From Mycobacterium sp. UM_WGJ (GTDB lineage: Bacteria; Actinomycetota; Actinomycetes; Mycobacteriales; Mycobacteriaceae): a stretch of 64,000 nucleotides of DNA. Where the stretch lies: positions 1 through 64,000 of the forward strand of contig NZ_AUWR01000014.1 in the NCBI RefSeq assembly GCF_000455125.1, written 5' to 3'. A program made the position numbers and the translations under genes. The notes below the pieces were generated by a model, which made no database searches, was not told the DNA's origin, and saw only the letters and a program-made list of their open reading frames with translations. Positions 1 through 64,000 of the stretch are shown piece by piece; position 1 is the stretch's first letter; each line of letters opens with the position of its first letter.

Positions 1-62
1 TCGCTGAACCGCCGGGCCAATGAGCTGCGGTAGCATCGTGGCGACGTCTGGAGGTAACCAAA

Positions 63-293
63 GTGAACGCTTTAGGACCGTCGCACCTGGCGATCCTCGC
101 CGTCGCCGTGATCATTCTCTTCGGCGCCAAGCGATTGCCCGATGCGGCACGCTCGTTGGGTAAGTCGCTGCGCATCTTCAAGTCCGAGGTCCGCGAGCTG
201 CAGAACGAGAGCAAGCCCGATTCGACTGCCACCTCGACCACCGTCGCGTCCGAGCGGGTCGATCCGCCGGCGGCCGGTGGCCAGTCGGCGTAA
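63..293 (+). CDS. tatA: Sec-independent protein translocase subunit TatA
   Basis: The product (76 aa) is the pore-forming TatA component that works with TatC to export folded proteins carrying twin-arginine signals across the plasma membrane. It has one N-terminal membrane helix (about residues 5-21, ending [16 protein letters not shown]), the conserved F-G-x-K-R-L-P-D hinge, an amphipathic helix to about residue 45, and a hydrophilic Ser/Thr/Pro tail. This is the family's usual size and architecture. The GTG start is chosen because a strong GGAGGT lies at 50-55, 7 nt upstream. tatC follows 39 bp downstream, so the pair is very likely one transcript, as in M. tuberculosis Rv2094c-Rv2093c. Confidence 0.95.
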
Positions 294-332
294 CCCGGTT
301 CCGCCGTCGCGGCGACCGCGCCCCAATCGACT

Positions 333-1184
333 GTGCGCACGTTCGGAGTTCTGCGGCGGCTCGACCCCCGTCAGCGGCGTAGCCGCACCAATCCCGACGG
401 GACGATGTCGCTCGTCGACCACCTGCGGGAGCTACGTACCCGGCTGCTGATCTCGATGGCCGCGATCGTGCTCACCACGATCATCGGCTTCGTCTGGTAC
501 ACCCAACCGATCTTCGGGCTGGAAAGCCTCGGCGAGTGGCTGCGTCATCCCTACTGCGAGCTGCCGGAGTCCGCGCGTGCGGCGATCGCGCCCGACGGGA
601 AGTGTCGGCTGCTGGCCACGGCGCCGTTCGACCAGTTCATGCTGCGCCTCAAAGTGGGGTTGGCTGCCGGGGTGGTGCTGGCCTGCCCGGTGTGGTTCTA
701 CCAGTTGTGGGCGTTCATCACCCCGGGCCTTTACCGCAAAGAGCGGCGCTTCGCGGTGGTGTTCGTCGTCTCGGCGGCCGTGCTGTTCGTCACCGGCGCC
801 ATCCTGGCCTACCTGGTGCTGGCCAAGGCGCTCGGCTTTCTGCTGACCGTCGGCAGCGACGTGCAGGTGACCGCGCTGTCCGGCGACCGCTATTTCGGGT
901 TCTTACTGAACCTGCTGGTGGTGTTCGGAATCAGCTTCGAGTTCCCGCTGCTGATCGTGATGCTCAACATGGTCGGCGTCCTCAGCTACGCCCGGCTCAA
1001 GGAGTGGCGGCGCGGGCTGATCTTCGCGATGTTCGTGTTCGCCGCGTTCTTCACCCCGGGTTCGGACCCGTTCTCGATGATCGTGCTCGGTTGCACGCTG
1101 ACTCTGTTACAGGAGTTCGCCATCCAGATCGCCCGGCTCCATGACCGGCGCAAGGCCCAAGCGGGAAGCAACCACCGTGCTTGA
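333..1184 (+). CDS. tatC: Sec-independent protein translocase subunit TatC
   Basis: TatC (283 aa) is the polytopic receptor of the Tat translocon and binds the twin-arginine signal. The conserved N-terminal box [12 protein letters not shown] lies near residues 25-37, followed by six predicted membrane helices. The periplasmic loop contains [13 protein letters not shown], and the later F-E-F-P-L-L and [10 protein letters not shown] segments are typical TatC signatures. The GTG start gives the N-terminal extension (Arg-rich, R-R-S-R-x-N-P-D) that mycobacterial TatC proteins carry. It sits between tatA and helY in the mycobacterial order. The C-terminal tail is somewhat shorter than I recall for the M. 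tuberculosis protein. Confidence 0.95.
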
Positions 1185-1234
1185 CGACGAGCAAGCCTCG
1201 CCCATCGAAACGCCCACACCGGTCACCACGCCAC

Positions 1235-4081
1235 ATGACTAGTCCACCGGAAACGCCCGGACAGACCGAGCTGCATCGGTTCACCGCGGAACTGCCCTTC
1301 GGGCTGGACGGTTTTCAGCGTCGGGCCTGCGAGGCCCTGCAGGACGGTCGGGGAGTGCTGGTGTGCGCACCCACGGGAGCCGGCAAGACCGTCGTCGGCG
1401 AGTTCGCGGTCCACCTGGCGCTGGCCGGCGGCGGAAAATGCTTCTACACCACGCCGATCAAGGCGCTGAGCAACCAGAAGCACACCGATCTGGTGGCCCG
1501 GTACGGCAAAGACCGCGTGGGACTGCTGACCGGCGATTTGTCGATCAACTCGAATGCGCCGGTGGTGGTGATGACCACCGAGGTGCTGCGAAATATGCTT
1601 TACGCGAATTCACCGGCGCTGCAAGGCCTTTCCCACGTTGTCATGGACGAGGTGCACTTCCTGGCGGACCGGATGCGCGGCGCGGTGTGGGAAGAGGTCA
1701 TCCTGCACCTGCCCGAGGAGGTACGGCTGGTCAGCCTCTCGGCGACGGTCAGCAACGCCGAGGAATTCGGCGGCTGGATCCAGACGGTGCGCGGCGACAC
1801 CTCCGTGGTGGTCGACGAACATCGCCCGGTGCCGTTGTGGCAGCACATGATGGTCGGCAAGCGGCTTTTCGATCTGTTCGAGTCCCATTCCGACGCCCGC
1901 GCCGCGGGTGGCCAACCGCGAGTGGACCCCGAGCTGCTGCGCCACATCGCCCATCGCCGCGAAGCCGACCGGCTCACCGACTGGGGAAGCTCGCGTCGAA
2001 CACGGCACGGGGGCGCGGGCCGCCCAGACCGGCCGACCTACCGGCCGCCGATGCGCCCGGACGTGATCGCGGTCCTCAACGCCGCGGGCCTTTTACCGGT
2101 GATCACCTTCGTGTTCTCCCGGGCCGGCTGCGACGCCGCGGTCAAGCAGTGCCTGCGCTCGCCGTTGCGGCTGACCACCGAATCCGAGCGGGCCCGTATT
2201 GCCGAGGTGATCGACCACCGCTGCGGCGATCTGGCCGACGACGACCTGGACGTGCTGGGTTACTACGAATGGCGGGAGGGGCTGCTGCGTGGTCTGGCCG
2301 GTCACCACGCCGGACTGCTGCCGGTGTTTCGCCACACCGTCGAAGAGCTGTTCGCCGCGGGGTTGGTCAAAGCCGTGTTCGCCACCGAAACCTTGGCGCT
2401 GGGCATCAACATGCCGGCCCGCACGGTGGTGCTCGAGCGGCTGGTGAAGTTCAACGGTGAGCAGCACGCCGCGCTGACGCCGGGGGAGTACACCCAGCTG
2501 ACCGGCCGGGCCGGCCGGCGCGGCATCGACGTCGAAGGCCACGCGGTGGTGCTGTGGCACCCGGCGGAGAGCACCGCCGACCCCGACCAGGTGGCCGGGC
2601 TGGCGTCCACCCGTACCTTTCCACTGCGCAGCTCCTTCGCGCCGTCGTACAACATGACGATCAATCTGGTCCAGCACATGGGCCCCGAGCAGGCCCATCA
2701 GCTGCTGGAGCAGTCCTTCGCCCAGTTCCAGGCCGACCGGTCTGTCGTCGGCCTGGTGCGCAGCGCCGATCGCGGCGAGCGCACCCTGGACGAGATCGCC
2801 GCCGAGTTCGGCGGGCGCGACTCAGCCGTACTCGACTACGCCAGGCTGCGGGCGAAGATCTCCGAACGCGAACGCGCTCACGCCCGCGCTTCCCGGTTGC
2901 AGCGCCGTCGGGCCGCCAGTGACGCCCTGGCGTCGTTGCGCCGCGGCGACATCATCAATCTCAGCAACGGCCGCCGCGGCGGGCTGGCGGTGGTGCTGCA
3001 GGCCGATCGGGAGTCAGACGAGCCGCGCCCGCTGGTGCTCACCGAGCATCGCTGGGCCGGCCGCATCTCCTCGGCCGACTATTCGGGTGCCGTCCCGCCG
3101 ATCGGCACGATGAGCCTGCCCAAGCGGGTGGAGCACCGCCAGCCGCGTGTCCGCCGCGACCTGGCCTCGGCACTGCGATCGGCGGCCGCCGGCCTCGATG
3201 TGCCCAGCTCGCGCAAGCGCCGCGGCGACGCAGACGAGTCACCCGTGGATCCAGAACTTGCGGCCCTGCGCCAGCGCATGCGCGACCATCCCGTTCACGA
3301 TGCGCCGGATCGTGAAGCCAAGGTGCGTATCGCCGAGCGCTACCTGCGGGTGGAGGCCGACAACGCGCAGTTGCGCAGGAAGGTCGAGGCGGCCACCAAT
3401 TCGCTGGCGCGCACCTTCGACCGCATCGTCGGGCTGCTGTCCGAACGCGGCTTCATTCGCGCCGGCGCCGACACCGAGCGCAGCGACGACGACCAGACGC
3501 GCGCTGACGCGGTCGACGCGGGGGATGGCGGTCCCCGCGTCACCGACGATGGCCGGATGCTGGCCCGGATCTACAGCGAGAGCGACCTTTTGGTTGCCGA
3601 GTGCCTTCGCACCGGGACATGGCAGGGTCTCAAGCCCGCTGAACTGGCGGCGGTGGTCTCCGCGGTGCTCTACGAGACCCGCGGCGGCCAGGACTCCAGC
3701 AGCGCTGGCGGACTCTCAACCCTGCAGGCGCCAACCGAAGCGGTGCGCCGCGCCCTGCACCAGACCCGCAAACTCTCGGCGGCACTGCGGGCCGACGAGC
3801 GCCGGCACGGCATCAACCCGACCCGCGAACCCGACGACGGGTTCGTCGCCGCGGTCTACCGGTGGGCCCGCAGCGGCGATCTGGCCTCGGCACTGGCCGC
3901 GTCGGATGCGGCCGGCGCGGGAACGCCGCTGTCAGCGGGTGATTTCGTGCGCTGGTGCCGGCAAGTGCTCGACCTGCTGGATCAGCTGCGAAATGCGGCC
4001 CCCAGTCCGGAGTTGCGGGCCACCGCAAAACAGGCGATCGACACGGTTTTGCGCGGGGTCGTTGCCGTTGACGCCGGGTAG
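1235..4081 (+). CDS. helY: ATP-dependent DEAD/DEAH helicase HelY (Ski2-like)
   Basis: HelY (948 aa from this start) is a superfamily 2 Ski2/Mtr4-type helicase, probably acting on RNA. Visible motifs are Walker A APTGAGKT (lysine about residue 51), the DEVH box in VMDEVHFLADRMRG, motif III SLSATVSN, and motif VI QLTGRAGRRG. The C-terminal DSHCT region ends near residue 945. The reading frame is open from 1181, but the ATG at 1235 best matches the family N-terminus (x-E-L-x-R-F-T-A-E-L-P-F), so I use it. It follows tatC closely and precedes the DUF4333 gene, as in the Rv2092c neighbourhood. A Gly/Arg-rich insertion near residues 245-275 looks lineage-specific. Confidence 0.93.
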   Translation: MTSPPETPGQTELHRFTAELPFGLDGFQRRACEALQDGRGVLVCAPTGAGKTVVGEFAVHLALAGGGKCFYTTPIKALSNQKHTDLVARYGKDRVGLLTGDLSINSNAPVVVMTTEVLRNMLYANSPALQGLSHVVMDEVHFLADRMRGAVWEEVILHLPEEVRLVSLSATVSNAEEFGGWIQTVRGDTSVVVDEHRPVPLWQHMMVGKRLFDLFESHSDARAAGGQPRVDPELLRHIAHRREADRLTDWGSSRRTRHGGAGRPDRPTYRPPMRPDVIAVLNAAGLLPVITFVFSRAGCDAAVKQCLRSPLRLTTESERARIAEVIDHRCGDLADDDLDVLGYYEWREGLLRGLAGHHAGLLPVFRHTVEELFAAGLVKAVFATETLALGINMPARTVVLERLVKFNGEQHAALTPGEYTQLTGRAGRRGIDVEGHAVVLWHPAESTADPDQVAGLASTRTFPLRSSFAPSYNMTINLVQHMGPEQAHQLLEQSFAQFQADRSVVGLVRSADRGERTLDEIAAEFGGRDSAVLDYARLRAKISERERAHARASRLQRRRAASDALASLRRGDIINLSNGRRGGLAVVLQADRESDEPRPLVLTEHRWAGRISSADYSGAVPPIGTMSLPKRVEHRQPRVRRDLASALRSAAAGLDVPSSRKRRGDADESPVDPELAALRQRMRDHPVHDAPDREAKVRIAERYLRVEADNAQLRRKVEAATNSLARTFDRIVGLLSERGFIRAGADTERSDDDQTRADAVDAGDGGPRVTDDGRMLARIYSESDLLVAECLRTGTWQGLKPAELAAVVSAVLYETRGGQDSSSAGGLSTLQAPTEAVRRALHQTRKLSAALRADERRHGINPTREPDDGFVAAVYRWARSGDLASALAASDAAGAGTPLSAGDFVRWCRQVLDLLDQLRNAAPSPELRATAKQAIDTVLRGVVAVDAG

Positions 4082-4154
4082 GCTGGTCCGGGCGCTACGG
4101 TGGAGAGCCGGCGGTGATCAGCACCCGCTACGTGAGAGGACTTGAGGAACAACG

Positions 4155-4871
4155 ATGAGCGGACCGCAGGGATACGACCCGACGCAGCCGTGGCAGCCTC
4201 AGCAGCCCGGTCAGCCCGAGGACCAGGGCACCGGACAGGGTCCCGCGACCGGAGCTGAGCAGCAATGGCAGCCCCCGGCCTACACGCCGCAGCAGTACCC
4301 CCAATACCCGCAGCAGGGCGCGTACCCGTCGGCGCCGCAGCAATATCCCGGCTACCCGCAGCCCGAGCAGTACGGTCAGCCGTCGCCGTACGGCCAGCCG
4401 GGCCAATACGGTCAGCCGTCGCCCTACGGCCAGCCGGGCCAGTACGGTCAGCCGTCGCCGTACGGCCAGCCAGGCCAGTACGGTCAGTACCCGCAGCAGC
4501 CGGGGCAATACCCGGCGCCGGGCACCGCGACCAAGCGCCCGTCCGGGATGGTCAGCTCGGTGCTCGCCGGGTGCGTGGGCGTCGCCGTCCTGGTGCTGCT
4601 GGTGCTCGGCTTCTGGAAGCCGGGTTTCTTCGTGACCACCAAGCTCGACATCGACAAGGCCCAGGAAGGCGTGCAGCAGATCCTGGCCGACCAGACCAAC
4701 GGCTACGGCGCCAAGAACGTCAAGGACGTCCGCTGCAACAACGGGCAGAGCCCGGTGGTCAAGCAGGGCGACACCTTCAACTGCGAGGTCAGCATCGACG
4801 GGACCAAGCGTCAGGTCACCGTCACCTTCCAGGACAACTCGGGCACCTATGAGGTCGGCCGGCCCAAATAG
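4155..4871 (+). CDS. Proline/glutamine/tyrosine-rich membrane protein with DUF4333 domain
   Basis: The 238-aa product resembles M. tuberculosis Rv2091c. Residues 1-125 are a disordered Pro/Gln/Tyr/Gly cytoplasmic region that includes three exact copies of a 12-residue [12 protein letters not shown] repeat. One membrane helix follows (about 131-153, [23 protein letters not shown]), then an extracytoplasmic DUF4333-type domain with two cysteines (DVRCNNGQ and FNCEVSIDG) that could form a disulfide. Similar Pro-rich tails occur in mycobacterial envelope and division proteins, but no function can be assigned here. It lies 73 bp downstream of helY, with GAGGAAC upstream of the ATG. Confidence 0.85.
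4371..4487 (+). repeat. 36-bp in-frame tandem repeat (3.25 copies) in the DUF4333 gene
   Basis: Units lie at 4371-4406, 4407-4442 and 4443-4478, with a 9-bp partial fourth copy to 4487. The unit is a multiple of three, so copy number can change without breaking the reading frame. The copies differ only at a few third or second positions, which suggests recent expansion. Confidence 0.9.
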
Positions 4872-4890
4872 GCCGCATTAACCGGCTGGC

Positions 4891-5844
4891 TTAGTCCGGC
4901 AGCGTGTCCAGCGCTCGCTGGAGCCGGGCGATCGAGGAACCGACTCCCAGGCGCTCCGCCAATTCGGCGACCCGCGCCGGGTCGGCTGCCACCCGCGGCA
5001 GGGTGTCCGACGGTGTCGACAGCGTGACCGGAGCGTCGGTGGCCACGCGTACCACCGGACCGGCGGCCTCGATGTAGGGCTGTCCCGCCTGCAGTTTGGC
5101 CCGAACCCCCTTGGCCATAGGCGATCCCGGGTCAGCGGCGGCGGCCAGCACTGCTTCGAGCGAGCCGTACTGGGTCAGTAGGCCGGCCGCCGTCTTCTCA
5201 CCGATGCCGGCCACCCCGGGCAACCCATCGGAGGGGTCACCACGCAGCAGGGCCATTTCGGCGTAGGCAGCCCCGGCCCGCTCCGGCGGCAGGCGGTAGC
5301 GTTCGGCCACCTCGTCCGGGCCGAACAACGTCGCCTTGGCCAGTCCTTGGCCCAGATAGAGCACCGACACCGCGACCGGCTGGTCGGCGACCACCTGCAG
5401 CAGGTCGCGGTCACCGCTGACGACGATCACCGGGTCGCGTTGTTCGGCGGCCGCCAAGGTGCCCAGCACGTCATCGGCCTCGAAGTCGGGTGCGCCACCC
5501 GTGGTGATGCCGAACGCGTCGAGCAGCTCGGCGATCATCTCCACCTGCGGGCTCAGCTCGTCGGGCACCTCTTCGATGTCTGAATCATCGGGCACCTCTT
5601 CGGCCACCCGGTGCGCCTTATAAGACGGGATGAGGTCCACCCGCCACTGCGGTCGCCAGTCCAGATCCAGACAGACCACCAGCCGGCTGGGGCGCTGGCG
5701 GGTGATCAGGGTGGCAACCGAGTCGAAGAAGCCGCGCACCGCGTTCACCGGCCGGCCGTCGGGTGCGGTGATCGAGGACGGCACCCCGAAGTAGGAACGG
5801 AACCACATGCTGGCACCGTCGAGCAGCAACACCGGAGCAGTCAT
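4891..5844 (-). CDS. 5'-3' exonuclease / flap endonuclease domain protein
   Basis: This stand-alone PIN-like 5' nuclease (317 aa) resembles the N-terminal domain of DNA polymerase I and matches M. tuberculosis Rv2090 in context. Acidic metal-binding motifs are visible: [15 protein letters not shown] at the N-terminus, LVVCLDLD near residue 60, [11 protein letters not shown] and [12 protein letters not shown] in the centre. A helix-hairpin-helix clamp follows ([18 protein letters not shown]). It should remove RNA primers or flaps during replication and repair. It is convergent with the DUF4333 gene and divergent from pepE, whose start lies 93 bp away. Confidence 0.92.
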
Positions 5845-5923
5845 GGGTGCCAGCCTATTGGCCGGCGGTTGGCAAGGCTCGACGGAGGAGAGGCGAGCTG
5901 GACCGTCATTTAGGTGCGCCCGA

Positions 5924-5929
5924 TAGCCT
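5924..5929 (+). promoter_or_regulatory. -10 box for leaderless pepE transcript
   Basis: TAGCCT ends 7 nt before the GTG at 5937, the spacing expected if transcription starts on the start codon. No convincing ribosome binding site lies upstream, which supports a leaderless message. Confidence 0.5.
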
Positions 5930-5936
5930 GATGTGC

Positions 5937-7076
5937 GTGACTTCCCGCTTCGAAAGCAGTGTCTACGCCCACCGATTGGCTGCCGCGGCCGCCGCGGCCG
6001 CGAAAGCCGGCCTGGCCGGCCTGGTGATCACGCCCGGCTACGACCTGCGCTACCTGACCGGGTCGCGGGCGCAGACCTTCGAGCGGCTCACCGCGCTGGT
6101 GCTGCCGGCCTCCGGTTCTCCGACCATGGTGGTGCCGCGGCTGGAGCTGGCCGCGCTGCGCGAATCCGCGATGGCAGACCTAGGGGTGGCGGTGCGGGAC
6201 TGGGTCGACGGCGAAGACCCCTATCGCATGGTGGGCGAGGCGCTGGGCGCAGCATCGTCGTCGGCTGTTGCTGTCACCGACTCGATGCCGGCGCTGCACC
6301 TGTTGCCATTGGTCGACGTGCTCGGGTCAACGCCCGTTTTGGCGACGGGCGTCCTTCGTGATCTGCGAATGATCAAAGACCCCAGCGAGATCGATGCCCT
6401 GCGCAAGGCCGGCGCGGCGATCGACCGGGTACATGCGCGGGTGCCGGAGTTCTTGGTGGCCGGCCGCACCGAAGCCGACGTGGCCGCCGACATTGCCGCG
6501 GCGATCGTGGCCGAAGGTCATTCGGAGGTGGCCTTCATCATCGTGGGTTCGGGCCCGCACGGCGCGGACCCGCACCATGAGTGCTCCGAGCGGGTGCTGC
6601 AGGCCGGTGACATCGTGGTCGTCGACATCGGGGGGCCGGTCGAGCCCGGGTACCATTCCGACTCGACCAGGACCTACAGCCTGGGCGAGCCGAATCCCGA
6701 GGTAGCGCAACATTATTCGGTGTTGCAGGAGGCGCAGCGTGCCGCGGTCGCCAGCGTTCGCCCGGGCATGACGGCGCAACAGGTCGACGCGGCGGCCCGC
6801 GACGTGCTGGCGAAGGCCGGTCTGGCCGAATACTTTGTGCACCGCACCGGCCACGGCATCGGCCTCTCGGTGCACGAAGAGCCCTACATCGTTGCGGGCA
6901 ATGATGAGACGCTCCGGCCGGGGATGGCGTTTTCGGTCGAACCCGGCATCTACTTTCCCGGCAAGTGGGGCGCCCGCATCGAAGACATCGTGATCGTCAC
7001 CGCCGACGGCGTGGAATCACTGAACAGTCGGCCGCACGACCTGGTGGTGGTCCCGGTGAACCAGGCGACCGGCTAG
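5937..7076 (+). CDS. pepE: Xaa-Pro dipeptidase / M24 family metallopeptidase
   Basis: The 379-aa product is a pita-bread M24B peptidase that releases N-terminal residues before proline. The creatinase-like N-domain covers about residues 1-130. The dinuclear metal site is intact: VVDIGGP with the following HSDSTRTYS (two Asp), the [13 protein letters not shown] histidine, VEPGIYFPG and the ARIEDIVIV glutamate. Length and sequence match M. tuberculosis PepE (Rv2089c). The frame is open from 5847 and an ATG lies at 5931, but the GTG at 5937 fits both the leaderless promoter and the family N-terminus. Its 3' end overlaps the convergent biliverdin-reductase-like gene by 4 bp. Confidence 0.93.
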
Positions 7077-7489
7077 CGGTTGCCGCGGTCGAGCAGGTCG
7101 GCAGAACCCAACACTCGCTCCACCTGCACTTCGATCACCACTCGCTGGGGATTGACCCGCGGGGTCCGGTAGCGCTGGGCGTAGCGTAGCTCGGCGTCAC
7201 GAACCGCCGCGGGGGCGTCGTTGACCGTGGCGCTGCCTTCCAGGGACAGCCAGCGCGCGCCGTCGACCTGGCTCAGCACGGCGACCCCGGCGCGTTCGGC
7301 GTTGACCGCCTTCTGCGATCCGCCGGTGGTGATCACCCGGGCGATGTGGGTTTTCGGGTCGAAGGTGAACCCCACCGCGACCACGTGCGGCGAGCTGTCG
7401 GCACGCAACGTGGTCAGCATCGCCAGGTGGCGTTCGGTGAGAAACGCCAACGCGTCACTGGTGAGTCGAGTCGTTGCGTTCGCCATCAC
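7073..7489 (-). CDS. F420-dependent PPOX-fold enzyme, probable biliverdin reductase (Rv2074-like)
   Basis: The 138-aa split-barrel protein of the pyridoxamine-phosphate-oxidase superfamily closely matches my recollection of M. tuberculosis Rv2074, which reduces biliverdin with F420H2. Typical segments are [50 protein letters not shown] and [13 protein letters not shown]. Two ATGs are adjacent at the start (7489 and 7486), and either could be used. It is convergent with pepE. It is divergent from an SDR gene whose GTG lies 32 bp away, the same arrangement as Rv2074/Rv2073c, so the two promoters must share a very short region. Confidence 0.9.
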
Positions 7490-7510
7490 CGCCCACGCTA
7501 GCGCAGGCGA

Positions 7511-7516
7511 TAATCT
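7511..7516 (+). promoter_or_regulatory. -10 box for leaderless SDR transcript
   Basis: TAATCT ends 5 nt before the GTG at 7522, the first codon of the family-conserved N-terminus. A leaderless transcript is the simplest reading. Confidence 0.45.
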
Positions 7517-7521
7517 CTGCC

Positions 7522-8271
7522 GTGAGCGACACGGTTGACGGGCCGGTGGTGATTTTCGGCGGACGCAGTGAGATCGGCCTCGAGTTGGCGCAGCAGCTGG
7601 CGCCCGGCGCGACGGTGGTGCTGGCGGCGCGCTCCGCCGAGCGGCTTGAGGCCGAAGTCGCCGCGGTGCGCTCGGCCGGCGCGACCGCGGTACACACCAA
7701 AGAGTTCGATGCCGACGACGTGAGCGCCCACGGCCCTCTGGTGGCAGAACTGATCGCCGAGCACGGTCCGATCGGCACCGCCGTGTTGGCGTTCGGCGTG
7801 CTGGGCGATCAGGCCCGCGCGGAGTGCGATGCGGCGCACGCGGTGGCCGTCGTGCACACCGACTACGTCGCCCAGATCAGTTTGCTCACCCACCTGGCGG
7901 CGGCCATGCGCACCGCCGGCCGGGGCCGCATGGTGGTGTTCTCCTCGGTGGCGGGGGTACGGGTCCGGCGGGCCAACTACGTCTACGGCTCGGCGAAGGC
8001 CGGACTCGACGGCTTCGCCAGCGGGCTCGCCGACGCACTACATGGCACGGGCGTGCGCCTGCTGCTGGTGCGACCGGGTTTCGTCGTCGGCCGGATGACC
8101 ACCGGCATGGATCCCGCTCCACTGGCGAGCACCCCGCAGCAGGTGGCTCTGGCGGCGGCCCGGGCCCTGCGCAAGGGCCGTCGCGCCGTATGGGTGCCGT
8201 GGGCCCTGCGCCCACTGTTCGCCGTGCTCAGAACGCTGCCGCAATCTGTGTGGCGCCGGATGCCGCGTTAA
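7522..8271 (+). CDS. Short-chain dehydrogenase/reductase (Rv2073c-like)
   Basis: The 249-aa classical SDR has a Rossmann start [19 protein letters not shown] (a G-G-R-S-E-I-G variant of the usual TGxxxGIG), a shortened NAG-equivalent stretch ([10 protein letters not shown]), the catalytic Ser in VFSSVAG, the YxxxK motif in [12 protein letters not shown] and a C-terminal basic tail. The GGRSEIG variant and decaprenylphosphoryl-2-keto-ribose-reductase-like spacing recall DprE2-type SDRs, but the substrate cannot be fixed from sequence. The frame extends upstream to 7474; the GTG at 7522 is preferred because the conserved protein begins there and a -10 box precedes it. Confidence 0.88.
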
Positions 8272-8414
8272 CAAACGGGGGGTCCGCGCAGGCCCGCAAC
8301 CGGGGGCTCCGTAGAATGTCTCGGAACCCGACATACCGGGTTGTGGGAATACGCGAAGAGTTTTGGCATAGGTTTCTGATCTCTTCCCGCCTGACAGGAC
8401 TAGAGTGTACATCC

Positions 8415-8732
8415 ATGGACGATCGTAAAAAGGACCCGTCGGTCGTGCTGCCTTACCTGGTCGGTAGGCCGCTTCCGGCAACCGAGGTATACGAGGCCTT
8501 CGGATATCGGAAGTCCGCCTACTACAAGGCCGCACACGAAGGGCGCTTGATCACCGCCGACAATCTGATCCGAGTTGCCACTCACTTCGGATTGAACGCG
8601 GTTGATCTGCTGGTGCGCTACGGGCTGATCACCCTTGATGCCGTCGCTGACTTCGTCGATGCGGAGCAGCCGAAGTCCGAGCTGCCCAAGCTCGCCGACT
8701 TGCATCCCATCGCCAACCGCCCGCCGCTGTAA
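8415..8732 (+). CDS. Small helix-turn-helix DNA-binding protein
   Basis: The 105-aa protein looks like a single-domain regulator. Residues 20-60 (VYEAFGYRKSAYYKAAHEGRL then NLIRVATHFGLNAVDLLVRYG) read as two helix-turn-helix-like segments of the Cro/C1 or AlpA type seen in mycobacterial immunity-repressor-like proteins. A Pro-rich tail follows. The long open frame upstream is a shadow of the SDR gene; the ATG at 8415 gives a compact protein and is preceded by a possible -10 (TAGAGT) about 10 nt upstream. No target or partner is evident. Confidence 0.7.
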   Translation: MDDRKKDPSVVLPYLVGRPLPATEVYEAFGYRKSAYYKAAHEGRLITADNLIRVATHFGLNAVDLLVRYGLITLDAVADFVDAEQPKSELPKLADLHPIANRPPL

Positions 8733-8823
8733 CTGTTGGGCGTGCGCCGCTGTCGCCGCGGAGCCGGACCCGTACCTAGCCAGGAAAAGGGACCCGGGGC
8801 TCTGGGCGGGTAAGTTCGCGGCC

Positions 8824-9213
8824 ATGACCCCGACTTTCGCCCAGATCGCCAAGTCTGACTATTTGCTGCTGACCACGTTCACCAAAGACGGCCGGCCCAA
8901 GCCGACCCCGGTGTGGGCCGCGCCCGACGGCGACCGACTGCTGGTGATCACCCAGGAGTCGTCCTGGAAGGTCAAGCGCGTCCGCAACACCCCGCGAGTG
9001 ACCTTGGCGGTGTGCGATGTGCGGGGACGACCCAAGAGCGAAGCCATCGAGGCGGTCGCCACAATCTTGGACAAAGCCGACAACGGCGCCGTCTATGCAG
9101 CAATCGGCAAGCGTTACAAGCTGATCGGCCCGGTGTTCAACTTTTTCAGCAAGCTGCGGGGCGGCATGCGCACCAACGTCGGGCTCGCATTGACCCCGGC
9201 AGATCGGGAGTGA
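8824..9213 (+). CDS. PPOX-class F420-dependent enzyme (Rv2061c-like)
   Basis: The 129-aa flavin/F420-binding split barrel has the characteristic start YLLLTTFTKDGRPKPTPVW, then LLVITQESSWKVKRVRNTPRV and a C-terminal AIGKRYKLIGPVFNFFSKLRGGMRTN. These proteins bind F420, FMN or haem and reduce small substrates; the actual reaction is unknown. The open frame begins at 8635, but the family N-terminus starts at the ATG at 8824. Downstream lies the di-iron repair gene with its own promoter. Confidence 0.85.
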   Translation: MTPTFAQIAKSDYLLLTTFTKDGRPKPTPVWAAPDGDRLLVITQESSWKVKRVRNTPRVTLAVCDVRGRPKSEAIEAVATILDKADNGAVYAAIGKRYKLIGPVFNFFSKLRGGMRTNVGLALTPADRE

Positions 9214-9227
9214 TCGACTACATCACA

Positions 9228-9257
9228 TATAATGGACTTTGTTCATTTAAATGTGCA
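9228..9257 (+). promoter_or_regulatory. Promoter (-10 TATAAT) followed by an ATTTAAAT palindrome (candidate NO-responsive operator)
   Basis: A perfect TATAAT lies at 9228-9233. Directly downstream, 9240-9257 is an imperfect 18-bp palindrome centred on ATTTAAAT, with arms TGTTC and GTGCA. It covers the expected transcription start, the position of a repressor site. Rrf2/NsrR sites in other bacteria have a closely similar AT-rich core, and the gene served is a typical NsrR target. The link to NsrR is inference. Confidence 0.5.
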
Positions 9258-9292
9258 TGGTTGGATCGCAACCCCGATCTCTAGGAGCCACC

Positions 9293-9991
9293 ATGGCAAC
9301 CGTCACTTCCGATCAGATTCTCGGTGACATCGTCACCGCCGACCCGTCGTCGACCCGCATCCTGAGCCGGTTCGGGATCGATTTCTGCTGCCATGGTCAG
9401 CGCACCCTGGGCGCGGCGTGCGCCGCCGACGGCGTCGACGCCGAGGAACTGCTGGCCGCACTCAACGGCGCATCTCCGGGGCAGCCGGCCGACTGGGCGG
9501 ACTACGACGACCCCTCGCTGATCGCCCACATCGTCAGCACCCACCACCGGTTCCTGTGGGAGGAGTTCCCGCGGTTGGCGGAGCTGGTGGACAAGGTGGC
9601 GCGGGTGCACGGTCCCAACCACGGCGAGCTGCTGCGGGTCAGCGAGGTCTTCCATCGGCTCCGCGGCGGCATGGAGCCGCACCTGCGCACCGAAGAGACG
9701 CGGTTGTTTCCGCAGATCAGCCTGCATGCCGGGGGATCGGGTACGCCGCTGCCCGACGAGGTGCGCACCGAACTGGCCGAGAACCAGCAGGAGCATGACA
9801 ATGCCGGTCACCTGCTGGCCGAACTGCGTGAGCTCACCAACGGCTACCGCGTCCCGGCGGATGCCTGCGCCAGCTACACCGCGATGCTGGCTGGTCTGGC
9901 GGACTTGGAGTCCGACATCCACCTGCACGTGCATAAAGAGAACAACGTGCTGTTTCCGCGGGTGCTGGCGGCGGCCGGCGGTCCGGCCTAA
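9293..9991 (+). CDS. Iron-sulfur cluster repair di-iron protein (RIC / ScdA / YtfE family)
   Basis: The 232-aa protein combines the N-terminal DUF542 domain, with its paired cysteines in FGIDFCCHGQRTLGAAC (about residues 24-40), and a hemerythrin-like four-helix bundle. Candidate di-iron ligands are visible in HHRFLWEEFPRL, HGPNHGELL, HLRTEETRLFP, QEHDNAGHLL and HLHVHKENNVLFPR. RIC proteins restore Fe-S clusters damaged by nitric oxide or peroxide. The ATG at 9293 follows AGGAG at 9283-9287. Its TATAAT promoter and palindrome suggest tight regulation by an NO-sensing repressor, which is not encoded next to it. Confidence 0.9.
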   Translation: MATVTSDQILGDIVTADPSSTRILSRFGIDFCCHGQRTLGAACAADGVDAEELLAALNGASPGQPADWADYDDPSLIAHIVSTHHRFLWEEFPRLAELVDKVARVHGPNHGELLRVSEVFHRLRGGMEPHLRTEETRLFPQISLHAGGSGTPLPDEVRTELAENQQEHDNAGHLLAELRELTNGYRVPADACASYTAMLAGLADLESDIHLHVHKENNVLFPRVLAAAGGPA

Positions 9992-10009
9992 GCGGTCAAG
10001 GCGAAACGG

Positions 10010-10711
10010 TCACCCTGTGGGGTGCAGATGTTGGCCGAAGAAGCCGAACACGCGGTCCCAGGCGTCGGTGGCGGCGGCCTCGTTGTAGCCGAAACCGGCG
10101 ATGCGGATCAGCGGCTGGGCCGGCAGCTCGTTGGCGAAGCTGTGGCCTGCGCCGGAATACACCTTGATGTCGTGGGCGATGCCTTTGCCTTCGACCACCC
10201 GACGTAACCGATCGGCGGCGCCGCGGCCCATCGGGTCGCGGCCTCCGAAGCTGGCCACGATAGGACATGCCCCATCGAGGGTCTGTTCGAGGTGGCGCGG
10301 CAACGGCACCCCGTAGAACGGGGCGGAGGCCCCGAAACCCTTGGGCGCCAAGATCAATGCGAACTGGCCGCCCATGCAGAAGCCGGCGATGGCGACCGCA
10401 CCCGAGCACTCGGGCATGCCCAGCAGGTGATCGCGGGCCGCCAAGATGTCGTCGAGGGCGCGGCCGCGCTGGGTGAGCAGTTCCCGGAGCACCCGGGTGA
10501 TGCAGCGCGCCCGGCCGCCCCGGGAGTACAGATTCGGCGACAGCGCGAGGTAACCCGCGCCCGCGATACGTTCGGAGATGGCCTGCATGTCCCTGCCGTA
10601 GCCGATCGCGTCGTGGATCACCACCACACCGGGCCACGGCCCGGGCCCCGCCGGAGCGTCCAGCAGCGCATCGATGGGGCCGGCGGGCGCCTCGAGTTGG
10701 ATCCTCGTCAT
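10010..10711 (-). CDS. Dienelactone hydrolase family protein (Rv2054-like)
   Basis: The 233-aa alpha/beta hydrolase has the dienelactone-hydrolase nucleophile motif with cysteine in place of serine (GFCMGGQFAL, about residues 112-121), an Asp in SFGGRDPMGRG and a His in YSGAGHSFANE, completing the Cys-Asp-His triad. Members hydrolyse cyclic esters in aromatic degradation, but in mycobacteria the substrate is unknown. The open frame runs on to 11140 as a shadow of fxsA. The ATG at 10711 (MTRIQLEAPAGPIDALL) is the family-typical start. It is divergent from fxsA, as Rv2054/Rv2053c are. Confidence 0.88.
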   Translation of the reverse strand: MTRIQLEAPAGPIDALLDAPAGPGPWPGVVVIHDAIGYGRDMQAISERIAGAGYLALSPNLYSRGGRARCITRVLRELLTQRGRALDDILAARDHLLGMPECSGAVAIAGFCMGGQFALILAPKGFGASAPFYGVPLPRHLEQTLDGACPIVASFGGRDPMGRGAADRLRRVVEGKGIAHDIKVYSGAGHSFANELPAQPLIRIAGFGYNEAAATDAWDRVFGFFGQHLHPTG

Positions 10712-10786
10712 CGCATCAGTATTGCCGTCCCGGCACGTCGTCGCGATGGGCTGGAACCACATCACCGGCCCGAACGTTGGGATGGC

Positions 10787-11278
10787 ATGGTGAGCGGTGT
10801 GCTGCGGATCTTCGGTCTCTACGCCCTGGTGGAGCTGGCGGCGGTTGCCGCGTTGATCTGGGCGATCGGGTTCGGCTGGACGGCGTTGCTGCTGCTGGGG
10901 CTCTTCCTGGCCGGGGTAGTGCTGGCAGGCGGGCAGATCAGGCGGCAGATCCGCCGCCTGCGCACGCCCGCCGGCCCGGGTGTTCTCGCCGACAGCGGGC
11001 TGGTCACGGCCGGCAGCGTGCTGGTCCTCGTTCCGGGACCGGTGACCTCGTTGGTGGGTCTGCTGCTGTTGGCGCCCCCGACCCGGGCCGTCGCCCGTCC
11101 GCTGCTGGCGGCGGTGGCGGCCACCACGCTGGGCAGGCATACCCCGCTGGTGGCTGCGGCCACGGTCGGTCGGCAGTGGTACACCACGCGGCGGCCACCC
11201 GGAAGCCGAACCGACTACATCGACGCCGAATTCGTCGACGTCACCGACACCGGGCCGCGCGGCCTTCCGGTCGCCTGA
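10787..11278 (+). CDS. fxsA: FxsA family membrane protein
   Basis: The 163-aa membrane protein matches the FxsA family (Rv2053c context). Helix 1 (about residues 7-25, FGLYALVELAAVAALIWAI) and helix 2 (29-47) are followed by a basic cytoplasmic segment, a third hydrophobic stretch (LVTAGSVLVLVPGPVTSLVGLLLL) and a polar tail ending in DAEFVDV. FxsA in E. coli relieves phage T7 exclusion by F plasmid PifA; the role in mycobacteria is unknown. Adjacent ATG and GTG codons at 10787/10790 could both serve as start. The next gene starts 35 bp downstream. Confidence 0.85.
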   Translation: MVSGVLRIFGLYALVELAAVAALIWAIGFGWTALLLLGLFLAGVVLAGGQIRRQIRRLRTPAGPGVLADSGLVTAGSVLVLVPGPVTSLVGLLLLAPPTRAVARPLLAAVAATTLGRHTPLVAAATVGRQWYTTRRPPGSRTDYIDAEFVDVTDTGPRGLPVA

Positions 11279-11312
11279 CCGGCAGCCTGCGCCAACCCGT
11301 ACGTTCTACGTC

Positions 11313-12926
11313 GTGACCGTTGTGACCGGCAGGCCTGCCACCTTGCTGCTCGGCGGGCGAATCCACAGCCCGAGTCATCCCGACGCCACCGCGATGGCGG
11401 TCCGGGACGGGGTGGTGGCCTGGTTGGGCAGCGACGACGTCGGCCGCGATCAGTTCCCGCAGGCCGAGGTGATCGAACTCGACGGCGCGCTGGTGACGCC
11501 GGCTTTCGTGGACAGTCACGTCCACCTCACCGAGACCGGACTGTGCCGCATCGGGCTGGACCTTCGGGCGGCGACCTCGGCGCAGCACTGCCTGCAACTG
11601 ATCGCCGACTACGCCGCAGCCCATCCGGGTGAACCGATCCGCGGACATGGCTGGGACGAATCCGGCTGGCCCGACGGTCGTGCCCCCGACACCGCGGCGA
11701 TCGACGCCGTGGTGGGGGATCGACCCGCATACCTGTCTCGCGCCGACGTCCACTCCGCGTTGGCCTCGACGGCGTTGCGCAACCTGGTGCCGGAACTGCC
11801 GGCCGAGATCGACGCCGCCGTCCCGCTGTCCGGCGATGCCCACCATCGGGTCCGTTCCGTGGCCGGCACCCTGCTCACCGCCGCACAGCGCGCCGAAGCC
11901 CGGGTGGCCGGACTGGATGCCGCCGCCGCGGCCGGGATCGTCGCGGTACATGAATGTGCCGGCCCGGACATCGGCGGTCTCGACGACTGGCGCGAACTGC
12001 GGGCCCTGGGCGAAGGCGGCCACGGCGTCGAGGTCATCGGCTACTGGGGCGAGGCCGTCACCAGCGCCGCCCGGGCACGCGAGCTGGTCGCCGAGACCGG
12101 TGCACGCGGACTCGCCGGCGACCTGTTCGTCGATGGCGCGCTGGGCTCGCACACCGCTTGGCTCCACGCGGACTACGCCGACGCTCCCGGCAGCACCGGC
12201 GTGTGCCATCTGGACCTCGACGCCGTCACCGCCCACCTGTGGGCCTGCACCGAGGCGGAGGTGACGGCCGGATTCCACGCGATCGGCGACGCCGCGGTCA
12301 CCACGGTGGTTGCGGCGCTGGAACGGGTGGTCGGGAAATTCGGGGTGCCCGCGGTGGCCCGTTGCGGACATCGGCTGGAGCACCTGGAGATGGTCAGCGC
12401 CGAGCAGGCCGCCAAGCTGGGCTCCTGGGGCGTGATCGCCAGCATGCAGCCGGTGTTCGATGCACAGTGGGGCGGCGAGGACGGCATGTACGCCCAGCGC
12501 CTGGGTGCCGAGCGAGCCGCCGGGTTGAACCCTTTCGCGCTGTTAGCATCCCAAGGCGTGCCCCTCGCGTTCGGTTCTGACAGCCCGGTGACCGCACTGG
12601 ACCCGTGGGCTGCCGTGCGCGCCGCAGCGAACCACCGCACGCCGGGCAGTGCGGTATCGGTGCGGGCGGCGTTCGCCGCGTCGACGCGCGGTGGCTGGCG
12701 GGCCGCCGGTATCAACGACGGCCTCACCGGGACCTTGGCGGCCGGTGCGCCCGCCTCCTATGCGGTCTGGGAGACCAGCGCCCTTGCCGTTGAGGCACCT
12801 CGCGACTCCGTTCAGCGATGGTCGACCGATCCACGCGCACGGGTGCCCGCGCTGCCGGTGCTCGAGCCCGGCGCCAGTCCCCGATGCCGTCGCACGGTGC
12901 ACCGTGGTGTGGTCCTGCATGGTTGA
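11313..12926 (+). CDS. Amidohydrolase family protein (Rv2052c-like)
   Basis: The 537-aa YtcJ-type metal-dependent amidohydrolase opens with a composite N-domain ([23 protein letters not shown]), then the metal motif [15 protein letters not shown] near residue 65. Further features are [21 protein letters not shown] and [10 protein letters not shown] near the C-terminus. Relatives include N-substituted formamide deformylase-like enzymes; the substrate is unknown. The GTG start sits 7 nt after TACGTT at 11300-11305, suggesting a leaderless mRNA. It overlaps lnt by 8 bp, making amidohydrolase-lnt-ppm1 an operon. Confidence 0.87.
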
Positions 12927-14709
12927 GCCCACCGAGGAACCGGCAGCGGAAACCCCGGCGGACCCCGTCGACCCGGCCGCTGACGTTTCCACCGAATCTG
13001 ACGGCGAGGTTCTCACCCACGCCGAGCCGGCCGGGCCGAACCGGCTCGAACGGCTGGGCATCGCCGCGGCCGATCGCTGGGCGCAGCTGGCCGTATCGGT
13101 GACTGCGGGCATGTTGTTGCGTGCCAGTTTCCCCCCGCTGAACTGGTGGTGGGCCGCGATTTTGGCGCTCGCGCTGCTGAGCTGGGTGCTCATTCGCCGA
13201 GAGACCACCCTTGCCGGGGGTTTCGGGTATGGCCTGCTGTGTGGCCTGGCGTTCTATCTGCCGCTGCTGCCGTGGGTGGGCGGGCTGGTCGGCGCCGCGC
13301 CCTGGTTGATCCTGGCGTTGATGTGCGCACTGTTTCCCGCCCTATTCGGGTCGGCGGCGGTGGCAGTGCGGTCCCTGGCCGGCTGGCCGATCTGGTTCGC
13401 GCTGCTGTGGGCCGCCCAGGAATGGGCGAAGTCAGTAGTCCCGTTCGGGGGGTTCCCTTGGGGGGCCGTGGGATACGGCCAGACCGCGGGACCATTGCTG
13501 CCCCTGGTCACGCTCGGCGGCGTGCCACTGTTATCGACCGGAGTGGTGCTGATCGGTTGCGCCGGCACCGCTTTGGCCATCGAGATCGTGCGGTGGCTGC
13601 GGAACCCGCCGGCACCCGGCTCCACCGACCGCCCGCCGGCGGTGCTGGTGCCCGGACTGTGTATCTGCCTGGTGCTGCTGACCACCGTCGTGGTGTGGCC
13701 GGGGGTGCGCCGTTCCGGCGTGGGAGCCGGCGACGAACCCTCGATCACGGTGGCGGCGGTGCAGGGCAACGTGCCACGACTCGGGCTCGACTTCAACGCC
13801 CAGCGCCGGGAGGTGCTGGACTATCACGTCCGCGAAACCCTGCGGCTGGCAGAGGATGTCGCGACCGGGCACGCCCCGCAGCCACTGTTCGTGATCTGGC
13901 CGGAGAACGCCTCGGACATCGACCCGTTGACGAACATCGATGCCGCGCAGCAGATCACCGTCGCCGCCCAGGCGGTCGACGCCCCGATCCTGGTGGGCAC
14001 GGTGCGTGCCGCGCCCGGCTGGAGCCGGGACAATCCGGTGGCGTCGAATTCGGTGCTGGTGTGGGATCCGCGCACCGGGCCGGGGGAGAGCCACGACAAG
14101 CGGATCGTGCAGCCGTTTGGTGAATACCTGCCGTGGCGCGGCCTGTTCCGCCACCTGTCCGGCTATGCCGATCGGGCAGGGTATTTCGTTCCCGGCCACG
14201 GCAACGGGGTGGTGCACGTCGCCGGCGTCCCGGTCGGGGTGACCACCTGTTGGGAAGTCATCTTCGATCGCGCGCCGCGCCAGTCGGTGCTCGCCGGCGC
14301 CCAGCTGCTGGCGGTACCGACCAACAACGCCACCTTCGACGAGACGATGAGCGAGCAACAGTTGGCGTTTGCCAAGGTGCGCGCCGTCGAGCACGACCGC
14401 TACGTCGTCGTCGCCGGAACCACCGGAATCAGCGCGGTGATCGCCCCCGACGGACGTGAGCTGGCCCGTACCGCCTTCTTTGAGCCCGCCTACCTCGACA
14501 GCCACGTGCGGCTCAAGACCACCCTGACGCCGGCGACGCGGTGGGCGCCGGTGCTGCAGTGGGTGCTGCTCGCAGCGGCCGTTGCGTCTCTGCTGGCCGC
14601 CATACGGCAAAATGGAAACTTCATGCGCGGTCGGATTACGCGACGACATTTCAAGCGGGGCCGCACCGGCGCCGATGCGGAGAACGGGAGGAACGGCGCC
14701 GATGAGTGA
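12919..14709 (+). CDS. lnt: Apolipoprotein N-acyltransferase
   Basis: Lnt (596 aa) adds the third acyl chain to diacylated lipoproteins in the plasma membrane. After an acidic N-terminal tail (residues 1-45) come about six membrane helices (residues 55-260). An extracytoplasmic nitrilase-fold domain follows with the expected Glu ([12 protein letters not shown]), Lys ([15 protein letters not shown]) and Cys ([15 protein letters not shown]), and then a last helix. In M. tuberculosis this domain is fused to the mannosyltransferase as one protein (Ppm1, Rv2051c). Here a TGA at 14707-14709 separates them and the downstream ATG overlaps by 8 bp, so they are made as two coupled proteins. Confidence 0.92.
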
Positions 14710-15457
14710 GCGTCCCAGCCTGCACACTCTGGTGGTCATCCCCACCTACAACGAGCTCGAGAACCTGCCGATCATCCTGGACCGGCTCCAGCAGGCCCGA
14801 CCGGACGTGCACGTCCTCGTTGTCGACGACGGCAGCCCCGACGGCACCGGCACGCTGGCCGATGAGCGGGCGGCCGCCGACCCGGAGCGCATTCACGTCA
14901 TGCACCGGACCTCCAAGGCCGGACTGGGCGCGGCCTACCTGGCCGGGTTCGCCTGGGGGCTGGACCGCAACTACGAGGTGATCGTGGAGATGGATGCCGA
15001 CGGCAGCCACGCTCCCGAGCAGCTCTACCGATTGCTGGACGCCATCGACGCGGGCGCCGACCTGGCGATCGGCTCGCGTTACGTCGACGGCGGGACGGTA
15101 CGAAACTGGCCGGTGCGCAGGCTGGTGCTGTCCAAGACCGCCAACACCTATGCGCGGCTGCTGCTCGGCGTCGGAATCCACGACATCACCGCCGGCTACC
15201 GGGCCTACCGGCGCGGCGTGCTGGAGAAGATCGGGCTGGACGCGGTCGACTCGAAGGGCTACTGCTTCCAGGTCGACCTCACCTGGCGGGCCGTGAACAG
15301 CGGATTCACCATCACCGAGGTGCCGATCACGTTCACCGAACGTGAGCTGGGCGTGTCGAAGATGAGCGGCTCGAACATCCGCGAAGCGATGGTCAAGGTC
15401 GCGCGGTGGGGGATCGGCGGCCGGCTCAACCGGCTCCGGGGCGTCGTCCGGAGCTAA
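14702..15457 (+). CDS. ppm1: Polyprenol monophosphomannose (dolichol-phosphate mannose) synthase
   Basis: This 251-aa GT2 glycosyltransferase transfers mannose from GDP-mannose to polyprenyl phosphate, giving the donor used for lipomannan, lipoarabinomannan and protein mannosylation. Visible motifs are [13 protein letters not shown], the nucleotide-binding [11 protein letters not shown], the DxD-type EMDADGSH (about residues 95-102), GSRYVDGG and the C-terminal [12 protein letters not shown]. The ATG at 14702 overlaps the end of lnt by 8 bp, so translation is probably coupled. A strong hairpin follows at 15460-15491. Confidence 0.93.
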
Positions 15458-15459
15458 AA

Positions 15460-15491
15460 CACCGCGACGTCTCGGGTGAGACGCCGCGGTG
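15460..15491. terminator. Hairpin terminator between convergent ppm1 and rbpA
   Basis: Arms 15460-15473 and 15478-15491 pair over 14 bp with one mismatch around a 4-nt loop (GGGT). It lies in the 51-bp gap between two convergent stop codons and has no U tract, as usual for mycobacterial terminators. It probably serves both strands. Confidence 0.75.
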
Positions 15492-15508
15492 CAGCGAAGT
15501 CCGCGGTT

Positions 15509-15844
15509 TTAGCCGCGCCGCTTGGTCTTGATCAGCTCCAGGCGCTCCTTGAGCAGCTCCTCGAGCTCTTCGACCGAGCGGCGCTCCAGCAGCATGTCCC
15601 AGTGCGTGCGTGGCGGCTTGACCTTCTTCGGCTCGGGCAGGTCACCCTCGAGCAGGGTGCCTTCCAGGCCGTTCCGGCACATCCAGGTACCGGGGAGCTC
15701 AGCGTCGTCGGCGAAGGGGACCTCGAACTCTTCACCGTTGTCGGTGCGGTAACGCGCCATGCGGCGCGGCGCCAGGTCGTGGTTGCGGTCGGTCTCGTAG
15801 CTCACGGCTCCCAGCCGACTGCCCCGCAGAACACGATCAGCCAT
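15509..15844 (-). CDS. rbpA: RNA polymerase-binding protein RbpA
   Basis: RbpA (111 aa) is the essential actinobacterial activator that binds group I/II sigma factors and stabilises the open promoter complex. The basic N-tail (MADRVLRGSRLGAVSYETDR), the zinc-ribbon-like core (VPFADDAELPGTWMCRNG), the basic linker (KKVKPPRTHWDMLLERR) and the sigma-interaction helix (ELEELLKERLELI) are all present. The frame extends upstream, but the ATG at 15844 begins the known N-terminus and follows AGGAGAG. It is divergent from the small zinc-finger-like gene. Confidence 0.96.
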   Translation of the reverse strand: MADRVLRGSRLGAVSYETDRNHDLAPRRMARYRTDNGEEFEVPFADDAELPGTWMCRNGLEGTLLEGDLPEPKKVKPPRTHWDMLLERRSVEELEELLKERLELIKTKRRG

Positions 15845-15983
15845 GACCCACTCTCCTTTGCCTATTGGTGAAAAATGCCTCGCGAGTGTCAACGCGGGCG
15901 AACCCTCTGAAGTTCCCGGCGCATACGGCGCGACCTCTCATGATACCGGGAACGTCGCGGTCCTCGGACTAAGGTGTTCAGAC

Positions 15984-16322
15984 GTGCCTCGCAGTCCCCG
16001 CCCCCAGCCGTGCCGATGGTGTGGCCGCGACGTGGGCGATGCCGGGATCGGCCGTCGGCGCCAGTACTGCCGGCAGTCCTGCCGGCAGCGCGCCTACGAG
16101 CAGCGCGCCCTGATCAGCAGCGGGAAGACGACCGCCCTGACGCCCGACTCCGTGGTGCTCTCCGCCGACGAGGCGACCGCCCTGTCCGATCGGGTCTATC
16201 AGGTGCGCTGCGCGGCCGAGGACATCGCGACCGCGCTGTCCGAAGACGCCCCCCACGACGAGCTGCGGCAACTGTGCGACGTCCTGCTGCAGGCCGTCGA
16301 TTCGGCCGATCGCTGGCGCTGA
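15984..16322 (+). CDS. Small cysteine-rich protein with zinc-finger-like N-terminus (Rv2049c-like)
   Basis: The 112-aa protein begins PRSPRPQPCRWCGRDVG and then YCRQSCRQRAYEQR, a C-x2-C...C-x3-C arrangement likely to bind zinc. A helical, acidic C-terminal half (residues 50-110) follows. It matches Rv2049c in position and type. Function is unknown. The GTG at 15984 follows TAAGGT (15970-15975) by 8 nt, so the mRNA is probably leaderless. Only 3 bp separate its stop from the convergent lipoprotein gene. In M. tuberculosis, pks12 and Rv2047c lie between these two loci, but they are absent here. Confidence 0.75.
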   Translation: MPRSPRPQPCRWCGRDVGDAGIGRRRQYCRQSCRQRAYEQRALISSGKTTALTPDSVVLSADEATALSDRVYQVRCAAEDIATALSEDAPHDELRQLCDVLLQAVDSADRWR

Positions 16323-16325
16323 AGC

Positions 16326-17033
16326 TCAGCTGGCGCAGCTGAACTGCTCACCGGCGTTGGCCGGCGGCGGCACCGGGTGCAGGCAGCCGAAGGTTCCGAT
16401 GCCGGTCGGGCTGAACAGCACCGCCGACCGGTGGGCGTAGTTCACGCAGATCAGCCCCACTTGATCCGCCCGGCAGCGGTAGTCGCCGAACGACACGCTG
16501 GATCCGTCGGGCAGCTGTGCCCCGTCGCCGTGCACAAACCGGCCCGGATCGCCGTGCGCGGAGCCCACCCGCAGCGTGTTGCCGCCGAAGTCGACCCAGC
16601 CGCCCTTCCACTCGCCGTAGATGTCGGCGGGTTGCGCCGGCGGGTTGGCCAGATCCACCACACAGGCCAGGGCACTGTCGGAGGAACCGGCATCGCTGAT
16701 GCAGGTGGTGGCGCGGCGGGGTGCGGCCGCCACCGTGAAGGCGACATCATCGATGAGGTCGGTGACCTCGCCGTCGCGGGTGGCCTTGTGGTAGTCGGCG
16801 GCGTCGACGGGGCGACCGGCCTCAATCCAGGCGATCACGTCGGAGATCGCCGCACCGGCAGCGGGGGGAGCCAGCGGACCCGACGGCTTCGCCGAGGTTG
16901 ACGTCACCGATGTCGACGGCGGTGCCGTGCTGGAGGCAGACGGCCCGGTCGAAGTCGGCGTCGGCTCGTCGACCTTGGCGCCGGAACATCCCGCGACCAA
17001 CAGCAGTACGGCGACCAGTCCGGTGAGACGCAT
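16326..17033 (-). CDS. lppI: Lipoprotein LppI
   Basis: The 235-aa exported lipoprotein has signal MRLTGLVAVLLLVAGCSG with lipobox VAGC (Cys16). A Thr/Ser/Pro-rich spacer (residues 20-62) follows, then a folded domain with cysteines in TTCISDAG, LACVVDL, DYRCRADQ, LICVNYAH, FGCLHPV and a terminal FSCAS. The EWKGGWVDFGGNTLRVGSA segment matches my memory of M. tuberculosis LppI (Rv2046). Function is unknown. TAGCCT on the minus strand (17040-17045) ends 6 nt before the ATG, so it is likely leaderless. It is divergent from lipT across the 55-bp repeats. Confidence 0.88.
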   Translation of the reverse strand: MRLTGLVAVLLLVAGCSGAKVDEPTPTSTGPSASSTAPPSTSVTSTSAKPSGPLAPPAAGAAISDVIAWIEAGRPVDAADYHKATRDGEVTDLIDDVAFTVAAAPRRATTCISDAGSSDSALACVVDLANPPAQPADIYGEWKGGWVDFGGNTLRVGSAHGDPGRFVHGDGAQLPDGSSVSFGDYRCRADQVGLICVNYAHRSAVLFSPTGIGTFGCLHPVPPPANAGEQFSCAS

Positions 17034-17039
17034 GCCGAT

Positions 17040-17045
17040 AGGCTA
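17040..17045 (-). promoter_or_regulatory. -10 box for leaderless lppI
   Basis: TAGCCT read on the minus strand lies 6 nt upstream of the ATG at 17033, consistent with transcription starting at the start codon. Confidence 0.45.
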
Positions 17046-17061
17046 ACCGGCTCTGTTAAAT

Positions 17062-17221
17062 CGGCGGTCCAGCCTCACCTCTCCTGCGTCGAGGTTCGCT
17101 AACCACCGGGCCCACGCGGCGGTCCAGCCTCACCTCTCCTGCGTCGAGGTTCGCTAACCACCGGGTCCACGCGGCGGTCCAGCCTCACCTCTCCTGCGTC
17201 GAGGTTCGCTAACCACCGGGT
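17062..17221 (+). repeat. Three tandem copies of a 55-bp intergenic repeat
   Basis: Copies start at 17062, 17117 and 17172 with an exact 55-bp period. Copies 1 and 2 are identical except for one C/T at position 50, and copy 3 ends at about 17221. The array fills the divergent lppI-lipT intergenic region. Each unit contains TTCGCTAACC, close to TTCGCTACCG at the lipT -10. On the minus strand each unit has AGGAGAGGTGAGG, a ribosome-binding-site-like string. The unit is MIRU-like in size and place, but I cannot link it to a named family. Confidence 0.9.
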
Positions 17222-17228
17222 GATTCGC

Positions 17229-17234
17229 TACCGT
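17229..17234 (+). promoter_or_regulatory. -10 box for leaderless lipT
   Basis: TACCGT ends 7 nt before the ATG at 17242, directly after the last 55-bp repeat copy. Related TTCGCTA strings occur inside each repeat, so the array may carry extra promoter-like elements. Confidence 0.45.
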
Positions 17235-17241
17235 TCGGCTC

Positions 17242-18750
17242 ATGCATAACCACCCTGTGCAGGCCCGCATCGCCACCGGCGTTGTGGAGGGTTTCGTCCG
17301 CGACGGGGTGCGCAGATGGCGGTCCATCCCTTATGCCCGTCCGCCGGTCGGTCCGCTGCGGTTTCGGGCGCCCCAGCCGGCGGAGCCGTGGTCTGGGGTG
17401 CGCCATTGCCACGGATTCACCAACTGCGCGCCGCAGGAACGGTTCTACACCGTCCTGGGTCCCGGCCGGTTCCAGCCGACCAGCGAAGACTGTCTGACGC
17501 TCAACGTGGTAGCCCCGGAGCGCACCGACACCGAGCCGCTGCCGGTCATGGTGTTCATCCACGGTGGCGGCTACATCATGGGCAGTTCGGCTACCCCCAT
17601 CTATGACGGTGCGGCGCTGGCCCGTCGCGGGTGTGTGTACGTGTCGGTCAACTACCGGCTGGGCGCGCTGGGCTGTCTGGATCTGTCGTCGCTGTCGGCC
17701 CCCGGCGTCACCCTGGACAGCAATCTGTACCTGCGCGATCTGGTGCTTGCCCTGCGCTGGGTTCAGGAGAACATCGCGGCGTTCGGCGGCGACCCCGACA
17801 ACGTCACCATCTTCGGGGAAAGCGCCGGCGCGCACGCGGTGGCCACCCTGCTGGCGGTTCCCGCGGCGCAAGGCCTGTTCGGCCGTGCGATCGCCGAAAG
17901 CCCGGCCGCGGGGCTGGTGCGCAACACCGACATTGCTGCCGCCTTCGCCGAACGATTCGCCGCGCTGCTCGGAGTACGCCCGTCCGACGGCGCCCAGGCG
18001 CTGCTGCGCGTGACGCCGTCGGAACTGCTCGCCGCCCAGGACCGACTGATCGCCGACGGCAACCGAGACATGCTGGGCGCGTTCCCGATCGGCCCGGTCT
18101 GCGGAGACGACGTACTGCCGGTGGACCCGGTTGAGGCGATGCGGCAGGGGTCGGCGCACCAGGTTCCGCTCATCGTGGGCAGCAACGCCGATGAAGGGCG
18201 GCTGTTCACCCGGTTCTTGCGGATGCTGCCGGTCGACGAGCCGACAGTCGAGGCGGTGCTGGCCGGCACCGACGCGGGAGTGCGCGATCGCATCATCGCC
18301 GCCTATCCGGACTACCCCAAGCGGGCGGCCTGTATCCGGCTCGGCGGTGATTTCGCCTTCAACGCCGCGGTGTGGCAGATCGCCGAAGCCCATGGGGCGC
18401 ATGCACCCACCTACGTCTACCGCTACGACTATGCGCCGCGGATGCTGCGCTGGTCGGGCATGGGCGCCACGCACGCCACCGAGTTGTTCGCGGTGTTCGA
18501 TGTGTACCGCACCGGCGGGTTCGGGCGCCTACTCACCGCGGGCGCGGACCGCCGCACGGCGTTGCAGGTCAGCAAGCAGGTGCAGCGCCGGTGGGGGGCG
18601 TTCAGCCGAGCGGGGGTGCCGGGCGACAACTGGCCGGCCTACACCGCCGACGAGCGCGCCGTCATGGTGTTCGACCGCAAGACCCGCCTGGAATACGACC
18701 CGGCTCCCGAGCGACGCAAGGCCTGGCAGGGCTTTTCGCTAGCCCGCTGA
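17242..18750 (+). CDS. lipT: Type-B carboxylesterase/lipase LipT
   Basis: The 502-aa carboxylesterase family protein has the alpha/beta-hydrolase oxyanion segment VFIHGGGYIMGS (about residues 95-106), the nucleophile elbow FGESAGAHAV (about 190-199), the acidic residue in SNADEGRLF and the His in GATHATELFAVF. It should hydrolyse short- to medium-chain esters; no signal peptide is seen. Length and motifs fit M. tuberculosis LipT (Rv2045c). It is followed 16 bp downstream by the convergent RDD gene. Confidence 0.9.
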   Translation: MHNHPVQARIATGVVEGFVRDGVRRWRSIPYARPPVGPLRFRAPQPAEPWSGVRHCHGFTNCAPQERFYTVLGPGRFQPTSEDCLTLNVVAPERTDTEPLPVMVFIHGGGYIMGSSATPIYDGAALARRGCVYVSVNYRLGALGCLDLSSLSAPGVTLDSNLYLRDLVLALRWVQENIAAFGGDPDNVTIFGESAGAHAVATLLAVPAAQGLFGRAIAESPAAGLVRNTDIAAAFAERFAALLGVRPSDGAQALLRVTPSELLAAQDRLIADGNRDMLGAFPIGPVCGDDVLPVDPVEAMRQGSAHQVPLIVGSNADEGRLFTRFLRMLPVDEPTVEAVLAGTDAGVRDRIIAAYPDYPKRAACIRLGGDFAFNAAVWQIAEAHGAHAPTYVYRYDYAPRMLRWSGMGATHATELFAVFDVYRTGGFGRLLTAGADRRTALQVSKQVQRRWGAFSRAGVPGDNWPAYTADERAVMVFDRKTRLEYDPAPERRKAWQGFSLAR

Positions 18751-18766
18751 CGCCCCGGCAGGGGAA

Positions 18767-19327
18767 TCAGGCCCGGGTCACCCGGGTGCCGCCGGCCAGC
18801 TCGTCGTGCTTGCCCTGCTTGGTCGGACTGCCGCTGATCGTCACGGCGATCACGACGTAGGCCACGAAGGCCAGCAGCGCACCGAAGTAGGGGACCACGG
18901 CCAGCAGGGTGAACGAATTACGGATGGCCGACTGCGACGCCGTCGGCTTGGACACTCCGTCAGGTCCGTGCACCGAAAGGCCCAGCAGTCGCTTGCCGGG
19001 GGTGGCGCCCTGCGTTACCTCGAACAGCACGAAGTAGCCGAACGTCAGCGCCCCGGAGAACAGGCCGGTGACCAGGAACGGGTAATCGTCGGAGAACAAG
19101 AACACCGACAAGAAGAACGACACGATTCCGACCAGGAAGCCGTCGAGCACGCGGGCCCAAAAGCGCCTGCCGAGCCCGCCCGGTTGCTGTCCCCATCCGG
19201 GCTGGGCCCCCCAGCCCTGCGGCGGCGGATAACCGCCGGGCTGGCCATATCCAGGGCCATATCCGGGGTTTCCGGGGCTTCCTGGGCCGTAGCCAGGACC
19301 GTTCGGGCCGAAATCGCCGGTTGTCAT
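18767..19327 (-). CDS. RDD family membrane protein
   Basis: The 186-aa protein has a Gly/Pro/Tyr-rich cytoplasmic N-tail (residues 1-47) and an RDD domain with about three membrane helices. The family signature is visible: RRFWARVLDGFLVGIV with the conserved Arg and Asp, then FEVTQGATPGKRLLGLSV. The function of RDD proteins is poorly defined; some affect ion tolerance. The ATG at 19327 is chosen because AGGAG at 19336-19340 is 8 nt upstream; the upstream in-frame ATG at 19336 would overlap that site. Confidence 0.87.
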   Translation of the reverse strand: MTTGDFGPNGPGYGPGSPGNPGYGPGYGQPGGYPPPQGWGAQPGWGQQPGGLGRRFWARVLDGFLVGIVSFFLSVFLFSDDYPFLVTGLFSGALTFGYFVLFEVTQGATPGKRLLGLSVHGPDGVSKPTASQSAIRNSFTLLAVVPYFGALLAFVAYVVIAVTISGSPTKQGKHDELAGGTRVTRA

Positions 19328-19419
19328 CAGATTCACTCCTGACCACGTTGGATGTCCGCCAATGTACCGTGACGGATAGGGACGGAAGCGGTTTCTGCGG
19401 AGGGCGAAACGGCGGACCG

Positions 19420-20361
19420 ATGTACCAGATCGCGGTGGTGCTCATCGTCGCATCGCACCTTGCGTTCGTCGGCTACGTCGTGCTCGGCGGCTTTCTCGCC
19501 GTGCGATGGCCACGCACCCTTTGGCTGCACATCGCGGCGGCGTTCTGGGCGATGCTGATCGTTGTCGGACACCTGGACTGCCCGCTGACCTGGCTGGAGC
19601 GCCGGGCGCGCGCCGCCGCCGGGATGGCCCCGCTGCCGCCGGATGGATTCATCGCCCACTATCTGGCCGGTGTGTTGTATCCGCCCGCGTGGACCACCGC
19701 GGTCGAGGTCGCGGTGCTGGGGACGGTGCTCGGATCCTGGGCGCTGTGTGCGCGAGAAGCGCTGCGGCGCCGACGATACTGTGGACGGATGCGGGCGCTG
19801 GTCATCGTCGACGTGCAGAACGATTTCTGTGAGGGCGGCGCGATCCCGGTGTCCGGCGCGGCGGCCCTCGCACAGGAGATCAGCCGTTACCTGGACAGCC
19901 CGACCGGCAAAGCCCGCTATGCGCATGTGGTGGCCACCCAGGACTGGCACGTCGACCCCGGCGCGCATTTCTCCGAGCATCCGGACTACCAGACGTCCTG
20001 GCCGCCGCACTGCGTGGCGGAAAGTCCTGGTGCGCAATTCCATCCGGCGCTGCGCACCGATCGGATCGAGGCGGTCTTCAAAAAGGGCGCCTACAGCGCG
20101 GGATACAGCGGCTTCGAGGGTGTCGATGACGAGGGCACCGCACTGCGTGACTGGCTGATCCAGCATGCAGTGCGCAACGTCGACGTGGTCGGAGTCACCA
20201 CCGAGCACTGCGTGTGCTCTACCGCCAAAGACGCTGTCCACGAAGGATTTACCACCGCCGTACTGTCGAACCTGACCGCGGGCGTGTCGGCCGAGTCGAC
20301 CGCCGACGCGTTGGCGGCGGTACGCAGCGCCGGTGCGACGGTGATGCAGGCGGCCCGATGA
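19420..20361 (+). CDS. DUF2784 membrane protein in frame with PncA (possible fusion)
   Basis: Starting at the ATG at 19420 the frame encodes a DUF2784-type membrane protein (about residues 1-123; helices at 3-25, 32-50 and 88-110; conserved GHLDCPLTWLE). It then runs without a stop into complete PncA (residue 124 onward). In M. tuberculosis Rv2044c and pncA are, to my memory, separate. Read literally, this gene gives a 313-aa DUF2784-PncA fusion; pncA may also be made from its own internal start at 19789. GCGGAGGG near 19397 could serve the upstream start. A sequencing slip removing the expected stop cannot be excluded. Confidence 0.65.
   Translation: MYQIAVVLIVASHLAFVGYVVLGGFLAVRWPRTLWLHIAAAFWAMLIVVGHLDCPLTWLERRARAAAGMAPLPPDGFIAHYLAGVLYPPAWTTAVEVAVLGTVLGSWALCAREALRRRRYCGRMRALVIVDVQNDFCEGGAIPVSGAAALAQEISRYLDSPTGKARYAHVVATQDWHVDPGAHFSEHPDYQTSWPPHCVAESPGAQFHPALRTDRIEAVFKKGAYSAGYSGFEGVDDEGTALRDWLIQHAVRNVDVVGVTTEHCVCSTAKDAVHEGFTTAVLSNLTAGVSAESTADALAAVRSAGATVMQAAR
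19777..19782 (+). promoter_or_regulatory. -10 box for an internal leaderless pncA transcript
   Basis: TACTGT ends 6 nt before the ATG at 19789 (MRALVIVDVQND), inside the longer open frame. It supports separate expression of pncA even though the upstream frame is continuous. Confidence 0.4.
19789..20361 (+). CDS. pncA: Pyrazinamidase/nicotinamidase
   Basis: PncA (190 aa from this start) hydrolyses nicotinamide to nicotinate in NAD salvage and activates the prodrug pyrazinamide. All key residues are intact: catalytic Asp8 in MRALVIVDVQND, catalytic Lys in FKKGAYSAGYSGFEG, nucleophile Cys in VGVTTEHCVCSTA, and the metal ligands Asp and His of QDWHVDPGAHF plus the later WPPHC histidine. By the classical active-site residues it should be active. 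It is the C-terminal part of the continuous frame beginning at 19420. Confidence 0.92.
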   Translation: MRALVIVDVQNDFCEGGAIPVSGAAALAQEISRYLDSPTGKARYAHVVATQDWHVDPGAHFSEHPDYQTSWPPHCVAESPGAQFHPALRTDRIEAVFKKGAYSAGYSGFEGVDDEGTALRDWLIQHAVRNVDVVGVTTEHCVCSTAKDAVHEGFTTAVLSNLTAGVSAESTADALAAVRSAGATVMQAAR

Positions 20362-20434
20362 CTTAAGGCCGAGGCCGCCGAGCTCACAGCAATCCGGTAT
20401 TTCCCAGGAGGCTGATTAGGCGCGACAGCGGCGA

Positions 20435-20440
20435 TAAACT
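20435..20440 (+). promoter_or_regulatory. -10 box for the leaderless HTH-TOBE gene
   Basis: TAAACT ends 6 nt before the GTG at 20447, the usual leaderless spacing in this window. Confidence 0.45.
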
Positions 20441-20446
20441 CCCTGC

Positions 20447-20890
20447 GTGCCGAGCTTTCGTATTGCCGAAGTCGCCGAGCTCCTCGGGGTCAGCGATGAC
20501 ACCGTCCGCCGGTGGATCGACTCCGGTCGCCTATCGGTGACGACGGGCAGTGGTCCTCGCATGGTCGACGGTGCCGAGCTGGCACGGTTCGCCCAGGAGC
20601 GCGCTGCCGTCGAACCGGTGTCACGCAATCCGGTGGTGGGCCAGTCGGCGCGTAACCGGATGGTCGGGCTGGTCACCAAGGTCACCCGTGACACGGTCAT
20701 GGCGCAGGTCGAGGTCCAGGCCGGCCCGTTCCGGTTGGTCTCGCTGGTCAGCCGGGAGGCCGCCGACGAGTTGCAGCTGCAGCCCGGCAGCCTGGTCGTC
20801 GCCTCGGTCAAGGCCACCAACGTCGTCGTCGAACTGCCGCGACGCGCCGGCGCGGCCAGCCACACCGACCCGGCCGCCGAATTCGGTTAG
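20447..20890 (+). CDS. HTH-TOBE (molybdate-binding type) regulatory protein
   Basis: The 147-aa protein has an N-terminal MerR/excisionase-type helix-turn-helix (RIAEVAELLGVSDDTVRRWIDSGRL, residues 5-29). A single TOBE/Mop domain follows (about residues 68-132, SARNRMVGLVTKVTRDTVMAQVEVQAG to VASVKATNVVVELP), a fold that binds molybdate or tungstate. It is likely a molybdate-responsive regulator or storage-linked protein. No modABC or cofactor genes lie next to it. It is convergent, 1 bp apart, with the DoxX-like gene. Confidence 0.82.
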   Translation: MPSFRIAEVAELLGVSDDTVRRWIDSGRLSVTTGSGPRMVDGAELARFAQERAAVEPVSRNPVVGQSARNRMVGLVTKVTRDTVMAQVEVQAGPFRLVSLVSREAADELQLQPGSLVVASVKATNVVVELPRRAGAASHTDPAAEFG

Positions 20891-20891
20891 G

Positions 20892-21245
20892 TCAGGCCAG
20901 CAGGATCGCCAGCGAAGCCGCCGACAGCAGCAGATAGGCGGCGGGGAAACCGATGTTGGACAACACCCCGGCCCGCACATGGGTCACGACCGCCCCGACG
21001 AAGTACGCGACCAGGCCGGCCGCGGCCGCGATGCCGAGCTCCGGGAACCCCGCCAGGCCGGCGAGCAGGCCGGCACCGCCGGCCAGTTTCAGCCCGCCCA
21101 AGAGCGGCAGCCAGGACCGCGGCACTCCCACCCGCGCCGAATTGGCCAGCACGAACTGTGCGGGAATGAAATCGGGTACCGCGATGGCGACGGTGGCGAC
21201 CGCGGTCACCACGACGGTCACCAGATAGATCGTCTGTACGCTCAT
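20892..21245 (-). CDS. DoxX-like membrane protein
   Basis: The 117-aa protein has four predicted helices (about residues 4-23, 46-66, 70-88 and 95-115) and the short DoxX-type pattern (VGVPRSWLPLLGGLKLAGGAGLL). The ATG at 21245 follows AGGAAG. DoxX-like proteins are among the redox/membrane genes commonly linked to ECF41 sigma factors, and an ECF41-like sigma gene is divergently encoded 72 bp away. On that basis I infer it is the sigma factor's target. The biochemical role is unknown. Confidence 0.8.
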   Translation of the reverse strand: MSVQTIYLVTVVVTAVATVAIAVPDFIPAQFVLANSARVGVPRSWLPLLGGLKLAGGAGLLAGLAGFPELGIAAAAGLVAYFVGAVVTHVRAGVLSNIGFPAAYLLLSAASLAILLA

Positions 21246-21286
21246 GGTGTTGCTCTTCCTGTCGTCGGTGGATGTGGCTCTATCCC

Positions 21287-21293
21287 TGTGACG
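21287..21293 (-). promoter_or_regulatory. Candidate ECF41-type -35 element for the DoxX-like gene
   Basis: On the minus strand the sequence reads CGTCACA, one mismatch from the ECF41 -35 consensus TGTCACA as I recall it, 41 nt before the DoxX-like ATG. A CGAC occurs about 19 nt downstream rather than CGTC at 16 nt, so the match is partial. Confidence 0.3.
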
Positions 21294-21317
21294 ACTCCCG
21301 AACGGGAAAGGTGACCC

Positions 21318-22211
21318 ATGGGCAACACCGATGTTTTGGCCCAACGCTTCGAGGACCACCGCCGGCATCTGCATTCGGTGGCGTTTCATCTCCTCGGCTC
21401 AACCGCTGACGCCGAAGATGCCGTCCAATCAGCGTGGCTCAAGGCCAGCAGTGCCGATTTCGCCGCGGTGGACAACCTGCCCGGATGGCTCACCACCATC
21501 ACCGCACGCACCGCGATAGACCAGTTGCGGGCACGTTCGCGTCGCCTCGAGCAACCGCTGTCGGAGCCACCCGAGTTGGACAGCTCCCCGGCTATGGCCG
21601 CACCGGCCGCCGACGAACAGGTGCTGCGCTCTGAAGCGGTCAGCCGGGCCCTGCTGGTGGTGCTGGATCGGCTGTCGCCGGCACAGCGCGTCGCGTTCGT
21701 GCTGCACGACGTGTTCGACGTGCCGTTCGAGCAGATCGGCCCCGTACTGGACCGCTCGCCGGACGCGGCCAAGAAGTTGGCCAGCCGTGCCCGCGCCAGG
21801 CTGCAGGCCGCGCCGGCCGCGCAGCCGCGGCTGCGCGCCGAGCATCTCGAGATCGTGAGCGCGTTTCTGGCCGCTTCGCGCGGCGGCGACATCCCGGCCC
21901 TGCTGAAATTGTTGGCGTCCGACGTGGTGCGCCGCGTCGATCCCGTGTTGCTACCGGCCGGCGTGCCCACCGAGATGCGCGGCGCCGGCGATGTCGCCAC
22001 CGAGACCCGGCACTTCACCCGGCGTGCACGCGCCGGTACCGTGCTGCTCGTCGATGGGGCACCGGGCATCGCGATCGCCCCTGCGGGTCGCCTGCTGGCG
22101 CTGTTGCGCATCGGGATCGGCGATGACGGGCGCATCCACAGCATTGAAATCGCGGGTGATCCCGAGCGGTTGCGCGACGCGACGCTACAACTCCCAGCGC
22201 CTCTGCTTTGA
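21318..22211 (+). CDS. ECF41-family RNA polymerase sigma factor (SigJ-like) with SnoaL-type C-terminal domain
   Basis: The 297-aa sigma factor has region 2 (residues 8-70: HRRHLHSVAFHLLGSTADAEDAVQ...LPGWLTTITARTAIDQLRARSRR) and region 4 (about 115-165: LLVVLDRLSPAQRVAFVLHDVFDVPFEQIG with SPDAAKKLASRARARL). A fused SnoaL-like domain follows (about 178-290). This layout defines ECF41/SigJ sigma factors, where the C-terminal domain replaces a classical anti-sigma factor. It is divergent from a DoxX-like gene, the expected type of target. Alternative name: a sigma-70 family protein of the SigI/SigJ group. Confidence 0.88.
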   Translation: MGNTDVLAQRFEDHRRHLHSVAFHLLGSTADAEDAVQSAWLKASSADFAAVDNLPGWLTTITARTAIDQLRARSRRLEQPLSEPPELDSSPAMAAPAADEQVLRSEAVSRALLVVLDRLSPAQRVAFVLHDVFDVPFEQIGPVLDRSPDAAKKLASRARARLQAAPAAQPRLRAEHLEIVSAFLAASRGGDIPALLKLLASDVVRRVDPVLLPAGVPTEMRGAGDVATETRHFTRRARAGTVLLVDGAPGIAIAPAGRLLALLRIGIGDDGRIHSIEIAGDPERLRDATLQLPAPLL

Positions 22212-22245
22212 TGGGTCACGCGAACCGATGTGTGAGGGGGCGTCC

Positions 22246-23001
22246 ATGCCAGACGAAACGACAGCCGCAGGGGAGACGTCCGCGGCGGGGGAGAGTACGG
22301 CGCCGTCACCGCCCGCGGTGACCGCCCGCGGTATCACCATGACCGGGCCGTGGGGACGCGTCTTCGGGCCGCTCGATCTGGACATCCCGGCCGGCGGTAC
22401 CACCGTGTTGGTCGGTCCTCCGGGGTCGGGTCGCACCGCCCTGATGATGAACCTGGCCGGCCGGATGAAGCCGTCGTCGGGCACGCTCACCGTGCTCGGG
22501 CGCAATAAAGCCCGCGACATCTTCGACGTCGCTGCCCTGGCAGGAATCGAACAGCTCGACGCGATCTTCGAGTCGGTCACGGTCGCAGACCTGATCACCG
22601 AACAGATCCGCTGGGATGCACCCTGGTATCAGCTGGTCCGCCGCGCCGGCGAGGCCGAGCGCGACGCGATCTGCGGCCCGGTCTTCGGCGACCTGCCGGT
22701 GCCCCGACTGCACGACTACGTCGAGCATCTCGACGAAATGACCGGGCTGTTGCTGCGCATCGCACTGGCCAACACCGCACGCCCACCGCTGCTGGTGGTC
22801 GGCAGCATCGATGAGATCAAGAACAGCCGCGATCGCGCCATCCTGCTTACCCGCCTGGTCGCCTTGGGGGAGAAGCAGACCGTGATCACGTCATCAGCCA
22901 ACCCGATTCCCGACGGGTTCGGGCTCGCCGGGCAGATCACCGTCGACCGTCTGGAGCGCGCCGAGCTCGTTCCCGGCCGACACGAGAAGGGGAACCGCTG
23001 A
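22246..23001 (+). CDS. ABC-type ATP-binding protein with degenerate motifs, partner of the YhgE/Pip protein
   Basis: The 251-aa ATPase has an acidic Ala/Ser/Thr-rich N-tail and a good Walker A (VGPPGSGRTALMMNLAGRM). The signature and Walker B regions are altered: where LSGGQ-like residues are expected it reads HLDEMTGLLLRIALANTA, and the Walker B is LLVVGSIDEIKN. It may bind ATP with reduced hydrolysis or act as a regulatory subunit. A poor-consensus ATG at 22228 is also in frame; 22246 is favoured by GAGGGGG upstream. It sits 2 bp before the YhgE/Pip gene, so they form a translationally linked pair. Confidence 0.75.
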   Translation: MPDETTAAGETSAAGESTAPSPPAVTARGITMTGPWGRVFGPLDLDIPAGGTTVLVGPPGSGRTALMMNLAGRMKPSSGTLTVLGRNKARDIFDVAALAGIEQLDAIFESVTVADLITEQIRWDAPWYQLVRRAGEAERDAICGPVFGDLPVPRLHDYVEHLDEMTGLLLRIALANTARPPLLVVGSIDEIKNSRDRAILLTRLVALGEKQTVITSSANPIPDGFGLAGQITVDRLERAELVPGRHEKGNR

Positions 23002-23003
23002 CC

Positions 23004-24917
23004 ATGCTCGCCGGAATGTCGCTGGGAACCGACCTCAAACGCTATTCGCGTGGCACCATGCCGCGTCTGGCCCTGATCACCATCATCGTGCTGCCGCTGC
23101 TGTACGGCGCCATGTACCTGTGGGCGTTCTGGAATCCGTTCGCCGCCATCGACAAGGTCCCGGTCGCCCTGGTCAACGAGGACACCGGTGCCGTGGTGTC
23201 CGGCGAGCAGTTGCACGCCGGTGATGAAGTGACCCGGGCATTGGTCGACTCCGGCCAGCTCGATCTGCATCAGGTGTCGGAAAGCGAAGCCGTCAAGGGT
23301 GTTTCCGACGGGACCTATTACTTCTCGATCACCCTGCCCTCGGACTTCAGCACGGCGGTGGTGTCCCCGGCGGGCCCGCACCCGCAGAAGGCGCAGATCC
23401 AGTTCCGGTTCAACGACGCCAATAACTACCTGGCCTCGGTCATGGGGCAGAACGCCGCCCGCGAGGTGCTCAACGAAGTGAGCTCCAAGGTCGGCCAGAA
23501 GGTGATCGGCACCGCACTGACCCAGGTGACCGACGAGGTCAAGAAGGCGGCGGACGGAGCCGGCCAGCTCTCGGACGGCTCAAAGACGTTGGCCGACAAC
23601 ATGGGTACCGCGCGGGACGGCTCCGCGGCGCTCGCCGACGGAATCCGCCAGCTGAATCACGGTGTGCAACAGGCCACCGATCCACTGCTCAAGGTGACCG
23701 ATGACCTCGCCAACATGGGCTTCGACCCCAACGCCGCCGGCGCGGCCGCCGCGAGCCTCAGCGGCAACCTCAAGACGGTCAGTGACCGGATCGCGTCGCT
23801 CAACGTCAACTACCAACAGGCCGCCGGGATCGTCAACCAGGTGGTCGACGCATTGCGCAACAACCCCGACCCGGCGGTACGCGGGCTCGGTGACACCCTC
23901 GCCGGTGCCCAGCGGCTGCTCGATGTCGAGGGACTGGACCCGGCCACCGACGAGGGCCTGAACCAGCTGCGCACCGACACCCAACAGCTGGAGAACGATC
24001 TGGCCAATCCCAACAGCGGGTTGCGCACCTTCATGAACCACGTCCTCGACGGCGGCCTCCGATCCGATGTGGTCGCGCTACGCGACGGCGCGACGGCGCT
24101 GGTAGCCGGGGCGAACCAGCTCAGCGACGGCCTGGTCCAACTGGCCGACGGCAGCAATCAGCTCAAGGACGGCGCCGCCCAGCTGGCGTCGGGGCTGGGC
24201 GAGGCCGACCAGCGCGCGTCGGCCATCACCGACCAGCAACGGGTGGACGTCTCGGCAATCCTGGCCAGCCCGGTCGGGGTGGACATGGACTTCACCCATC
24301 ACGCCGCCACCTTCGGCACCGGTTTCGCGCCGTTCTTCTTGCCGCTGGCACTGTTCATCGGTTCGCTGATCGTATGGATGTTGTTGACCCCGATGCAGAC
24401 TCGTGCCATCGCCAACGGCCTGGGCGCGCTGCGGGTGGTACTCGCGTCGTACTGGCCGGCCCTGCTGCTGGGGGTGTGCCAGGTCTTGCTGATGTACACG
24501 GTCGTGCACTTCGGGGTGGGGCTGCAGGCCCGCCACGCCGCAGGCATGGTCGCCTTCCTGGCGTTGATCGCCGCGTCGTTCCTGGCGATGATCCAGGCGT
24601 TCAACGCCGTGCTCGGTGTGGCCGTCGGCCGGGTCTTCACCCTGGCCTTTTTGATGTTCCAGCTGGTGTCGTCCGGCGGGGTGTATCCCGTGGAGACGAC
24701 GGCGAAACCGTTCCAGATATTGCATCCCTACGATCCGATGACCTATGCGGTCAACGGGTTACGCCAGCTGACCGTCGGCGGCATCGACGAGCGGCTGTGG
24801 ACGTCGGTGGCGGTGCTGGCCGGGATCCTGGTGGTGTCACTTGCTGCCAGCTCCTGGGCGGCGCGGCGAGATCGTCAGTTCACCCTCGAGCGCCTCTACC
24901 CGCCGATCGAAGTCTGA
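23004..24917 (+). CDS. YhgE/Pip-type membrane protein (ABC-2-like permease with long extracytoplasmic domain)
   Basis: The 637-aa protein has a first helix at about residues 21-43 (LITIIVLPLLYGAMYLWAFWNP), a large external domain (about 45-435) and five C-terminal helices (about 440-620). The external part contains the YhgE/Pip heptad-like repeats rich in L-x-D-G (GQLSDGSKTLADN, GSAALADGIRQL, NQLSDGLVQLADG, NQLKDGAAQLASG). This matches the phage-infection-protein/ABC-2 permease group, which is linked to export of toxins or cell-surface compounds. The ATP-binding partner directly precedes it. Confidence 0.85.
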   Translation: MLAGMSLGTDLKRYSRGTMPRLALITIIVLPLLYGAMYLWAFWNPFAAIDKVPVALVNEDTGAVVSGEQLHAGDEVTRALVDSGQLDLHQVSESEAVKGVSDGTYYFSITLPSDFSTAVVSPAGPHPQKAQIQFRFNDANNYLASVMGQNAAREVLNEVSSKVGQKVIGTALTQVTDEVKKAADGAGQLSDGSKTLADNMGTARDGSAALADGIRQLNHGVQQATDPLLKVTDDLANMGFDPNAAGAAAASLSGNLKTVSDRIASLNVNYQQAAGIVNQVVDALRNNPDPAVRGLGDTLAGAQRLLDVEGLDPATDEGLNQLRTDTQQLENDLANPNSGLRTFMNHVLDGGLRSDVVALRDGATALVAGANQLSDGLVQLADGSNQLKDGAAQLASGLGEADQRASAITDQQRVDVSAILASPVGVDMDFTHHAATFGTGFAPFFLPLALFIGSLIVWMLLTPMQTRAIANGLGALRVVLASYWPALLLGVCQVLLMYTVVHFGVGLQARHAAGMVAFLALIAASFLAMIQAFNAVLGVAVGRVFTLAFLMFQLVSSGGVYPVETTAKPFQILHPYDPMTYAVNGLRQLTVGGIDERLWTSVAVLAGILVVSLAASSWAARRDRQFTLERLYPPIEV

Positions 24918-24927
24918 CGGTTCGCAG

Positions 24928-26268
24928 GTGCTGGCCTCCGGTGCACACTCGCTCACGCGAAGAAGCGTGCTGCGCGGGGCCGGAGCGATCGGCGCAGCTG
25001 CGCTGTTGCCCGCGGCGTCGGCCTGCGGCAGTGATGACGACGCACTGACCTTCTTCTTCGCGGCCAACCCGGAAGAGGCCGACGCCCGAATGCGGATCGT
25101 CAACGCGTTCCAGCGCGAACACCCCGACATTCGGGTGCGCACCATTCTGGCCGGCGGGGATCCGACCCAGCAGATGTCGACGTTCTGCGCCGGTGGGAAA
25201 TGCCCGGATGTGCTGATGGCCTGGGAGTTCAACTACGCCGGACTTGCCGACCGCGGTGTGCTGGCAGACCTGAACATCCTGCTGGATCGGGATCGGCAGT
25301 TCGCGGCGGCGTTGCACGCCGACAGCATCCCCGCGCTCTACGAGACGTTCGGCTTCAACGGCGGCCAGTACGCGTTCCCGGAGCAGTGGTCGGGGGCTTT
25401 CCTGTTCTACAACACCCGGATCTTCGCCGAGGCCGGTGTGCCACCACCACCGGGTCGCTGGGACACGCCTTGGACTTTCGGCGAGTTCCTCGCCACCGCC
25501 GCCGCACTCACCCGACGATCCGGTGATGGCCGAGTCACCCAGTGGGGCTTCGTCGACACCTGGTCGCCGCCGTACTCCGCAGCACTGTTCGGCATGAACA
25601 ACGGGGTGCCGTGGGCGGTGCCGCGAGTCAACCCGACCCACCTGAACTTCGACAACGACGACTTTCTCGCCGGGATCCAGTTCTATGCAGACCTGTCAGT
25701 TGTGCACCGCGTAGCGCCCGCCGCCGCGGACACCCAGTCGATCTCCACGATGGGCCTGTTCACCGCTGGCAACGCGGCGATGGCACTCGGCGGACACTGG
25801 CGCTACCAGACCTTCGTCCAAGCCGACGATCTGGCATTCGACGTGGCGGTGCTGCCGACCGGACCGGCTGCCGCAGCCAAGGGCATGGCGGCCCGATCCG
25901 CGATCGGCAGCACCGGTCTGGCCATCGCCGCGGACAGCCGGCACCGGGAACAGGCCTGGGAATTCCTCAAATTCGCAGCGGGTCCGGTAGGACAGTCGCT
26001 GATCGGCAAGTCCGGGCTGTTCGTACCGGTGCTGCGCTCAGCGATCGACACACCCGGATTCACCGCCGCCCACACCGGGATCGGCAACCTTGCGGTGCTG
26101 ACCGGCGGCCCGGCGCATTCCGAAGGGCTGCCGATCTCCCCGGCCTGGCAGAAGGTCCACGCCCTGATGGACCGCGCAATCGGGCCGGTCCTGCGCGGTA
26201 AGCGGCCCGCTGCAACGCTGAAGACCGGCCTGTCGCCGCAGATCGACGAAGTGTTGGCCACCGCATGA
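24928..26268 (+). CDS. Carbohydrate ABC transporter substrate-binding lipoprotein (Rv2041c-like)
   Basis: The 446-aa extracellular solute-binding protein (family 1) has a Tat-type lipoprotein signal: twin arginine in LTRRSVLRGAGAIGAAALLP and a lipobox SAC near residue 31. The body shows typical sugar-binding sequence (NAFQREHPDIRVRTILAGGDP, EFNYAGLADRGVLADL, YAFPEQWSGAFLFYNTRIF). Processing by the Tat system fits the tatA-tatC genes in this window, but that is a general dependency. The open frame begins at 24841 over the previous gene; the GTG at 24928 is the first start after its stop. It leads an operon with two permeases and an ATPase. Confidence 0.88.
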   Translation: MLASGAHSLTRRSVLRGAGAIGAAALLPAASACGSDDDALTFFFAANPEEADARMRIVNAFQREHPDIRVRTILAGGDPTQQMSTFCAGGKCPDVLMAWEFNYAGLADRGVLADLNILLDRDRQFAAALHADSIPALYETFGFNGGQYAFPEQWSGAFLFYNTRIFAEAGVPPPPGRWDTPWTFGEFLATAAALTRRSGDGRVTQWGFVDTWSPPYSAALFGMNNGVPWAVPRVNPTHLNFDNDDFLAGIQFYADLSVVHRVAPAAADTQSISTMGLFTAGNAAMALGGHWRYQTFVQADDLAFDVAVLPTGPAAAAKGMAARSAIGSTGLAIAADSRHREQAWEFLKFAAGPVGQSLIGKSGLFVPVLRSAIDTPGFTAAHTGIGNLAVLTGGPAHSEGLPISPAWQKVHALMDRAIGPVLRGKRPAATLKTGLSPQIDEVLATA

Positions 26269-27149
26269 ATCCCACCCGGCGGCGCGCACGTGCTGGGCGC
26301 TGGTTCATCGCCCCGAACCTGGCCGCGGTCGCGGTGTTCATGGCGTTCCCGCTGGCTTTTTCGCTCTACATGAGCTTCCAGCGGTGGGATCTGTTCACCC
26401 CGCCGACGTTCGTCGGCGCCACGAACTATTGCGACCTGTTCACCGGCGATCCGTTGTTCGGCATCGCGGTCCGCAACACGACGGTGTTCACCCTGGGAAC
26501 CGTGATCCCGACGGTACTGATCAGCCTGGCGGTCGCGGGACTGCTGAATCGGAAGGTGAAGGGAATCGGCCTGTTTCGGGCCATTGCCTTCCTGCCGTTG
26601 GCGGTGTCCTCGGTGGTGATCGCGGTGGTGTGGCAGTTCGTGTTCAACACCGACAGCGGACTGCTCAACATCATGCTCAGCTGGTTCGGCATCGCACCGG
26701 TGCCGTGGCTCACCGAACCGCACTGGGCGATGGCCTCGTTGTGTCTGGTCAGCATCTGGAAGAGCGTGCCGTTCGCGACGGTGATTCTGCTGGCGGCCAT
26801 GCAGGGCGTGCCCGACTCCCTGTACGAGGCGGCCCGCATCGACGGCGCCGGCGAGGTGCGGCGCTTCGTGTCCATCACCGTGCCGATGATCCGCGGCGCG
26901 GTGTGGTTCGTGGTGGTGATCTCGGTGATCAACGCGTTCCAGGCCTTTGATCTGGTGTACGTGCTCACCGGCAGCAGTGGCGGCCCGGAAACCGGCACCT
27001 ACGTCCTGGCCATCATGCTGTTCCAGCAGGCCTTCGCCTTCTTGGACTTCGGGTATGCGTCCGCGCTGGCCTGGGTGATGTTTGCCGTGCTGCTGGTCCT
27101 GACCGTCGTCCAACTGCGCTTGTCACGCAGGAACGCGGTGGACCAGTGA
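26265..27149 (+). CDS. Sugar ABC transporter permease (Rv2040c-like, MalF/UgpA type)
   Basis: The 294-aa permease has six predicted helices and the conserved EAA loop (YEAARIDGAGEVRRFVSITVPMI, about residues 187-209). It forms the membrane channel with the following permease. It overlaps the substrate-binding gene by ATGA (26265-26268) and the next permease by 4 bp, so the three are translationally coupled. The sugar is unknown; in M. tuberculosis the Rv2041c-Rv2038c importer substrate is also not something I can state from sequence. Confidence 0.92.
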   Translation: MNPTRRRARAGRWFIAPNLAAVAVFMAFPLAFSLYMSFQRWDLFTPPTFVGATNYCDLFTGDPLFGIAVRNTTVFTLGTVIPTVLISLAVAGLLNRKVKGIGLFRAIAFLPLAVSSVVIAVVWQFVFNTDSGLLNIMLSWFGIAPVPWLTEPHWAMASLCLVSIWKSVPFATVILLAAMQGVPDSLYEAARIDGAGEVRRFVSITVPMIRGAVWFVVVISVINAFQAFDLVYVLTGSSGGPETGTYVLAIMLFQQAFAFLDFGYASALAWVMFAVLLVLTVVQLRLSRRNAVDQ

Positions 27150-27985
27150 CCGGCCCACCGGCACGGCACCGCATTGCCGGGCTGCTGGGCGTCTACGCGG
27201 GATTGGGCGCCGTCACCGCCTGCGCACTGTTCCCGATCCTGTGGGCGCTGTCGGGCTCACTGAAGCGCCAAGCCGAGATCAGCCAACCGATGTTGTTGCC
27301 GGCCCACCCGCAATGGTCGAACTACCTCGAGGTGTTCGCCCGAATGCCGTTCTGGCGGATGCTGTTGAACACCATTCTCTACGCCGGCTGCGTGACGGCC
27401 GGACAGGTGTTCTTCTGTTCGCTGGCCGGCTATGCCTTCGCTCGGCTGCCGTTCACCGGCCGTGACACCCTGTTCGTGCTGTATCTGGCCACCTTGATGG
27501 TGCCGTTGACGGTCACGGTGATCCCGCAGTTCATCTTGATGCGGGTGTTCGGGTGGACCGACACCATGTGGGCGATGATCATCCCCGGCCTGTTCGGCAG
27601 CGCGTTCGGCACCTATCTGATGCGACAGTTCTTCGCCACCGTGCCCATCGATCTGGAAGAGGCCGCGATCTTGGACGGGTGCTCACCGTGGGCGATCTAC
27701 TGGCGGATCCTGTTGCCGCACGCCAAACCTGCGGTGATGGTGCTGGCAGTGCTGACCTGGATCAACGTCTGGAATGACTTTCTGTGGCCGCTGCTGATGA
27801 TTCAGCGCAAGGGCATCGCCACCCTGACCCTCGGTTTGGTGTGGATGCAGGGGGAGTACGTCGCCGAGTGGCCGGTGCTGATGGCCGCGTCCATGCTGAT
27901 GCTGGCCCCGCTGGTGATCATCTATGCGATCGCCCAACGGGCCTTCGTCAGCGGGATCGCGGCCACGGGCTTCGGTGGACGGTAG
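27146..27985 (+). CDS. Sugar ABC transporter permease (Rv2039c-like, MalG/UgpE type)
   Basis: The 279-aa permease has six helices and an EAA motif (LEEAAILDGCSPWAIYWRILLPHAKPA, about residues 170-194). It pairs with the preceding permease. The GTG start overlaps the previous stop (GTGA at 27146-27149). The ATPase gene follows after 33 bp with its own AGGAG. Confidence 0.92.
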   Translation: MTGPPARHRIAGLLGVYAGLGAVTACALFPILWALSGSLKRQAEISQPMLLPAHPQWSNYLEVFARMPFWRMLLNTILYAGCVTAGQVFFCSLAGYAFARLPFTGRDTLFVLYLATLMVPLTVTVIPQFILMRVFGWTDTMWAMIIPGLFGSAFGTYLMRQFFATVPIDLEEAAILDGCSPWAIYWRILLPHAKPAVMVLAVLTWINVWNDFLWPLLMIQRKGIATLTLGLVWMQGEYVAEWPVLMAASMLMLAPLVIIYAIAQRAFVSGIAATGFGGR

Positions 27986-28018
27986 TCGGGAGACGGTGGA
28001 CGAAGTCAGGAGAACGCA

Positions 28019-29083
28019 GTGGCCTCAGTGACCTTCGCCTCGGTGACCCGGCACTATCCGGGCGCCGAGCGCCCCGCCCTGGACGCGTTGGATCTGGCGG
28101 TCACCGACGGCGAGTTCATGGTGCTGGTCGGACCGTCGGGGTGCGGCAAGACGACGACGCTGCGCATGCTGGCCGGCCTGGAACCCGTCGACGCCGGCCG
28201 GCTCTACATCGGCGATCGCGACGTCACCGCGACTGACCCCGGCCATCGCGACATCGCCATGGTGTTTCAGAACTACGCCCTGTATCCGCATATGACGGTG
28301 GCGCAGAACATGGGCTTCGCACTCAAAGTCGCCAAGACGCCGAAGGCCGAGATCCGCGCCAGGGTGGCCGAAGCCGCCCAGCTGCTGGGTCTGGCCGAAC
28401 TGTTGGGGCGCAAGCCGAAGGATCTCTCCGGCGGCGAACGCCAACGCGTCGCGATGGGCCGCGCGATCGTGCGCCGTCCGCAGGTCTTCTTGATGGACGA
28501 GCCACTGTCGAACCTGGACGCCATGCTGCGAGTGCAGACCCGTAACCAGATCGCCGAACTGCAGCGGCGACTGGGCATCACCACCGTCTATGTCACCCAC
28601 GATCAGGTGGAGGCCATGACGATGGGCGATCGGGTGGCGGTGTTGCGCGACGGCGTGCTGCAGCAGTGCGCCGCGCCCCGTGAGCTCTACCGCACCCCGG
28701 CCAATGTGTTCGTCGCCGGATTCATCGGGTCACCGGCGATGAACCTGTTCACCATTCCCGTCGTCGACGGCACGGTGACGCTGGGTGGCTGTGACATCGG
28801 CGTACCGAGGGCAATCGCTTCTGCGACATCGCAACTGATCGTGGGCATTCGGCCCGAGCACCTGCAGATCGCCGATCGCGGGATCGGTGCCGCGGTGGAC
28901 TTCGTCGAGGAACTGGGCGCCGACACCTACCTGTACGGCACGACGGATGACCCGCGGACCTCGCAGTCAGTGGTCGCCCGGGTTCCCGGTAGCACCGAAG
29001 TGCGCCGGGGAACCCGGCTGTCACTGGGCTTCGACGCGACCGATCTGCACTTCTTCGGCGTCGACGGCGCCCGGCTCGGCTGA
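28019..29083 (+). CDS. Sugar ABC transporter ATP-binding protein (Rv2038c-like, UgpC/MsmK/MalK type)
   Basis: The 354-aa ATPase powers the importer encoded upstream. Walker A is GPSGCGKTT (about residues 37-45), the Q-loop VFQNYALYPHM, signature LSGGERQRVAMGRA, Walker B VFLMDEPLSNLD and the switch His in VTHDQVEAM. C-terminal TOBE-type regulatory domains follow from about residue 235. AGGAG lies 7 nt upstream of the GTG. The last 63 bp overlap the 3' end of the oppositely oriented TDT transporter gene. Confidence 0.93.
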   Translation: MASVTFASVTRHYPGAERPALDALDLAVTDGEFMVLVGPSGCGKTTTLRMLAGLEPVDAGRLYIGDRDVTATDPGHRDIAMVFQNYALYPHMTVAQNMGFALKVAKTPKAEIRARVAEAAQLLGLAELLGRKPKDLSGGERQRVAMGRAIVRRPQVFLMDEPLSNLDAMLRVQTRNQIAELQRRLGITTVYVTHDQVEAMTMGDRVAVLRDGVLQQCAAPRELYRTPANVFVAGFIGSPAMNLFTIPVVDGTVTLGGCDIGVPRAIASATSQLIVGIRPEHLQIADRGIGAAVDFVEELGADTYLYGTTDDPRTSQSVVARVPGSTEVRRGTRLSLGFDATDLHFFGVDGARLG

Positions 29084-30153
29084 GCGACCGCGCGTCGCCC
29101 GGGCATTTCGCCCGGGCCCGAGGGTGACCGCCAGGTGGTGCAGCATCAGGACGAACACAACGGTCCAGGCGGTCAGCGCGATCCAGCTCTCGACCGAACC
29201 GATGTAGTAGACGATCGGCAGCCGGTCGGCCTGCCCCAGATAGTGGCTACCCACCCCGTACATGCCCAGCGGGAAAATCACGCTCCACCAGGGCGCTTCG
29301 TAACGAAGTGGGACACGATGCACGATATGGCGCCACACGCCGGCGGCGATCATCGGCGGGATCAGCCAGGTGCCGAACGCCCAGAACACCACCGACGTGC
29401 CGGCGATCAGACCGCGGGTGGCGTGCACCATCGGCGCTTCCGCCATCTCGACGATGTGAGCACCGGCCAGCACGGTGATCGCGGTGGCGCCCATCGCCAC
29501 CCAGTACTGCGGAACGAGATCCTCGGGGAGCAGCGGGTACAGCAACAGCCGCAGCGCGACAAAGATTCCGGCGGCGCCGTAGAGGAACACTCCGATCGAC
29601 CAGGAGACCACCGCGAGCAGCGCCAGGCTTTGGCGCCACGGCTCGGAAACCTCCACCTCGAGCACCGCCGCCAACACCGCGATGGACTGGCTGGCCACCA
29701 CCCAGATGAACCAGGTGCCGTTGGCCCGGCGCACCACCGGCCGCTCCGAGGTCCCCAGCACCGCGGTCCATGGGATTAGATAGCCCAGTACCAGCCAGGT
29801 CAGCGTGCTGACCACCAGCAGCCCGACCGCCACAGTGCTGTGCCCGTCGATGACCAGTCGCGCTCCCAGCACATTGGTGGCCGAGACGAAGGTGAAGAGC
29901 CCGAAGGCGCGCCCGGAATCGTAGAGATCGGCCAGGAACTCGCTCCGGTAAGCGATGACGCGCACCGTCGATACCACGATCAACACCAGGTAGGAGATCA
30001 CCGTCACCCACAGCAGCAGCACCGAAACCCAGTGAGATTCCTGGTGATGCATCGCGATCGACACCATGCCGCTGGCCATCACCAATGCGAAGTAGCCCGG
30101 GTTGAGCGTCCGGATCGCCTCGCGAATCCTAGTGGCCCCTGCCTGGGCGCGCA

Positions 30154-30154
<1 letters not shown>
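29021..30154 (-). CDS. TDT/SLAC1-family transporter (tellurite resistance / dicarboxylate type)
   Basis: The 377-aa integral membrane protein has about ten helices and the TDT opening (LNPGYFALVMASGMVSIA) with interspersed charged loops. Family members transport C4-dicarboxylates, sulfite, chloride or nitrate, or confer tellurite resistance; the substrate here is open. It starts on an ATGA overlap with the aconitase stop (30152-30155), so it is co-transcribed with acn. A dicarboxylate substrate would make metabolic sense, but that is inference. The polar C-tail overlaps the antisense importer ATPase gene by 63 bp. Confidence 0.82.
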
Positions 30155-32952
<2,798 letters not shown>

Positions 32953-33036
32953 GTGCGAGCCCTCCCACCGGTCGGATCTGTTATCACCGACCCTAGGTCG
33001 GCTTTACCGACGGGGCCAGGGGGAGTAGGCCCCCAA

Positions 33037-33369
33037 TCAGCCTTGCTGGGCCGCGCGCTCCAGCACCGGCCGCTTGTCCGGGCAGTAGGTGTTGACCGAG
33101 GCGCCGAGGAACTGCCAGGCCTGCGCCTGGTTGGTGCCCTTCTGCAAATTGGGGGTGATGAAGCGAACCGACTTGGCCGCGTCGCCGTCGACACCCTTGT
33201 CCAACCGCTCGCACACGATCTTGCCCAGCCAGGCGTTGTAGTCGCGCGGGCCGTAGATGCCGTAGGTGTGCAGTTCCCGGGCGAAATCGGTGTCAGGGTC
33301 GGCGTGAGCGGGCGCCGCCAGGCTCACGGCCAAGCCCAAGACCGCTGCGGCGAGGGTCGTCGATTTCAT
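33037..33369 (-). CDS. Secreted DUF732 domain protein
   Basis: The 110-aa exported protein has a Sec signal peptide (MKSTTLAAAVLGLAVSLAAPAHA, cleavage after about residue 23) and a small DUF732 domain with two cysteines (KIVCERLDKG and NTYCPDKR) that can form a disulfide, plus a conserved GxY...AWLGK pattern. DUF732 proteins are abundant in mycobacteria and have no assigned function. It is divergent from the M15-like gene across an AT-rich 206-bp gap. Confidence 0.85.
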   Translation of the reverse strand: MKSTTLAAAVLGLAVSLAAPAHADPDTDFARELHTYGIYGPRDYNAWLGKIVCERLDKGVDGDAAKSVRFITPNLQKGTNQAQAWQFLGASVNTYCPDKRPVLERAAQQG

Positions 33370-33575
33370 GAGATGCAGTGTAGACCCATCTGCTTAGGTG
33401 GTCTTCCTTTGCAGGTGCAGGCGGGGGAGGCCGGCGCGAGGCCGCGCTCACCTGCGCGAATCGCACACAATGTGGCGCCCGTCGCCCATTCGGATGTGAC
33501 GGGCAAAACAATAAGGAATTTATGAGGTTTATAAATTTGTGACTATTAGCCAAATTTCTCGTATTGTGTCTCCCC
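33370..33575. promoter_or_regulatory. AT-rich divergent promoter region
   Basis: This 206-bp gap separates the DUF732 gene from the M15-like gene. Positions 33508-33565 are strikingly A/T-rich for this genome. TATTGT at 33562-33567 lies 8 nt before the GTG at 33576, fitting a leaderless start. I see no riboswitch-like fold. Confidence 0.45.
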
Positions 33576-34211
33576 GTGGGCCGACACGAGTTAGCCAGCC
33601 AGCGCAAACGATCCTCGGTATTGATGGCGGCAGTCCTCGCACCAGCTGCATTGTTCTTTGCTGTGGGAGGTAGCGCCAATCCTGCGGTGCCGAAAGAATC
33701 CATTGCGGTGGTTGCTGAAGACAATTCACCAGGCGGTTTGCAGCTGGTAGCCGCACCGATAGTGACCCCGGAGACGGGCCCGCCGGCGCGGTTCGCCGTG
33801 GCCTCGCGGACGCGCACCGTGCCACGGTTCCTGCCCGCGGGAGTCGCCCCGGAGCGCGGACTGCAGGTCCGCACGATCCAGGCCGCTCGCAGCATCAGCG
33901 ACGCCTTTCCCGAGATCATGCAGATCGGCGGGGTGCGGGCCGATGCGCTGCGTTGGCACCCCAACGGGTTGGCGCTCGATGTGATGGTGCCCAACCCGGG
34001 CAGCCCCGAGGGCATCGCGCTCGGCGATGCGATCGTGGCCTACGTGATGGAGAACGCCGGCCGGTTCGGCCTGCAGGACGCCATCTGGCGCGGCGTCTAC
34101 TACACACCCGGCGGCGGAGCCCAGCGCGGCGGTTACGGCCACTACGACCACGTCCATGTCACCACCACCGGCGGCGGGTACCCCAGCGGTGCCGAGGTCT
34201 ACCTGCGCTGA
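33576..34211 (+). CDS. Secreted M15-like (ARB_07466-type) putative cell-wall protein
   Basis: The 211-aa protein has an N-terminal hydrophobic segment (about residues 15-34) serving as signal or anchor. A spacer follows, then a C-terminal domain (about 95-211) resembling the D-Ala-D-Ala carboxypeptidase-like fold. Candidate zinc ligands are in ALRWHPNGLALDVMV (His...Asp) and GHYDHVHVTTTGGG (HxxH). This domain also occurs at the end of mycobacterial resuscitation and cell-wall proteins. Peptidoglycan or muropeptide binding or hydrolysis is likely but unproven. An upstream TTG at 33564 is possible; the GTG at 33576 fits the promoter better. Confidence 0.75.
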   Translation: MGRHELASQRKRSSVLMAAVLAPAALFFAVGGSANPAVPKESIAVVAEDNSPGGLQLVAAPIVTPETGPPARFAVASRTRTVPRFLPAGVAPERGLQVRTIQAARSISDAFPEIMQIGGVRADALRWHPNGLALDVMVPNPGSPEGIALGDAIVAYVMENAGRFGLQDAIWRGVYYTPGGGAQRGGYGHYDHVHVTTTGGGYPSGAEVYLR

Positions 34212-34256
34212 CAGCGCGGCAATGCCAGCTCGGCGTTACCGGTCGAGGAATCGGCG

Positions 34257-35084
34257 TTACCGGTCGAGGAAGAAGTCCCTCAGCGGCTCCGGGCCACCCC
34301 CGTAGCCGGAGAAGTCCGTCACGCCGGCCTCCGCCAACACGTCGGCGTCGATGTAGCACTGGCCGCTGGCCTGGGCTGCCGGACGCCGCAGAATCTCCAC
34401 GGCGGCGTCGGCCATGATCTGCGGGCTGCGCGCCTTCTCCAGTAGCTCGCCGCCATCGGGGGAGTTGGCCACCGCGGAGGTCGCGATGTAGGTCTGGGGC
34501 CACAGGCAGTTGCAGGCGATTCCAGTGTCGGCATACTCAGCGGCCCAGCCCAGCGTCAACAACGTCATGCCGTATTTGGACAGCGTGTAGGACGGGTGCA
34601 CGCCCAACCAGTACGGGTTCAAGTTGATCGGGGGAGCGATCGTCAGGACGTGTGGCGCCGCGGACCTGCGTAGGTACGGCAGGCACGCCTTGGTCAGCAG
34701 GAACGTCCCGCGCACGTTGATGTCGTGCATGAGGTCAAACTTCTTGGCGGACAAATGTTCTGACGGCTCAGTCGCGATGGAGCTGGCGTTGTTGACGCAG
34801 ATGTCGATGCCACCGAACCTTTCCACCGCGGCGTCGACGGCGCGCTGCACGTCCTCCTCGCTGCGCACGTCGCCCACCACCGCCAGAGCCTTACCGCCGG
34901 CTTTCTCGATCTCGGCTGCCGCGGTGTGCACGGTGCCGGGCAGGCGCGGATGCGGCTCGGCTGTCTTGGCCAGCAGCACCACGTTGGCGCCCAGTCGTGC
35001 CGCACCCAGTCCCACGGCCAGCCCGATACCGCGGCTTGCGCCGGACACCACCATGGTGCGGCCGGAGAATTCGGTGCCTGCCAC
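34257..35084 (-). CDS. Short-chain dehydrogenase (HSDL2-like)
   Basis: The 275-aa SDR has TGxxxGIG-type MVVSGASRGIGLAVGL, NNAS (CVNNASSIATEPSE) and a catalytic region in which the usual Ser is less clear (VLTIAPPINLNPYWLGVHPSYTLSKYGMTLL, with YxxxK). The nucleotide-binding variation and the long loop match hydroxysteroid-dehydrogenase-like protein 2 type enzymes. The GTG at 35084 is selected because AAGGAG lies about 7 nt upstream and the upstream frame is not SDR-like. The TetR gene lies upstream in the same orientation, so it is a plausible regulator. Confidence 0.82.
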   Translation of the reverse strand: MAGTEFSGRTMVVSGASRGIGLAVGLGAARLGANVVLLAKTAEPHPRLPGTVHTAAAEIEKAGGKALAVVGDVRSEEDVQRAVDAAVERFGGIDICVNNASSIATEPSEHLSAKKFDLMHDINVRGTFLLTKACLPYLRRSAAPHVLTIAPPINLNPYWLGVHPSYTLSKYGMTLLTLGWAAEYADTGIACNCLWPQTYIATSAVANSPDGGELLEKARSPQIMADAAVEILRRPAAQASGQCYIDADVLAEAGVTDFSGYGGGPEPLRDFFLDR

Positions 35085-35195
35085 CTGCTGACTCCTTGTC
35101 GTCGATGCGCGGGGAGTGGCGGACCTTCCGGTTGGATTCGCCCGCCCCACGTCCGGCCGCAAGCGTGACAGTTTGACGCAGAATTGTAAAGTTCC

Positions 35196-35825
35196 TCAGG
35201 CGGCCGCGGGCGCCTTGAGTGCGGCCGCCAGCATGGTCGCCGTCAGCCGCACCATCGCCTCGCGATCCGCGGTCGCGGGCCGCTGCAAGGCGATTCGCAG
35301 GCAGGCGCTCGACGTCACCCCCATGGTCACGAACACCAGGTCGTCCAACTCCGCGGGTGAGAGATCGGGACGGGACCGGCTCGGGATCACGCTGCCCAGC
35401 GGCAACAGGCTGCGCTCGATCTCGTCCATCGCGGTGTGGTTGAGGTAGGGCGGCAGATCGAAAGATGAGGATGTCAGCGCCGCCAGCAGAATCGGGGCGT
35501 GCTGCTCATAGACGGTCGTCAGCGTGTCGACGATCAGCAATGCCGCCGCGTCGACCTCGAGGTCGATCGCCTGTCCAACAGTGCGGACCAGCTGGAACGA
35601 GATGTCGCGGGTGGCGGCATCCACCAGCTCGGCGATGATCGCCGCGCGATCCGGAAAATACCGGTAGACAGTGCCGATACTGACGTGTGCCGTGTCCGCG
35701 ATGCTCTGCGTGGTCAGCGTTTCGACACCACGGCGCGCGATCAGCTGACGGGCGGTCTCGAGCAGGCGGCTGCGCATCTCGCGGGCGCGCTGCTGCTGCG
35801 GCCGCGACCGTGTCTGTGCGGGCAT
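35196..35825 (-). CDS. TetR family transcriptional regulator
   Basis: The 209-aa regulator has an N-terminal HTH (about residues 17-65: RSRLLETARQLIARRGVETLTTQSIADTAHVSIGTVYRYFPDRAAII) and a helical ligand-binding C-domain. It begins 58 bp from the divergent MpaB-type oxygenase gene and lies upstream of the SDR gene on the same strand. It may regulate both; no clear palindrome was identified in the gap. Confidence 0.88.
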   Translation of the reverse strand: MPAQTRSRPQQQRAREMRSRLLETARQLIARRGVETLTTQSIADTAHVSIGTVYRYFPDRAAIIAELVDAATRDISFQLVRTVGQAIDLEVDAAALLIVDTLTTVYEQHAPILLAALTSSSFDLPPYLNHTAMDEIERSLLPLGSVIPSRSRPDLSPAELDDLVFVTMGVTSSACLRIALQRPATADREAMVRLTATMLAAALKAPAAA

Positions 35826-35882
35826 GGCACCCCCAAATAAAAGTGAGTAGTAACTGAGCTGTTCTCATGTTTCCATAGCGGT

Positions 35883-37091
35883 ATGGCAAATGTGCCCAAT
35901 GTCCCCAATGCCGACCTGGCCATCACGCGATACGGCCAGGCCGGCCGGGACTGGATCGCCGGGACACAGCTCGCCGATCCGCTGGCCGATGCCGTGGTCG
36001 CCGACTTCGCCACGCTGCCCCGCGGGGCGGGGATGGCCATGTTTCGGGCTGCGCTCCAGCACGGCATCGACGCGGTCGAATCGCCACCGGAGTCGCTGCG
36101 GGCATTGTTCGACGAGATCGATCACGAGCCCGACTGGCTCGACCACGACCGCCTGGATCGCGCTGCGGGCCATATCGTGCGCCACACTGCGTCCTACGGC
36201 ATCGTTTTGGGTGCGGCCTCGTTAACGTCTGGCGCCATGAACGCCGCCGCCGGCATGCCGTTGGTGCTGACCGGTCGCTACACCAGCCAGGCGGCCGTGC
36301 GGTCGATCGAAGTCGGCGCATGGCTGGAGGAGATCCTGACGCCCGGCGGGCTGCGGCGCCACGGTGCCGGCGTGGCCACGACATTGCGGGTCCGCATTAT
36401 TCATGCGTTCGTCCGGCGTCATCTGCTCGCCGAAGGCGACTGGAACAATGCTGCGTGGGGTGCCCCCATTCCACAGAGCTACATGGCGTTCACCATCGTC
36501 GAGTTCGGCCGAATCGCTCTGGCGGCAATGCACCAACTGGGTGTTCGTTATAAGCGAGAAGAACTCGACGACATCTACCACTTCTGGCGTTACGTTGGTC
36601 GGCTCAACGGCGTTGCGGACGAACTGAATCCGGCAACCGAAGCCGATCAGATCCGGATCGCCGAGCTGTACGCGCTCACCGCGGTGGAACCCGACAAAGA
36701 AGATCGCGACTTCGTCCGCGCACTGACGCACGACTACCTGGCGCGTGAGATTGCCGAGCTGCTGCCCTTCGCGGGATCCTGGAAGCATCGGTTGGGTGTC
36801 AACATCATCAGCGGTATGACCCGGGCGTTTCTCGGTGATGCCAACGCCAGCCGCCTGGGCGTGGCGGACACGCCGTTCAAATACCTGCCGCGGGTACTCG
36901 GACCGGCCGTCGGCGGGGTCAATCAGGTGCTGGCGCGCATTCCCGGGGTCAACGAACTGCGGACCCGACGTGCGCTGGCCAACTACCCGCTGCTGATGGC
37001 CCAACAACGGCAGCGCTACGGGGTACACCACGACCTGGTGGATGCCGCGCCCGACAATGGCGGCCATCCCGCCGCGGTGCGCTCCGGGTAG
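35883..37091 (+). CDS. MpaB/Lcp-type oxygenase family protein (DUF2236)
   Basis: The 402-aa protein belongs to the DUF2236 family that includes fungal MpaB and latex-clearing protein Lcp, haem-dependent oxygenases. Typical regions are EPDWLDHDRLDRAAGHI, the segment LRVRIIHAFVRRHLLAEGDWN with the candidate haem-neighbourhood Arg/His, and GVPIPQ-like AWGAPIPQSYMAF followed by VEFGRIALAA. Mycobacteria encode many such proteins; most act on unknown lipids. It is divergent from the TetR gene. Confidence 0.82.
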   Translation: MANVPNVPNADLAITRYGQAGRDWIAGTQLADPLADAVVADFATLPRGAGMAMFRAALQHGIDAVESPPESLRALFDEIDHEPDWLDHDRLDRAAGHIVRHTASYGIVLGAASLTSGAMNAAAGMPLVLTGRYTSQAAVRSIEVGAWLEEILTPGGLRRHGAGVATTLRVRIIHAFVRRHLLAEGDWNNAAWGAPIPQSYMAFTIVEFGRIALAAMHQLGVRYKREELDDIYHFWRYVGRLNGVADELNPATEADQIRIAELYALTAVEPDKEDRDFVRALTHDYLAREIAELLPFAGSWKHRLGVNIISGMTRAFLGDANASRLGVADTPFKYLPRVLGPAVGGVNQVLARIPGVNELRTRRALANYPLLMAQQRQRYGVHHDLVDAAPDNGGHPAAVRSG

Positions 37092-37233
37092 CAGCTCTGC
37101 GCCGGCAACGGCGTCCACCACTCGCTAACCTTCTCGGGCATGCCTTGCACCGGTGATTGTGAAACCGCCTGAGTGGGTAGTAGTCCCATGATCACGTCCA
37201 GCTTCGAGTGGACGCTTCTGATGGGAGGATTCG

Positions 37234-37476
37234 ATGAATGTGTACGTTCGCCGCATGGCGTTCGCCGTCGCCATAGCGCTAGCACCCATGACCTACGTGG
37301 CAGCAGTGTCACCTGGTGTGGCCATCGCCACGCCCCCTGACTGCGGTCCGGGCAACTGGTGGAACCCGGGTGCCAACGCGTGCCAGCCCACCGCACCCCC
37401 GAACTGCGGTCCGGGCAACTGGTGGAACCCGGCGGCCAATGCCTGCCAGCCGGTAACGCCGCCACCGCCGCGGTAA
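37234..37476 (+). CDS. Small secreted protein with duplicated CGPGNWWNP motif
   Basis: The 80-aa protein has a signal peptide (cleavage near ATA, about residues 31-33) and a mature part of two near-identical 17-residue units, each CGPGNWWNPxANACQP, separated by a Pro-rich linker. Each unit has two cysteines and a Trp pair, suggesting small disulfide-closed binding modules. Family and function are unknown to me. GGGAGG at about 37221 precedes the ATG, and a strong hairpin follows the gene. Confidence 0.75.
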   Translation: MNVYVRRMAFAVAIALAPMTYVAAVSPGVAIATPPDCGPGNWWNPGANACQPTAPPNCGPGNWWNPAANACQPVTPPPPR

Positions 37477-37489
37477 CTGCAGCGCTCGG

Positions 37490-37527
37490 CCATGGCGGCC
37501 ATCTGCCCTTGGAGATGGCCGCCATGG
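37490..37527 (+). terminator. Strong 15-bp perfect hairpin after the CGPGNWWNP gene
   Basis: Arms 37490-37504 and 37513-37527 are perfectly complementary over 15 bp with an 8-nt loop, 14 bp after the stop codon. There is no T tract, typical of mycobacterial intrinsic terminators. Confidence 0.8.
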
Positions 37528-37583
37528 CTCACATCTGAGCCCGCAGGTCTAGCCGGCTTTCGCCTCGAGGTTGCGCGTCCGGG

Positions 37584-37787
37584 CTAGACGGCGGTCCCGT
37601 TGCTCCTCGAACTCAACACATGGCGCTCAAGGCCCTCGAGGTACGTTGCGAGCTGTTCCCGGCGTCGTTCGCCACGCGACGTGAAATCATCACGCTCGAA
37701 AGTCCGCCACTTACGCAGGTTCGGCCGCACGACTTCGTCCAGAGGCTCCGAACCCGTCCCTACAGTTGTGCGCGGCCGAACCGCCCG
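37584..37787 (-). pseudogene. C-terminal remnant of an acyl-ACP desaturase-like gene
   Basis: On the minus strand an open stretch of about 67 codons ends at 37584 with no start and a TGA just upstream (37788-37790). Its translation contains DEVVRPNLRKWRTFERDDF and RGERRREQLATYLEGLER. This closely resembles the C-terminal end of mycobacterial stearoyl-ACP desaturases (DesA type), in which x-V-x-P-x-L-R-x-W-x-x-F-E-R-x-D-F is characteristic. The rest of the gene is missing, so it is a relic. Identification is from memory of the family. Confidence 0.5.
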
Positions 37788-38026
37788 TCATGGGTCAATG
37801 GTTGCCGATTGGCCACTGCTGCAACTGGATTCGCCAATGGCCTCCACTGAACCCCATTCCGTCACTGTGACGTACTGCTTCAGCAGTGTGGGGACGAGGG
37901 GAGAGCGAGTGGTGGTGCCCGTCATGGGCGAACTCACCGCTGGAAGCGCAGCGCTACTGACTACGATCACAACGAGCCGCCCAACCCGCGGCACTCCAAC
38001 GCTAGCGCGGAGATGTGTTGCAACCA
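37788..38026. other. Non-coding or decayed sequence before the FMN reductase gene
   Basis: No convincing gene is seen. It contains the first copy of the CGTCACTGTGACG palindrome (37860-37872). Short frames on both strands lack recognisable motifs. It adjoins the desaturase remnant, so the stretch may be scrambled by old rearrangement. Confidence 0.5.
37856..37877 (+). repeat. Palindrome-containing 22-bp repeat, copy 1
   Basis: The centre is a perfect 13-bp palindrome CGTCACTGTGACG (37860-37872). The 22-bp context recurs at 38706-38727 with 20 of 22 identical and in the same orientation. Copy 1 lies 150 bp upstream of the FMN reductase start, where an operator could sit. Confidence 0.7.
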
Positions 38027-38584
38027 ATGAGCCAATCTCTACCCAGTGCCCGGATTCTTGTTCTCGTGGGCAGTTTGCGATCCGGTTCGCTTAATCGTCA
38101 GCTGGCCGCGACGGCCATCAACCTTGCGCCCACTCAGATCGAGCCGGTTCTATTCGATCGTCTGGGCGAGGTGCCGCATTACAACGAAGACCTCGACGTA
38201 GCGCCAGCCGACGAAGCTGTCGAGGCTCTTCGCGCAGAGGCGGCCCACTCCGACGCCCTGTTGGTGGTCACCCCCGAGTACAACGGCGGTTTGCCCGGCG
38301 TCTTGAAGAACGCGTTCGATTGGCTCTCACGCCCCTACGGCGAGGCTGCATTGCTGGGCAAGCCCGCAGCAGTGATCGGCACCGCACTGGGTCGCTACGG
38401 CGCGGCCTGGGCGCACGCGGACGCACGAAAGACGCTCGCTATCGCTGGCGCTAAGGTGCCCGACGACATAGAACTGTCGATCCCGGCCAAGAACTTCAAC
38501 GGGCTACATCCGCAGGACTCCGAGGAGGTCGTCGAATCGCTGCGCGGCGTGTGGTCACAGCTGATTCGCCACTTGCAGAATTGA
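38027..38584 (+). CDS. NADPH-dependent FMN reductase family protein
   Basis: The 185-aa flavodoxin-fold enzyme has the FMN phosphate loop VGSLRSGSLNRQLA (about residues 13-26) and the family motif TPEYNGGLPGVLKNAFDWLSR (about 79-99). It should reduce FMN, quinones, azo compounds or chromate with NAD(P)H. A GTG at 38015 is also in frame; the ATG at 38027 starts the more usual N-terminus. It is flanked by two copies of a palindromic repeat. Confidence 0.88.
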   Translation: MSQSLPSARILVLVGSLRSGSLNRQLAATAINLAPTQIEPVLFDRLGEVPHYNEDLDVAPADEAVEALRAEAAHSDALLVVTPEYNGGLPGVLKNAFDWLSRPYGEAALLGKPAAVIGTALGRYGAAWAHADARKTLAIAGAKVPDDIELSIPAKNFNGLHPQDSEEVVESLRGVWSQLIRHLQN

Positions 38585-39079
38585 TTGCGGACCGGCGGCT
38601 GGGCGGACGATGCGAACTTTTGGTTGCGGCAACCCGCCTCACGCCTGATTCGCCACTCCGAAAAGTGATTTCGCGTCGATAGGGCGCTCCGGGCCATGCT
38701 CAATCATTTCGTCACTGTGACGTATTGGCACGGTGCGACAGGGGTGAGGCAGGGGCGACTCCGGGTCAGTCGTGGCCGGCACCGCGCCGTGAATAGCGGC
38801 GAGCACATCCGAGGCGGCGACGCACCTGCGCAGGCTCCGTGGATGCGTAGCAATCGCCGCGACGCTTGTGTGGGTTTGCACATCGGGCAACCGCGCCGGG
38901 ACGGGCGATGGTTGACCATGGCGGCAATCCAGGGGCGAGTCCACAAACACGGCGAAGGAAACGACGATGCGGATCTGGACTCGGCCCCTTCCCACCCCGT
39001 ATCGCTAACGCCGATAACGTACATTATGTCAATTAAAGTACGCCATGTTCATCAGATGAATCACTGACTTCGGTCTCCT
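38585..39079. other. Gene-poor stretch left of the transposon
   Basis: No gene can be supported firmly. A minus-strand frame of 118 codons (38639-38995) has a plausible protein-like tail but no recognised domain. A 14-bp near-palindrome ATAACGTACATTAT (39014-39027) and a minus-strand TTGACA (39027-39032) look like a regulator-type promoter. The sequence becomes A/T-richer towards the transposon end, which suggests the remains of a divergent promoter region. Confidence 0.4.
38706..38727 (+). repeat. Palindrome-containing 22-bp repeat, copy 2
   Basis: This is the second copy of the 22-bp sequence centred on CGTCACTGTGACG (38710-38722), downstream of the FMN reductase gene and in the same orientation as copy 1. 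Confidence 0.7.
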
Positions 39080-39084
39080 AGAAA
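39080..39084 (+). repeat. Target site duplication AGAAA (left)
   Basis: AGAAA directly precedes the left terminal TG of the Tn7-like element and is repeated exactly at 55077-55081. Five bases is the duplication length made by Tn7. Confidence 0.85.
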
Positions 39085-39170
39085 TGCCTTGTCTCAATCT
39101 ATCTGGCGGATTTCTCAATTGATCTGGCGGTTTTCGGCGTGCCGTCCGCGTCTCATAGAAGTTGGCGGTT
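39085..39170 (+). repeat. Left transposon end with three TnsB-binding-type repeats
   Basis: Three direct 21-bp sites follow the terminal TG: 39091-39111, 39112-39132 and 39150-39170. All match GTCTCAATnTAnnTGGCGG closely; the third is weakest in its centre. The first two abut. Such asymmetric arrays of transposase sites at each end define Tn7-type elements. The third site ends 49 bp before tnsA and overlaps its probable promoter. Confidence 0.88.
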
Positions 39171-39219
39171 AGTGTCGGACCACTGCCGTACTGTCAGCGG
39201 CGAGGATTGAAGGAGTCGA

Positions 39220-39975
39220 ATGGCAGCTCCACGTCTACGCTCGCTACCGCGGAACGTCACCGATGTGACGCGAGTGTTGGCGTGCGTAGACGGGACTGTT
39301 CATAACATCCAGCTGTCGCCGGACGCCGGATCCGTGGCCGCCGAGCGTGCCACCCCCATCCGTGAGTTCTTCTCGTGGCCCGGTAAACGGAACTACGAAG
39401 GCCTCTACTGGTCGAGCACGAACCGCCGTCACGTGGACTTCGAGTCGCTCCTGGAGCGCGAGTATCTGCTGGCGGCCGACAATGCACCCGACATTGTCGC
39501 CATCGCGGCGCAGCCACTGGCGCTGCTCTGGCCTCGTGCCACCCAGGGAAACCGCGACCACGTACCGGATTTCTTCGTTCGACTTGCCAACGGCGATGGC
39601 CGATTGATCGACGTACGTACCCCGAAGGCAGCCGAGAAGCATGCCGAGCAGTCCGCCTTGACACGCAAAGTGTGCGATGAAATCGGTTGGGAGTACGAGG
39701 TCTTCACAGGCCTGCCGTCCGAGCTAGCCCACAATCTGCGCTGGCTTGCTGGATATCGGCACGACCGCAACGCTCCCTCGGCAGAGGTCGCACAGTCGAT
39801 CGAGCACTGCTTCGCAGCACCGGTGTCACTCCAGGTCGGTCTCGGCGAAGCCAGCTCGCGTACGGGCCGAAGCATCGAACTCACCACCGCCAATGTGCTG
39901 CACCTGATATGGCGCAGAAAACTGTCGGCCGACTTAACCCGGCCGCTTTCGATGTCCAGTGAGGTGTGGGCATGA
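39220..39975 (+). CDS. tnsA: TnsA-like heteromeric transposase endonuclease subunit
   Basis: The 251-aa protein is the PD-(D/E)xK nuclease that cuts the 5' ends of the element so it moves by cut and paste with TnsB. The nuclease core shows E75 in HVDFESLLEREYL, D117 in DHVPDFF and a third motif RLIDVRTP (D131-V-R133) where E. coli TnsA has Q-x-K. Arg in place of the catalytic Lys is also familiar in actinobacterial TnsA-like proteins, as I recall. The WLAGYRH segment follows. AAGGAG at 39210-39215 precedes the ATG. It overlaps tnsB by 4 bp. Confidence 0.85.
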   Translation: MAAPRLRSLPRNVTDVTRVLACVDGTVHNIQLSPDAGSVAAERATPIREFFSWPGKRNYEGLYWSSTNRRHVDFESLLEREYLLAADNAPDIVAIAAQPLALLWPRATQGNRDHVPDFFVRLANGDGRLIDVRTPKAAEKHAEQSALTRKVCDEIGWEYEVFTGLPSELAHNLRWLAGYRHDRNAPSAEVAQSIEHCFAAPVSLQVGLGEASSRTGRSIELTTANVLHLIWRRKLSADLTRPLSMSSEVWA

Positions 39976-42023
39976 AGACGGTCCGCCTCTTCGACATGCT
40001 GAGCTACGACGGCCAGGCATGGCAGGTCGTGGCACAGGATGGACCACAACTGGCGCTCAAAGAACTCATTTCGGGGCGGATTCGGAAGATCGGCGTGGCG
40101 GAACTCCTCGGCGACGAGAGCTTCCTTCCCGACGTCCCTGACCGCCTACCGCAGCTTGATTCGGCCGCAGTGTTAGAGACGTTGGATCCTGTTGCGCGCG
40201 AACGCGTATTGTTCCTCCGTCGCCACGTCGTTGAAGTGCTTACCGGCCAACTTCCCGCGGAGCTCGACGGACGCGATGAAGACTCATCGATAGCGATACG
40301 CCGTGAGTACGACTCGAAACTTCCGCTGAAGGATCGCATTGCCGCGAAGGTCTCCGAGTTGGCGGCAGCGAAAACCCCTGTCAGCTATCGGAGTCTGGAA
40401 CGGTATATCAAGGCATACCGCCAAGATGGTATGGCCGGGTTGGTCGACGGACGGATGCAGCGGCAGTCCTCACCCACCGGACGGATCGACCCGGCAGTCG
40501 TTTCCCTTCTCGAAGACGCCGTGAAGGCGCAAACGAACATCTCTACGGGAACCCGATCCCGCGTCATCAAACAGGTCAGCCTGGAAGCCTCCCAGCTGGG
40601 CTTGCCGCTGCCCTCGCGGCCCACGCTGTATCGCGCGGTAGAGAGCCTTGAGAAGGCTCGCCATCCGTTCGGTGATGCGACAACCCGGCGCACGCAAGCG
40701 AATCGGCCAGACCGAACATGGGGGGGCCAGGCTCCGTCACGGCCAGGTGAACTGACCGAGGTCGACAGCACACCGATGGATCTGATGGTCATTTATCCAG
40801 ACGGGTCGACTGGGCGCGTGGATCTGACGCTGATGCTCGACGTGGCTACCCGGACCTTGTGCTCGGCGATCCTCAGGCCGGTGGCTACGAAAAGTGTTGA
40901 CGCGGCCGTGCTTCTCGCGCGAGCGCTGACTCCCCTGCCGATGCAACCCGGCTGGAGCCGATCGGTGGGTTTCTCGCGCTCAATCCTTCCCGTCGGCATG
41001 ATCGAAGGTGACGAAGACATTCGGGCCGGCGTGGCCGCGAAGCCCGTCATCGTGCCCGAATCGATCACCGTGGATCGAGGCAAGGTATACGTCGGTTCGA
41101 CGTTTCTCAATGCTTGCGAACGCCTGCAGATTAGCGTCACCAAGGCGGCGCCCCGCACTCCCACCGACAAGCCTCACGTGGAGCGAGTCTTCGCCGCCAT
41201 AAACAGTGGATTTACTCAGTACCTCGCGGGATATGTCGGGCCGAACGTCGTGAAGCGCGGCGCAGCTCCGCATGCAGAAGCGATGTGGACACTCGCTGAA
41301 GTGCAGAATCTTCTCGACCTTTGGATCGTCGCGGTCTGGCAGAACAAGCCACACCCTGGCCTTCGGCATCCGGCGATGCCGAAGAAGGATCTCACGCCGA
41401 ACGAGGCCTACGCGGCGTTGGCGTCAGTCGCGCCCACGGTAAACGTCGCCCTCGATCGCGACGACTATATCGGCCTGCTTCCGGTGACCTACCGGTCGAT
41501 CCAGGGCTACGGCATCAACTTCGAAAGCCTGCACTACGACCATCCGGCCCTGCATCCCTACCGTCACGTCAAGAGCGGTTTACCGCTGCCGGCGAACGGT
41601 GGATGGGAAGTTCGGTACGACCCGTACCGTCTGCAGTCGATCTTCGTCCGTGACCATTTTCGGGGCGAATGGATCGAGGCTGAGTGGAGCCTCGCGAAAA
41701 AAGCGCTGGCGCCGTTCTCCCTCGACGTACTGCGCGCGGCGCGCAAGGCAGTGCAGAAGCGCGACGAGAACCCCAGCGGTGTTGATGTTCTTGCCGAGAT
41801 CAGCCGTATCCAAACCGGTGGTGCCCGGACGGTCAAAGAACAACGAGCTGCCAAGCGGGACAGCGTGAACAAACCCGTGGTGCCGCCCTTACCCCCTACC
41901 ACAAAGCGGGCTGAACCGGACGCTGACGAAGAGCGCCTGGCGAGCGTGTCCGCGATCAACGCGGCCTGTGCTACCCCGCGGCGGGCAGCAGCTCGCCGTA
42001 TCGACGATGAGGACGACGATTAG
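39972..42023 (+). CDS. tnsB: TnsB-like DDE transposase (Mu/rve integrase core)
   Basis: The 683-aa transposase cleaves and joins the 3' ends. N-terminal HTH domains (about residues 95-210, including PVSYRSLERYIKAYRQDG) bind the terminal repeats. The RNase H-like core carries D265 (ELTEVDSTPMD), D368 (ITVDRGKVY) and E404 (DKPHVERVF), with the classic 35 residues between the second Asp and the Glu. A Mu-type C-terminal barrel follows and a basic tail that probably contacts TnsC. The ATG at 39972 overlaps the tnsA stop as ATGA. Confidence 0.94.
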   Translation: MKTVRLFDMLSYDGQAWQVVAQDGPQLALKELISGRIRKIGVAELLGDESFLPDVPDRLPQLDSAAVLETLDPVARERVLFLRRHVVEVLTGQLPAELDGRDEDSSIAIRREYDSKLPLKDRIAAKVSELAAAKTPVSYRSLERYIKAYRQDGMAGLVDGRMQRQSSPTGRIDPAVVSLLEDAVKAQTNISTGTRSRVIKQVSLEASQLGLPLPSRPTLYRAVESLEKARHPFGDATTRRTQANRPDRTWGGQAPSRPGELTEVDSTPMDLMVIYPDGSTGRVDLTLMLDVATRTLCSAILRPVATKSVDAAVLLARALTPLPMQPGWSRSVGFSRSILPVGMIEGDEDIRAGVAAKPVIVPESITVDRGKVYVGSTFLNACERLQISVTKAAPRTPTDKPHVERVFAAINSGFTQYLAGYVGPNVVKRGAAPHAEAMWTLAEVQNLLDLWIVAVWQNKPHPGLRHPAMPKKDLTPNEAYAALASVAPTVNVALDRDDYIGLLPVTYRSIQGYGINFESLHYDHPALHPYRHVKSGLPLPANGGWEVRYDPYRLQSIFVRDHFRGEWIEAEWSLAKKALAPFSLDVLRAARKAVQKRDENPSGVDVLAEISRIQTGGARTVKEQRAAKRDSVNKPVVPPLPPTTKRAEPDADEERLASVSAINAACATPRRAAARRIDDEDDD

Positions 42024-42025
42024 CC

Positions 42026-43063
42026 ATGGCCGTACCCGATTCGCTGGCCGCATGGCGGGAGTTCGTCAACCGCCGAAATGTTGAGCCGGAACACCTCTGC
42101 ATGAAGCAGATCAGTGCCCTCTCCCCTGCCGAAAAAGACGTCTATGACCAGCAACGCTTTGCCTGGTTAGGGGCAGATGTCGTGCTGGAGACGCCCGATA
42201 CAGAGGCCTTGACACACCAGACGCGTGTGTTGATGGCGCGGAACACCGCGGAGTCGGCCACTGCGCGGCGTGGGCTTGCGATCTCCGGGTCCGCCGGCCG
42301 TGGGAAGTCGACGGCTGCCCTGCTGATCGGTCGTCGGCATGAACGGGTCACGCGTGCCAGGTTGAACCGTTACGACGACGGCTTCGCCCCGGTGGTCTAC
42401 ACCGTCGTCCCGCCCGGCACCACCCCGAAGATGATGATGCTGGCATTCGCGAACTTCCTCGGCCTGCTGGTCCCGAATAAGTCGACCGCGCAAGACCTGA
42501 CCGAGCAGATCGTCGGGGTGATGCGGAGCCTGTCGGTGTCGTTGGTCCTGGTCGATGAGGTGCACAACCTCAAGACCAATCACCAGGCTGGCAGTGAAGC
42601 CGCGTCAGCGTTGAAGGTGTTCTCCGAGAGACTCGATGCAACGTTCGTTTACGCCGGCATCGACCTCCTTCAGGCCGATCTGTTCGCCGGGCACATGGGT
42701 CGCCAACTGAAGGGTCGGATGGCCGTCCACCAGATGCGGAAATACGAGTTCGGGACGAAGGCGCAGCGGGATAAGTGGGCGGAACTCGTCCTGGGTGTCG
42801 AGGCACTGTTGCCGCTTGGACGGCATGTCGCCGGATCCCTCGAAACCGAGGCGACCTACCTCTACGACCGCACCGGAGGTTCCATCGGTTCACTCCGTGC
42901 ACTCCTCAACGACGCGGCGATCGCTGCGATCTTGAATGGTGAAGAGCTGATCAGCAGGAAGCTCCTCGACCTGACCGCCACCGATTTCGCAGCGGAAGAG
43001 GCCGCGGCGCGGACAGTAGAGGGCAACGCTCCGGCTCCTATGCCGTTAAAGAGGGCTGAATGA
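42026..43063 (+). CDS. tnsC: TnsC/TniB-like AAA+ ATPase
   Basis: The 345-aa AAA+ regulator links target selection by TniQ to the TnsAB transposase. Walker A is GSAGRGKST (K94), Walker B LVLVDEVHNL (D177-E178), with sensor-type residues in TFVYAGIDLL. The C-terminal part contains the arginine-rich RKYEFGTKAQRDKWAEL and a small lid domain. It starts 2 bp after tnsB and overlaps tniQ by 4 bp, so the four tns genes form one coupled operon. Confidence 0.92.
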   Translation: MAVPDSLAAWREFVNRRNVEPEHLCMKQISALSPAEKDVYDQQRFAWLGADVVLETPDTEALTHQTRVLMARNTAESATARRGLAISGSAGRGKSTAALLIGRRHERVTRARLNRYDDGFAPVVYTVVPPGTTPKMMMLAFANFLGLLVPNKSTAQDLTEQIVGVMRSLSVSLVLVDEVHNLKTNHQAGSEAASALKVFSERLDATFVYAGIDLLQADLFAGHMGRQLKGRMAVHQMRKYEFGTKAQRDKWAELVLGVEALLPLGRHVAGSLETEATYLYDRTGGSIGSLRALLNDAAIAAILNGEELISRKLLDLTATDFAAEEAAARTVEGNAPAPMPLKRAE

Positions 43064-43905
43064 CGATCACTCCCCTACCAGTTCGCACCCGCGCATTTCA
43101 CGGCGAGAGCCTGGACTCGTACACGCGACGCCACTCAGCCCGAAACTTCTGTAGTCCTTCCGATATTGACCGCGCCTTGCGTGAGCGCGGCGTCATACGG
43201 TCGGGCAATCGGCGCGACCCCGATCGTCTACGGGCATGGCGAGAGCTCGGCGGACTGCGGACGAATTCCTTCACCTCACCCGACTATGTCCTCGACCAGG
43301 AGGTGACCGAGCGGGCGCTGTGCCTCCGCTGCACCCGGGGCGAACCCGCCCGAGGGAAACTGACCGGCATCGGGCTGGTGTGTGTTCGGCACAGGCGGTG
43401 GCTGGGCTCTCCGCAGATAGATCTGCACGGCTACTTCCCCGCTCTCGCTGCGGAGCGGCACTTCCGGCGACACCTTGCCGCTCGGGACGTCCTGCACGAT
43501 TCCCTTCCCATGCTGATTGGTCGAGAATGCGCCAGTGCAGCGATCATCGGCGCTAGCGAGATCGACCGCCGTAGAGATGAATTCGGAATCGAGGCGATTG
43601 ATGCACTGACGTATCCCGAGCAAGTCAAGATCGCTCGACTGCTCTGCTCACCCGGGTTTCTTTGCGCTGCAACCGATCCTGATGCTGACTCGGCTCTGCG
43701 CAGCTCGCTGGTCGCCAGAGAAGTGGAGAAGATCATCCCCGCTCGCAACGATGCAGACCCGTGGCGAGCAACCAACCGGGTGTGGACTGCGATCACGCAT
43801 CTGACTGCACGTCGCCGAGATGCCCGTATCTATGGAGTGCCGATGCGCGACACCTACTACAAGATCCTGCGGTTTATTCAGGAACCCGTGGTGGTCCGAT
43901 CGTGA
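43060..43905 (+). CDS. tniQ: TniQ family target-selection protein (TnsD-like)
   Basis: The 281-aa TniQ protein has the characteristic opening (PVRTRAFHGESLDSYTRRHSARNF) and a zinc-binding motif C88-x2-C91-x16-C108-x2-H111 (LCLRCTRGEP...GLVCVRHRRW). In Tn7-like elements TniQ/TnsD recognises the insertion site, or joins a CRISPR effector. At 281 aa it is shorter than E. coli TnsD and lacks a long C-terminal DNA-binding domain. That leaves open whether it picks a fixed site or permits near-random insertion. Confidence 0.85.
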   Translation: MTITPLPVRTRAFHGESLDSYTRRHSARNFCSPSDIDRALRERGVIRSGNRRDPDRLRAWRELGGLRTNSFTSPDYVLDQEVTERALCLRCTRGEPARGKLTGIGLVCVRHRRWLGSPQIDLHGYFPALAAERHFRRHLAARDVLHDSLPMLIGRECASAAIIGASEIDRRRDEFGIEAIDALTYPEQVKIARLLCSPGFLCAATDPDADSALRSSLVAREVEKIIPARNDADPWRATNRVWTAITHLTARRRDARIYGVPMRDTYYKILRFIQEPVVVRS

Positions 43906-44018
43906 GTGCGTTGTCTGAGGCACCGAACTTGCGGAGCATGACGCGAATCCAGGCTACTGTGCCCAATCCCCTGTTTCGGGGCTTGCTGACGATCGCTGGG
44001 ACCAAGGGGCATCGATGA
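43902..44018 (+). CDS. Candidate 38-aa ORF bridging tniQ and the SNF2 helicase gene
   Basis: A GTG at 43902 overlaps the tniQ stop (GTGA) and the frame ends in TGA at 44016-44018, overlapping the helicase start (ATGA at 44015-44018). The 38-aa product starts VSALSEAPNLRSMTRIQ and is basic. The double overlap is just what a coupled mini-gene would show. It could also simply carry ribosomes from tniQ to the helicase gene. No homologue is recognised. Confidence 0.4.
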   Translation: MSALSEAPNLRSMTRIQATVPNPLFRGLLTIAGTKGHR

Positions 44019-46921
44019 CGTTCCAGCTCACCGACTATCAAGCCAAGTATTACGCGCACGAGTTGCAGCGCAGCTACGCGAACGACCACGTCGGCAAGCT
44101 GGCCGGCCTGCTATTCGATGCGCAGGTGGAGCCCAAGCCGCACCAGATCGATGCCGCGCTGTTCGCGTTGCAGACACCGTTCCTGCCAGGCGTCATCTTG
44201 GCTGATGAGGTGGGCCTCGGGAAGACGATCGAGGCGGGCATCGTCATCTCGCAGTATTGGGCGGAGCGTCGTCGCAGCATCCTTGTGGTCGCTCCGTCGA
44301 GCTTGCGGCAGCAGTGGCAGCAGGAGCTGTACGAGAAGTTCTTGATCCCGTCTGCCATCCTCGATCCGAAGTCGAAGGACTCCCTTCTTGCTCAGGCCGG
44401 CTCACGCTCGTCGCAGGTGTTGATCTGCTCCTACGAGTTCGCACTCCGACATGAGGTCTCCCTGCTCAAGGCGTGGGATCTGGTGGTCGCGGACGAGGCG
44501 CACCGGCTGCGGAACTACTGGACGGGCAAGACCAAGGCCGCTGAAGCGGTGGCGCATGTCCTGCAGGGTGCCCACAAAACCGTGCTGCTCACGGCGACAC
44601 CGCTGCAGAACAAGCTTGAGGAACTGTACGGGTTGGTCTCGATCTTCGACCCCGCCTACTTCTACTCGCTCGATGCCTTTCGGGAGCGGTATATCAAGAA
44701 CCGCGACCTCGGTGGCGATGACGACCTGGTCGAACGTGTCGCGACGGTATCGAAGCGCACGCTGCGGCGCGACGCGGACAAGTACATCCACTTCACCAAG
44801 CGGCTGCCGCTGACAGTCGAGTTCACCCCGTCCGCCGACGAAGTACGTCTGTATGACCTGGTGAACGACTACTTGCAGCGCGACGAGCTGTTCGCCTTCG
44901 CGGGGTCACAGCGTCACCTCTCCGCCCTGATCATCCGTAAGCGCCTCGGATCGTCGACCTATGCCGTCGCCAGCACCCTGGAAAACATCGCCAAGCGTCT
45001 GGCAGACGAGGTCGCCGCCGGGCAGCGACGCGACGGCCGTGGCGGTCTGGTCACCGCTGACTTCGCAGTCGATGACGAGATCACCAGCGAGGAACTGGAG
45101 GATGCCGAGGAGATCGAGACAGCTGGGCCTGGCCGTGGCGCACCGTCAACATCTGCGCCGCTGGACGAGACTCTCCTGCAGGCCATGAGGGCCGAGGTTG
45201 CCGAGCTGCACGAGTACGCGGCCTTGGCGCGGTCGATCACGGTGAACCAGAAGGCCGTCAAGCTCATCGAGGCGCTCGACCTCGGATTCGAGCGGCTTCG
45301 CGAGCTGGGCGCTCCTGAGAAGGCCATCATCTTCACGGATTCGACCAAAACGCAGGACTACATCGCGCGTTCCCTTCGAGGGGCTGGTCGCGGTGACGGG
45401 CTGGTGCTATTCAATGGCTCGAACAACTTGGCCGAGCAGACGGCGATCTACCAGGGCTGGCTCAAGGCTAACCAGGACGGTGACCTGATCACCGGCATAG
45501 CTGCCGTGGATCGACGCAAGGCGCTTGTGGACTACTTCCGCAACGAGGGGACGATCATGATCGCCACCGAGGCAGCGGCCGAAGGTATTAACCTGCAATT
45601 CTGTTCGATGCTCGTCAACTACGACCTGCCATGGAACCCGCAGCGTGTCGAGCAGCGCATTGGTCGCGTACACCGCTTCGGGCAGAAGCACAACGTCGTC
45701 GTCGTGAATTTCTCAAACAAGGGCAACATCGCCGAGCAGCGCATCTTAGAGTTGCTGACGAACAAGTTCCAGCTGTTCTCCAGCGTGTTTGGCGCCAGCG
45801 ACGAAGTGCTCGGCGCGATCGAGGATGGCCTGGACTTCGAGAAGACGATCAGCGACATTCTCACCCGTTGCAAGTCTGCCGGCGAGCTGGATGCCGCGTT
45901 CAAAGATCTTGAGACCCAGTACGCCAGCGAGATCTCACGCGAGATGGCCAGCGCCAAGGCCAAGGTCTTCGACAATCTCGACCCACACGTACAGGATCGC
46001 CTGAAGGCGTATGACGCACAGTCCGGCGAGGTGCTGAACAAGTTCGAGCGCCTTCTGCTCGCGGTGACACGTCACGAGCTGAATCGGTTCGCCACCTTCG
46101 ACGGAGATGGGCGCACCTTCGTACTGAACGAGTCCCCGGTGGCAGGAGCGCCGACCGGACGCTACTTCTTCAAGTCGCAGCCGCTCGACAACGCCCACCA
46201 GTACCGCTATGCGAGCCCGCTTGCCCAGCACGTGGTCAATAGCTCAAAGACTCACGAGACCCCGGCACGGGAGCTGACGTTCTCACTTGGGCAGTCAGAC
46301 CGTGTCAGCAGCACGATCCGAGCGCTTGAGGGCACCAGCGGCGAGCTGACCGTCAGCCTTACGACCTTTCGTATGAAGGCACGCGACGAGGATGTCTCCG
46401 AGTCCTACGTGCTCGCCGGCGCACTGAGCGACGATGGGCGCTGGCTCGACGAGGAGTACGTCGCGGACCTCCTCGGCCTGACTTGCATCGCGGTCGGTGA
46501 GCAGCCCGTGGTGATCGACGAGAGCCGCTTCGCGCCGCATCTGAGCGCACGCCGGGCCGAACTGGAGAAGGAAGTCCAGGGCCGCAACGCCCGCTACTAC
46601 GACCAGCAGGAAGAGCTGCTTTACCGCAACCAGCAAGACCGCAAGGCCGAGCACGAGGGCGCAATCCGTGACTACCGGGCTAAGGAGAAGGAAGCCCGCC
46701 GGCTGGCACGTCAGGCCGACGATCCGATGGAGCAGCTGCGGCTCAAGAAGGAAGCTCGCAAGTGGGAGCAGCGCGCCGAGGAAGCCGACGAGGACTTCCG
46801 CGACGCGCGTAAGAAGCTCCGCACCGAGGCAGACAAGTACCTCGAACTCATCGAGCAGTCGCTCCAGGGAACCCAGGACACGGAGCACCTGTTCACGATC
46901 CGTTGGCGGATAGCCAAATAG
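44015..46921 (+). CDS. SNF2/RapA-like DEAD/DEAH helicase, first gene of the defence cargo
   Basis: The 968-aa SWI2/SNF2 translocase has Walker A DEVGLGKT (K70), motif Ia LVVAPSSLRQQW, DEAH (D160-H163, VVADEAHRLRNYW), motif III LLTATPLQN, and the C-terminal helicase motifs ATEAAAEGINLQ and QRIGRVHRFGQ. The last 130 residues are a charged coiled coil (EAEKKKE-type repeats around 840-960). It precedes mod and res, so it probably works with the type III-like system, perhaps as a DNA translocase or remodeller of the restriction complex. DISARM DrmD is a similar helicase, but DrmA/B/C are missing here. Confidence 0.85.
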   Translation: MTFQLTDYQAKYYAHELQRSYANDHVGKLAGLLFDAQVEPKPHQIDAALFALQTPFLPGVILADEVGLGKTIEAGIVISQYWAERRRSILVVAPSSLRQQWQQELYEKFLIPSAILDPKSKDSLLAQAGSRSSQVLICSYEFALRHEVSLLKAWDLVVADEAHRLRNYWTGKTKAAEAVAHVLQGAHKTVLLTATPLQNKLEELYGLVSIFDPAYFYSLDAFRERYIKNRDLGGDDDLVERVATVSKRTLRRDADKYIHFTKRLPLTVEFTPSADEVRLYDLVNDYLQRDELFAFAGSQRHLSALIIRKRLGSSTYAVASTLENIAKRLADEVAAGQRRDGRGGLVTADFAVDDEITSEELEDAEEIETAGPGRGAPSTSAPLDETLLQAMRAEVAELHEYAALARSITVNQKAVKLIEALDLGFERLRELGAPEKAIIFTDSTKTQDYIARSLRGAGRGDGLVLFNGSNNLAEQTAIYQGWLKANQDGDLITGIAAVDRRKALVDYFRNEGTIMIATEAAAEGINLQFCSMLVNYDLPWNPQRVEQRIGRVHRFGQKHNVVVVNFSNKGNIAEQRILELLTNKFQLFSSVFGASDEVLGAIEDGLDFEKTISDILTRCKSAGELDAAFKDLETQYASEISREMASAKAKVFDNLDPHVQDRLKAYDAQSGEVLNKFERLLLAVTRHELNRFATFDGDGRTFVLNESPVAGAPTGRYFFKSQPLDNAHQYRYASPLAQHVVNSSKTHETPARELTFSLGQSDRVSSTIRALEGTSGELTVSLTTFRMKARDEDVSESYVLAGALSDDGRWLDEEYVADLLGLTCIAVGEQPVVIDESRFAPHLSARRAELEKEVQGRNARYYDQQEELLYRNQQDRKAEHEGAIRDYRAKEKEARRLARQADDPMEQLRLKKEARKWEQRAEEADEDFRDARKKLRTEADKYLELIEQSLQGTQDTEHLFTIRWRIAK

Positions 46922-46979
46922 ACCAGAGGCATTCGCGCACCCGAGCAAATTGCTGCAAACATGAAAGAGAATTGCCTGA

Positions 46980-48884
46980 ATGACTGACGAGATCTACGAA
47001 ACACTGTCCGCCACTCCAAACTTTCAGACCGAGCTGGCAGCGCAGCTTGCCGATCTGATTCCCGAGGCCATCGCCGACGGCAAGGTGGATGTCGAGAAAC
47101 TCAAGGAACTGCTCAACGGTGACGCGGCCGACAGCAGCGAGCGCTTCGGCCTGTTCTGGCCGGGCAAGAAGCGTGCGCTCCGTGCCGCGCAAGAGCCGAC
47201 GACGGCGACGCTGAAGCCCGACCTCGACAACTCAAAAGACTGGGATACCACCAAGAACGTCTTCATTGAAGGCGACAACCTTGAGGTGCTCAAGATCCTG
47301 CAGAAGCACTACCACGCCAAGATCAAGCTGATCTACATCGATCCTCCGTACAACACCGGCAAGGACTTCGTCTACCCGGACAACTACAAGGAGGGGCTCG
47401 ATACCTACCTCGAGTGGACGCGCCAGGTCAACGAGGAGGGCAAGAAGGTCACCTCCAACGCTGAGACGGATGGTCGCTACCACTCCAATTGGCTCAACAT
47501 GATGTATCCGCGCCTCAAGCTCGCTCGGAACCTGCTCACGGATGACGGAACTATCTTCGTCAGCATCAGCGACCATGAGGTCGACAACCTCCGGAAGCTC
47601 CTGAACGAGGTGTTCGGCGAGTCCAACTACATCGGTCAGATTGCGGTGTCGAAAGGCACAACCACTGGACAAGACGCCAACGACATAGGTAGCAGCATCG
47701 ACTTCCTGCTCGTGTACGCCAGAAGCAAGGTGAACTACATCCCGAATGGCCTTCCGCTCGACGAAGCCGACATGGCGCGCTTCAACATGGAAGATAGTCG
47801 CGGCCGGTACAGCGTCTTGCAGTTCCGCAAGACTGGCACGAACGACCGCCGCGAGGATCGTCCGAACCTGTACTACCCACTTACTGCTCCGGACGGCTCA
47901 GAAATCCTTCCGATAGGCCCGGGCGGATACGAGAGCTGTTGGCGCACTGCACGCGAGCAGTTCGAGAAGTGGGACGCGGAGGACATGGTCGTCTGGAAAC
48001 AGGACCCCGAGGGGCTGTACAAGCCCTACATCAAGTACTACCTCGAAGGGCGCACCAAGCAAGTTTCCAACTATTGGGACGACATAGAGGGCAACAAGAA
48101 GGCCAGTATTACAGTCAAAGAGCTGCTTGGTAAAAACGTCTTCACAAATCCGAAGCCGGTTGGGCTCATCAAGAAGATCCTGCACATCGCAACTGATCGC
48201 GACTCGCTGGTTCTCGATTTCTTTTCCGGTTCAGCCACCACTGCACACGCTGTGATGCAACTCAATGCCGAGGACGGCGGCACTCGCCAACACATCCAAG
48301 TCCAGCTTCCTGAGCCCACACCCGATGACTCAGCAGCTCGTAAAGCGGGCTACGAGACGATCGCGGCCGTCGGGCGTGCGCGTATAAACCTCGCAGGCAA
48401 CAACATCGCATCCAGCGCCGCAGGCCAGCTTGAGAACGGGTCCGCGCCGCTGGATATCGGCTACCGCTCCTACGGGCTCGCCGACACCAACTTCTCCAAG
48501 TGGCGACTGTCGAGCGATGTCGAGGAGGGCGCCCTCCAACAGCACCTGCTGAGCCTTCGCGACAGTGCGACTGACGAGGCGACGGCCGATGAGTTGGTAA
48601 CCGAGATCCTGCTCAAGCAGGGCTACTCTTTGACCGAGGCTGTCTCGCCGGCTGAGGTGGGAGGACTCGACGTCCGACTCGTTCGTGACCGCGACGGAGA
48701 CATCGCCGTGCTCGCCTACTTAGACGAACACACCAAGCCAACTCTCAATCAGCTCCGCATCCTAGTTGATGAGGCTCCTACGCGGATCATCATCCTCGAA
48801 GACGCCTTCCAGGGCGACGACGAACTCAAGACCAACCTTGCCCAGCTCGCAAAGAGCAAGGGCATTGAACTCTGGACGGCGTAA
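46980..48884 (+). CDS. Type III-like DNA methyltransferase (Mod, beta class)
   Basis: The 634-aa site-specific adenine N6- or cytosine N4-methyltransferase has D121-P-P-Y124 in LIYIDPPYNTGKDF. The AdoMet site comes later, in LVLDFFSGSATTAHAVMQ (about residue 413), the DPPY-before-FxG order of the beta class. The segment VFIEGDNLEVLKILQKHY is typical of Mod subunits, and the intervening region is the target-recognition domain. It would protect host DNA at a short unmethylated-strand site in type III fashion. It overlaps res by 1 bp (TAATG). Confidence 0.92.
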   Translation: MTDEIYETLSATPNFQTELAAQLADLIPEAIADGKVDVEKLKELLNGDAADSSERFGLFWPGKKRALRAAQEPTTATLKPDLDNSKDWDTTKNVFIEGDNLEVLKILQKHYHAKIKLIYIDPPYNTGKDFVYPDNYKEGLDTYLEWTRQVNEEGKKVTSNAETDGRYHSNWLNMMYPRLKLARNLLTDDGTIFVSISDHEVDNLRKLLNEVFGESNYIGQIAVSKGTTTGQDANDIGSSIDFLLVYARSKVNYIPNGLPLDEADMARFNMEDSRGRYSVLQFRKTGTNDRREDRPNLYYPLTAPDGSEILPIGPGGYESCWRTAREQFEKWDAEDMVVWKQDPEGLYKPYIKYYLEGRTKQVSNYWDDIEGNKKASITVKELLGKNVFTNPKPVGLIKKILHIATDRDSLVLDFFSGSATTAHAVMQLNAEDGGTRQHIQVQLPEPTPDDSAARKAGYETIAAVGRARINLAGNNIASSAAGQLENGSAPLDIGYRSYGLADTNFSKWRLSSDVEEGALQQHLLSLRDSATDEATADELVTEILLKQGYSLTEAVSPAEVGGLDVRLVRDRDGDIAVLAYLDEHTKPTLNQLRILVDEAPTRIIILEDAFQGDDELKTNLAQLAKSKGIELWTA

Positions 48885-51865
48885 TGAGCGGATCGGGATT
48901 TCAGTTCGACGCCAGCCAGCCATATCAGATGGCTGCGATCGCATCCGTGATCGACCTGTTCGACGGGCAACCGAAAGATGCGGAGAAGCTCGTCACGGCG
49001 CTGCGTAGTGCAACAGTGCTGCCAGACTCGGAGGAGGGGGCGCTTGATATCGACCTCACGCAGGAGGTCGGTGCCGTTGGCAACAGCCTCGTGCTCGACC
49101 GCGACCTGATCCTCGCGAATCTTCAGCGGGTGCAGGATCGGAGTGGCCTTGAGGTCGCACCGAAGCTCTACGACGATGCGCTCGACTTCGACATCGAGAT
49201 GGAGACGGGCACCGGCAAGACCTATGTCTACCTGCGCACTATCTTCGATCTGGCGGTCAGGTACAACTTCACCAAGTTCGTCATTCTCGTGCCCAGTGTT
49301 GCAATCCGGGAGGGCGTCAGCACGAGCATCCGGCTCATGCGAGAGCACTTCGAGAACCTCTACAAGCCGCAGGGCATCACGTTCGATGCCTCGATCTACA
49401 GCGGCAAGAGCGCCGAGGAAGTGCAGTCGTTCGCAACGTCGACGAACGTGCAGATCTTGATCATGACGATCGACTCGATCCGTGGCAACGCGAATACCCG
49501 CATCATCCATCAGACCCGTGACAAGTTGAACGGCCTGCGGCCCATTGACTACCTGAAGGCGACTCATCCGGTCGTCATCATGGACGAGCCGCAGAACATG
49601 GAGTCGCAGCTCTCACAGTCGGCAGTTGGCGAACTCGACCCCCTCTTCACGCTGCGCTACAGCGCGACCCACAAGAAGCAACGCAATGTCGTCTACCGGC
49701 TTGACCCAGTCGATGCCCACGATCTCGGGCTGGTGAAGCAGATCGTCGTTGCCGAAGTGCAGCAGCAGGGCGCGGACGCAGCGCCGTACATCAAGCTCGT
49801 CCAGGTGCGGCGTGAACCGTCCTGGTCGGCCCGGCTGGAACTCTCCTGCCGCAAGGCCGACGGTTCGCTCGAACGGCGCGTGGTGAGCGTGAAGCAGCAT
49901 CAGGAACTCTCAGACCCGCGCATCACCGACAACCCGATCTACGAGGGTTGGCGCATCAACGAAATGAGCATCGAACCCGCCTACGTCGACCTCACCACAC
50001 ACGGCTTCCTGGACGAAGGAGAGAGTATTGGCGCATCCGCCGGCGCAATCTACAAGGAGATGATCCGCGAGACCATCCGCGAACATCTGCGCAAGGAGTC
50101 GATGCTGCGCGCGAAGAAGATCAAGGTGCTCAGCCTCTTCTTCGTCGACAAGGTCGCCAGTTACCTAGGCGATGGCACCAACAACGATGACGCGAACGGC
50201 GACTTCGTGACCTGGTTCGACGAGGTCTTCATTGAGGAGCGTGCCAAGTCCGCGCGCTACCAAGCGTTGCTCCCGCAGACGCCGATCGAGCTTCGCCGGG
50301 CCTACTTCTCCCAGATCAAGCGCGGCAAGACGACCACCTTCCAGGACTCCTCCGGCACGACCAAAGCCGATGACGACGCCTACGAACTGATCATGCAGGA
50401 CAAGGAGCGACTGCTCGACGAGAACGAGCCGGTACGGTTCATCTTCAGCCACTCCGCCCTGCGCGAGGGCTGGGACAACCCCAACGTCTTCCAGATATGC
50501 ACTCTGCGCGAGATGGGCGCCGAGACCGAACGCCGCCAGACTCTCGGGCGCGGCCTGCGTCTGCCCGTTGCGAAGACCGAGGACGGCTATGCCCGGGTGG
50601 CCGACCGTGGAGTCGCGACACTGACGGTGGTGGCGAACGAGTCGTACACGAAGTTCGCGGATGCCCTGCAGAAGGAGTACAAGGAGGCCGGCGTCGAGAT
50701 CGGCCGGGTGCGCAAAGCCGAGTTCTCGAAGATCCCGCTACAGGACGAGAACGGCGCCCCCACCGACGACCAGTTCGGGTACCAGCGTTCCCTTCTCGTA
50801 TGGGAACACCTCAAGGACAAGGGCTTCATCGACAAGGAAGGCACCGTCACCTCGAAGTTCCAGCCGAACCAGCTCGGTTTCAGCCTCGACCTGCCGACCG
50901 ACTTCGCCTGGGCGGAGGGCGCCATCATCGAGCTGGTCGAGCGCGCGCACATCGGCAAGTACGTCAAGCCGGTCAGCAAGCGCAAGCCGCGCAGACCCAA
51001 CAAGCAGCTCTACTCAACGCCAGAATTCGAAGAGTTCTGGGAGACGATCAGCCGTAAAACGACCTACCGCGTCACGGTTGTTCGTGACGACCTGATTAAG
51101 AATGCGGTCAAGGCTGTTCGCGAGGCTCCGAAAATCGACCCACTACGCATCCAGATCACTCGCGCCGGAGTGCGGCTACTTCGAGGTGGAGCCAAAGGCG
51201 AAGAACTCGGCACCCGCTCGGCAGATCTTAAGGGCAGTTACGACCTACCGGACATCATCACGGAGCTGCAGGAGACGACGTCCCTGACCCGCAAGACCAT
51301 CGTCGACATCCTGATCGGCAGCGGCCGGTTGGGCGAGTTCATCGGCAACCCGAACGACTTCATCGCGATGGTCAAGCGTGCGCTCCAGGCCGAGTTGGCA
51401 AAGATCGTGGTCGAGGGGATCCAGTACGAGAAGATCGCGGGGTCGGTCTACGAGCTTCGTGAGCTACAGAAGGATGGCGAGGAGGAGAAGGAACACTTCC
51501 TCGACCAGATGTACAAGGTGCAGCACACCCAAAAGACGGACTTCGATTACGTCGTCTTCGATTCCGAGGTTGAGCGTCAGTTCGCCGAGCTACTCGACTC
51601 ACGCGAGGACATCAAGCTGTTCATGAAACTCCCTTCAAAGTTTAAGATCGACACTCCGGTCGGCCCGTACAACCCCGATTGGGCGATCATCAAGCACGAA
51701 GAAGGCGAAGACCGGATCTACATGATCCGTGAAACCAAGAGCACCCTCGATGATTCAAAGCTTCGTCCCTCCGAGTCGGCCAAGATCAAGGCCGCCAAGC
51801 AACACTTCGAGGCCATCGGCGTCGAGGACTATGCGCGTGCAGTACCGGGAGCGTGGAAACTGTGA
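48884..51865 (+). CDS. Type III-like restriction endonuclease subunit (Res)
   Basis: The 993-aa SF2 ATPase-nuclease shows Walker A METGTGKTYVY (K112), the DExx box VIMDEPQNME (D234), motif VI TLGRGLRLPV, and a C-terminal PD-ExK nuclease (D932 in YNPDWAII; E950-T-K952 in MIRETKST). That architecture is standard for Res. With Mod it should cleave foreign DNA lacking the methyl mark. Its start overlaps the mod stop. Its stop lies within the start region of the OLD-type gene, keeping the cargo as one coupled operon. Confidence 0.93.
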   Translation: MSGSGFQFDASQPYQMAAIASVIDLFDGQPKDAEKLVTALRSATVLPDSEEGALDIDLTQEVGAVGNSLVLDRDLILANLQRVQDRSGLEVAPKLYDDALDFDIEMETGTGKTYVYLRTIFDLAVRYNFTKFVILVPSVAIREGVSTSIRLMREHFENLYKPQGITFDASIYSGKSAEEVQSFATSTNVQILIMTIDSIRGNANTRIIHQTRDKLNGLRPIDYLKATHPVVIMDEPQNMESQLSQSAVGELDPLFTLRYSATHKKQRNVVYRLDPVDAHDLGLVKQIVVAEVQQQGADAAPYIKLVQVRREPSWSARLELSCRKADGSLERRVVSVKQHQELSDPRITDNPIYEGWRINEMSIEPAYVDLTTHGFLDEGESIGASAGAIYKEMIRETIREHLRKESMLRAKKIKVLSLFFVDKVASYLGDGTNNDDANGDFVTWFDEVFIEERAKSARYQALLPQTPIELRRAYFSQIKRGKTTTFQDSSGTTKADDDAYELIMQDKERLLDENEPVRFIFSHSALREGWDNPNVFQICTLREMGAETERRQTLGRGLRLPVAKTEDGYARVADRGVATLTVVANESYTKFADALQKEYKEAGVEIGRVRKAEFSKIPLQDENGAPTDDQFGYQRSLLVWEHLKDKGFIDKEGTVTSKFQPNQLGFSLDLPTDFAWAEGAIIELVERAHIGKYVKPVSKRKPRRPNKQLYSTPEFEEFWETISRKTTYRVTVVRDDLIKNAVKAVREAPKIDPLRIQITRAGVRLLRGGAKGEELGTRSADLKGSYDLPDIITELQETTSLTRKTIVDILIGSGRLGEFIGNPNDFIAMVKRALQAELAKIVVEGIQYEKIAGSVYELRELQKDGEEEKEHFLDQMYKVQHTQKTDFDYVVFDSEVERQFAELLDSREDIKLFMKLPSKFKIDTPVGPYNPDWAIIKHEEGEDRIYMIRETKSTLDDSKLRPSESAKIKAAKQHFEAIGVEDYARAVPGAWKL

Positions 51866-53838
51866 GGCTCATTTCCGCTCACGTTCGAGGCTATGGGCGT
51901 ATCGCTGACTCCAAGATCAATCTGGACGCGAAGGTCATCGCGATCGTCGGGCCGAACGAAGCTGGAAAAACCACCCTGCTAAAGGCTCTCGCACACGTCG
52001 ATGCTGGGACAGCCATCCCGACTCTCCAACGTTCTCGTGCCGTCGAAGTAGCGGACAACACCTACGTAACAACGTTCGATTACGTCATCGAGGAGAAGGA
52101 CCACGCTGAGCTTGTTGACCTCGGCTTACAGGAACTGCCCACCCGCGCTCGTATCGCGCGATCTGCTTCCGGGGACAAGCTCACGATCGAACTGACCCCC
52201 AAGCCACTCAAGTCGGTCCAGCCGCTCCATGCCCCGCTCGAAAAGCTGCAGGCGGCATCGAAGAACGACAATTTGAGCACCTGGATCGATCCGAATACGT
52301 CATATGGAGATGCCGACTCGGACGATCCGCGTGACTACGGCAAGGAGCTTCTATCCGTCATTGAGGCGCTCGATGCCGCGATCGGAGAACCTGGTAGCCC
52401 CCTCTCCAGCGAAGCGGTAGAGACCGTCCGCTCCTTGCTTAGGGTGACGCTGGACGCAGATGTCGATGCGGAACAGCTTTGCGCGGCGTACAGCGCCGTA
52501 ATTGCTTGGTCGGAGCTGGATGCCCCCGGCTCGGCCGCCCGCACTCGAATATGGAACCGCACACCAGATTTCATCTTGTTCGACGAAGCTGATCGATCGA
52601 TTCAGTCTGCATACACGTTTGATGACGCCCTTGTCAGCAGCCCGCCAGTTGCGCTGGCGAATCTGGCGGGTACAGCATCGCTCGACCTCACAGAGCTCCT
52701 TCATCTCGTTCGCACTGGAGACATCGCGCGCCGACGAACGGCAATAGTTCAGGCAAACAGACGGATGGATGCGATTTTCGGTGACGCATGGAAACAATCG
52801 AGACTCGCAGTTCATTTCGAGCTTGACGGCGAGCAGTTGCGGATCGAGCTCATGGAAGATGGGGATAACGTCACCGTCTTCGATGAGCGCAGTGCGGGCC
52901 TGCGCATGTTCGTGGCACTGATCGCATTCCTGAAGGTGCATGGTTCCGACCGCTCACCCATCCTGCTCATTGACGAGGCAGAGAACCATCTTCATATTGA
53001 TGCCCAGGCAGACCTGGTGAATATGTTCGTCACACAGCAACATGCGGTCAAAGTCATTTACACCACGCACAGTCCCGCCTGCCTCCCACCGGATCTCGGC
53101 ACGGGTATTCGCGTGGTCGTGCCCCGTCAAGACAACTTGCAGGTAAGCGACGTGAAGAACAGCTTCTGGCAAGGTGCGGCCGGCTATTCACCTCTAATGC
53201 TCGCGATGGGTGCAGCGGCTGCAGCGTTCACCCCAGCCCGGTACGTGGTTCTGGCAGAAGGAGCGACTGAAATGATCCTCTTGCCGACATTGATGCGCGC
53301 GGCAACCGACCAAACGGATCTGCCCTACCAAGTGGCGCCCGGTCTGTCCGAAGTCCCGAATGACTTCCTACCGAAGCTTGACCTCGAAGCAGCCCGGGTG
53401 GCCTACCTAGTCGACGGTGACGATGGCGGAGCCAGGCTAAAGGCAAATCTCACGGATGCCGGTGTCCCCGACCACCTGATAGCGGACCTGGGCACCGCTG
53501 GCATCGAGAACCTCCTAACAGAGGACTCGTATAGGGCAGCCATCTCAGCGTTGCTGCCTGAATGCAATCCGGAAGTCTCCGCGAGCGAATTGCCGGAAGT
53601 TCCTCCGGTAGATGCTGGGGAAGGTAACTCGGTTGCGCGGTGGATGTCCAACTGGCTCAAGGGCAAGGGGTTAAAGCCACCGTCCAAAGTGGCGGTCGCC
53701 AACTGGCTCGTCGAAAACAACCGGGCTACGGCAAACGCCGAGGGAACAGAAGTGCTCAAGTTCGTCCATGCGAATCTACTCGCGGCGCTTGGAATTATCG
53801 ATAGGGCAACGTCGGAACCGGAATCGGAACACCAATAG
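51862..53838 (+). CDS. OLD-type AAA ATPase-TOPRIM nuclease
   Basis: The 658-aa protein has an ABC-type ATPase with Walker A GPNEAGKTT (K36) and Walker B LLIDEAENHLH (D371-E372) with a following His-switch-like TTHSP. A TOPRIM nuclease follows: E466 in VVLAEGATEMILLP and D518-G-D520-D521 in YLVDGDDGG. It belongs to the overcoming-lysogenization-defect group, which includes Gabija GajA. No UvrD-like GajB is near, so it is either a class 1-type OLD acting alone or a part of this cargo. GTG 51862 overlaps the res stop; GTG 51853 is also possible. Confidence 0.85.
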   Translation: MRLISAHVRGYGRIADSKINLDAKVIAIVGPNEAGKTTLLKALAHVDAGTAIPTLQRSRAVEVADNTYVTTFDYVIEEKDHAELVDLGLQELPTRARIARSASGDKLTIELTPKPLKSVQPLHAPLEKLQAASKNDNLSTWIDPNTSYGDADSDDPRDYGKELLSVIEALDAAIGEPGSPLSSEAVETVRSLLRVTLDADVDAEQLCAAYSAVIAWSELDAPGSAARTRIWNRTPDFILFDEADRSIQSAYTFDDALVSSPPVALANLAGTASLDLTELLHLVRTGDIARRRTAIVQANRRMDAIFGDAWKQSRLAVHFELDGEQLRIELMEDGDNVTVFDERSAGLRMFVALIAFLKVHGSDRSPILLIDEAENHLHIDAQADLVNMFVTQQHAVKVIYTTHSPACLPPDLGTGIRVVVPRQDNLQVSDVKNSFWQGAAGYSPLMLAMGAAAAAFTPARYVVLAEGATEMILLPTLMRAATDQTDLPYQVAPGLSEVPNDFLPKLDLEAARVAYLVDGDDGGARLKANLTDAGVPDHLIADLGTAGIENLLTEDSYRAAISALLPECNPEVSASELPEVPPVDAGEGNSVARWMSNWLKGKGLKPPSKVAVANWLVENNRATANAEGTEVLKFVHANLLAALGIIDRATSEPESEHQ

Positions 53839-53840
53839 CC

Positions 53841-53957
53841 ATGACCAGCGAGTCAACCAGAGCCTTCGAGCTGGCAGACCAGGGCGGACACTTCTACCGT
53901 GCCGACTTCCAAGTCCGCACACTCCGCTTGGCGGACTACATTTTGGGACGGAAATGA
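53841..53957 (+). CDS. Candidate 38-aa ORF between the OLD and TIR genes
   Basis: An ATG at 53841, 2 bp after the OLD stop, opens 38 codons (MTSESTRAFELADQGGHFYR then ADFQVRTLRLADYILGRK). It stops in TGA at 53955-53957, which overlaps the TIR start (ATGA). It could be a genuine small protein, the truncated N-terminus of a lost gene, or a ribosome-delivery leader. The amino-acid make-up looks protein-like, with no low-complexity bias. No homologue is recognised. Confidence 0.45.
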   Translation: MTSESTRAFELADQGGHFYRADFQVRTLRLADYILGRK

Positions 53958-54904
53958 AAGATAGAGAAATCGAAGCGAGTGATCCAGTCGCAACGTGTTT
54001 CATCAGCTACAACCATGCGGACAAGCCGCTTGCCGAAGCCTTGGCTGAAGGCCTTAGAAAAGCTGGCTACCGGGTCTGGATTGACAGCGGCGAGCTCCGG
54101 GTGGGAGACAGCCTCGTGGCTGTGATCAGCAGTGCTATAGAACAAGTCGACTTCCTTGTGGCCCTGGTGAGCTCAGCGTCGGTCGAAAGCAACTGGTGCC
54201 AAAAAGAAATCTCGCTGGCTATGACGGGTGAGATTGCACAGAAGGGCATCACGGTCCTGCCTTGCCAAGTCGGTGGTGTGGCGATGCCGGCAACTCTCGC
54301 GGACAAGCTCTACCTGCAAATCAACCCGGATATGATCGCTGAGGCCGTCGCAACGCTGGATCGTGACATGAAGCGTCATTTGGTGCCCTCGGCTCCATTG
54401 CCTTTACGAAAGCGTGGGCAGGCGGGACCACGGCGGTCCGCGACTCAGGCCGCTGTTCCCCCGAAACGAACTGCGTCGACGTTCAACCCACACATTCCGG
54501 TCACAATTGCGGGTGTCGATGCTCAACGCGTTGGAAAGCCACGTAACGACGGAACTCGCGGAAGCGCCCTCTACACAGTGCCTTTCACTCTGTCGACCGC
54601 ACCCGACGGCGCATGGTGCGAGCTATTCGTTCAACACTGGAACCAGCCACCGCGCTTCACGACCATGCACCGACCGGGAAACGCCTCGGTCTCCGGTGAC
54701 CGGATCATCCTCACCGGAACGACGATGGACGAGGTAGAGAAATATCACGTCGAGACACTTCGGTTGGTTATCGAGACAACCAACCGGGACCGCCTGGCGC
54801 TCGCACAACGTCAGGAGCGCGAACGCCAGGCTGAGATCGCGCGTTCAGACGAGCATCAAAAGTCGGTCGACGAGATCGCCCAGCGACTCAAATTCGACCA
54901 ATAG
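53954..54904 (+). CDS. TIR-domain protein with novel C-terminal region
   Basis: In this 316-aa protein an N-terminal TIR domain (about residues 13-145) starts ATCFISYNHADKPLAEALAEG and has the candidate NADase glutamate E85 in SNWCQKEIS. Residues 150-185 form a Pro/Arg-rich linker. Residues 187-283 make a beta-rich domain with paired Trp (APDGAWCELFVQHWNQPPRF) that I do not recognise, ending in a charged helix. Bacterial TIR proteins in defence degrade NAD+ or make signalling nucleotides on infection. As the last cargo gene it may be a second, abortive layer behind restriction. Confidence 0.85.
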   Translation: MKDREIEASDPVATCFISYNHADKPLAEALAEGLRKAGYRVWIDSGELRVGDSLVAVISSAIEQVDFLVALVSSASVESNWCQKEISLAMTGEIAQKGITVLPCQVGGVAMPATLADKLYLQINPDMIAEAVATLDRDMKRHLVPSAPLPLRKRGQAGPRRSATQAAVPPKRTASTFNPHIPVTIAGVDAQRVGKPRNDGTRGSALYTVPFTLSTAPDGAWCELFVQHWNQPPRFTTMHRPGNASVSGDRIILTGTTMDEVEKYHVETLRLVIETTNRDRLALAQRQERERQAEIARSDEHQKSVDEIAQRLKFDQ

Positions 54905-54981
54905 ATCTGATCAGTGATCGCCTGAGCCAGGTGGGCATTGTCCCTCGCTGAACCTCGTCCTGTGCACCGCCGTGCGTTTGG

Positions 54982-55076
54982 AACCGCCAATTAGATTGAG
55001 ACATAACAGCCTTTAGCGGTGTCAAAATTACTGACGGTTACCAGCACCTGGCCGCCAACTACATTGAGACCGGACA
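54982..55076 (-). repeat. Right transposon end with two inverted TnsB-binding-type repeats
   Basis: On the minus strand the sites at 55050-55070 and 54982-55002 both read GTCTCAATnTAnTTGGCGG, opposite in orientation to the left-end sites. Six bases (CGGACA on the plus strand) lie between the outer site and the terminus at 55076, the same distance as at the left end. Confidence 0.88.
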
Positions 55077-55081
55077 AGAAA
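55077..55081 (+). repeat. Target site duplication AGAAA (right)
   Basis: An exact copy of the left flank at 39080-39084, directly after the terminal CA of the element. Confidence 0.85.
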
Positions 55082-55171
55082 AATGCTGCCTGCCGCTGCT
55101 AAACCGCTGTGCTACAGCATGTTTCATTGACACCGTTTCGCAGCCGGCGTGCGTGGTTTGCGGCCAAGCGG

Positions 55172-55600
55172 CTACGGCGCTGCCAAGTCCCACGGATTGA
55201 TGAGTTCGACGCCGGTGTCAACGAAGTCACTGACGTTGCGCGTCGCAAGTCCGGCGTTCCAGTTGCGGCAAATTGCGGCGATCTGCCCATCGGCCATACT
55301 GATCTGGAACCCGCTACGCTCCCGGTCAGCAACGATTTCCGCATAGTGGGTTGCAGCCAGCGCGTCGAATGGCAAAATCCTGTCCCGGAAATCCTCCGCC
55401 AGCAGTCCGTCGACCTTTACGCGAAGCTCCCGTCTGCGTCGCCCGTTCGGCAATCGGGCGACGCCGTACATCAGTTCGGCCGCCGTCACGGCAGTCAGCA
55501 ATATGTCGGACGCATCCAAACTGTCGACCCAACTAGCGACACCAGGTTCCGGTGCCGCGCGCATGAGCTCCGAGACGACGTTGGTGTCCAAGACGATCAT
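55172..55600 (-). CDS. PIN-domain toxin (VapC/FitB type)
   Basis: The 142-aa PIN ribonuclease has D5 in MIVLDTNVVSEL, E42 in TAAELMYGVARL and later acidic residues in SMADGQIAAI and TRNVSDF. The FitB-like pattern (VSELMR, WVDSLD) marks the subgroup. It cleaves RNA, often tRNA or rRNA, when free of antitoxin. It overlaps the antitoxin gene by ATGA (55597-55600). It lies just outside the right end of the transposon. Confidence 0.9.
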   Translation of the reverse strand: MIVLDTNVVSELMRAAPEPGVASWVDSLDASDILLTAVTAAELMYGVARLPNGRRRRELRVKVDGLLAEDFRDRILPFDALAATHYAEIVADRERSGFQISMADGQIAAICRNWNAGLATRNVSDFVDTGVELINPWDLAAP

Positions 55601-55842
55601 TCGTCAAGGACCGCAGCACGTGGACGCTCGGTCCGGCTGGGCAGGTCAAGCTCCACACCCCCAGTACCCGAGAAACGCTGCCGAATCCGCGTTGCCATCC
55701 CAGGACCGCCCACAGGGCGTTCCAATGCCGTGCGCAAGATCTCGCGCACCTCTGATTCCATCGACCGGCCGTGCTCTGCTGCGCGAACACGCAGTGCCGC
55801 TTTGAGCTCGTCGTCGAAATCACGAATCGTCAAGGTCGCCAT
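55597..55842 (-). CDS. Arc/FitA-type antitoxin
   Basis: The 81-aa antitoxin opens with the ribbon-helix-helix FitA/VapB pattern (MATLTIRDFDDELKAALRVRAAEHGRSMESEVREIL), which binds the operator. A C-terminal tail follows that should block the PIN active site. It overlaps the toxin gene by 4 bp and precedes it, the standard order. Confidence 0.9.
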   Translation of the reverse strand: MATLTIRDFDDELKAALRVRAAEHGRSMESEVREILRTALERPVGGPGMATRIRQRFSGTGGVELDLPSRTERPRAAVLDE

Positions 55843-55845
55843 CAG

Positions 55846-56391
55846 TCACCCCTCGCCCATTGCTTGCATTGCTGTCAATGCTAGCAGATTGTCGGCACCT
55901 GGCGCGTTTTCAACTAGCAGGTGCTTCTCGATCTCCGTTCGGTCAGCCTGAAGGATTGCCGCGAGTCGGGCTGTGACCTCCGGCAGCACGGCCATGTCGG
56001 TGTGTGCCTGGAACGCGCTAATCACCCCATCGAAGATGCCCTTCAACAATCCACCCCACACCGGTTGTCGCCCGTCGGCTGGCCGGATCTTGACTCTGAC
56101 GGCGAATGGCGTCGCGACCCCACTTCCAAAGCCGTTCGGCTCAATCTGTTCGCGAGCTCGTGCCAGAGCCAGCCACACGCGTGCCAGCTTGGTGTGATCC
56201 TGCGTTTCTTCCACGGTCCCCCGCGGGGGTTCTGACCACTGATCGTTCGACAACCGGCGTGATGCAGGCGCGCTTGGGTCGGACTGTGACCGCGCGAGAT
56301 ATTGATTACGTAGCCATCGCGGTGGGCAGCGAGCCACGCGAGATAGCCGACGTCATCGTCTCGGAACTCAATGACCCGTGGTATATGGCCA
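55846..56391 (-). pseudogene. Frameshifted or chimeric remnant of a conserved hypothetical gene
   Basis: Two reading frames each look protein-like in part. From about 56391 to 56220 one minus frame gives VIEFRDDDVGYLAWLAAHRD and then GYVINISRGHSPTQARLHHA, reminiscent of a small domain found in actinobacterial hypothetical proteins. It loses sense after GPW. From about 56230 to 55846 another frame gives RVWLALARAREQIEPNGFGS and a good helical C-terminus. The second frame alone is open as an ATG ORF from 56337. No start codon is found for the first. The simplest reading is a frameshifted or fused relic. Confidence 0.45.
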
Positions 56392-56717
56392 CACTATGCC
56401 TCCACCCACCGACAGAAGGTTCACTACGGAAACGAGCAGGCTGCCCGTCCAATCCCCGCCGATCGCCTGCTCAAGACGGCTGGTGCCAACCACTTGGTGG
56501 CGCCGCCAGCAAATAGCAGAGCCAGCGCTTCGCTTTCGCAGACCCCGGACCGCCAAGAGATCGCTTCTAGACCCGCCCCTCGCCTATCGCCCGCCGTCGA
56601 TGAACCGGCCCGAACCGCGGAGGAATGACGAATACAGTGCAATCCAATAGCAATCGGCTATGCGCACCAAGTGCGGCCTCGCGACTCAGGGTCCCCCGGC
56701 TGGGTGGACACTAGGGC
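56392..56717. other. Stretch without a supported gene
   Basis: Several short overlapping frames occur on both strands but none shows domain-like sequence or a good start. The stretch probably holds the yaeQ promoter and decayed flanks of the remnant to its left. Confidence 0.5.
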
Positions 56718-57269
56718 GTGGCCCTTTCTGCGACGGTATTCAAAGTCGAACTTGGCGTCTCCGATGTCGATCACGGTTACTACGCCGATCACACGCTGAC
56801 CGTGGCCCGTCATCCCAGTGAGACCGATGAGCGGATGGTAGTGCGGTTGTTGGCGTTTGGGCTGCGCGCACACCGACTCGGCGACGTCGACGGTGAGTTG
56901 GCGTTCGGGGCGGGCTTGTCCACCCCTGGCGTACCCGACTTGCGGCTCACCGACTACACCGGCCGGATCCTGGAGTGGATCAACGTCGGCCAGCCCGACG
57001 AACGTGCCTTGGCCAAAGCAGCCAACCAGGCCGAACAGGTGCTGCTGTTCCCGTTCGCCGCCGGCGTGGCCACCTGGTGGCGCACCGTCGGCCCCAAGGT
57101 GGCGGGCCTGCCGAACTTGTCGGTGGTGCAGATACCGCACGCGCCGGTGCAGCAACTGGCTCAGACGGTCGATAGACGGGTCTCGGCGCAGGTAATGGTG
57201 ATGGAAAGCCAGGTGACGATGACCGTGTGCGGTGTCGACGTCACCTTCACGCCCGAACCGTTGGAGTGA
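56718..57269 (+). CDS. YaeQ family protein
   Basis: The 183-aa protein matches the YaeQ family (PD-(D/E)xK-like fold of unknown function). Characteristic parts are MALSATVFKVELGVSDVDHG, YADHTLTVARHPSETDERM, LTDYTGRILEWINVGQPDE and the C-terminal VTMTVCGVDVTFTPEPLE. Length is typical. The GTG start yields the canonical N-terminus. It probably has its own promoter within the preceding non-coding stretch. Confidence 0.9.
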   Translation: MALSATVFKVELGVSDVDHGYYADHTLTVARHPSETDERMVVRLLAFGLRAHRLGDVDGELAFGAGLSTPGVPDLRLTDYTGRILEWINVGQPDERALAKAANQAEQVLLFPFAAGVATWWRTVGPKVAGLPNLSVVQIPHAPVQQLAQTVDRRVSAQVMVMESQVTMTVCGVDVTFTPEPLE

Positions 57270-57338
57270 ACGAGCCGCAGGCACGTAGACGGCCTGCCGT
57301 CTCTCGGGCTGTGATCCTGCCCCCCGTAGGCTCGCTGC

Positions 57339-57548
57339 ATGCACGAAGTGACTCTGGCCGGCGCCGCAGAAGCCGCGACGCTGACAGTGGGACTGTCGGT
57401 CTATGCGGCGTTGATGCTCGTCAGCATCGCGGTGGCGATCGACAGCGCCCGCCGACACCGACGACGCCGCACGATCTACTCCGCGGTGACGGTTGGGATA
57501 CTCATCCTGGGCGGGCTGGTTGCGGCGATTTTCAGCAGCATCGCGTGA
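57339..57548 (+). CDS. Small two-helix membrane protein
   Basis: The 69-aa protein has two hydrophobic segments (about residues 13-33 and 47-66) joined by a very basic loop (DSARRHRRRRTIYS), giving an N-out/C-out hairpin by the positive-inside rule. No family is recognised. Confidence 0.6.
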   Translation: MHEVTLAGAAEAATLTVGLSVYAALMLVSIAVAIDSARRHRRRRTIYSAVTVGILILGGLVAAIFSSIA

Positions 57549-57604
57549 ACCTGGCGGCCGTGGCGCACGCGTCTCGGCTCCGCCGGTCCCGCCCTGATCC
57601 CCGG

Positions 57605-57751
57605 CTACTCATCCTCAGCATCGTCACGGTGCGCGGCCTCGATCACCTCTGGCGGTACCGGCCTCTGCAGCCACACCCGCATCCGTAGCAACCCGCCGGT
57701 GATCGTCCCTACGGCAAGGAGGGCAACGATGATCCACAGCGCCAGCGACAT
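57605..57751 (-). CDS. Very small single-helix membrane protein
   Basis: The 48-aa product has one helix (residues 3-24, LALWIIVALLAVGTITGGLLRM) and an acidic tail ending DDAEDE. The ATG at 57751 has GGGGGAGA about 8 nt upstream; the longer open frame to 57994 upstream is low-quality. Function is unknown. Confidence 0.55.
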   Translation of the reverse strand: MSLALWIIVALLAVGTITGGLLRMRVWLQRPVPPEVIEAAHRDDAEDE

Positions 57752-57800
57752 GCAGCAATTCTCCCCCTGGCCCAGGCGATATGAGGCGATATCTTCAGCT

Positions 57801-58724
57801 CTACTCTTTCGCGATGAGGTGTTGGCGCGCCCACTCCTCAGTGGTCGTGGTCGGGATACCGCGGGTGGCGTTGAACGTACCGTCCTTCGGCCACGCGACG
57901 CCTTTGCCCTGAGCGAACACCGCACGATACTTCCGTAGGCCGTCGTCGGGGTTTCGGTCGCGGTCGTGCAGTAGCTGCGCGACGGTCCATTCATTGCCGG
58001 TCACGGGGGCTCCCGTAGTCCGTCCGACGATCTCGGCGAGTTCGCGGTAGGTGATCGTGTCGCCGGCGACGTAGACGACCTGGTTCGCGATACGCGGGCG
58101 GGCCTGGATGATCTCCGCGGTGAGTACGCCGATGTCCTCCGGAGTGGTGACGGTGACTTCGGTGTCCCAATTGCCCAGCGCGTTAACGGTATTGGTGGTG
58201 AGGTCGACGACTCCGAAATCGGGTTCGAACAGGAAGCTGGTGAACATGCCGGTCGACACGATCACCCATTCGGTGGCGCTCTGGGCGCGCAGCATGTCGC
58301 GAACGTCGAGTTGCTCGTCGAACAGGTCTTGGGGGCTGCCGCGTCCGATGGCGTCGTAGTCGGCGCCGAACTGCCACGGGAAGTATCGCGGAACCCGCGC
58401 CGCCAACGCGGCCTCGGTGATCTTGCGCTGGGTCCCCGCTCCCGCCGCGAAACCGATGCAGCTCACCACCGTGTGGAACTGTCCCAGCACCGTGGACAGC
58501 TCAGCCGCCGACGCCGTCGCAACGTCGGCCTCAACGATTCCGACCCCGCGGGCCGAGAACTCGTCGCGTAGCTGGGCATGCCGGGCTGTGTCCGACGGCC
58601 GAAGCAGTACCGTCACCGCCGGCGCGTCGGTCCGGTCGGTCAGTGCGGTGACAACGTTGCCGCCGAGTTCGCCGGCCCCGATGACGAGAATCCTCCCCCG
58701 ATGTGATGACTGCTCAAAGGCCAT
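57801..58724 (-). CDS. NmrA-like / isoflavone-reductase-type NAD(P)-binding protein
   Basis: The 307-aa atypical SDR has GRILVIGAGELGGNVVTAL at the N-terminus (GxxGxxG dinucleotide loop). A central YFPWQFGADYDAIGRG follows and an NmrA-type C-terminal region (TYRELAEIVGRTTGAPV). Members are redox sensors or aromatic alcohol reductases. The ATG at 58724 follows GAGGGG. It is divergent from the RibD-domain gene. Confidence 0.85.
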   Translation of the reverse strand: MAFEQSSHRGRILVIGAGELGGNVVTALTDRTDAPAVTVLLRPSDTARHAQLRDEFSARGVGIVEADVATASAAELSTVLGQFHTVVSCIGFAAGAGTQRKITEAALAARVPRYFPWQFGADYDAIGRGSPQDLFDEQLDVRDMLRAQSATEWVIVSTGMFTSFLFEPDFGVVDLTTNTVNALGNWDTEVTVTTPEDIGVLTAEIIQARPRIANQVVYVAGDTITYRELAEIVGRTTGAPVTGNEWTVAQLLHDRDRNPDDGLRKYRAVFAQGKGVAWPKDGTFNATRGIPTTTTEEWARQHLIAKE

Positions 58725-58862
58725 AACCCCTCCGCGGCGCAGATCCGTTCGCGAATGCGAACGCCTCGCCATAACAACCCGCTACAGCGCAGCATTCCCG
58801 GCTAACCGCTGGCCGGCTCCGGCGCGTCGCCACGAGTAGCGCGCCGGTGCACACTGATCCCC

Positions 58863-59429
58863 ATGGGCAGACTCATCTACGGCTTCACCGTGTCGGTGGA
58901 CGGCTACATCGCTGACGCACACGGCAGCATCGACTGGAGCGAACCGAGCGACGAACTGCACCAGTACTGGAACGACTTCGAGCGAGAAACCGCGCTGTCG
59001 TTCTACGGACGGCGGCTCTACGAACTGATGTCCGCCTACTGGCCGACCGCCGACGAGGACCCGGACGCTCCACCGTTGATCGTCGACTTCGCCCACATCT
59101 GGCGCGCCATGCCCAAGGTCGTGTTCTCACGGACCCTGGAGTCAGTCGACTGGAATTCCCGACTGGAGCGCGGCGACCCGGTCGAGGTGGTGACGAAGCT
59201 GAAGGCCCAAACCGACGGCAACTTGGAAGTGGCCGGCGCGACGCTGGCCGCACCGATCGTGCAGGCCGGACTGGTGGACGAGTACCGGATCGTGATCGCC
59301 CCCACCGCCGTGGGCGGCGGGACGCCGTTCTTCCCGGGCCTGCCATCGTGGGTCTCGCTGCGGCTGCTGGAAAACCGCACCTTCCCCGGTGGCACGGTCC
59401 TGCTGCGCTACGAGGCGAAGCACGACTGA
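58863..59429 (+). CDS. Dihydrofolate reductase/RibD C-terminal domain protein
   Basis: The 188-aa protein has the RibD_C/DHFR fold: LIYGFTVSVDGYIADAHGSI at the start, RRLYELMSAYWP, then KVVFSRTLESVDWNSRL and a C-terminal VDEYRIVIAPTAVGGGTPFFPGL. Such stand-alone proteins bind NADPH and reduce unidentified substrates. Length fits the family. Confidence 0.9.
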   Translation: MGRLIYGFTVSVDGYIADAHGSIDWSEPSDELHQYWNDFERETALSFYGRRLYELMSAYWPTADEDPDAPPLIVDFAHIWRAMPKVVFSRTLESVDWNSRLERGDPVEVVTKLKAQTDGNLEVAGATLAAPIVQAGLVDEYRIVIAPTAVGGGTPFFPGLPSWVSLRLLENRTFPGGTVLLRYEAKHD

Positions 59430-59555
59430 ACGGATCGAAGAATCGCCGCTAGGCCCACCGCCACCGGCATTACCCACTGCCGTTGTCTCCGGAGACTTGT
59501 CAAACCCCCACCAACCACCAACAACTAGACCGGCCGCGAGTGCGTCCACAGTCCG

Positions 59556-59984
59556 CTACGTGCAGCGAAACTGCCTGTTGAGCATGCAATTCACCGGTGG
59601 TGAGTACGTCCCGGACAGCACGCCTCGGAAACCACCGGTAGCGGATCCGCCCGGCGCGATGATCCGATTCCAATTCACCGGAGCCAGCACATAGTGCGTG
59701 CCGGATCGGCCAACGGTGCTGCTCCACGCGTGCGAGATGGATTCATTGGCCGGCAGATCGAATTCAAGGCGCCAATCGGTCATCGGCACCGCACTCCAGT
59801 TGGTGATGGTGAAGCGGGCGATGAAGCCGGTCTGCCATGTCGAAGTCACCGACAACGTCGCGGTGGCCGCAGCCGCATGAGCCACGGCGGTGGTAGCGAA
59901 TCCGAGGATCACCACCATCGCTGCCGCCACAGCAAGGTGAAGCGCTGTGCACCAGCGCTTCACGTGACTGCGGAATACGGCCAT
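59556..59984 (-). CDS. Secreted CBM2 carbohydrate-binding protein (Rv1987-like)
   Basis: The 142-aa exported protein has a signal peptide (about residues 1-39, ending AVAHAAA) and a family 2 carbohydrate-binding module: LSVTSTWQTGFIARFTITNW, MTDWRLEFDLPANESI and APVNWNRIIAPGGSATGGFR. Three Trp residues suit binding to cellulose or chitin. It closely matches M. tuberculosis Rv1987. A GTG at 59996 is an alternative start. No catalytic domain is attached, so it is a pure binding protein. Confidence 0.9.
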   Translation of the reverse strand: MAVFRSHVKRWCTALHLAVAAAMVVILGFATTAVAHAAAATATLSVTSTWQTGFIARFTITNWSAVPMTDWRLEFDLPANESISHAWSSTVGRSGTHYVLAPVNWNRIIAPGGSATGGFRGVLSGTYSPPVNCMLNRQFRCT

Positions 59985-60180
59985 AGCAGCCAACACTAAA
60001 GCCGAACGGGCATCGTCGTCCCTGTCGCCGCCGGTAGCCTGCAGGACCTTTGCTCAACTGAAACCGTCACGTGACGTCGCTCGACGTCGTCACAGATTCC
60101 GTCCCCGGTCCCCACCGGACCTCCAAGAGGGCTACCGTTGCGCAGGGGCGAGATCGCCGTCCGCGACAAGGAGCACCGAC

Positions 60181-60981
60181 ATGTTGAAGTACGAGATCCA
60201 TGGAACCGGTGAGCCCTTGGTGCTGGTCCACGGGATCACGCACCGCAGGCAGGCCTGGTATCCGGTGCTGGAGCACCTGACCGATCACCGCACCGTCGTG
60301 CTCTTCGATCTGCCCGGCCACGGCGAATCGCATGACTTTGTGGTGCGCAACGACGACGTACAGGGAACCCTGCGCGAAGAACTGGTCGGGCTCTTGGACC
60401 AGCTGGGGCTCGAGCGTCCGCACATCGCCGGCAACTCTCTGGGCGGCCGGATCGCGATGGAGGCCGCCGCAGACAACCTGGTCTCGAGTGCGACGGTGTT
60501 GTCCCCCGCGGCTTACTGGCACAACGCCCTCGACTTCGCCTACATCCGGCTGGTCTTCACCTGCCTGACGACCAGCGCCCGCCTGCTGGCACCCGTGGTG
60601 CCGAGGCTCGCGCGTTCGCCGCGCGCGAGGCACATGATGGGTGGGGTGGTCTCCGCCCACCCCGAGCGGATCCCGGCCGACGAATTCGTGGGCGACCTCA
60701 ACGGCATGCGGCGGGCCATTCCCGCCATGAAGAAGATCTTCCCGGCAGCCAAAGTGTTCGACCGGGCGATCCCGGCCGACATTCCGGTCACCGTCGCATG
60801 GGCCGCACGTGACCGGATCCTGCTGCCCTACCAAGCGCGCATCGCCGAGAAGCGGCTGCCCCAGGCCCGCCACATTCGACTGCCCGGGTGCGGTCACGTG
60901 CCCATGGCCGACGACCCCGAGCTCGTCGCACGGGTCCTGCTGGAGGGCAGCGCTCCCAACGCGCGGGCCGAGGCCTCATAG
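60181..60981 (+). CDS. Alpha/beta hydrolase
   Basis: The 266-aa alpha/beta hydrolase has oxyanion HG (LVLVHGITHRRQAW), nucleophile GNSLGGRIAM (Ser at about residue 84), an Asp in WAARDRILLP and the C-terminal His in PGCGHVPMADDPE. Substrate unknown. ACAAGGAG lies about 5 nt before the ATG. Confidence 0.88.
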   Translation: MLKYEIHGTGEPLVLVHGITHRRQAWYPVLEHLTDHRTVVLFDLPGHGESHDFVVRNDDVQGTLREELVGLLDQLGLERPHIAGNSLGGRIAMEAAADNLVSSATVLSPAAYWHNALDFAYIRLVFTCLTTSARLLAPVVPRLARSPRARHMMGGVVSAHPERIPADEFVGDLNGMRRAIPAMKKIFPAAKVFDRAIPADIPVTVAWAARDRILLPYQARIAEKRLPQARHIRLPGCGHVPMADDPELVARVLLEGSAPNARAEAS

Positions 60982-61031
60982 CACGCTCCTGGTGATCCAC
61001 GGTGCGGGCGGCGCGGGTGCTTGAATAGGCC

Positions 61032-61955
61032 GTGGCCAACCGCATCCAATCCCTGCTCGGGGTTGCCTACCCCGTCGTCCAGGCCCCGATGACCTACATC
61101 GCGCGCGCCGAACTCGCCGCGGCGGTTTCCGAGGCGGGCGGGCTCGGTGTGATCGAGACCCTCACCCCCGAAGGCCGTGCCGACCTACAGCGGGTGCGTG
61201 AGCTGACCGACAAACCGGTGGCGGCCAACCTCATGATCCAGGGCTGGAAGAGCGACCTGTCGATTGTCGAGACCCTGACCGAAGCCGGCGTGCGCCACGT
61301 CTTCACCTCCGCCGGCGACCCGGCCTTGTTCACCAAACCGCTGCACGACGCCGGCATGACGGTGGTCCACGTGGTCGGCTCTCTCAAGGGCGCTCTCAAG
61401 GCCGCCGACGCCGGTGTCGACGCGCTGGTGGTCGAGGGCGTCGAAGGCGGCGGCTTCAAGTCACTGCTGGGCGCCTCGACCATGGTGCTGCTCCCCCTGG
61501 TCGCCGAAAACGTTGACCTGCCGATCATCGCCGCCGGCGGCATCTGCGATGCGCGCTCGGCTGCGGCGGCGCTGGTGCTGGGCGCCGAGGGCGTGCAGAT
61601 GGGCACCCGGATGCTGGCCAGCCACGAATCCGCGGTGCACGCGAACTTCAAGGACGCGATCGTGGCCGCCAACGATTCGGGCACTGTGCTGCTCGACGTT
61701 CCCGGAAATCCGACCATGCGGGTGCTGCGTACCGGGCTGGCCGCCAGAGTCGCTGCACACGAACCGGATTCACGGCTGCTGGGAAAGATCACCGAACTGT
61801 ACTTCGACGGCGACATGGAGGCCAGCGTCGCCAACACCGGCCAGGTGTCGTCCCGGATCATCGATCTTCTGCCGGTGGCCGAGATCATCCGTGGCACCTG
61901 GGACGAGATCGAAGCGGTGCTGGACGGCGCACGAGCACGAGCCGAAAGTTTGTGA
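61032..61955 (+). CDS. Nitronate monooxygenase family protein (2-nitropropane dioxygenase)
   Basis: The 307-aa FMN-dependent TIM-barrel enzyme has a family start (IQSLLGVAYPVVQAPMTYI). The GGLGVIETL segment, the VAGGICDAR-like IIAAGGICDARSAAAAL motif and VQMGTRMLASHESAVH form the phosphate site. It oxidises nitronates or related compounds. The GTG at 61032 is preceded by TTGAAT (61021-61026), suggesting a leaderless start. Confidence 0.88.
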   Translation: MANRIQSLLGVAYPVVQAPMTYIARAELAAAVSEAGGLGVIETLTPEGRADLQRVRELTDKPVAANLMIQGWKSDLSIVETLTEAGVRHVFTSAGDPALFTKPLHDAGMTVVHVVGSLKGALKAADAGVDALVVEGVEGGGFKSLLGASTMVLLPLVAENVDLPIIAAGGICDARSAAAALVLGAEGVQMGTRMLASHESAVHANFKDAIVAANDSGTVLLDVPGNPTMRVLRTGLAARVAAHEPDSRLLGKITELYFDGDMEASVANTGQVSSRIIDLLPVAEIIRGTWDEIEAVLDGARARAESL

Positions 61956-62025
61956 ACCTCGCCCGCAGATGAGCTCGAAGCGACCATGATCATGCAATGG
62001 TTCGCCAGCGTCGGTCGGTCGAGGC

Positions 62026-62856
62026 GTGACCCTGCCTGAGTCGGGCCCTGAATCGGGGCAGCATTCACGGCGGCGCTCTAAATTCTCGGCCTTGCATCTG
62101 TTCGCCGTCCTCGGCGTCATCGCGGTCCCGGCGTTCGGCTGGTTCGGCCAACATTGGTCGGGCGCAACGACCGTGGTCGTGTACTGGTTCGAGAACGTCA
62201 CAATGTGTCTGCTGGTGATAGCCCGCATCGCTGTGCACCAACGCCTGAACCCCAAGTACGGGCACTTCCGCTACCGCGGCCCTGGAACCGGCGGCCCGTC
62301 CAATTCGTCGTTCTTGAGCGGCTTCGCCCTGATCAGCCTGGTGTTCTGCGCAGCCCATGGCGTGTTCCTGGCGGCCATCCTCGCGCTGCTGATTCACAAC
62401 CGTGCGCCCGAGCTCGCGATGATCGATCTGGATTGGCGCAGCGTCGGCTGGGGATGCCTGGGGGTGTTGCTGTTCCTGACGATGGAATTCCTCACCGATC
62501 TGGTCGATCTGCGCCGTTGGTCCTTCCGGGATATCGAGACCGCTGCCAACGCCGGCCTGGGCCGCGTCATGGTCGTGCATATGACGCTGCTGCTCGGATT
62601 CGCCGGGATCGCCGCGACGAACGCCCCGGGGACATTGTTCACGGTATTCGTCGTGCTGAAGAGCCTTGCTGCGCTCAGTGTGGTGGTTCCCCAATGGGAG
62701 CCGGCGAGACCCCCACGCGGCCTGTCCAACCTGATGAATCGACTGCCGAACGTGCACCCCGGAGAACGTTTCGAGGACTTCTGGGTGAAGGACCAAGCCA
62801 ACGAGCGAGAGCGGCAGCGGCGCAACGAGCAGCCCTGGAAGACCGCCAGGCCGTGA
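62026..62856 (+). CDS. DUF6498-type membrane protein
   Basis: The 276-aa protein has about six hydrophobic segments (first at residues 20-42). It shows the VVVYWFENVTMCLLVIARI motif with conserved Trp-Phe-Glu-Asn seen in DUF6498 proteins, and ends in a polar tail. Function unknown. Its last ~460 bp are overlapped on the opposite strand by the downstream transporter frame. Confidence 0.75.
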   Translation: MTLPESGPESGQHSRRRSKFSALHLFAVLGVIAVPAFGWFGQHWSGATTVVVYWFENVTMCLLVIARIAVHQRLNPKYGHFRYRGPGTGGPSNSSFLSGFALISLVFCAAHGVFLAAILALLIHNRAPELAMIDLDWRSVGWGCLGVLLFLTMEFLTDLVDLRRWSFRDIETAANAGLGRVMVVHMTLLLGFAGIAATNAPGTLFTVFVVLKSLAALSVVVPQWEPARPPRGLSNLMNRLPNVHPGERFEDFWVKDQANERERQRRNEQPWKTARP

Positions 62857-63755
62857 CGGCGTTCGGCCGGATTGGTCGCCTCCCCATGGGCGGCCGCACC
62901 GAATATGGCGACGGCCACCGCACCTGCGACCGCGGTGCAGAACCCCAACGCCACCAGCCAGCCCAGCCCGGCTCGTGCGGTATCCCCGAGCAGTAGCACG
63001 CCGACGACGCCGGGCATCACCGTCTCGCCGACGACCAGAGCGGCAACGGCGCCGTTCACCGAACCCAGCTGCAAAGCAACGGTAAACAGGTAGAAGCCCC
63101 CGGCTCCGGCAATGGCGATCGCCCAGAACGCCGGGTCCTTCAGCAGCACTGGCAAGTTCAGCGGATCGACGCCGTCGACCACCCGCACCGCGATGGCCAT
63201 CACGCCATAGAGGACACCGGCGACCAATCCGGCGGCGATGGCGACGCGGGCTCCCAGCAGGCGCATGAGACCAACCCCGAGCACGGCGATCAGCATCGCC
63301 AGCAACATCAGCGCCCAGTGCAGCCCGGATCCCGACGTGTCTGTACCGGCCTGACCAGCGCTTAACCCCAAGACGCACAGTGACACAATCACCGTCGCGA
63401 TCGCCACCCAATCGCGGCGGCGGAGGCGAACGCCGAGCACGGCTATGCCGAGCACCGCGGTGACGACCAGATTGGCGCTGATGATGGTCTGCGACAGAAA
63501 CAGCGGTATCAGCCGCGCCGCGACGATGTTGCCGACGAAACCGATGACGTCGAGGACCATCCCGGCGATGAACGCCGTGGTCAGCACCGCGTTGGCGGTC
63601 GAGCGCAGCGTCGGCCGACCGTCTGGGGTGGCGACGGCGCCCTCCCCTGCAGCAGAACTACGTGCACCATAGGCCTGCAGGACCGAGGCAACCCCATAGC
63701 CGAAACAGGCCAACAGCGCTGCGGCCAACCCGATCAGCACGGCACTACCTCTCAA
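62394..63755 (-). CDS. DMT/EamA-like transporter with unusual long C-terminal extension
   Basis: The core (about residues 1-303) shows nine to ten helices and an EamA-like internal repeat (LIGLAAALLACFGYGVASVL, IAGAGGFYLFTVAL, AVAALVVGETVMPGVVGVLLLG). At about residue 303 the family-type sequence ends in GAAAHGEATN. The frame then runs on for 150 codons of Arg/Ser/Thr-rich sequence antisense to the DUF6498 gene, with no stop until 62394. The tail is probably not conserved; a lost stop or frameshift near 62850 would explain it. TTG 63755 or GTG 63743 may start it. Confidence 0.65.
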   Translation of the reverse strand: MRGSAVLIGLAAALLACFGYGVASVLQAYGARSSAAGEGAVATPDGRPTLRSTANAVLTTAFIAGMVLDVIGFVGNIVAARLIPLFLSQTIISANLVVTAVLGIAVLGVRLRRRDWVAIATVIVSLCVLGLSAGQAGTDTSGSGLHWALMLLAMLIAVLGVGLMRLLGARVAIAAGLVAGVLYGVMAIAVRVVDGVDPLNLPVLLKDPAFWAIAIAGAGGFYLFTVALQLGSVNGAVAALVVGETVMPGVVGVLLLGDTARAGLGWLVALGFCTAVAGAVAVAIFGAAAHGEATNPAERRHGLAVFQGCSLRRCRSRSLAWSFTQKSSKRSPGCTFGSRFIRLDRPRGGLAGSHWGTTTLSAARLFSTTNTVNNVPGAFVAAIPANPSSSVICTTMTRPRPALAAVSISRKDQRRRSTRSVRNSIVRNSNTPRHPQPTLRQSRSIIASSGARL

Positions 63756-64000
63756 CGCTCCTGAAGGGTGTGCGGCCCGGCCGAAATCCGCTGGGCGATC
63801 TCGCCGTATCGCTCGAAACGCCCCGGATCGCCGAGCGCGTTGTACAGGACCAGGCGCGTCGCGACTCCCCCGTACTTGCCGATCAGCTTGTCTGCCAACT
63901 CATCCCACGTCGACTCGGTGGCGAACGCGGCAAGGTGCTCGTCGCTGATCTGCGCGGCCATCCCGGCGAAGTCGCCGGCCTTCTGCTTCTCACGGATCCG
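63752..64000 (-). CDS. C-terminal end of a putative F420-dependent LLM-class oxidoreductase (partial)
   Basis: The gene runs off the window edge; only the last 82 residues are visible. Sequence such as FATESTWDELADKLIGKYGG and RLVLYNALGDPGRFERYGEI is typical of the C-terminus of mycobacterial luciferase-like F420-dependent enzymes (TIGR03617-like). It overlaps the transporter start (TTGA), so the two are co-transcribed. Confidence 0.6.
   Translation of the reverse strand, partial: RIREKQKAGDFAGMAAQISDEHLAAFATESTWDELADKLIGKYGGVATRLVLYNALGDPGRFERYGEIAQRISAGPHTLQER

Follow-up and report, generated by a model that had tools for sequence, protein, structure and literature searches.

A mycobacterial Tn7-like transposon that very probably uses the chromosome-dimer resolution site dif as its attachment site

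Tn7 of Escherichia coli inserts at the glmS attachment site, whose DNA is bound directly by its long TnsD, and the tns-side end of the transposon faces that site. In Tn7 systems TnsA and TnsB cut and join the DNA and TnsC bridges (PMC11406308, as also in standard accounts of Tn7). Members of the Tn5053 family (with Tn402, the 'res site hunters') are without TnsA, have their own site-specific recombinase and use TniQ to target resolvase res sites, those of Tn3-family transposons, common on plasmids (PMC11406308), whilst Tn6022 itself encodes TnsF, which is an Xer-like recombinase in inactivated form, pairs with TniQ and targets comM (PMC10293859). The latter paper regards a small TniQ as generally characteristic of elements that have a further target selector, and suggests that the long C-terminal extension of TniQ confers recognition of target DNA. 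Described actinobacterial Tn7-like elements include clade 2 of Benler 2021, stated there not to be experimentally characterised (PMC8649781), and Tn7706 of Rhodococcus, with tnsA, tnsB, tniQ and tniB (PMC12915292); the element presented here perhaps belongs to the same broad clade, and dif targeting is not described in the available text on either.

The window, i.e. the whole 64,000-nucleotide stretch of Mycobacterium sp. UM_WGJ DNA analysed here, contains an element that is a Tn7-like transposon by every feature tested (TnsA, TnsB, TnsC/TniB, TniQ, arrays of ~20-bp sites at both ends and a 5-bp duplication), features that it has in common with Tn7. It occupies 39085-55076 (15,992 bp), begins with TG, ends with CA and is bracketed by AGAAA at 39080-39084 and 55077-55081, a perfect 5-bp target duplication; the preliminary description had reported this transposon with both ends, TG termini, duplication and tns machinery, and its coordinates proved exact. 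A scan of the window for the 19-bp TnsB-type site pattern GTCTCAATnTAnnTGGCGG with up to 3 mismatches returned five matches, all at the transposon ends (39091+, 39112+, 39150+, 54984- and 55052-); 100 shuffles averaged 0.40 matches and never exceeded 3. The distance from terminus to first site is 6 bp at each end. The same account had listed three left and two inverted right sites with this 6-bp spacing, all of which stand, but had omitted a third right-end site lying in flipped orientation. When six elements including that of the window were scored with a matrix built from 20 other end sites, this flipped site was found at equal offset in five (scores 11.6 to 25.3; 99% point 5.9 and maximum 13.5 in shuffled sequence) and was not seen in the sixth (G118); the copy in the window is among the weaker, since it scores 11.6. 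Similar end sequences, which had been expected to accompany other copies of the tns genes, are indeed present on relatives, and the mycobacterial host suggested beforehand agrees with the close relatives whose loci carry a name, seven in number and each from Mycobacterium or Mycolicibacterium. The ends and their surroundings are as follows.

39007..39034, + strand: chromosomal dif, 28 bp (XerC arm, central hexamer, XerD arm), the presumed target
39080..39084, no strand: target-site duplication, left copy, AGAAA
39085..55076, + strand: Tn7-like transposon, TG...CA, 15,992 bp
39091..39109, + strand: TnsB-type site 1, tnsA end (GTCTCAATnTAnnTGGCGG scan)
39112..39130, + strand: TnsB-type site 2, tnsA end (GTCTCAATnTAnnTGGCGG scan, 2 mismatches)
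39150..39168, + strand: TnsB-type site 3, tnsA end, weak (GTCTCAATnTAnnTGGCGG scan, 3 mismatches)
54984..55002, - strand: TnsB-type site, far end, inner (GTCTCAATnTAnnTGGCGG scan)
55019..55037, + strand: TnsB-type site, far end, middle, flipped orientation (4 mismatches; offset and flip common to 5/6 elements)
55052..55070, - strand: TnsB-type site, far end, terminal (GTCTCAATnTAnnTGGCGG scan)
55077..55081, no strand: target-site duplication, right copy, AGAAA
55172-55600: PIN-domain (vapC-like) gene, right flank

Four genes for transposition and five of cargo lie between these ends.

39220..39975, + strand: tnsA, 251 aa (NF033179 TnsA_like_Actin, 238.5 bits, cut-off 110; PF08722)
39966..42023, + strand: tnsB transposase, 685 aa (PF09299; PADLOC TnsB; matches Tn6677 TnsB 9y7b)
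42026..43063, + strand: tnsC/TniB ATPase, 345 aa (PF05621; TnsC structures 7m99, 7rzy)
43060..43905, + strand: tniQ, short, 281 aa, without long C-terminal extension (hhalign; PF06527 match of a relative)
44015..46921, + strand: SNF2-type helicase, DrmD-like, below the NCBIfam DrmD cut-offs
46980..48884, + strand: type III restriction-modification methyltransferase (PADLOC MTase_III, 1.3e-178)
48884..51865, + strand: type III restriction enzyme (PADLOC REase_III, 2e-265)
51853..53838, + strand: AAA/OLD-like ATPase (PF13175, PF13304)
53768..54904, + strand: TIR-domain protein (PF13676, 6.2e-25)

The NF033179 score, above its cut-off, predicts a TnsA endonuclease of the cut-and-paste kind. The window tniQ gave no Pfam match at E<=10; its relative L048 matches PF06527 (E=2e-4, short of the curated cut-off), and hhalign comparison of the alignment of TniQ from its own TnsB group (clade A, below) with six annotated TniQ proteins of related plasmids gave 98.4% and E=1e-14. 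A PDB profile search with the same alignment returned no match, and the AlphaFold model of TniQ (mean pLDDT 46.6) was unusable. Scans of the nine element genes found no TnsE domain, no resolvase domain, no evident gene for an additional target selector and no convincing cas gene (the weak matches being typeIV_Cas8 on TniQ at 15 bits and cas3_core on the helicase at 22.4 bits, against a cut-off of 102), so that the element does not classify as a CRISPR-associated transposon; an Rfam scan of 38000-56500 likewise returned no match. The cargo is a set of phage-defence genes. The elements of G062 and G063 carry type I restriction-modification genes instead, with an AAA-domain protein added in G062, and in the three copies inspected (window, G062 and G063) the cargo is exchangeable and of restriction type. 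A further TnsB gene in the window's own genome (G000:C43, 33% identical) was rejected as a second copy, because it belongs to a different lineage and its contig holds no dif.

Bacteria untangle doubled chromosomes at dif, the site of chromosome-dimer resolution. The dif of the window reads AACGCCGATAACGTACATTATGTCAATT and lies 50 bp outside the tnsA end, a neighbour that the preliminary description of the transposon had left unmentioned. The pattern GCCGATAANNNACATTATGTCAA, allowing up to 3 mismatches, matches the whole 4.47-Mb genome at this one place, and the cumulative G-C maximum of the window, at 37.0 kb, is 2 kb from dif, as expected at a terminus. At least one match to the dif motif with no more than 2 mismatches was present in 280 of 297 genomes sampled in the genus; dif was mapped near elements in 80 genomes, 76 of which had a match. 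The site equals the dif of Frankia alni, itself a prediction, at 24 of 28 bases and differs at 4 (PMC3025954).

When the left flanks of relatives were compared side by side, dif was the one shared motif outside the element. We measured the gap from the 28-bp dif-like site to the first element base in 12 clade-A elements, i.e. all full-length TnsB matches of at least 66% identity together with the interrupted G113 copy, whose TnsB proteins, that of the window included, are 66-100% identical. The gaps are 50 (window), 48, 45, 41, 47, 46, 39, 48, 47, 50, 46 and 48 bp, and in 12/12 the element lies 39-50 bp beyond the XerD arm with its tnsA end inward. Both ends were located in six (window, G002, G061, G062, G063 and G118), the far end being identified in these alone; in the other six the tnsA end was read from sequence. 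Pairs from the same genome, recognised by agreeing coordinates, were counted once (G061=G200, G063=G144, G065=G186, G066=G113), and the fragmentary TnsB places G113, G117, G285 and G015 lie outside the distance measurements except for the left end of G113. Over the 12 sites, the information content averages 1.59 bits per base within dif as against 0.35 in each 40-bp flank, making dif the only strongly conserved stretch between the flanks of these insertions, and the 5-bp duplications differ (AGAAA, GCAGT, ACCGG and CCGGT, with an imperfect TTGCC versus TTGCA in G062, where 4/5 agree). By simple arithmetic, the chance that a single insertion lands no more than 100 bp to a given side of a site that occurs once in ~5 Mb is near 2e-5. 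Because the spacing is almost equal in close relatives, dif appears to be the landing pad of the element. A motif on the XerD side, TTCATCnGATGAATCA, occurs in five clade-A flanks (in one with a change) and was rejected as the target because it is absent from, e.g., G002, G118 and G063.

G308 holds two clade-A copies. The second, at a distance of 3.7 Mb by contig coordinates, has 50 bp from its end AACGCCGATAAGCGCCGTTATGTCAGGT, a site with the same arms as dif and another central hexamer; this copy had at first passed for an exception, the first dif pattern having missed the Xer-like AACGCCGATAAGCGCCGTTATGTCAGGT, and was dropped as such. The copy on the Arthrobacter plasmid pJ349 (TnsB 63.7% and TniQ 41% identical) lies close to a plasmid Xer-like site, its end being 36 bp away but on the XerC side, i.e. 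at the other arm. Beside the end of the copy on a second Arthrobacter plasmid, pHiyo8-1 (TnsB 63.5% identical, annotation fragmentary), no Xer-like site was found, the only strong one being ~4 kb away, and this copy does not follow the pattern.

A TnsB tree of 82 sequences, built by a quick method with SH-aLRT support and with long branches flagged by the tool, placed the 10 dif-side sequences, the pJ349 copy and the second G308 copy in one group (clade A, support 100). The table of TnsB places comprised the best 105 of about 134; a label of 'none' signifies no dif nearby on the same contig, and seven tree sequences carry an unknown label owing to contig breaks. Clade C is the sister of clade A (support 97), and 8 of its 11 sequences occupy the XerC flank of dif. 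Distances were taken at the eight loci that have the clade-C end string no more than 400 bp from dif, and there the end is 44-50 bp off dif on that side; one of the eight (G170) provided the end only, with no clade-C TnsB found. Elsewhere in the clade, tnsB of G020, G303 and G207 lies on the same side, 8-42 kb away from dif; G070 is unplaced. With clade C on the XerC side and clade A on the XerD side, the sister lineages therefore use the same site from opposite flanks. In an outer clade of 18 sequences, 17 have no dif nearby on the contig and 1 is undetermined.

G002 has a clade-A element on one side of dif and a more distant element on the other, and a distant element in G117 (TnsB 31% identical, outside the tree) lies to the XerD side of dif, its tnsB 935 bp away; the trait may therefore extend beyond clades A and C. 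Wider TnsB searches (E<=1e-90), which took in 397 genomes from the order and 394 from the class, yielded one further relative near 50% identity, G786. It belongs to another family, and a dif-like site lies 907 bp upstream of its tnsB, on the same side as in clade A. The other 35 loci examined (~36-44% identical; ~1.5 kb upstream of each covered in most) showed an Xer-like site in one, G132. Clade B (TnsB 41-45% identical), which we first read as targeting dif from the XerC side, may instead follow a palindrome near dif.

Taken on these sequence comparisons, we put the probability at about 0.88 that this is a Tn7-like family whose attachment site is dif or, more generally, a XerC/XerD binding site. 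In the mechanism we propose, TnsA and TnsB would excise the element and join it to the target, TnsC would bridge and the short TniQ would select the target; insertion would take place with the tnsA end toward dif, 39-50 bp past the XerD arm, generating a 5-bp duplication and leaving dif intact. TniQ is the putative reader because, among the loci compared by tblastn (E<=1e-5), its homologues occur only at clade-A loci, whereas those of TnsC are present also at loci of other families. We consider it somewhat better than an even chance that what TniQ reads is the nucleoprotein complex of host XerC/XerD on dif. The fuller proposal, that TniQ docks on the host recombinase as selector and that the sister lineages have specialised on the XerD and XerC halves of dif, is in our view slightly favoured; on the economical reading, host XerC/XerD bound to dif would be the selector.

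The strongest competitor, which we regard as possible though clearly the less probable, is that TniQ (or TnsC/TnsB) recognises dif DNA directly and XerC/XerD play no role. A reader of sequence alone would likewise produce a fixed spacing and side, and the TnsD of Tn7 is a precedent for such direct binding. Against this, TniQ has only 281 aa and is without the long C-terminal extension to which target-DNA recognition is ascribed (PMC10293859), and opposite arms are used by the sister clades; the central hexamer also varies between targets, although that variation is compatible with both mechanisms.

The remaining explanations fare far worse. It is very unlikely that the elements merely prefer the terminus, as with Tn7 TnsE, or are tolerated there by selection: Tn7 reportedly transposes into regions where replication terminates, and dif does lie 2 kb from the skew turn, but neither accounts for the 39-50 bp spacing with a single side and orientation in 12/12 or for the copies at the Xer-like sites of G308 and pJ349, and the TnsE domain is missing from the nine genes scanned. 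Still more improbable is an element integrated by XerC/XerD at dif (IMEX-like) with the Tn7 genes as passengers, for although the element abuts dif, and G079 and G310 may hold other elements inserted at dif itself, both ends here are defined by 5-bp duplications and TnsB-site arrays, and in place of the two flanking dif-type sites of such an element there is a single intact dif in the genome, outside the element, with no second at the far end. An attachment site in the right-flank gene, e.g. the PIN-domain gene, is equally remote: a PIN-domain gene also lies to the right of the G002 element, but G062, G063 and G118 have Ntox5, diaminopentanoate-dehydrogenase-like (DAP_DH_C) and integrase-like genes first on that side (3/5 without PIN), and it is to dif, on the left, that the narrow spacing applies.

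The preliminary description had predicted an empty site, yet the joined flanks of the window gave no spanning match among the loci compared, and had suggested recent arrival, with which the intact ends are compatible. Beside dif, however, G079 and G165 carry clade-A-like left-end relics, 45 and 47 bp from it, with no tnsB match at E<=1e-30, and both contain right-flank DNA of the window, ~3 kb from dif in G079 and ~1 kb in G165; recent arrival cannot be claimed given these relics, and the spot seems to have been occupied before. G079 was also considered as an empty site and rejected, its left 52-bp alignment being no better than shuffles (156/500 as good). For G002, the joined flanks align across the junction with G310 (832 bp at 85%) and G016 (858 bp at 76%), both alignments being gapped close to the junction, and G310 has ~180 further bases between the matching stretch and its dif. 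Weak spanning matches were obtained for G118 with G122 (77% over 147 bp) and for G062 with G310 (77% over 135 bp).

Amongst described systems, the element resembles Tn7 in turning its tns-side end toward the attachment site. It differs in having dif in place of glmS (it lies 50 bp from dif, with the PIN-domain gene on its right), a 281-aa TniQ in place of the long TnsD, and a flipped middle site at the far end. With the res site hunters it shares a single TniQ and, probably, homing on the recombination site of a recombinase, given its position beside dif/Xer-like sites; it is not of the Tn5053 family, since it has TnsA, lacks a resolvase domain in the nine genes scanned and has as its presumed target a chromosomal tyrosine-recombinase site, but it may work in a similar mode and is probably a chromosomal counterpart of res-site hunting. 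The likeness to Tn6022 would lie in a TniQ paired with a Xer-like tyrosine-recombinase fold as selector, except that TnsF is encoded by the transposon (PMC10293859), whereas no such gene was seen here and the candidate selector is host XerC/XerD. The main text of PMC10293859 contains no occurrence of 'dif' as a whole word, and in the open-access literature searched (supplements, most subscription papers and preprints lying outside it) we found no description of dif targeting by a Tn7-like element.

Since a survey of 592 single-chromosome bacteria predicted dif in 578 (PMC3025954), a Tn7-like machine that reads dif has a nearly universal, gene-sparing and usually single landing site, and a position beside a site kept by circular chromosomes would give it a safe and widespread home. 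Such targeting may help to account for the restriction and defence genes carried as cargo at mycobacterial dif, and the family offers a possible tool for single-copy insertion at dif in actinobacteria. If the proposal is correct, transposition guided by a borrowed host recombinase would join the DNA-binding TnsD, Cas-guided TniQ and the transposon's own TnsF as a means of target selection, providing a testable natural case of a host recombinase serving as target selector, and targeting of dif would tie DNA transposition to chromosome segregation.

The M. neglectum assembly (G061) contains a 15,896-bp contig (C94, locus L067) that is exactly one transposon, running from TG to CA, together with a dif contig that breaks off within the transposon left end; the assembly suggests either more than one copy of the transposon or a population mixed between occupied and empty sites. 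Contig C257 of G015 (locus L012) carries a TnsB fragment of 46 aa, 67% identical and containing a stop, as well as DNA matching the right flank of the window element, and this fragment is possibly a third relic, after those in G079 and G165, at the spot occupied in the window. In G113 (L064-L066, L087) tnsB is interrupted, with its 5' part on contig C4 near dif and its 3' part both 3.5 kb further along C4 and again on C3.

On the XerD side of dif, G117 holds a distant element (L085; C1:3565504-3567276), placed outside the TnsB tree, whose TnsB is 31% identical and whose tnsB gene lies 935 bp from dif. In G079 and G310 (L101, L112), sequence resembling GGCGGAAnCGAATATGGCnGGTTACC adjoins an apparent second copy of the XerD-side flank of dif, which suggests that another element, maybe a Xer-integrated one, has inserted right at dif.

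With at most one mismatch, a palindrome matches at two positions in the window:

38709-38723, palindrome CGTCACTGTGACG, 301 bp from dif on its XerC side
37859-37873, palindrome CGTCACTGTGACG

Counted at no more than one mismatch, the palindrome occurs on the XerC side, 188-404 bp from dif, in 46 of the 60 locus rows checked, some of which are repeats of one locus. In clade B, a further group with TnsB 41-45% identical, 16 of 27 rows (some of them on plasmids) have a copy upstream of tnsB as well, at a distance of 722-1140 bp, and in four loci read by eye the palindrome lies approximately 40-70 bp outside the clade-B end. Perhaps the palindrome is a second landing pad and a putative protein-binding site.

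Among plasmid relatives, tnsA is divergent from a mobF relaxase gene, at a distance of approximately 215-350 bp, in three cases:

L125, plasmid of M. kubicae
L126, plasmid of Pseudonocardia
L131, plasmid of Nocardia

The arrangement is as if the transfer-origin region were the target of these elements.

Nested transposons were observed at L079 (G170) and L084 (G067). In G170 the left end beside dif, an end of clade C (the XerC-side sister group), contains a clade-B end, and in G067 a clade-C end is separated from the tnsB of that clade by a clade-B tnsB. The dif site looks like a stacking site for transposons.
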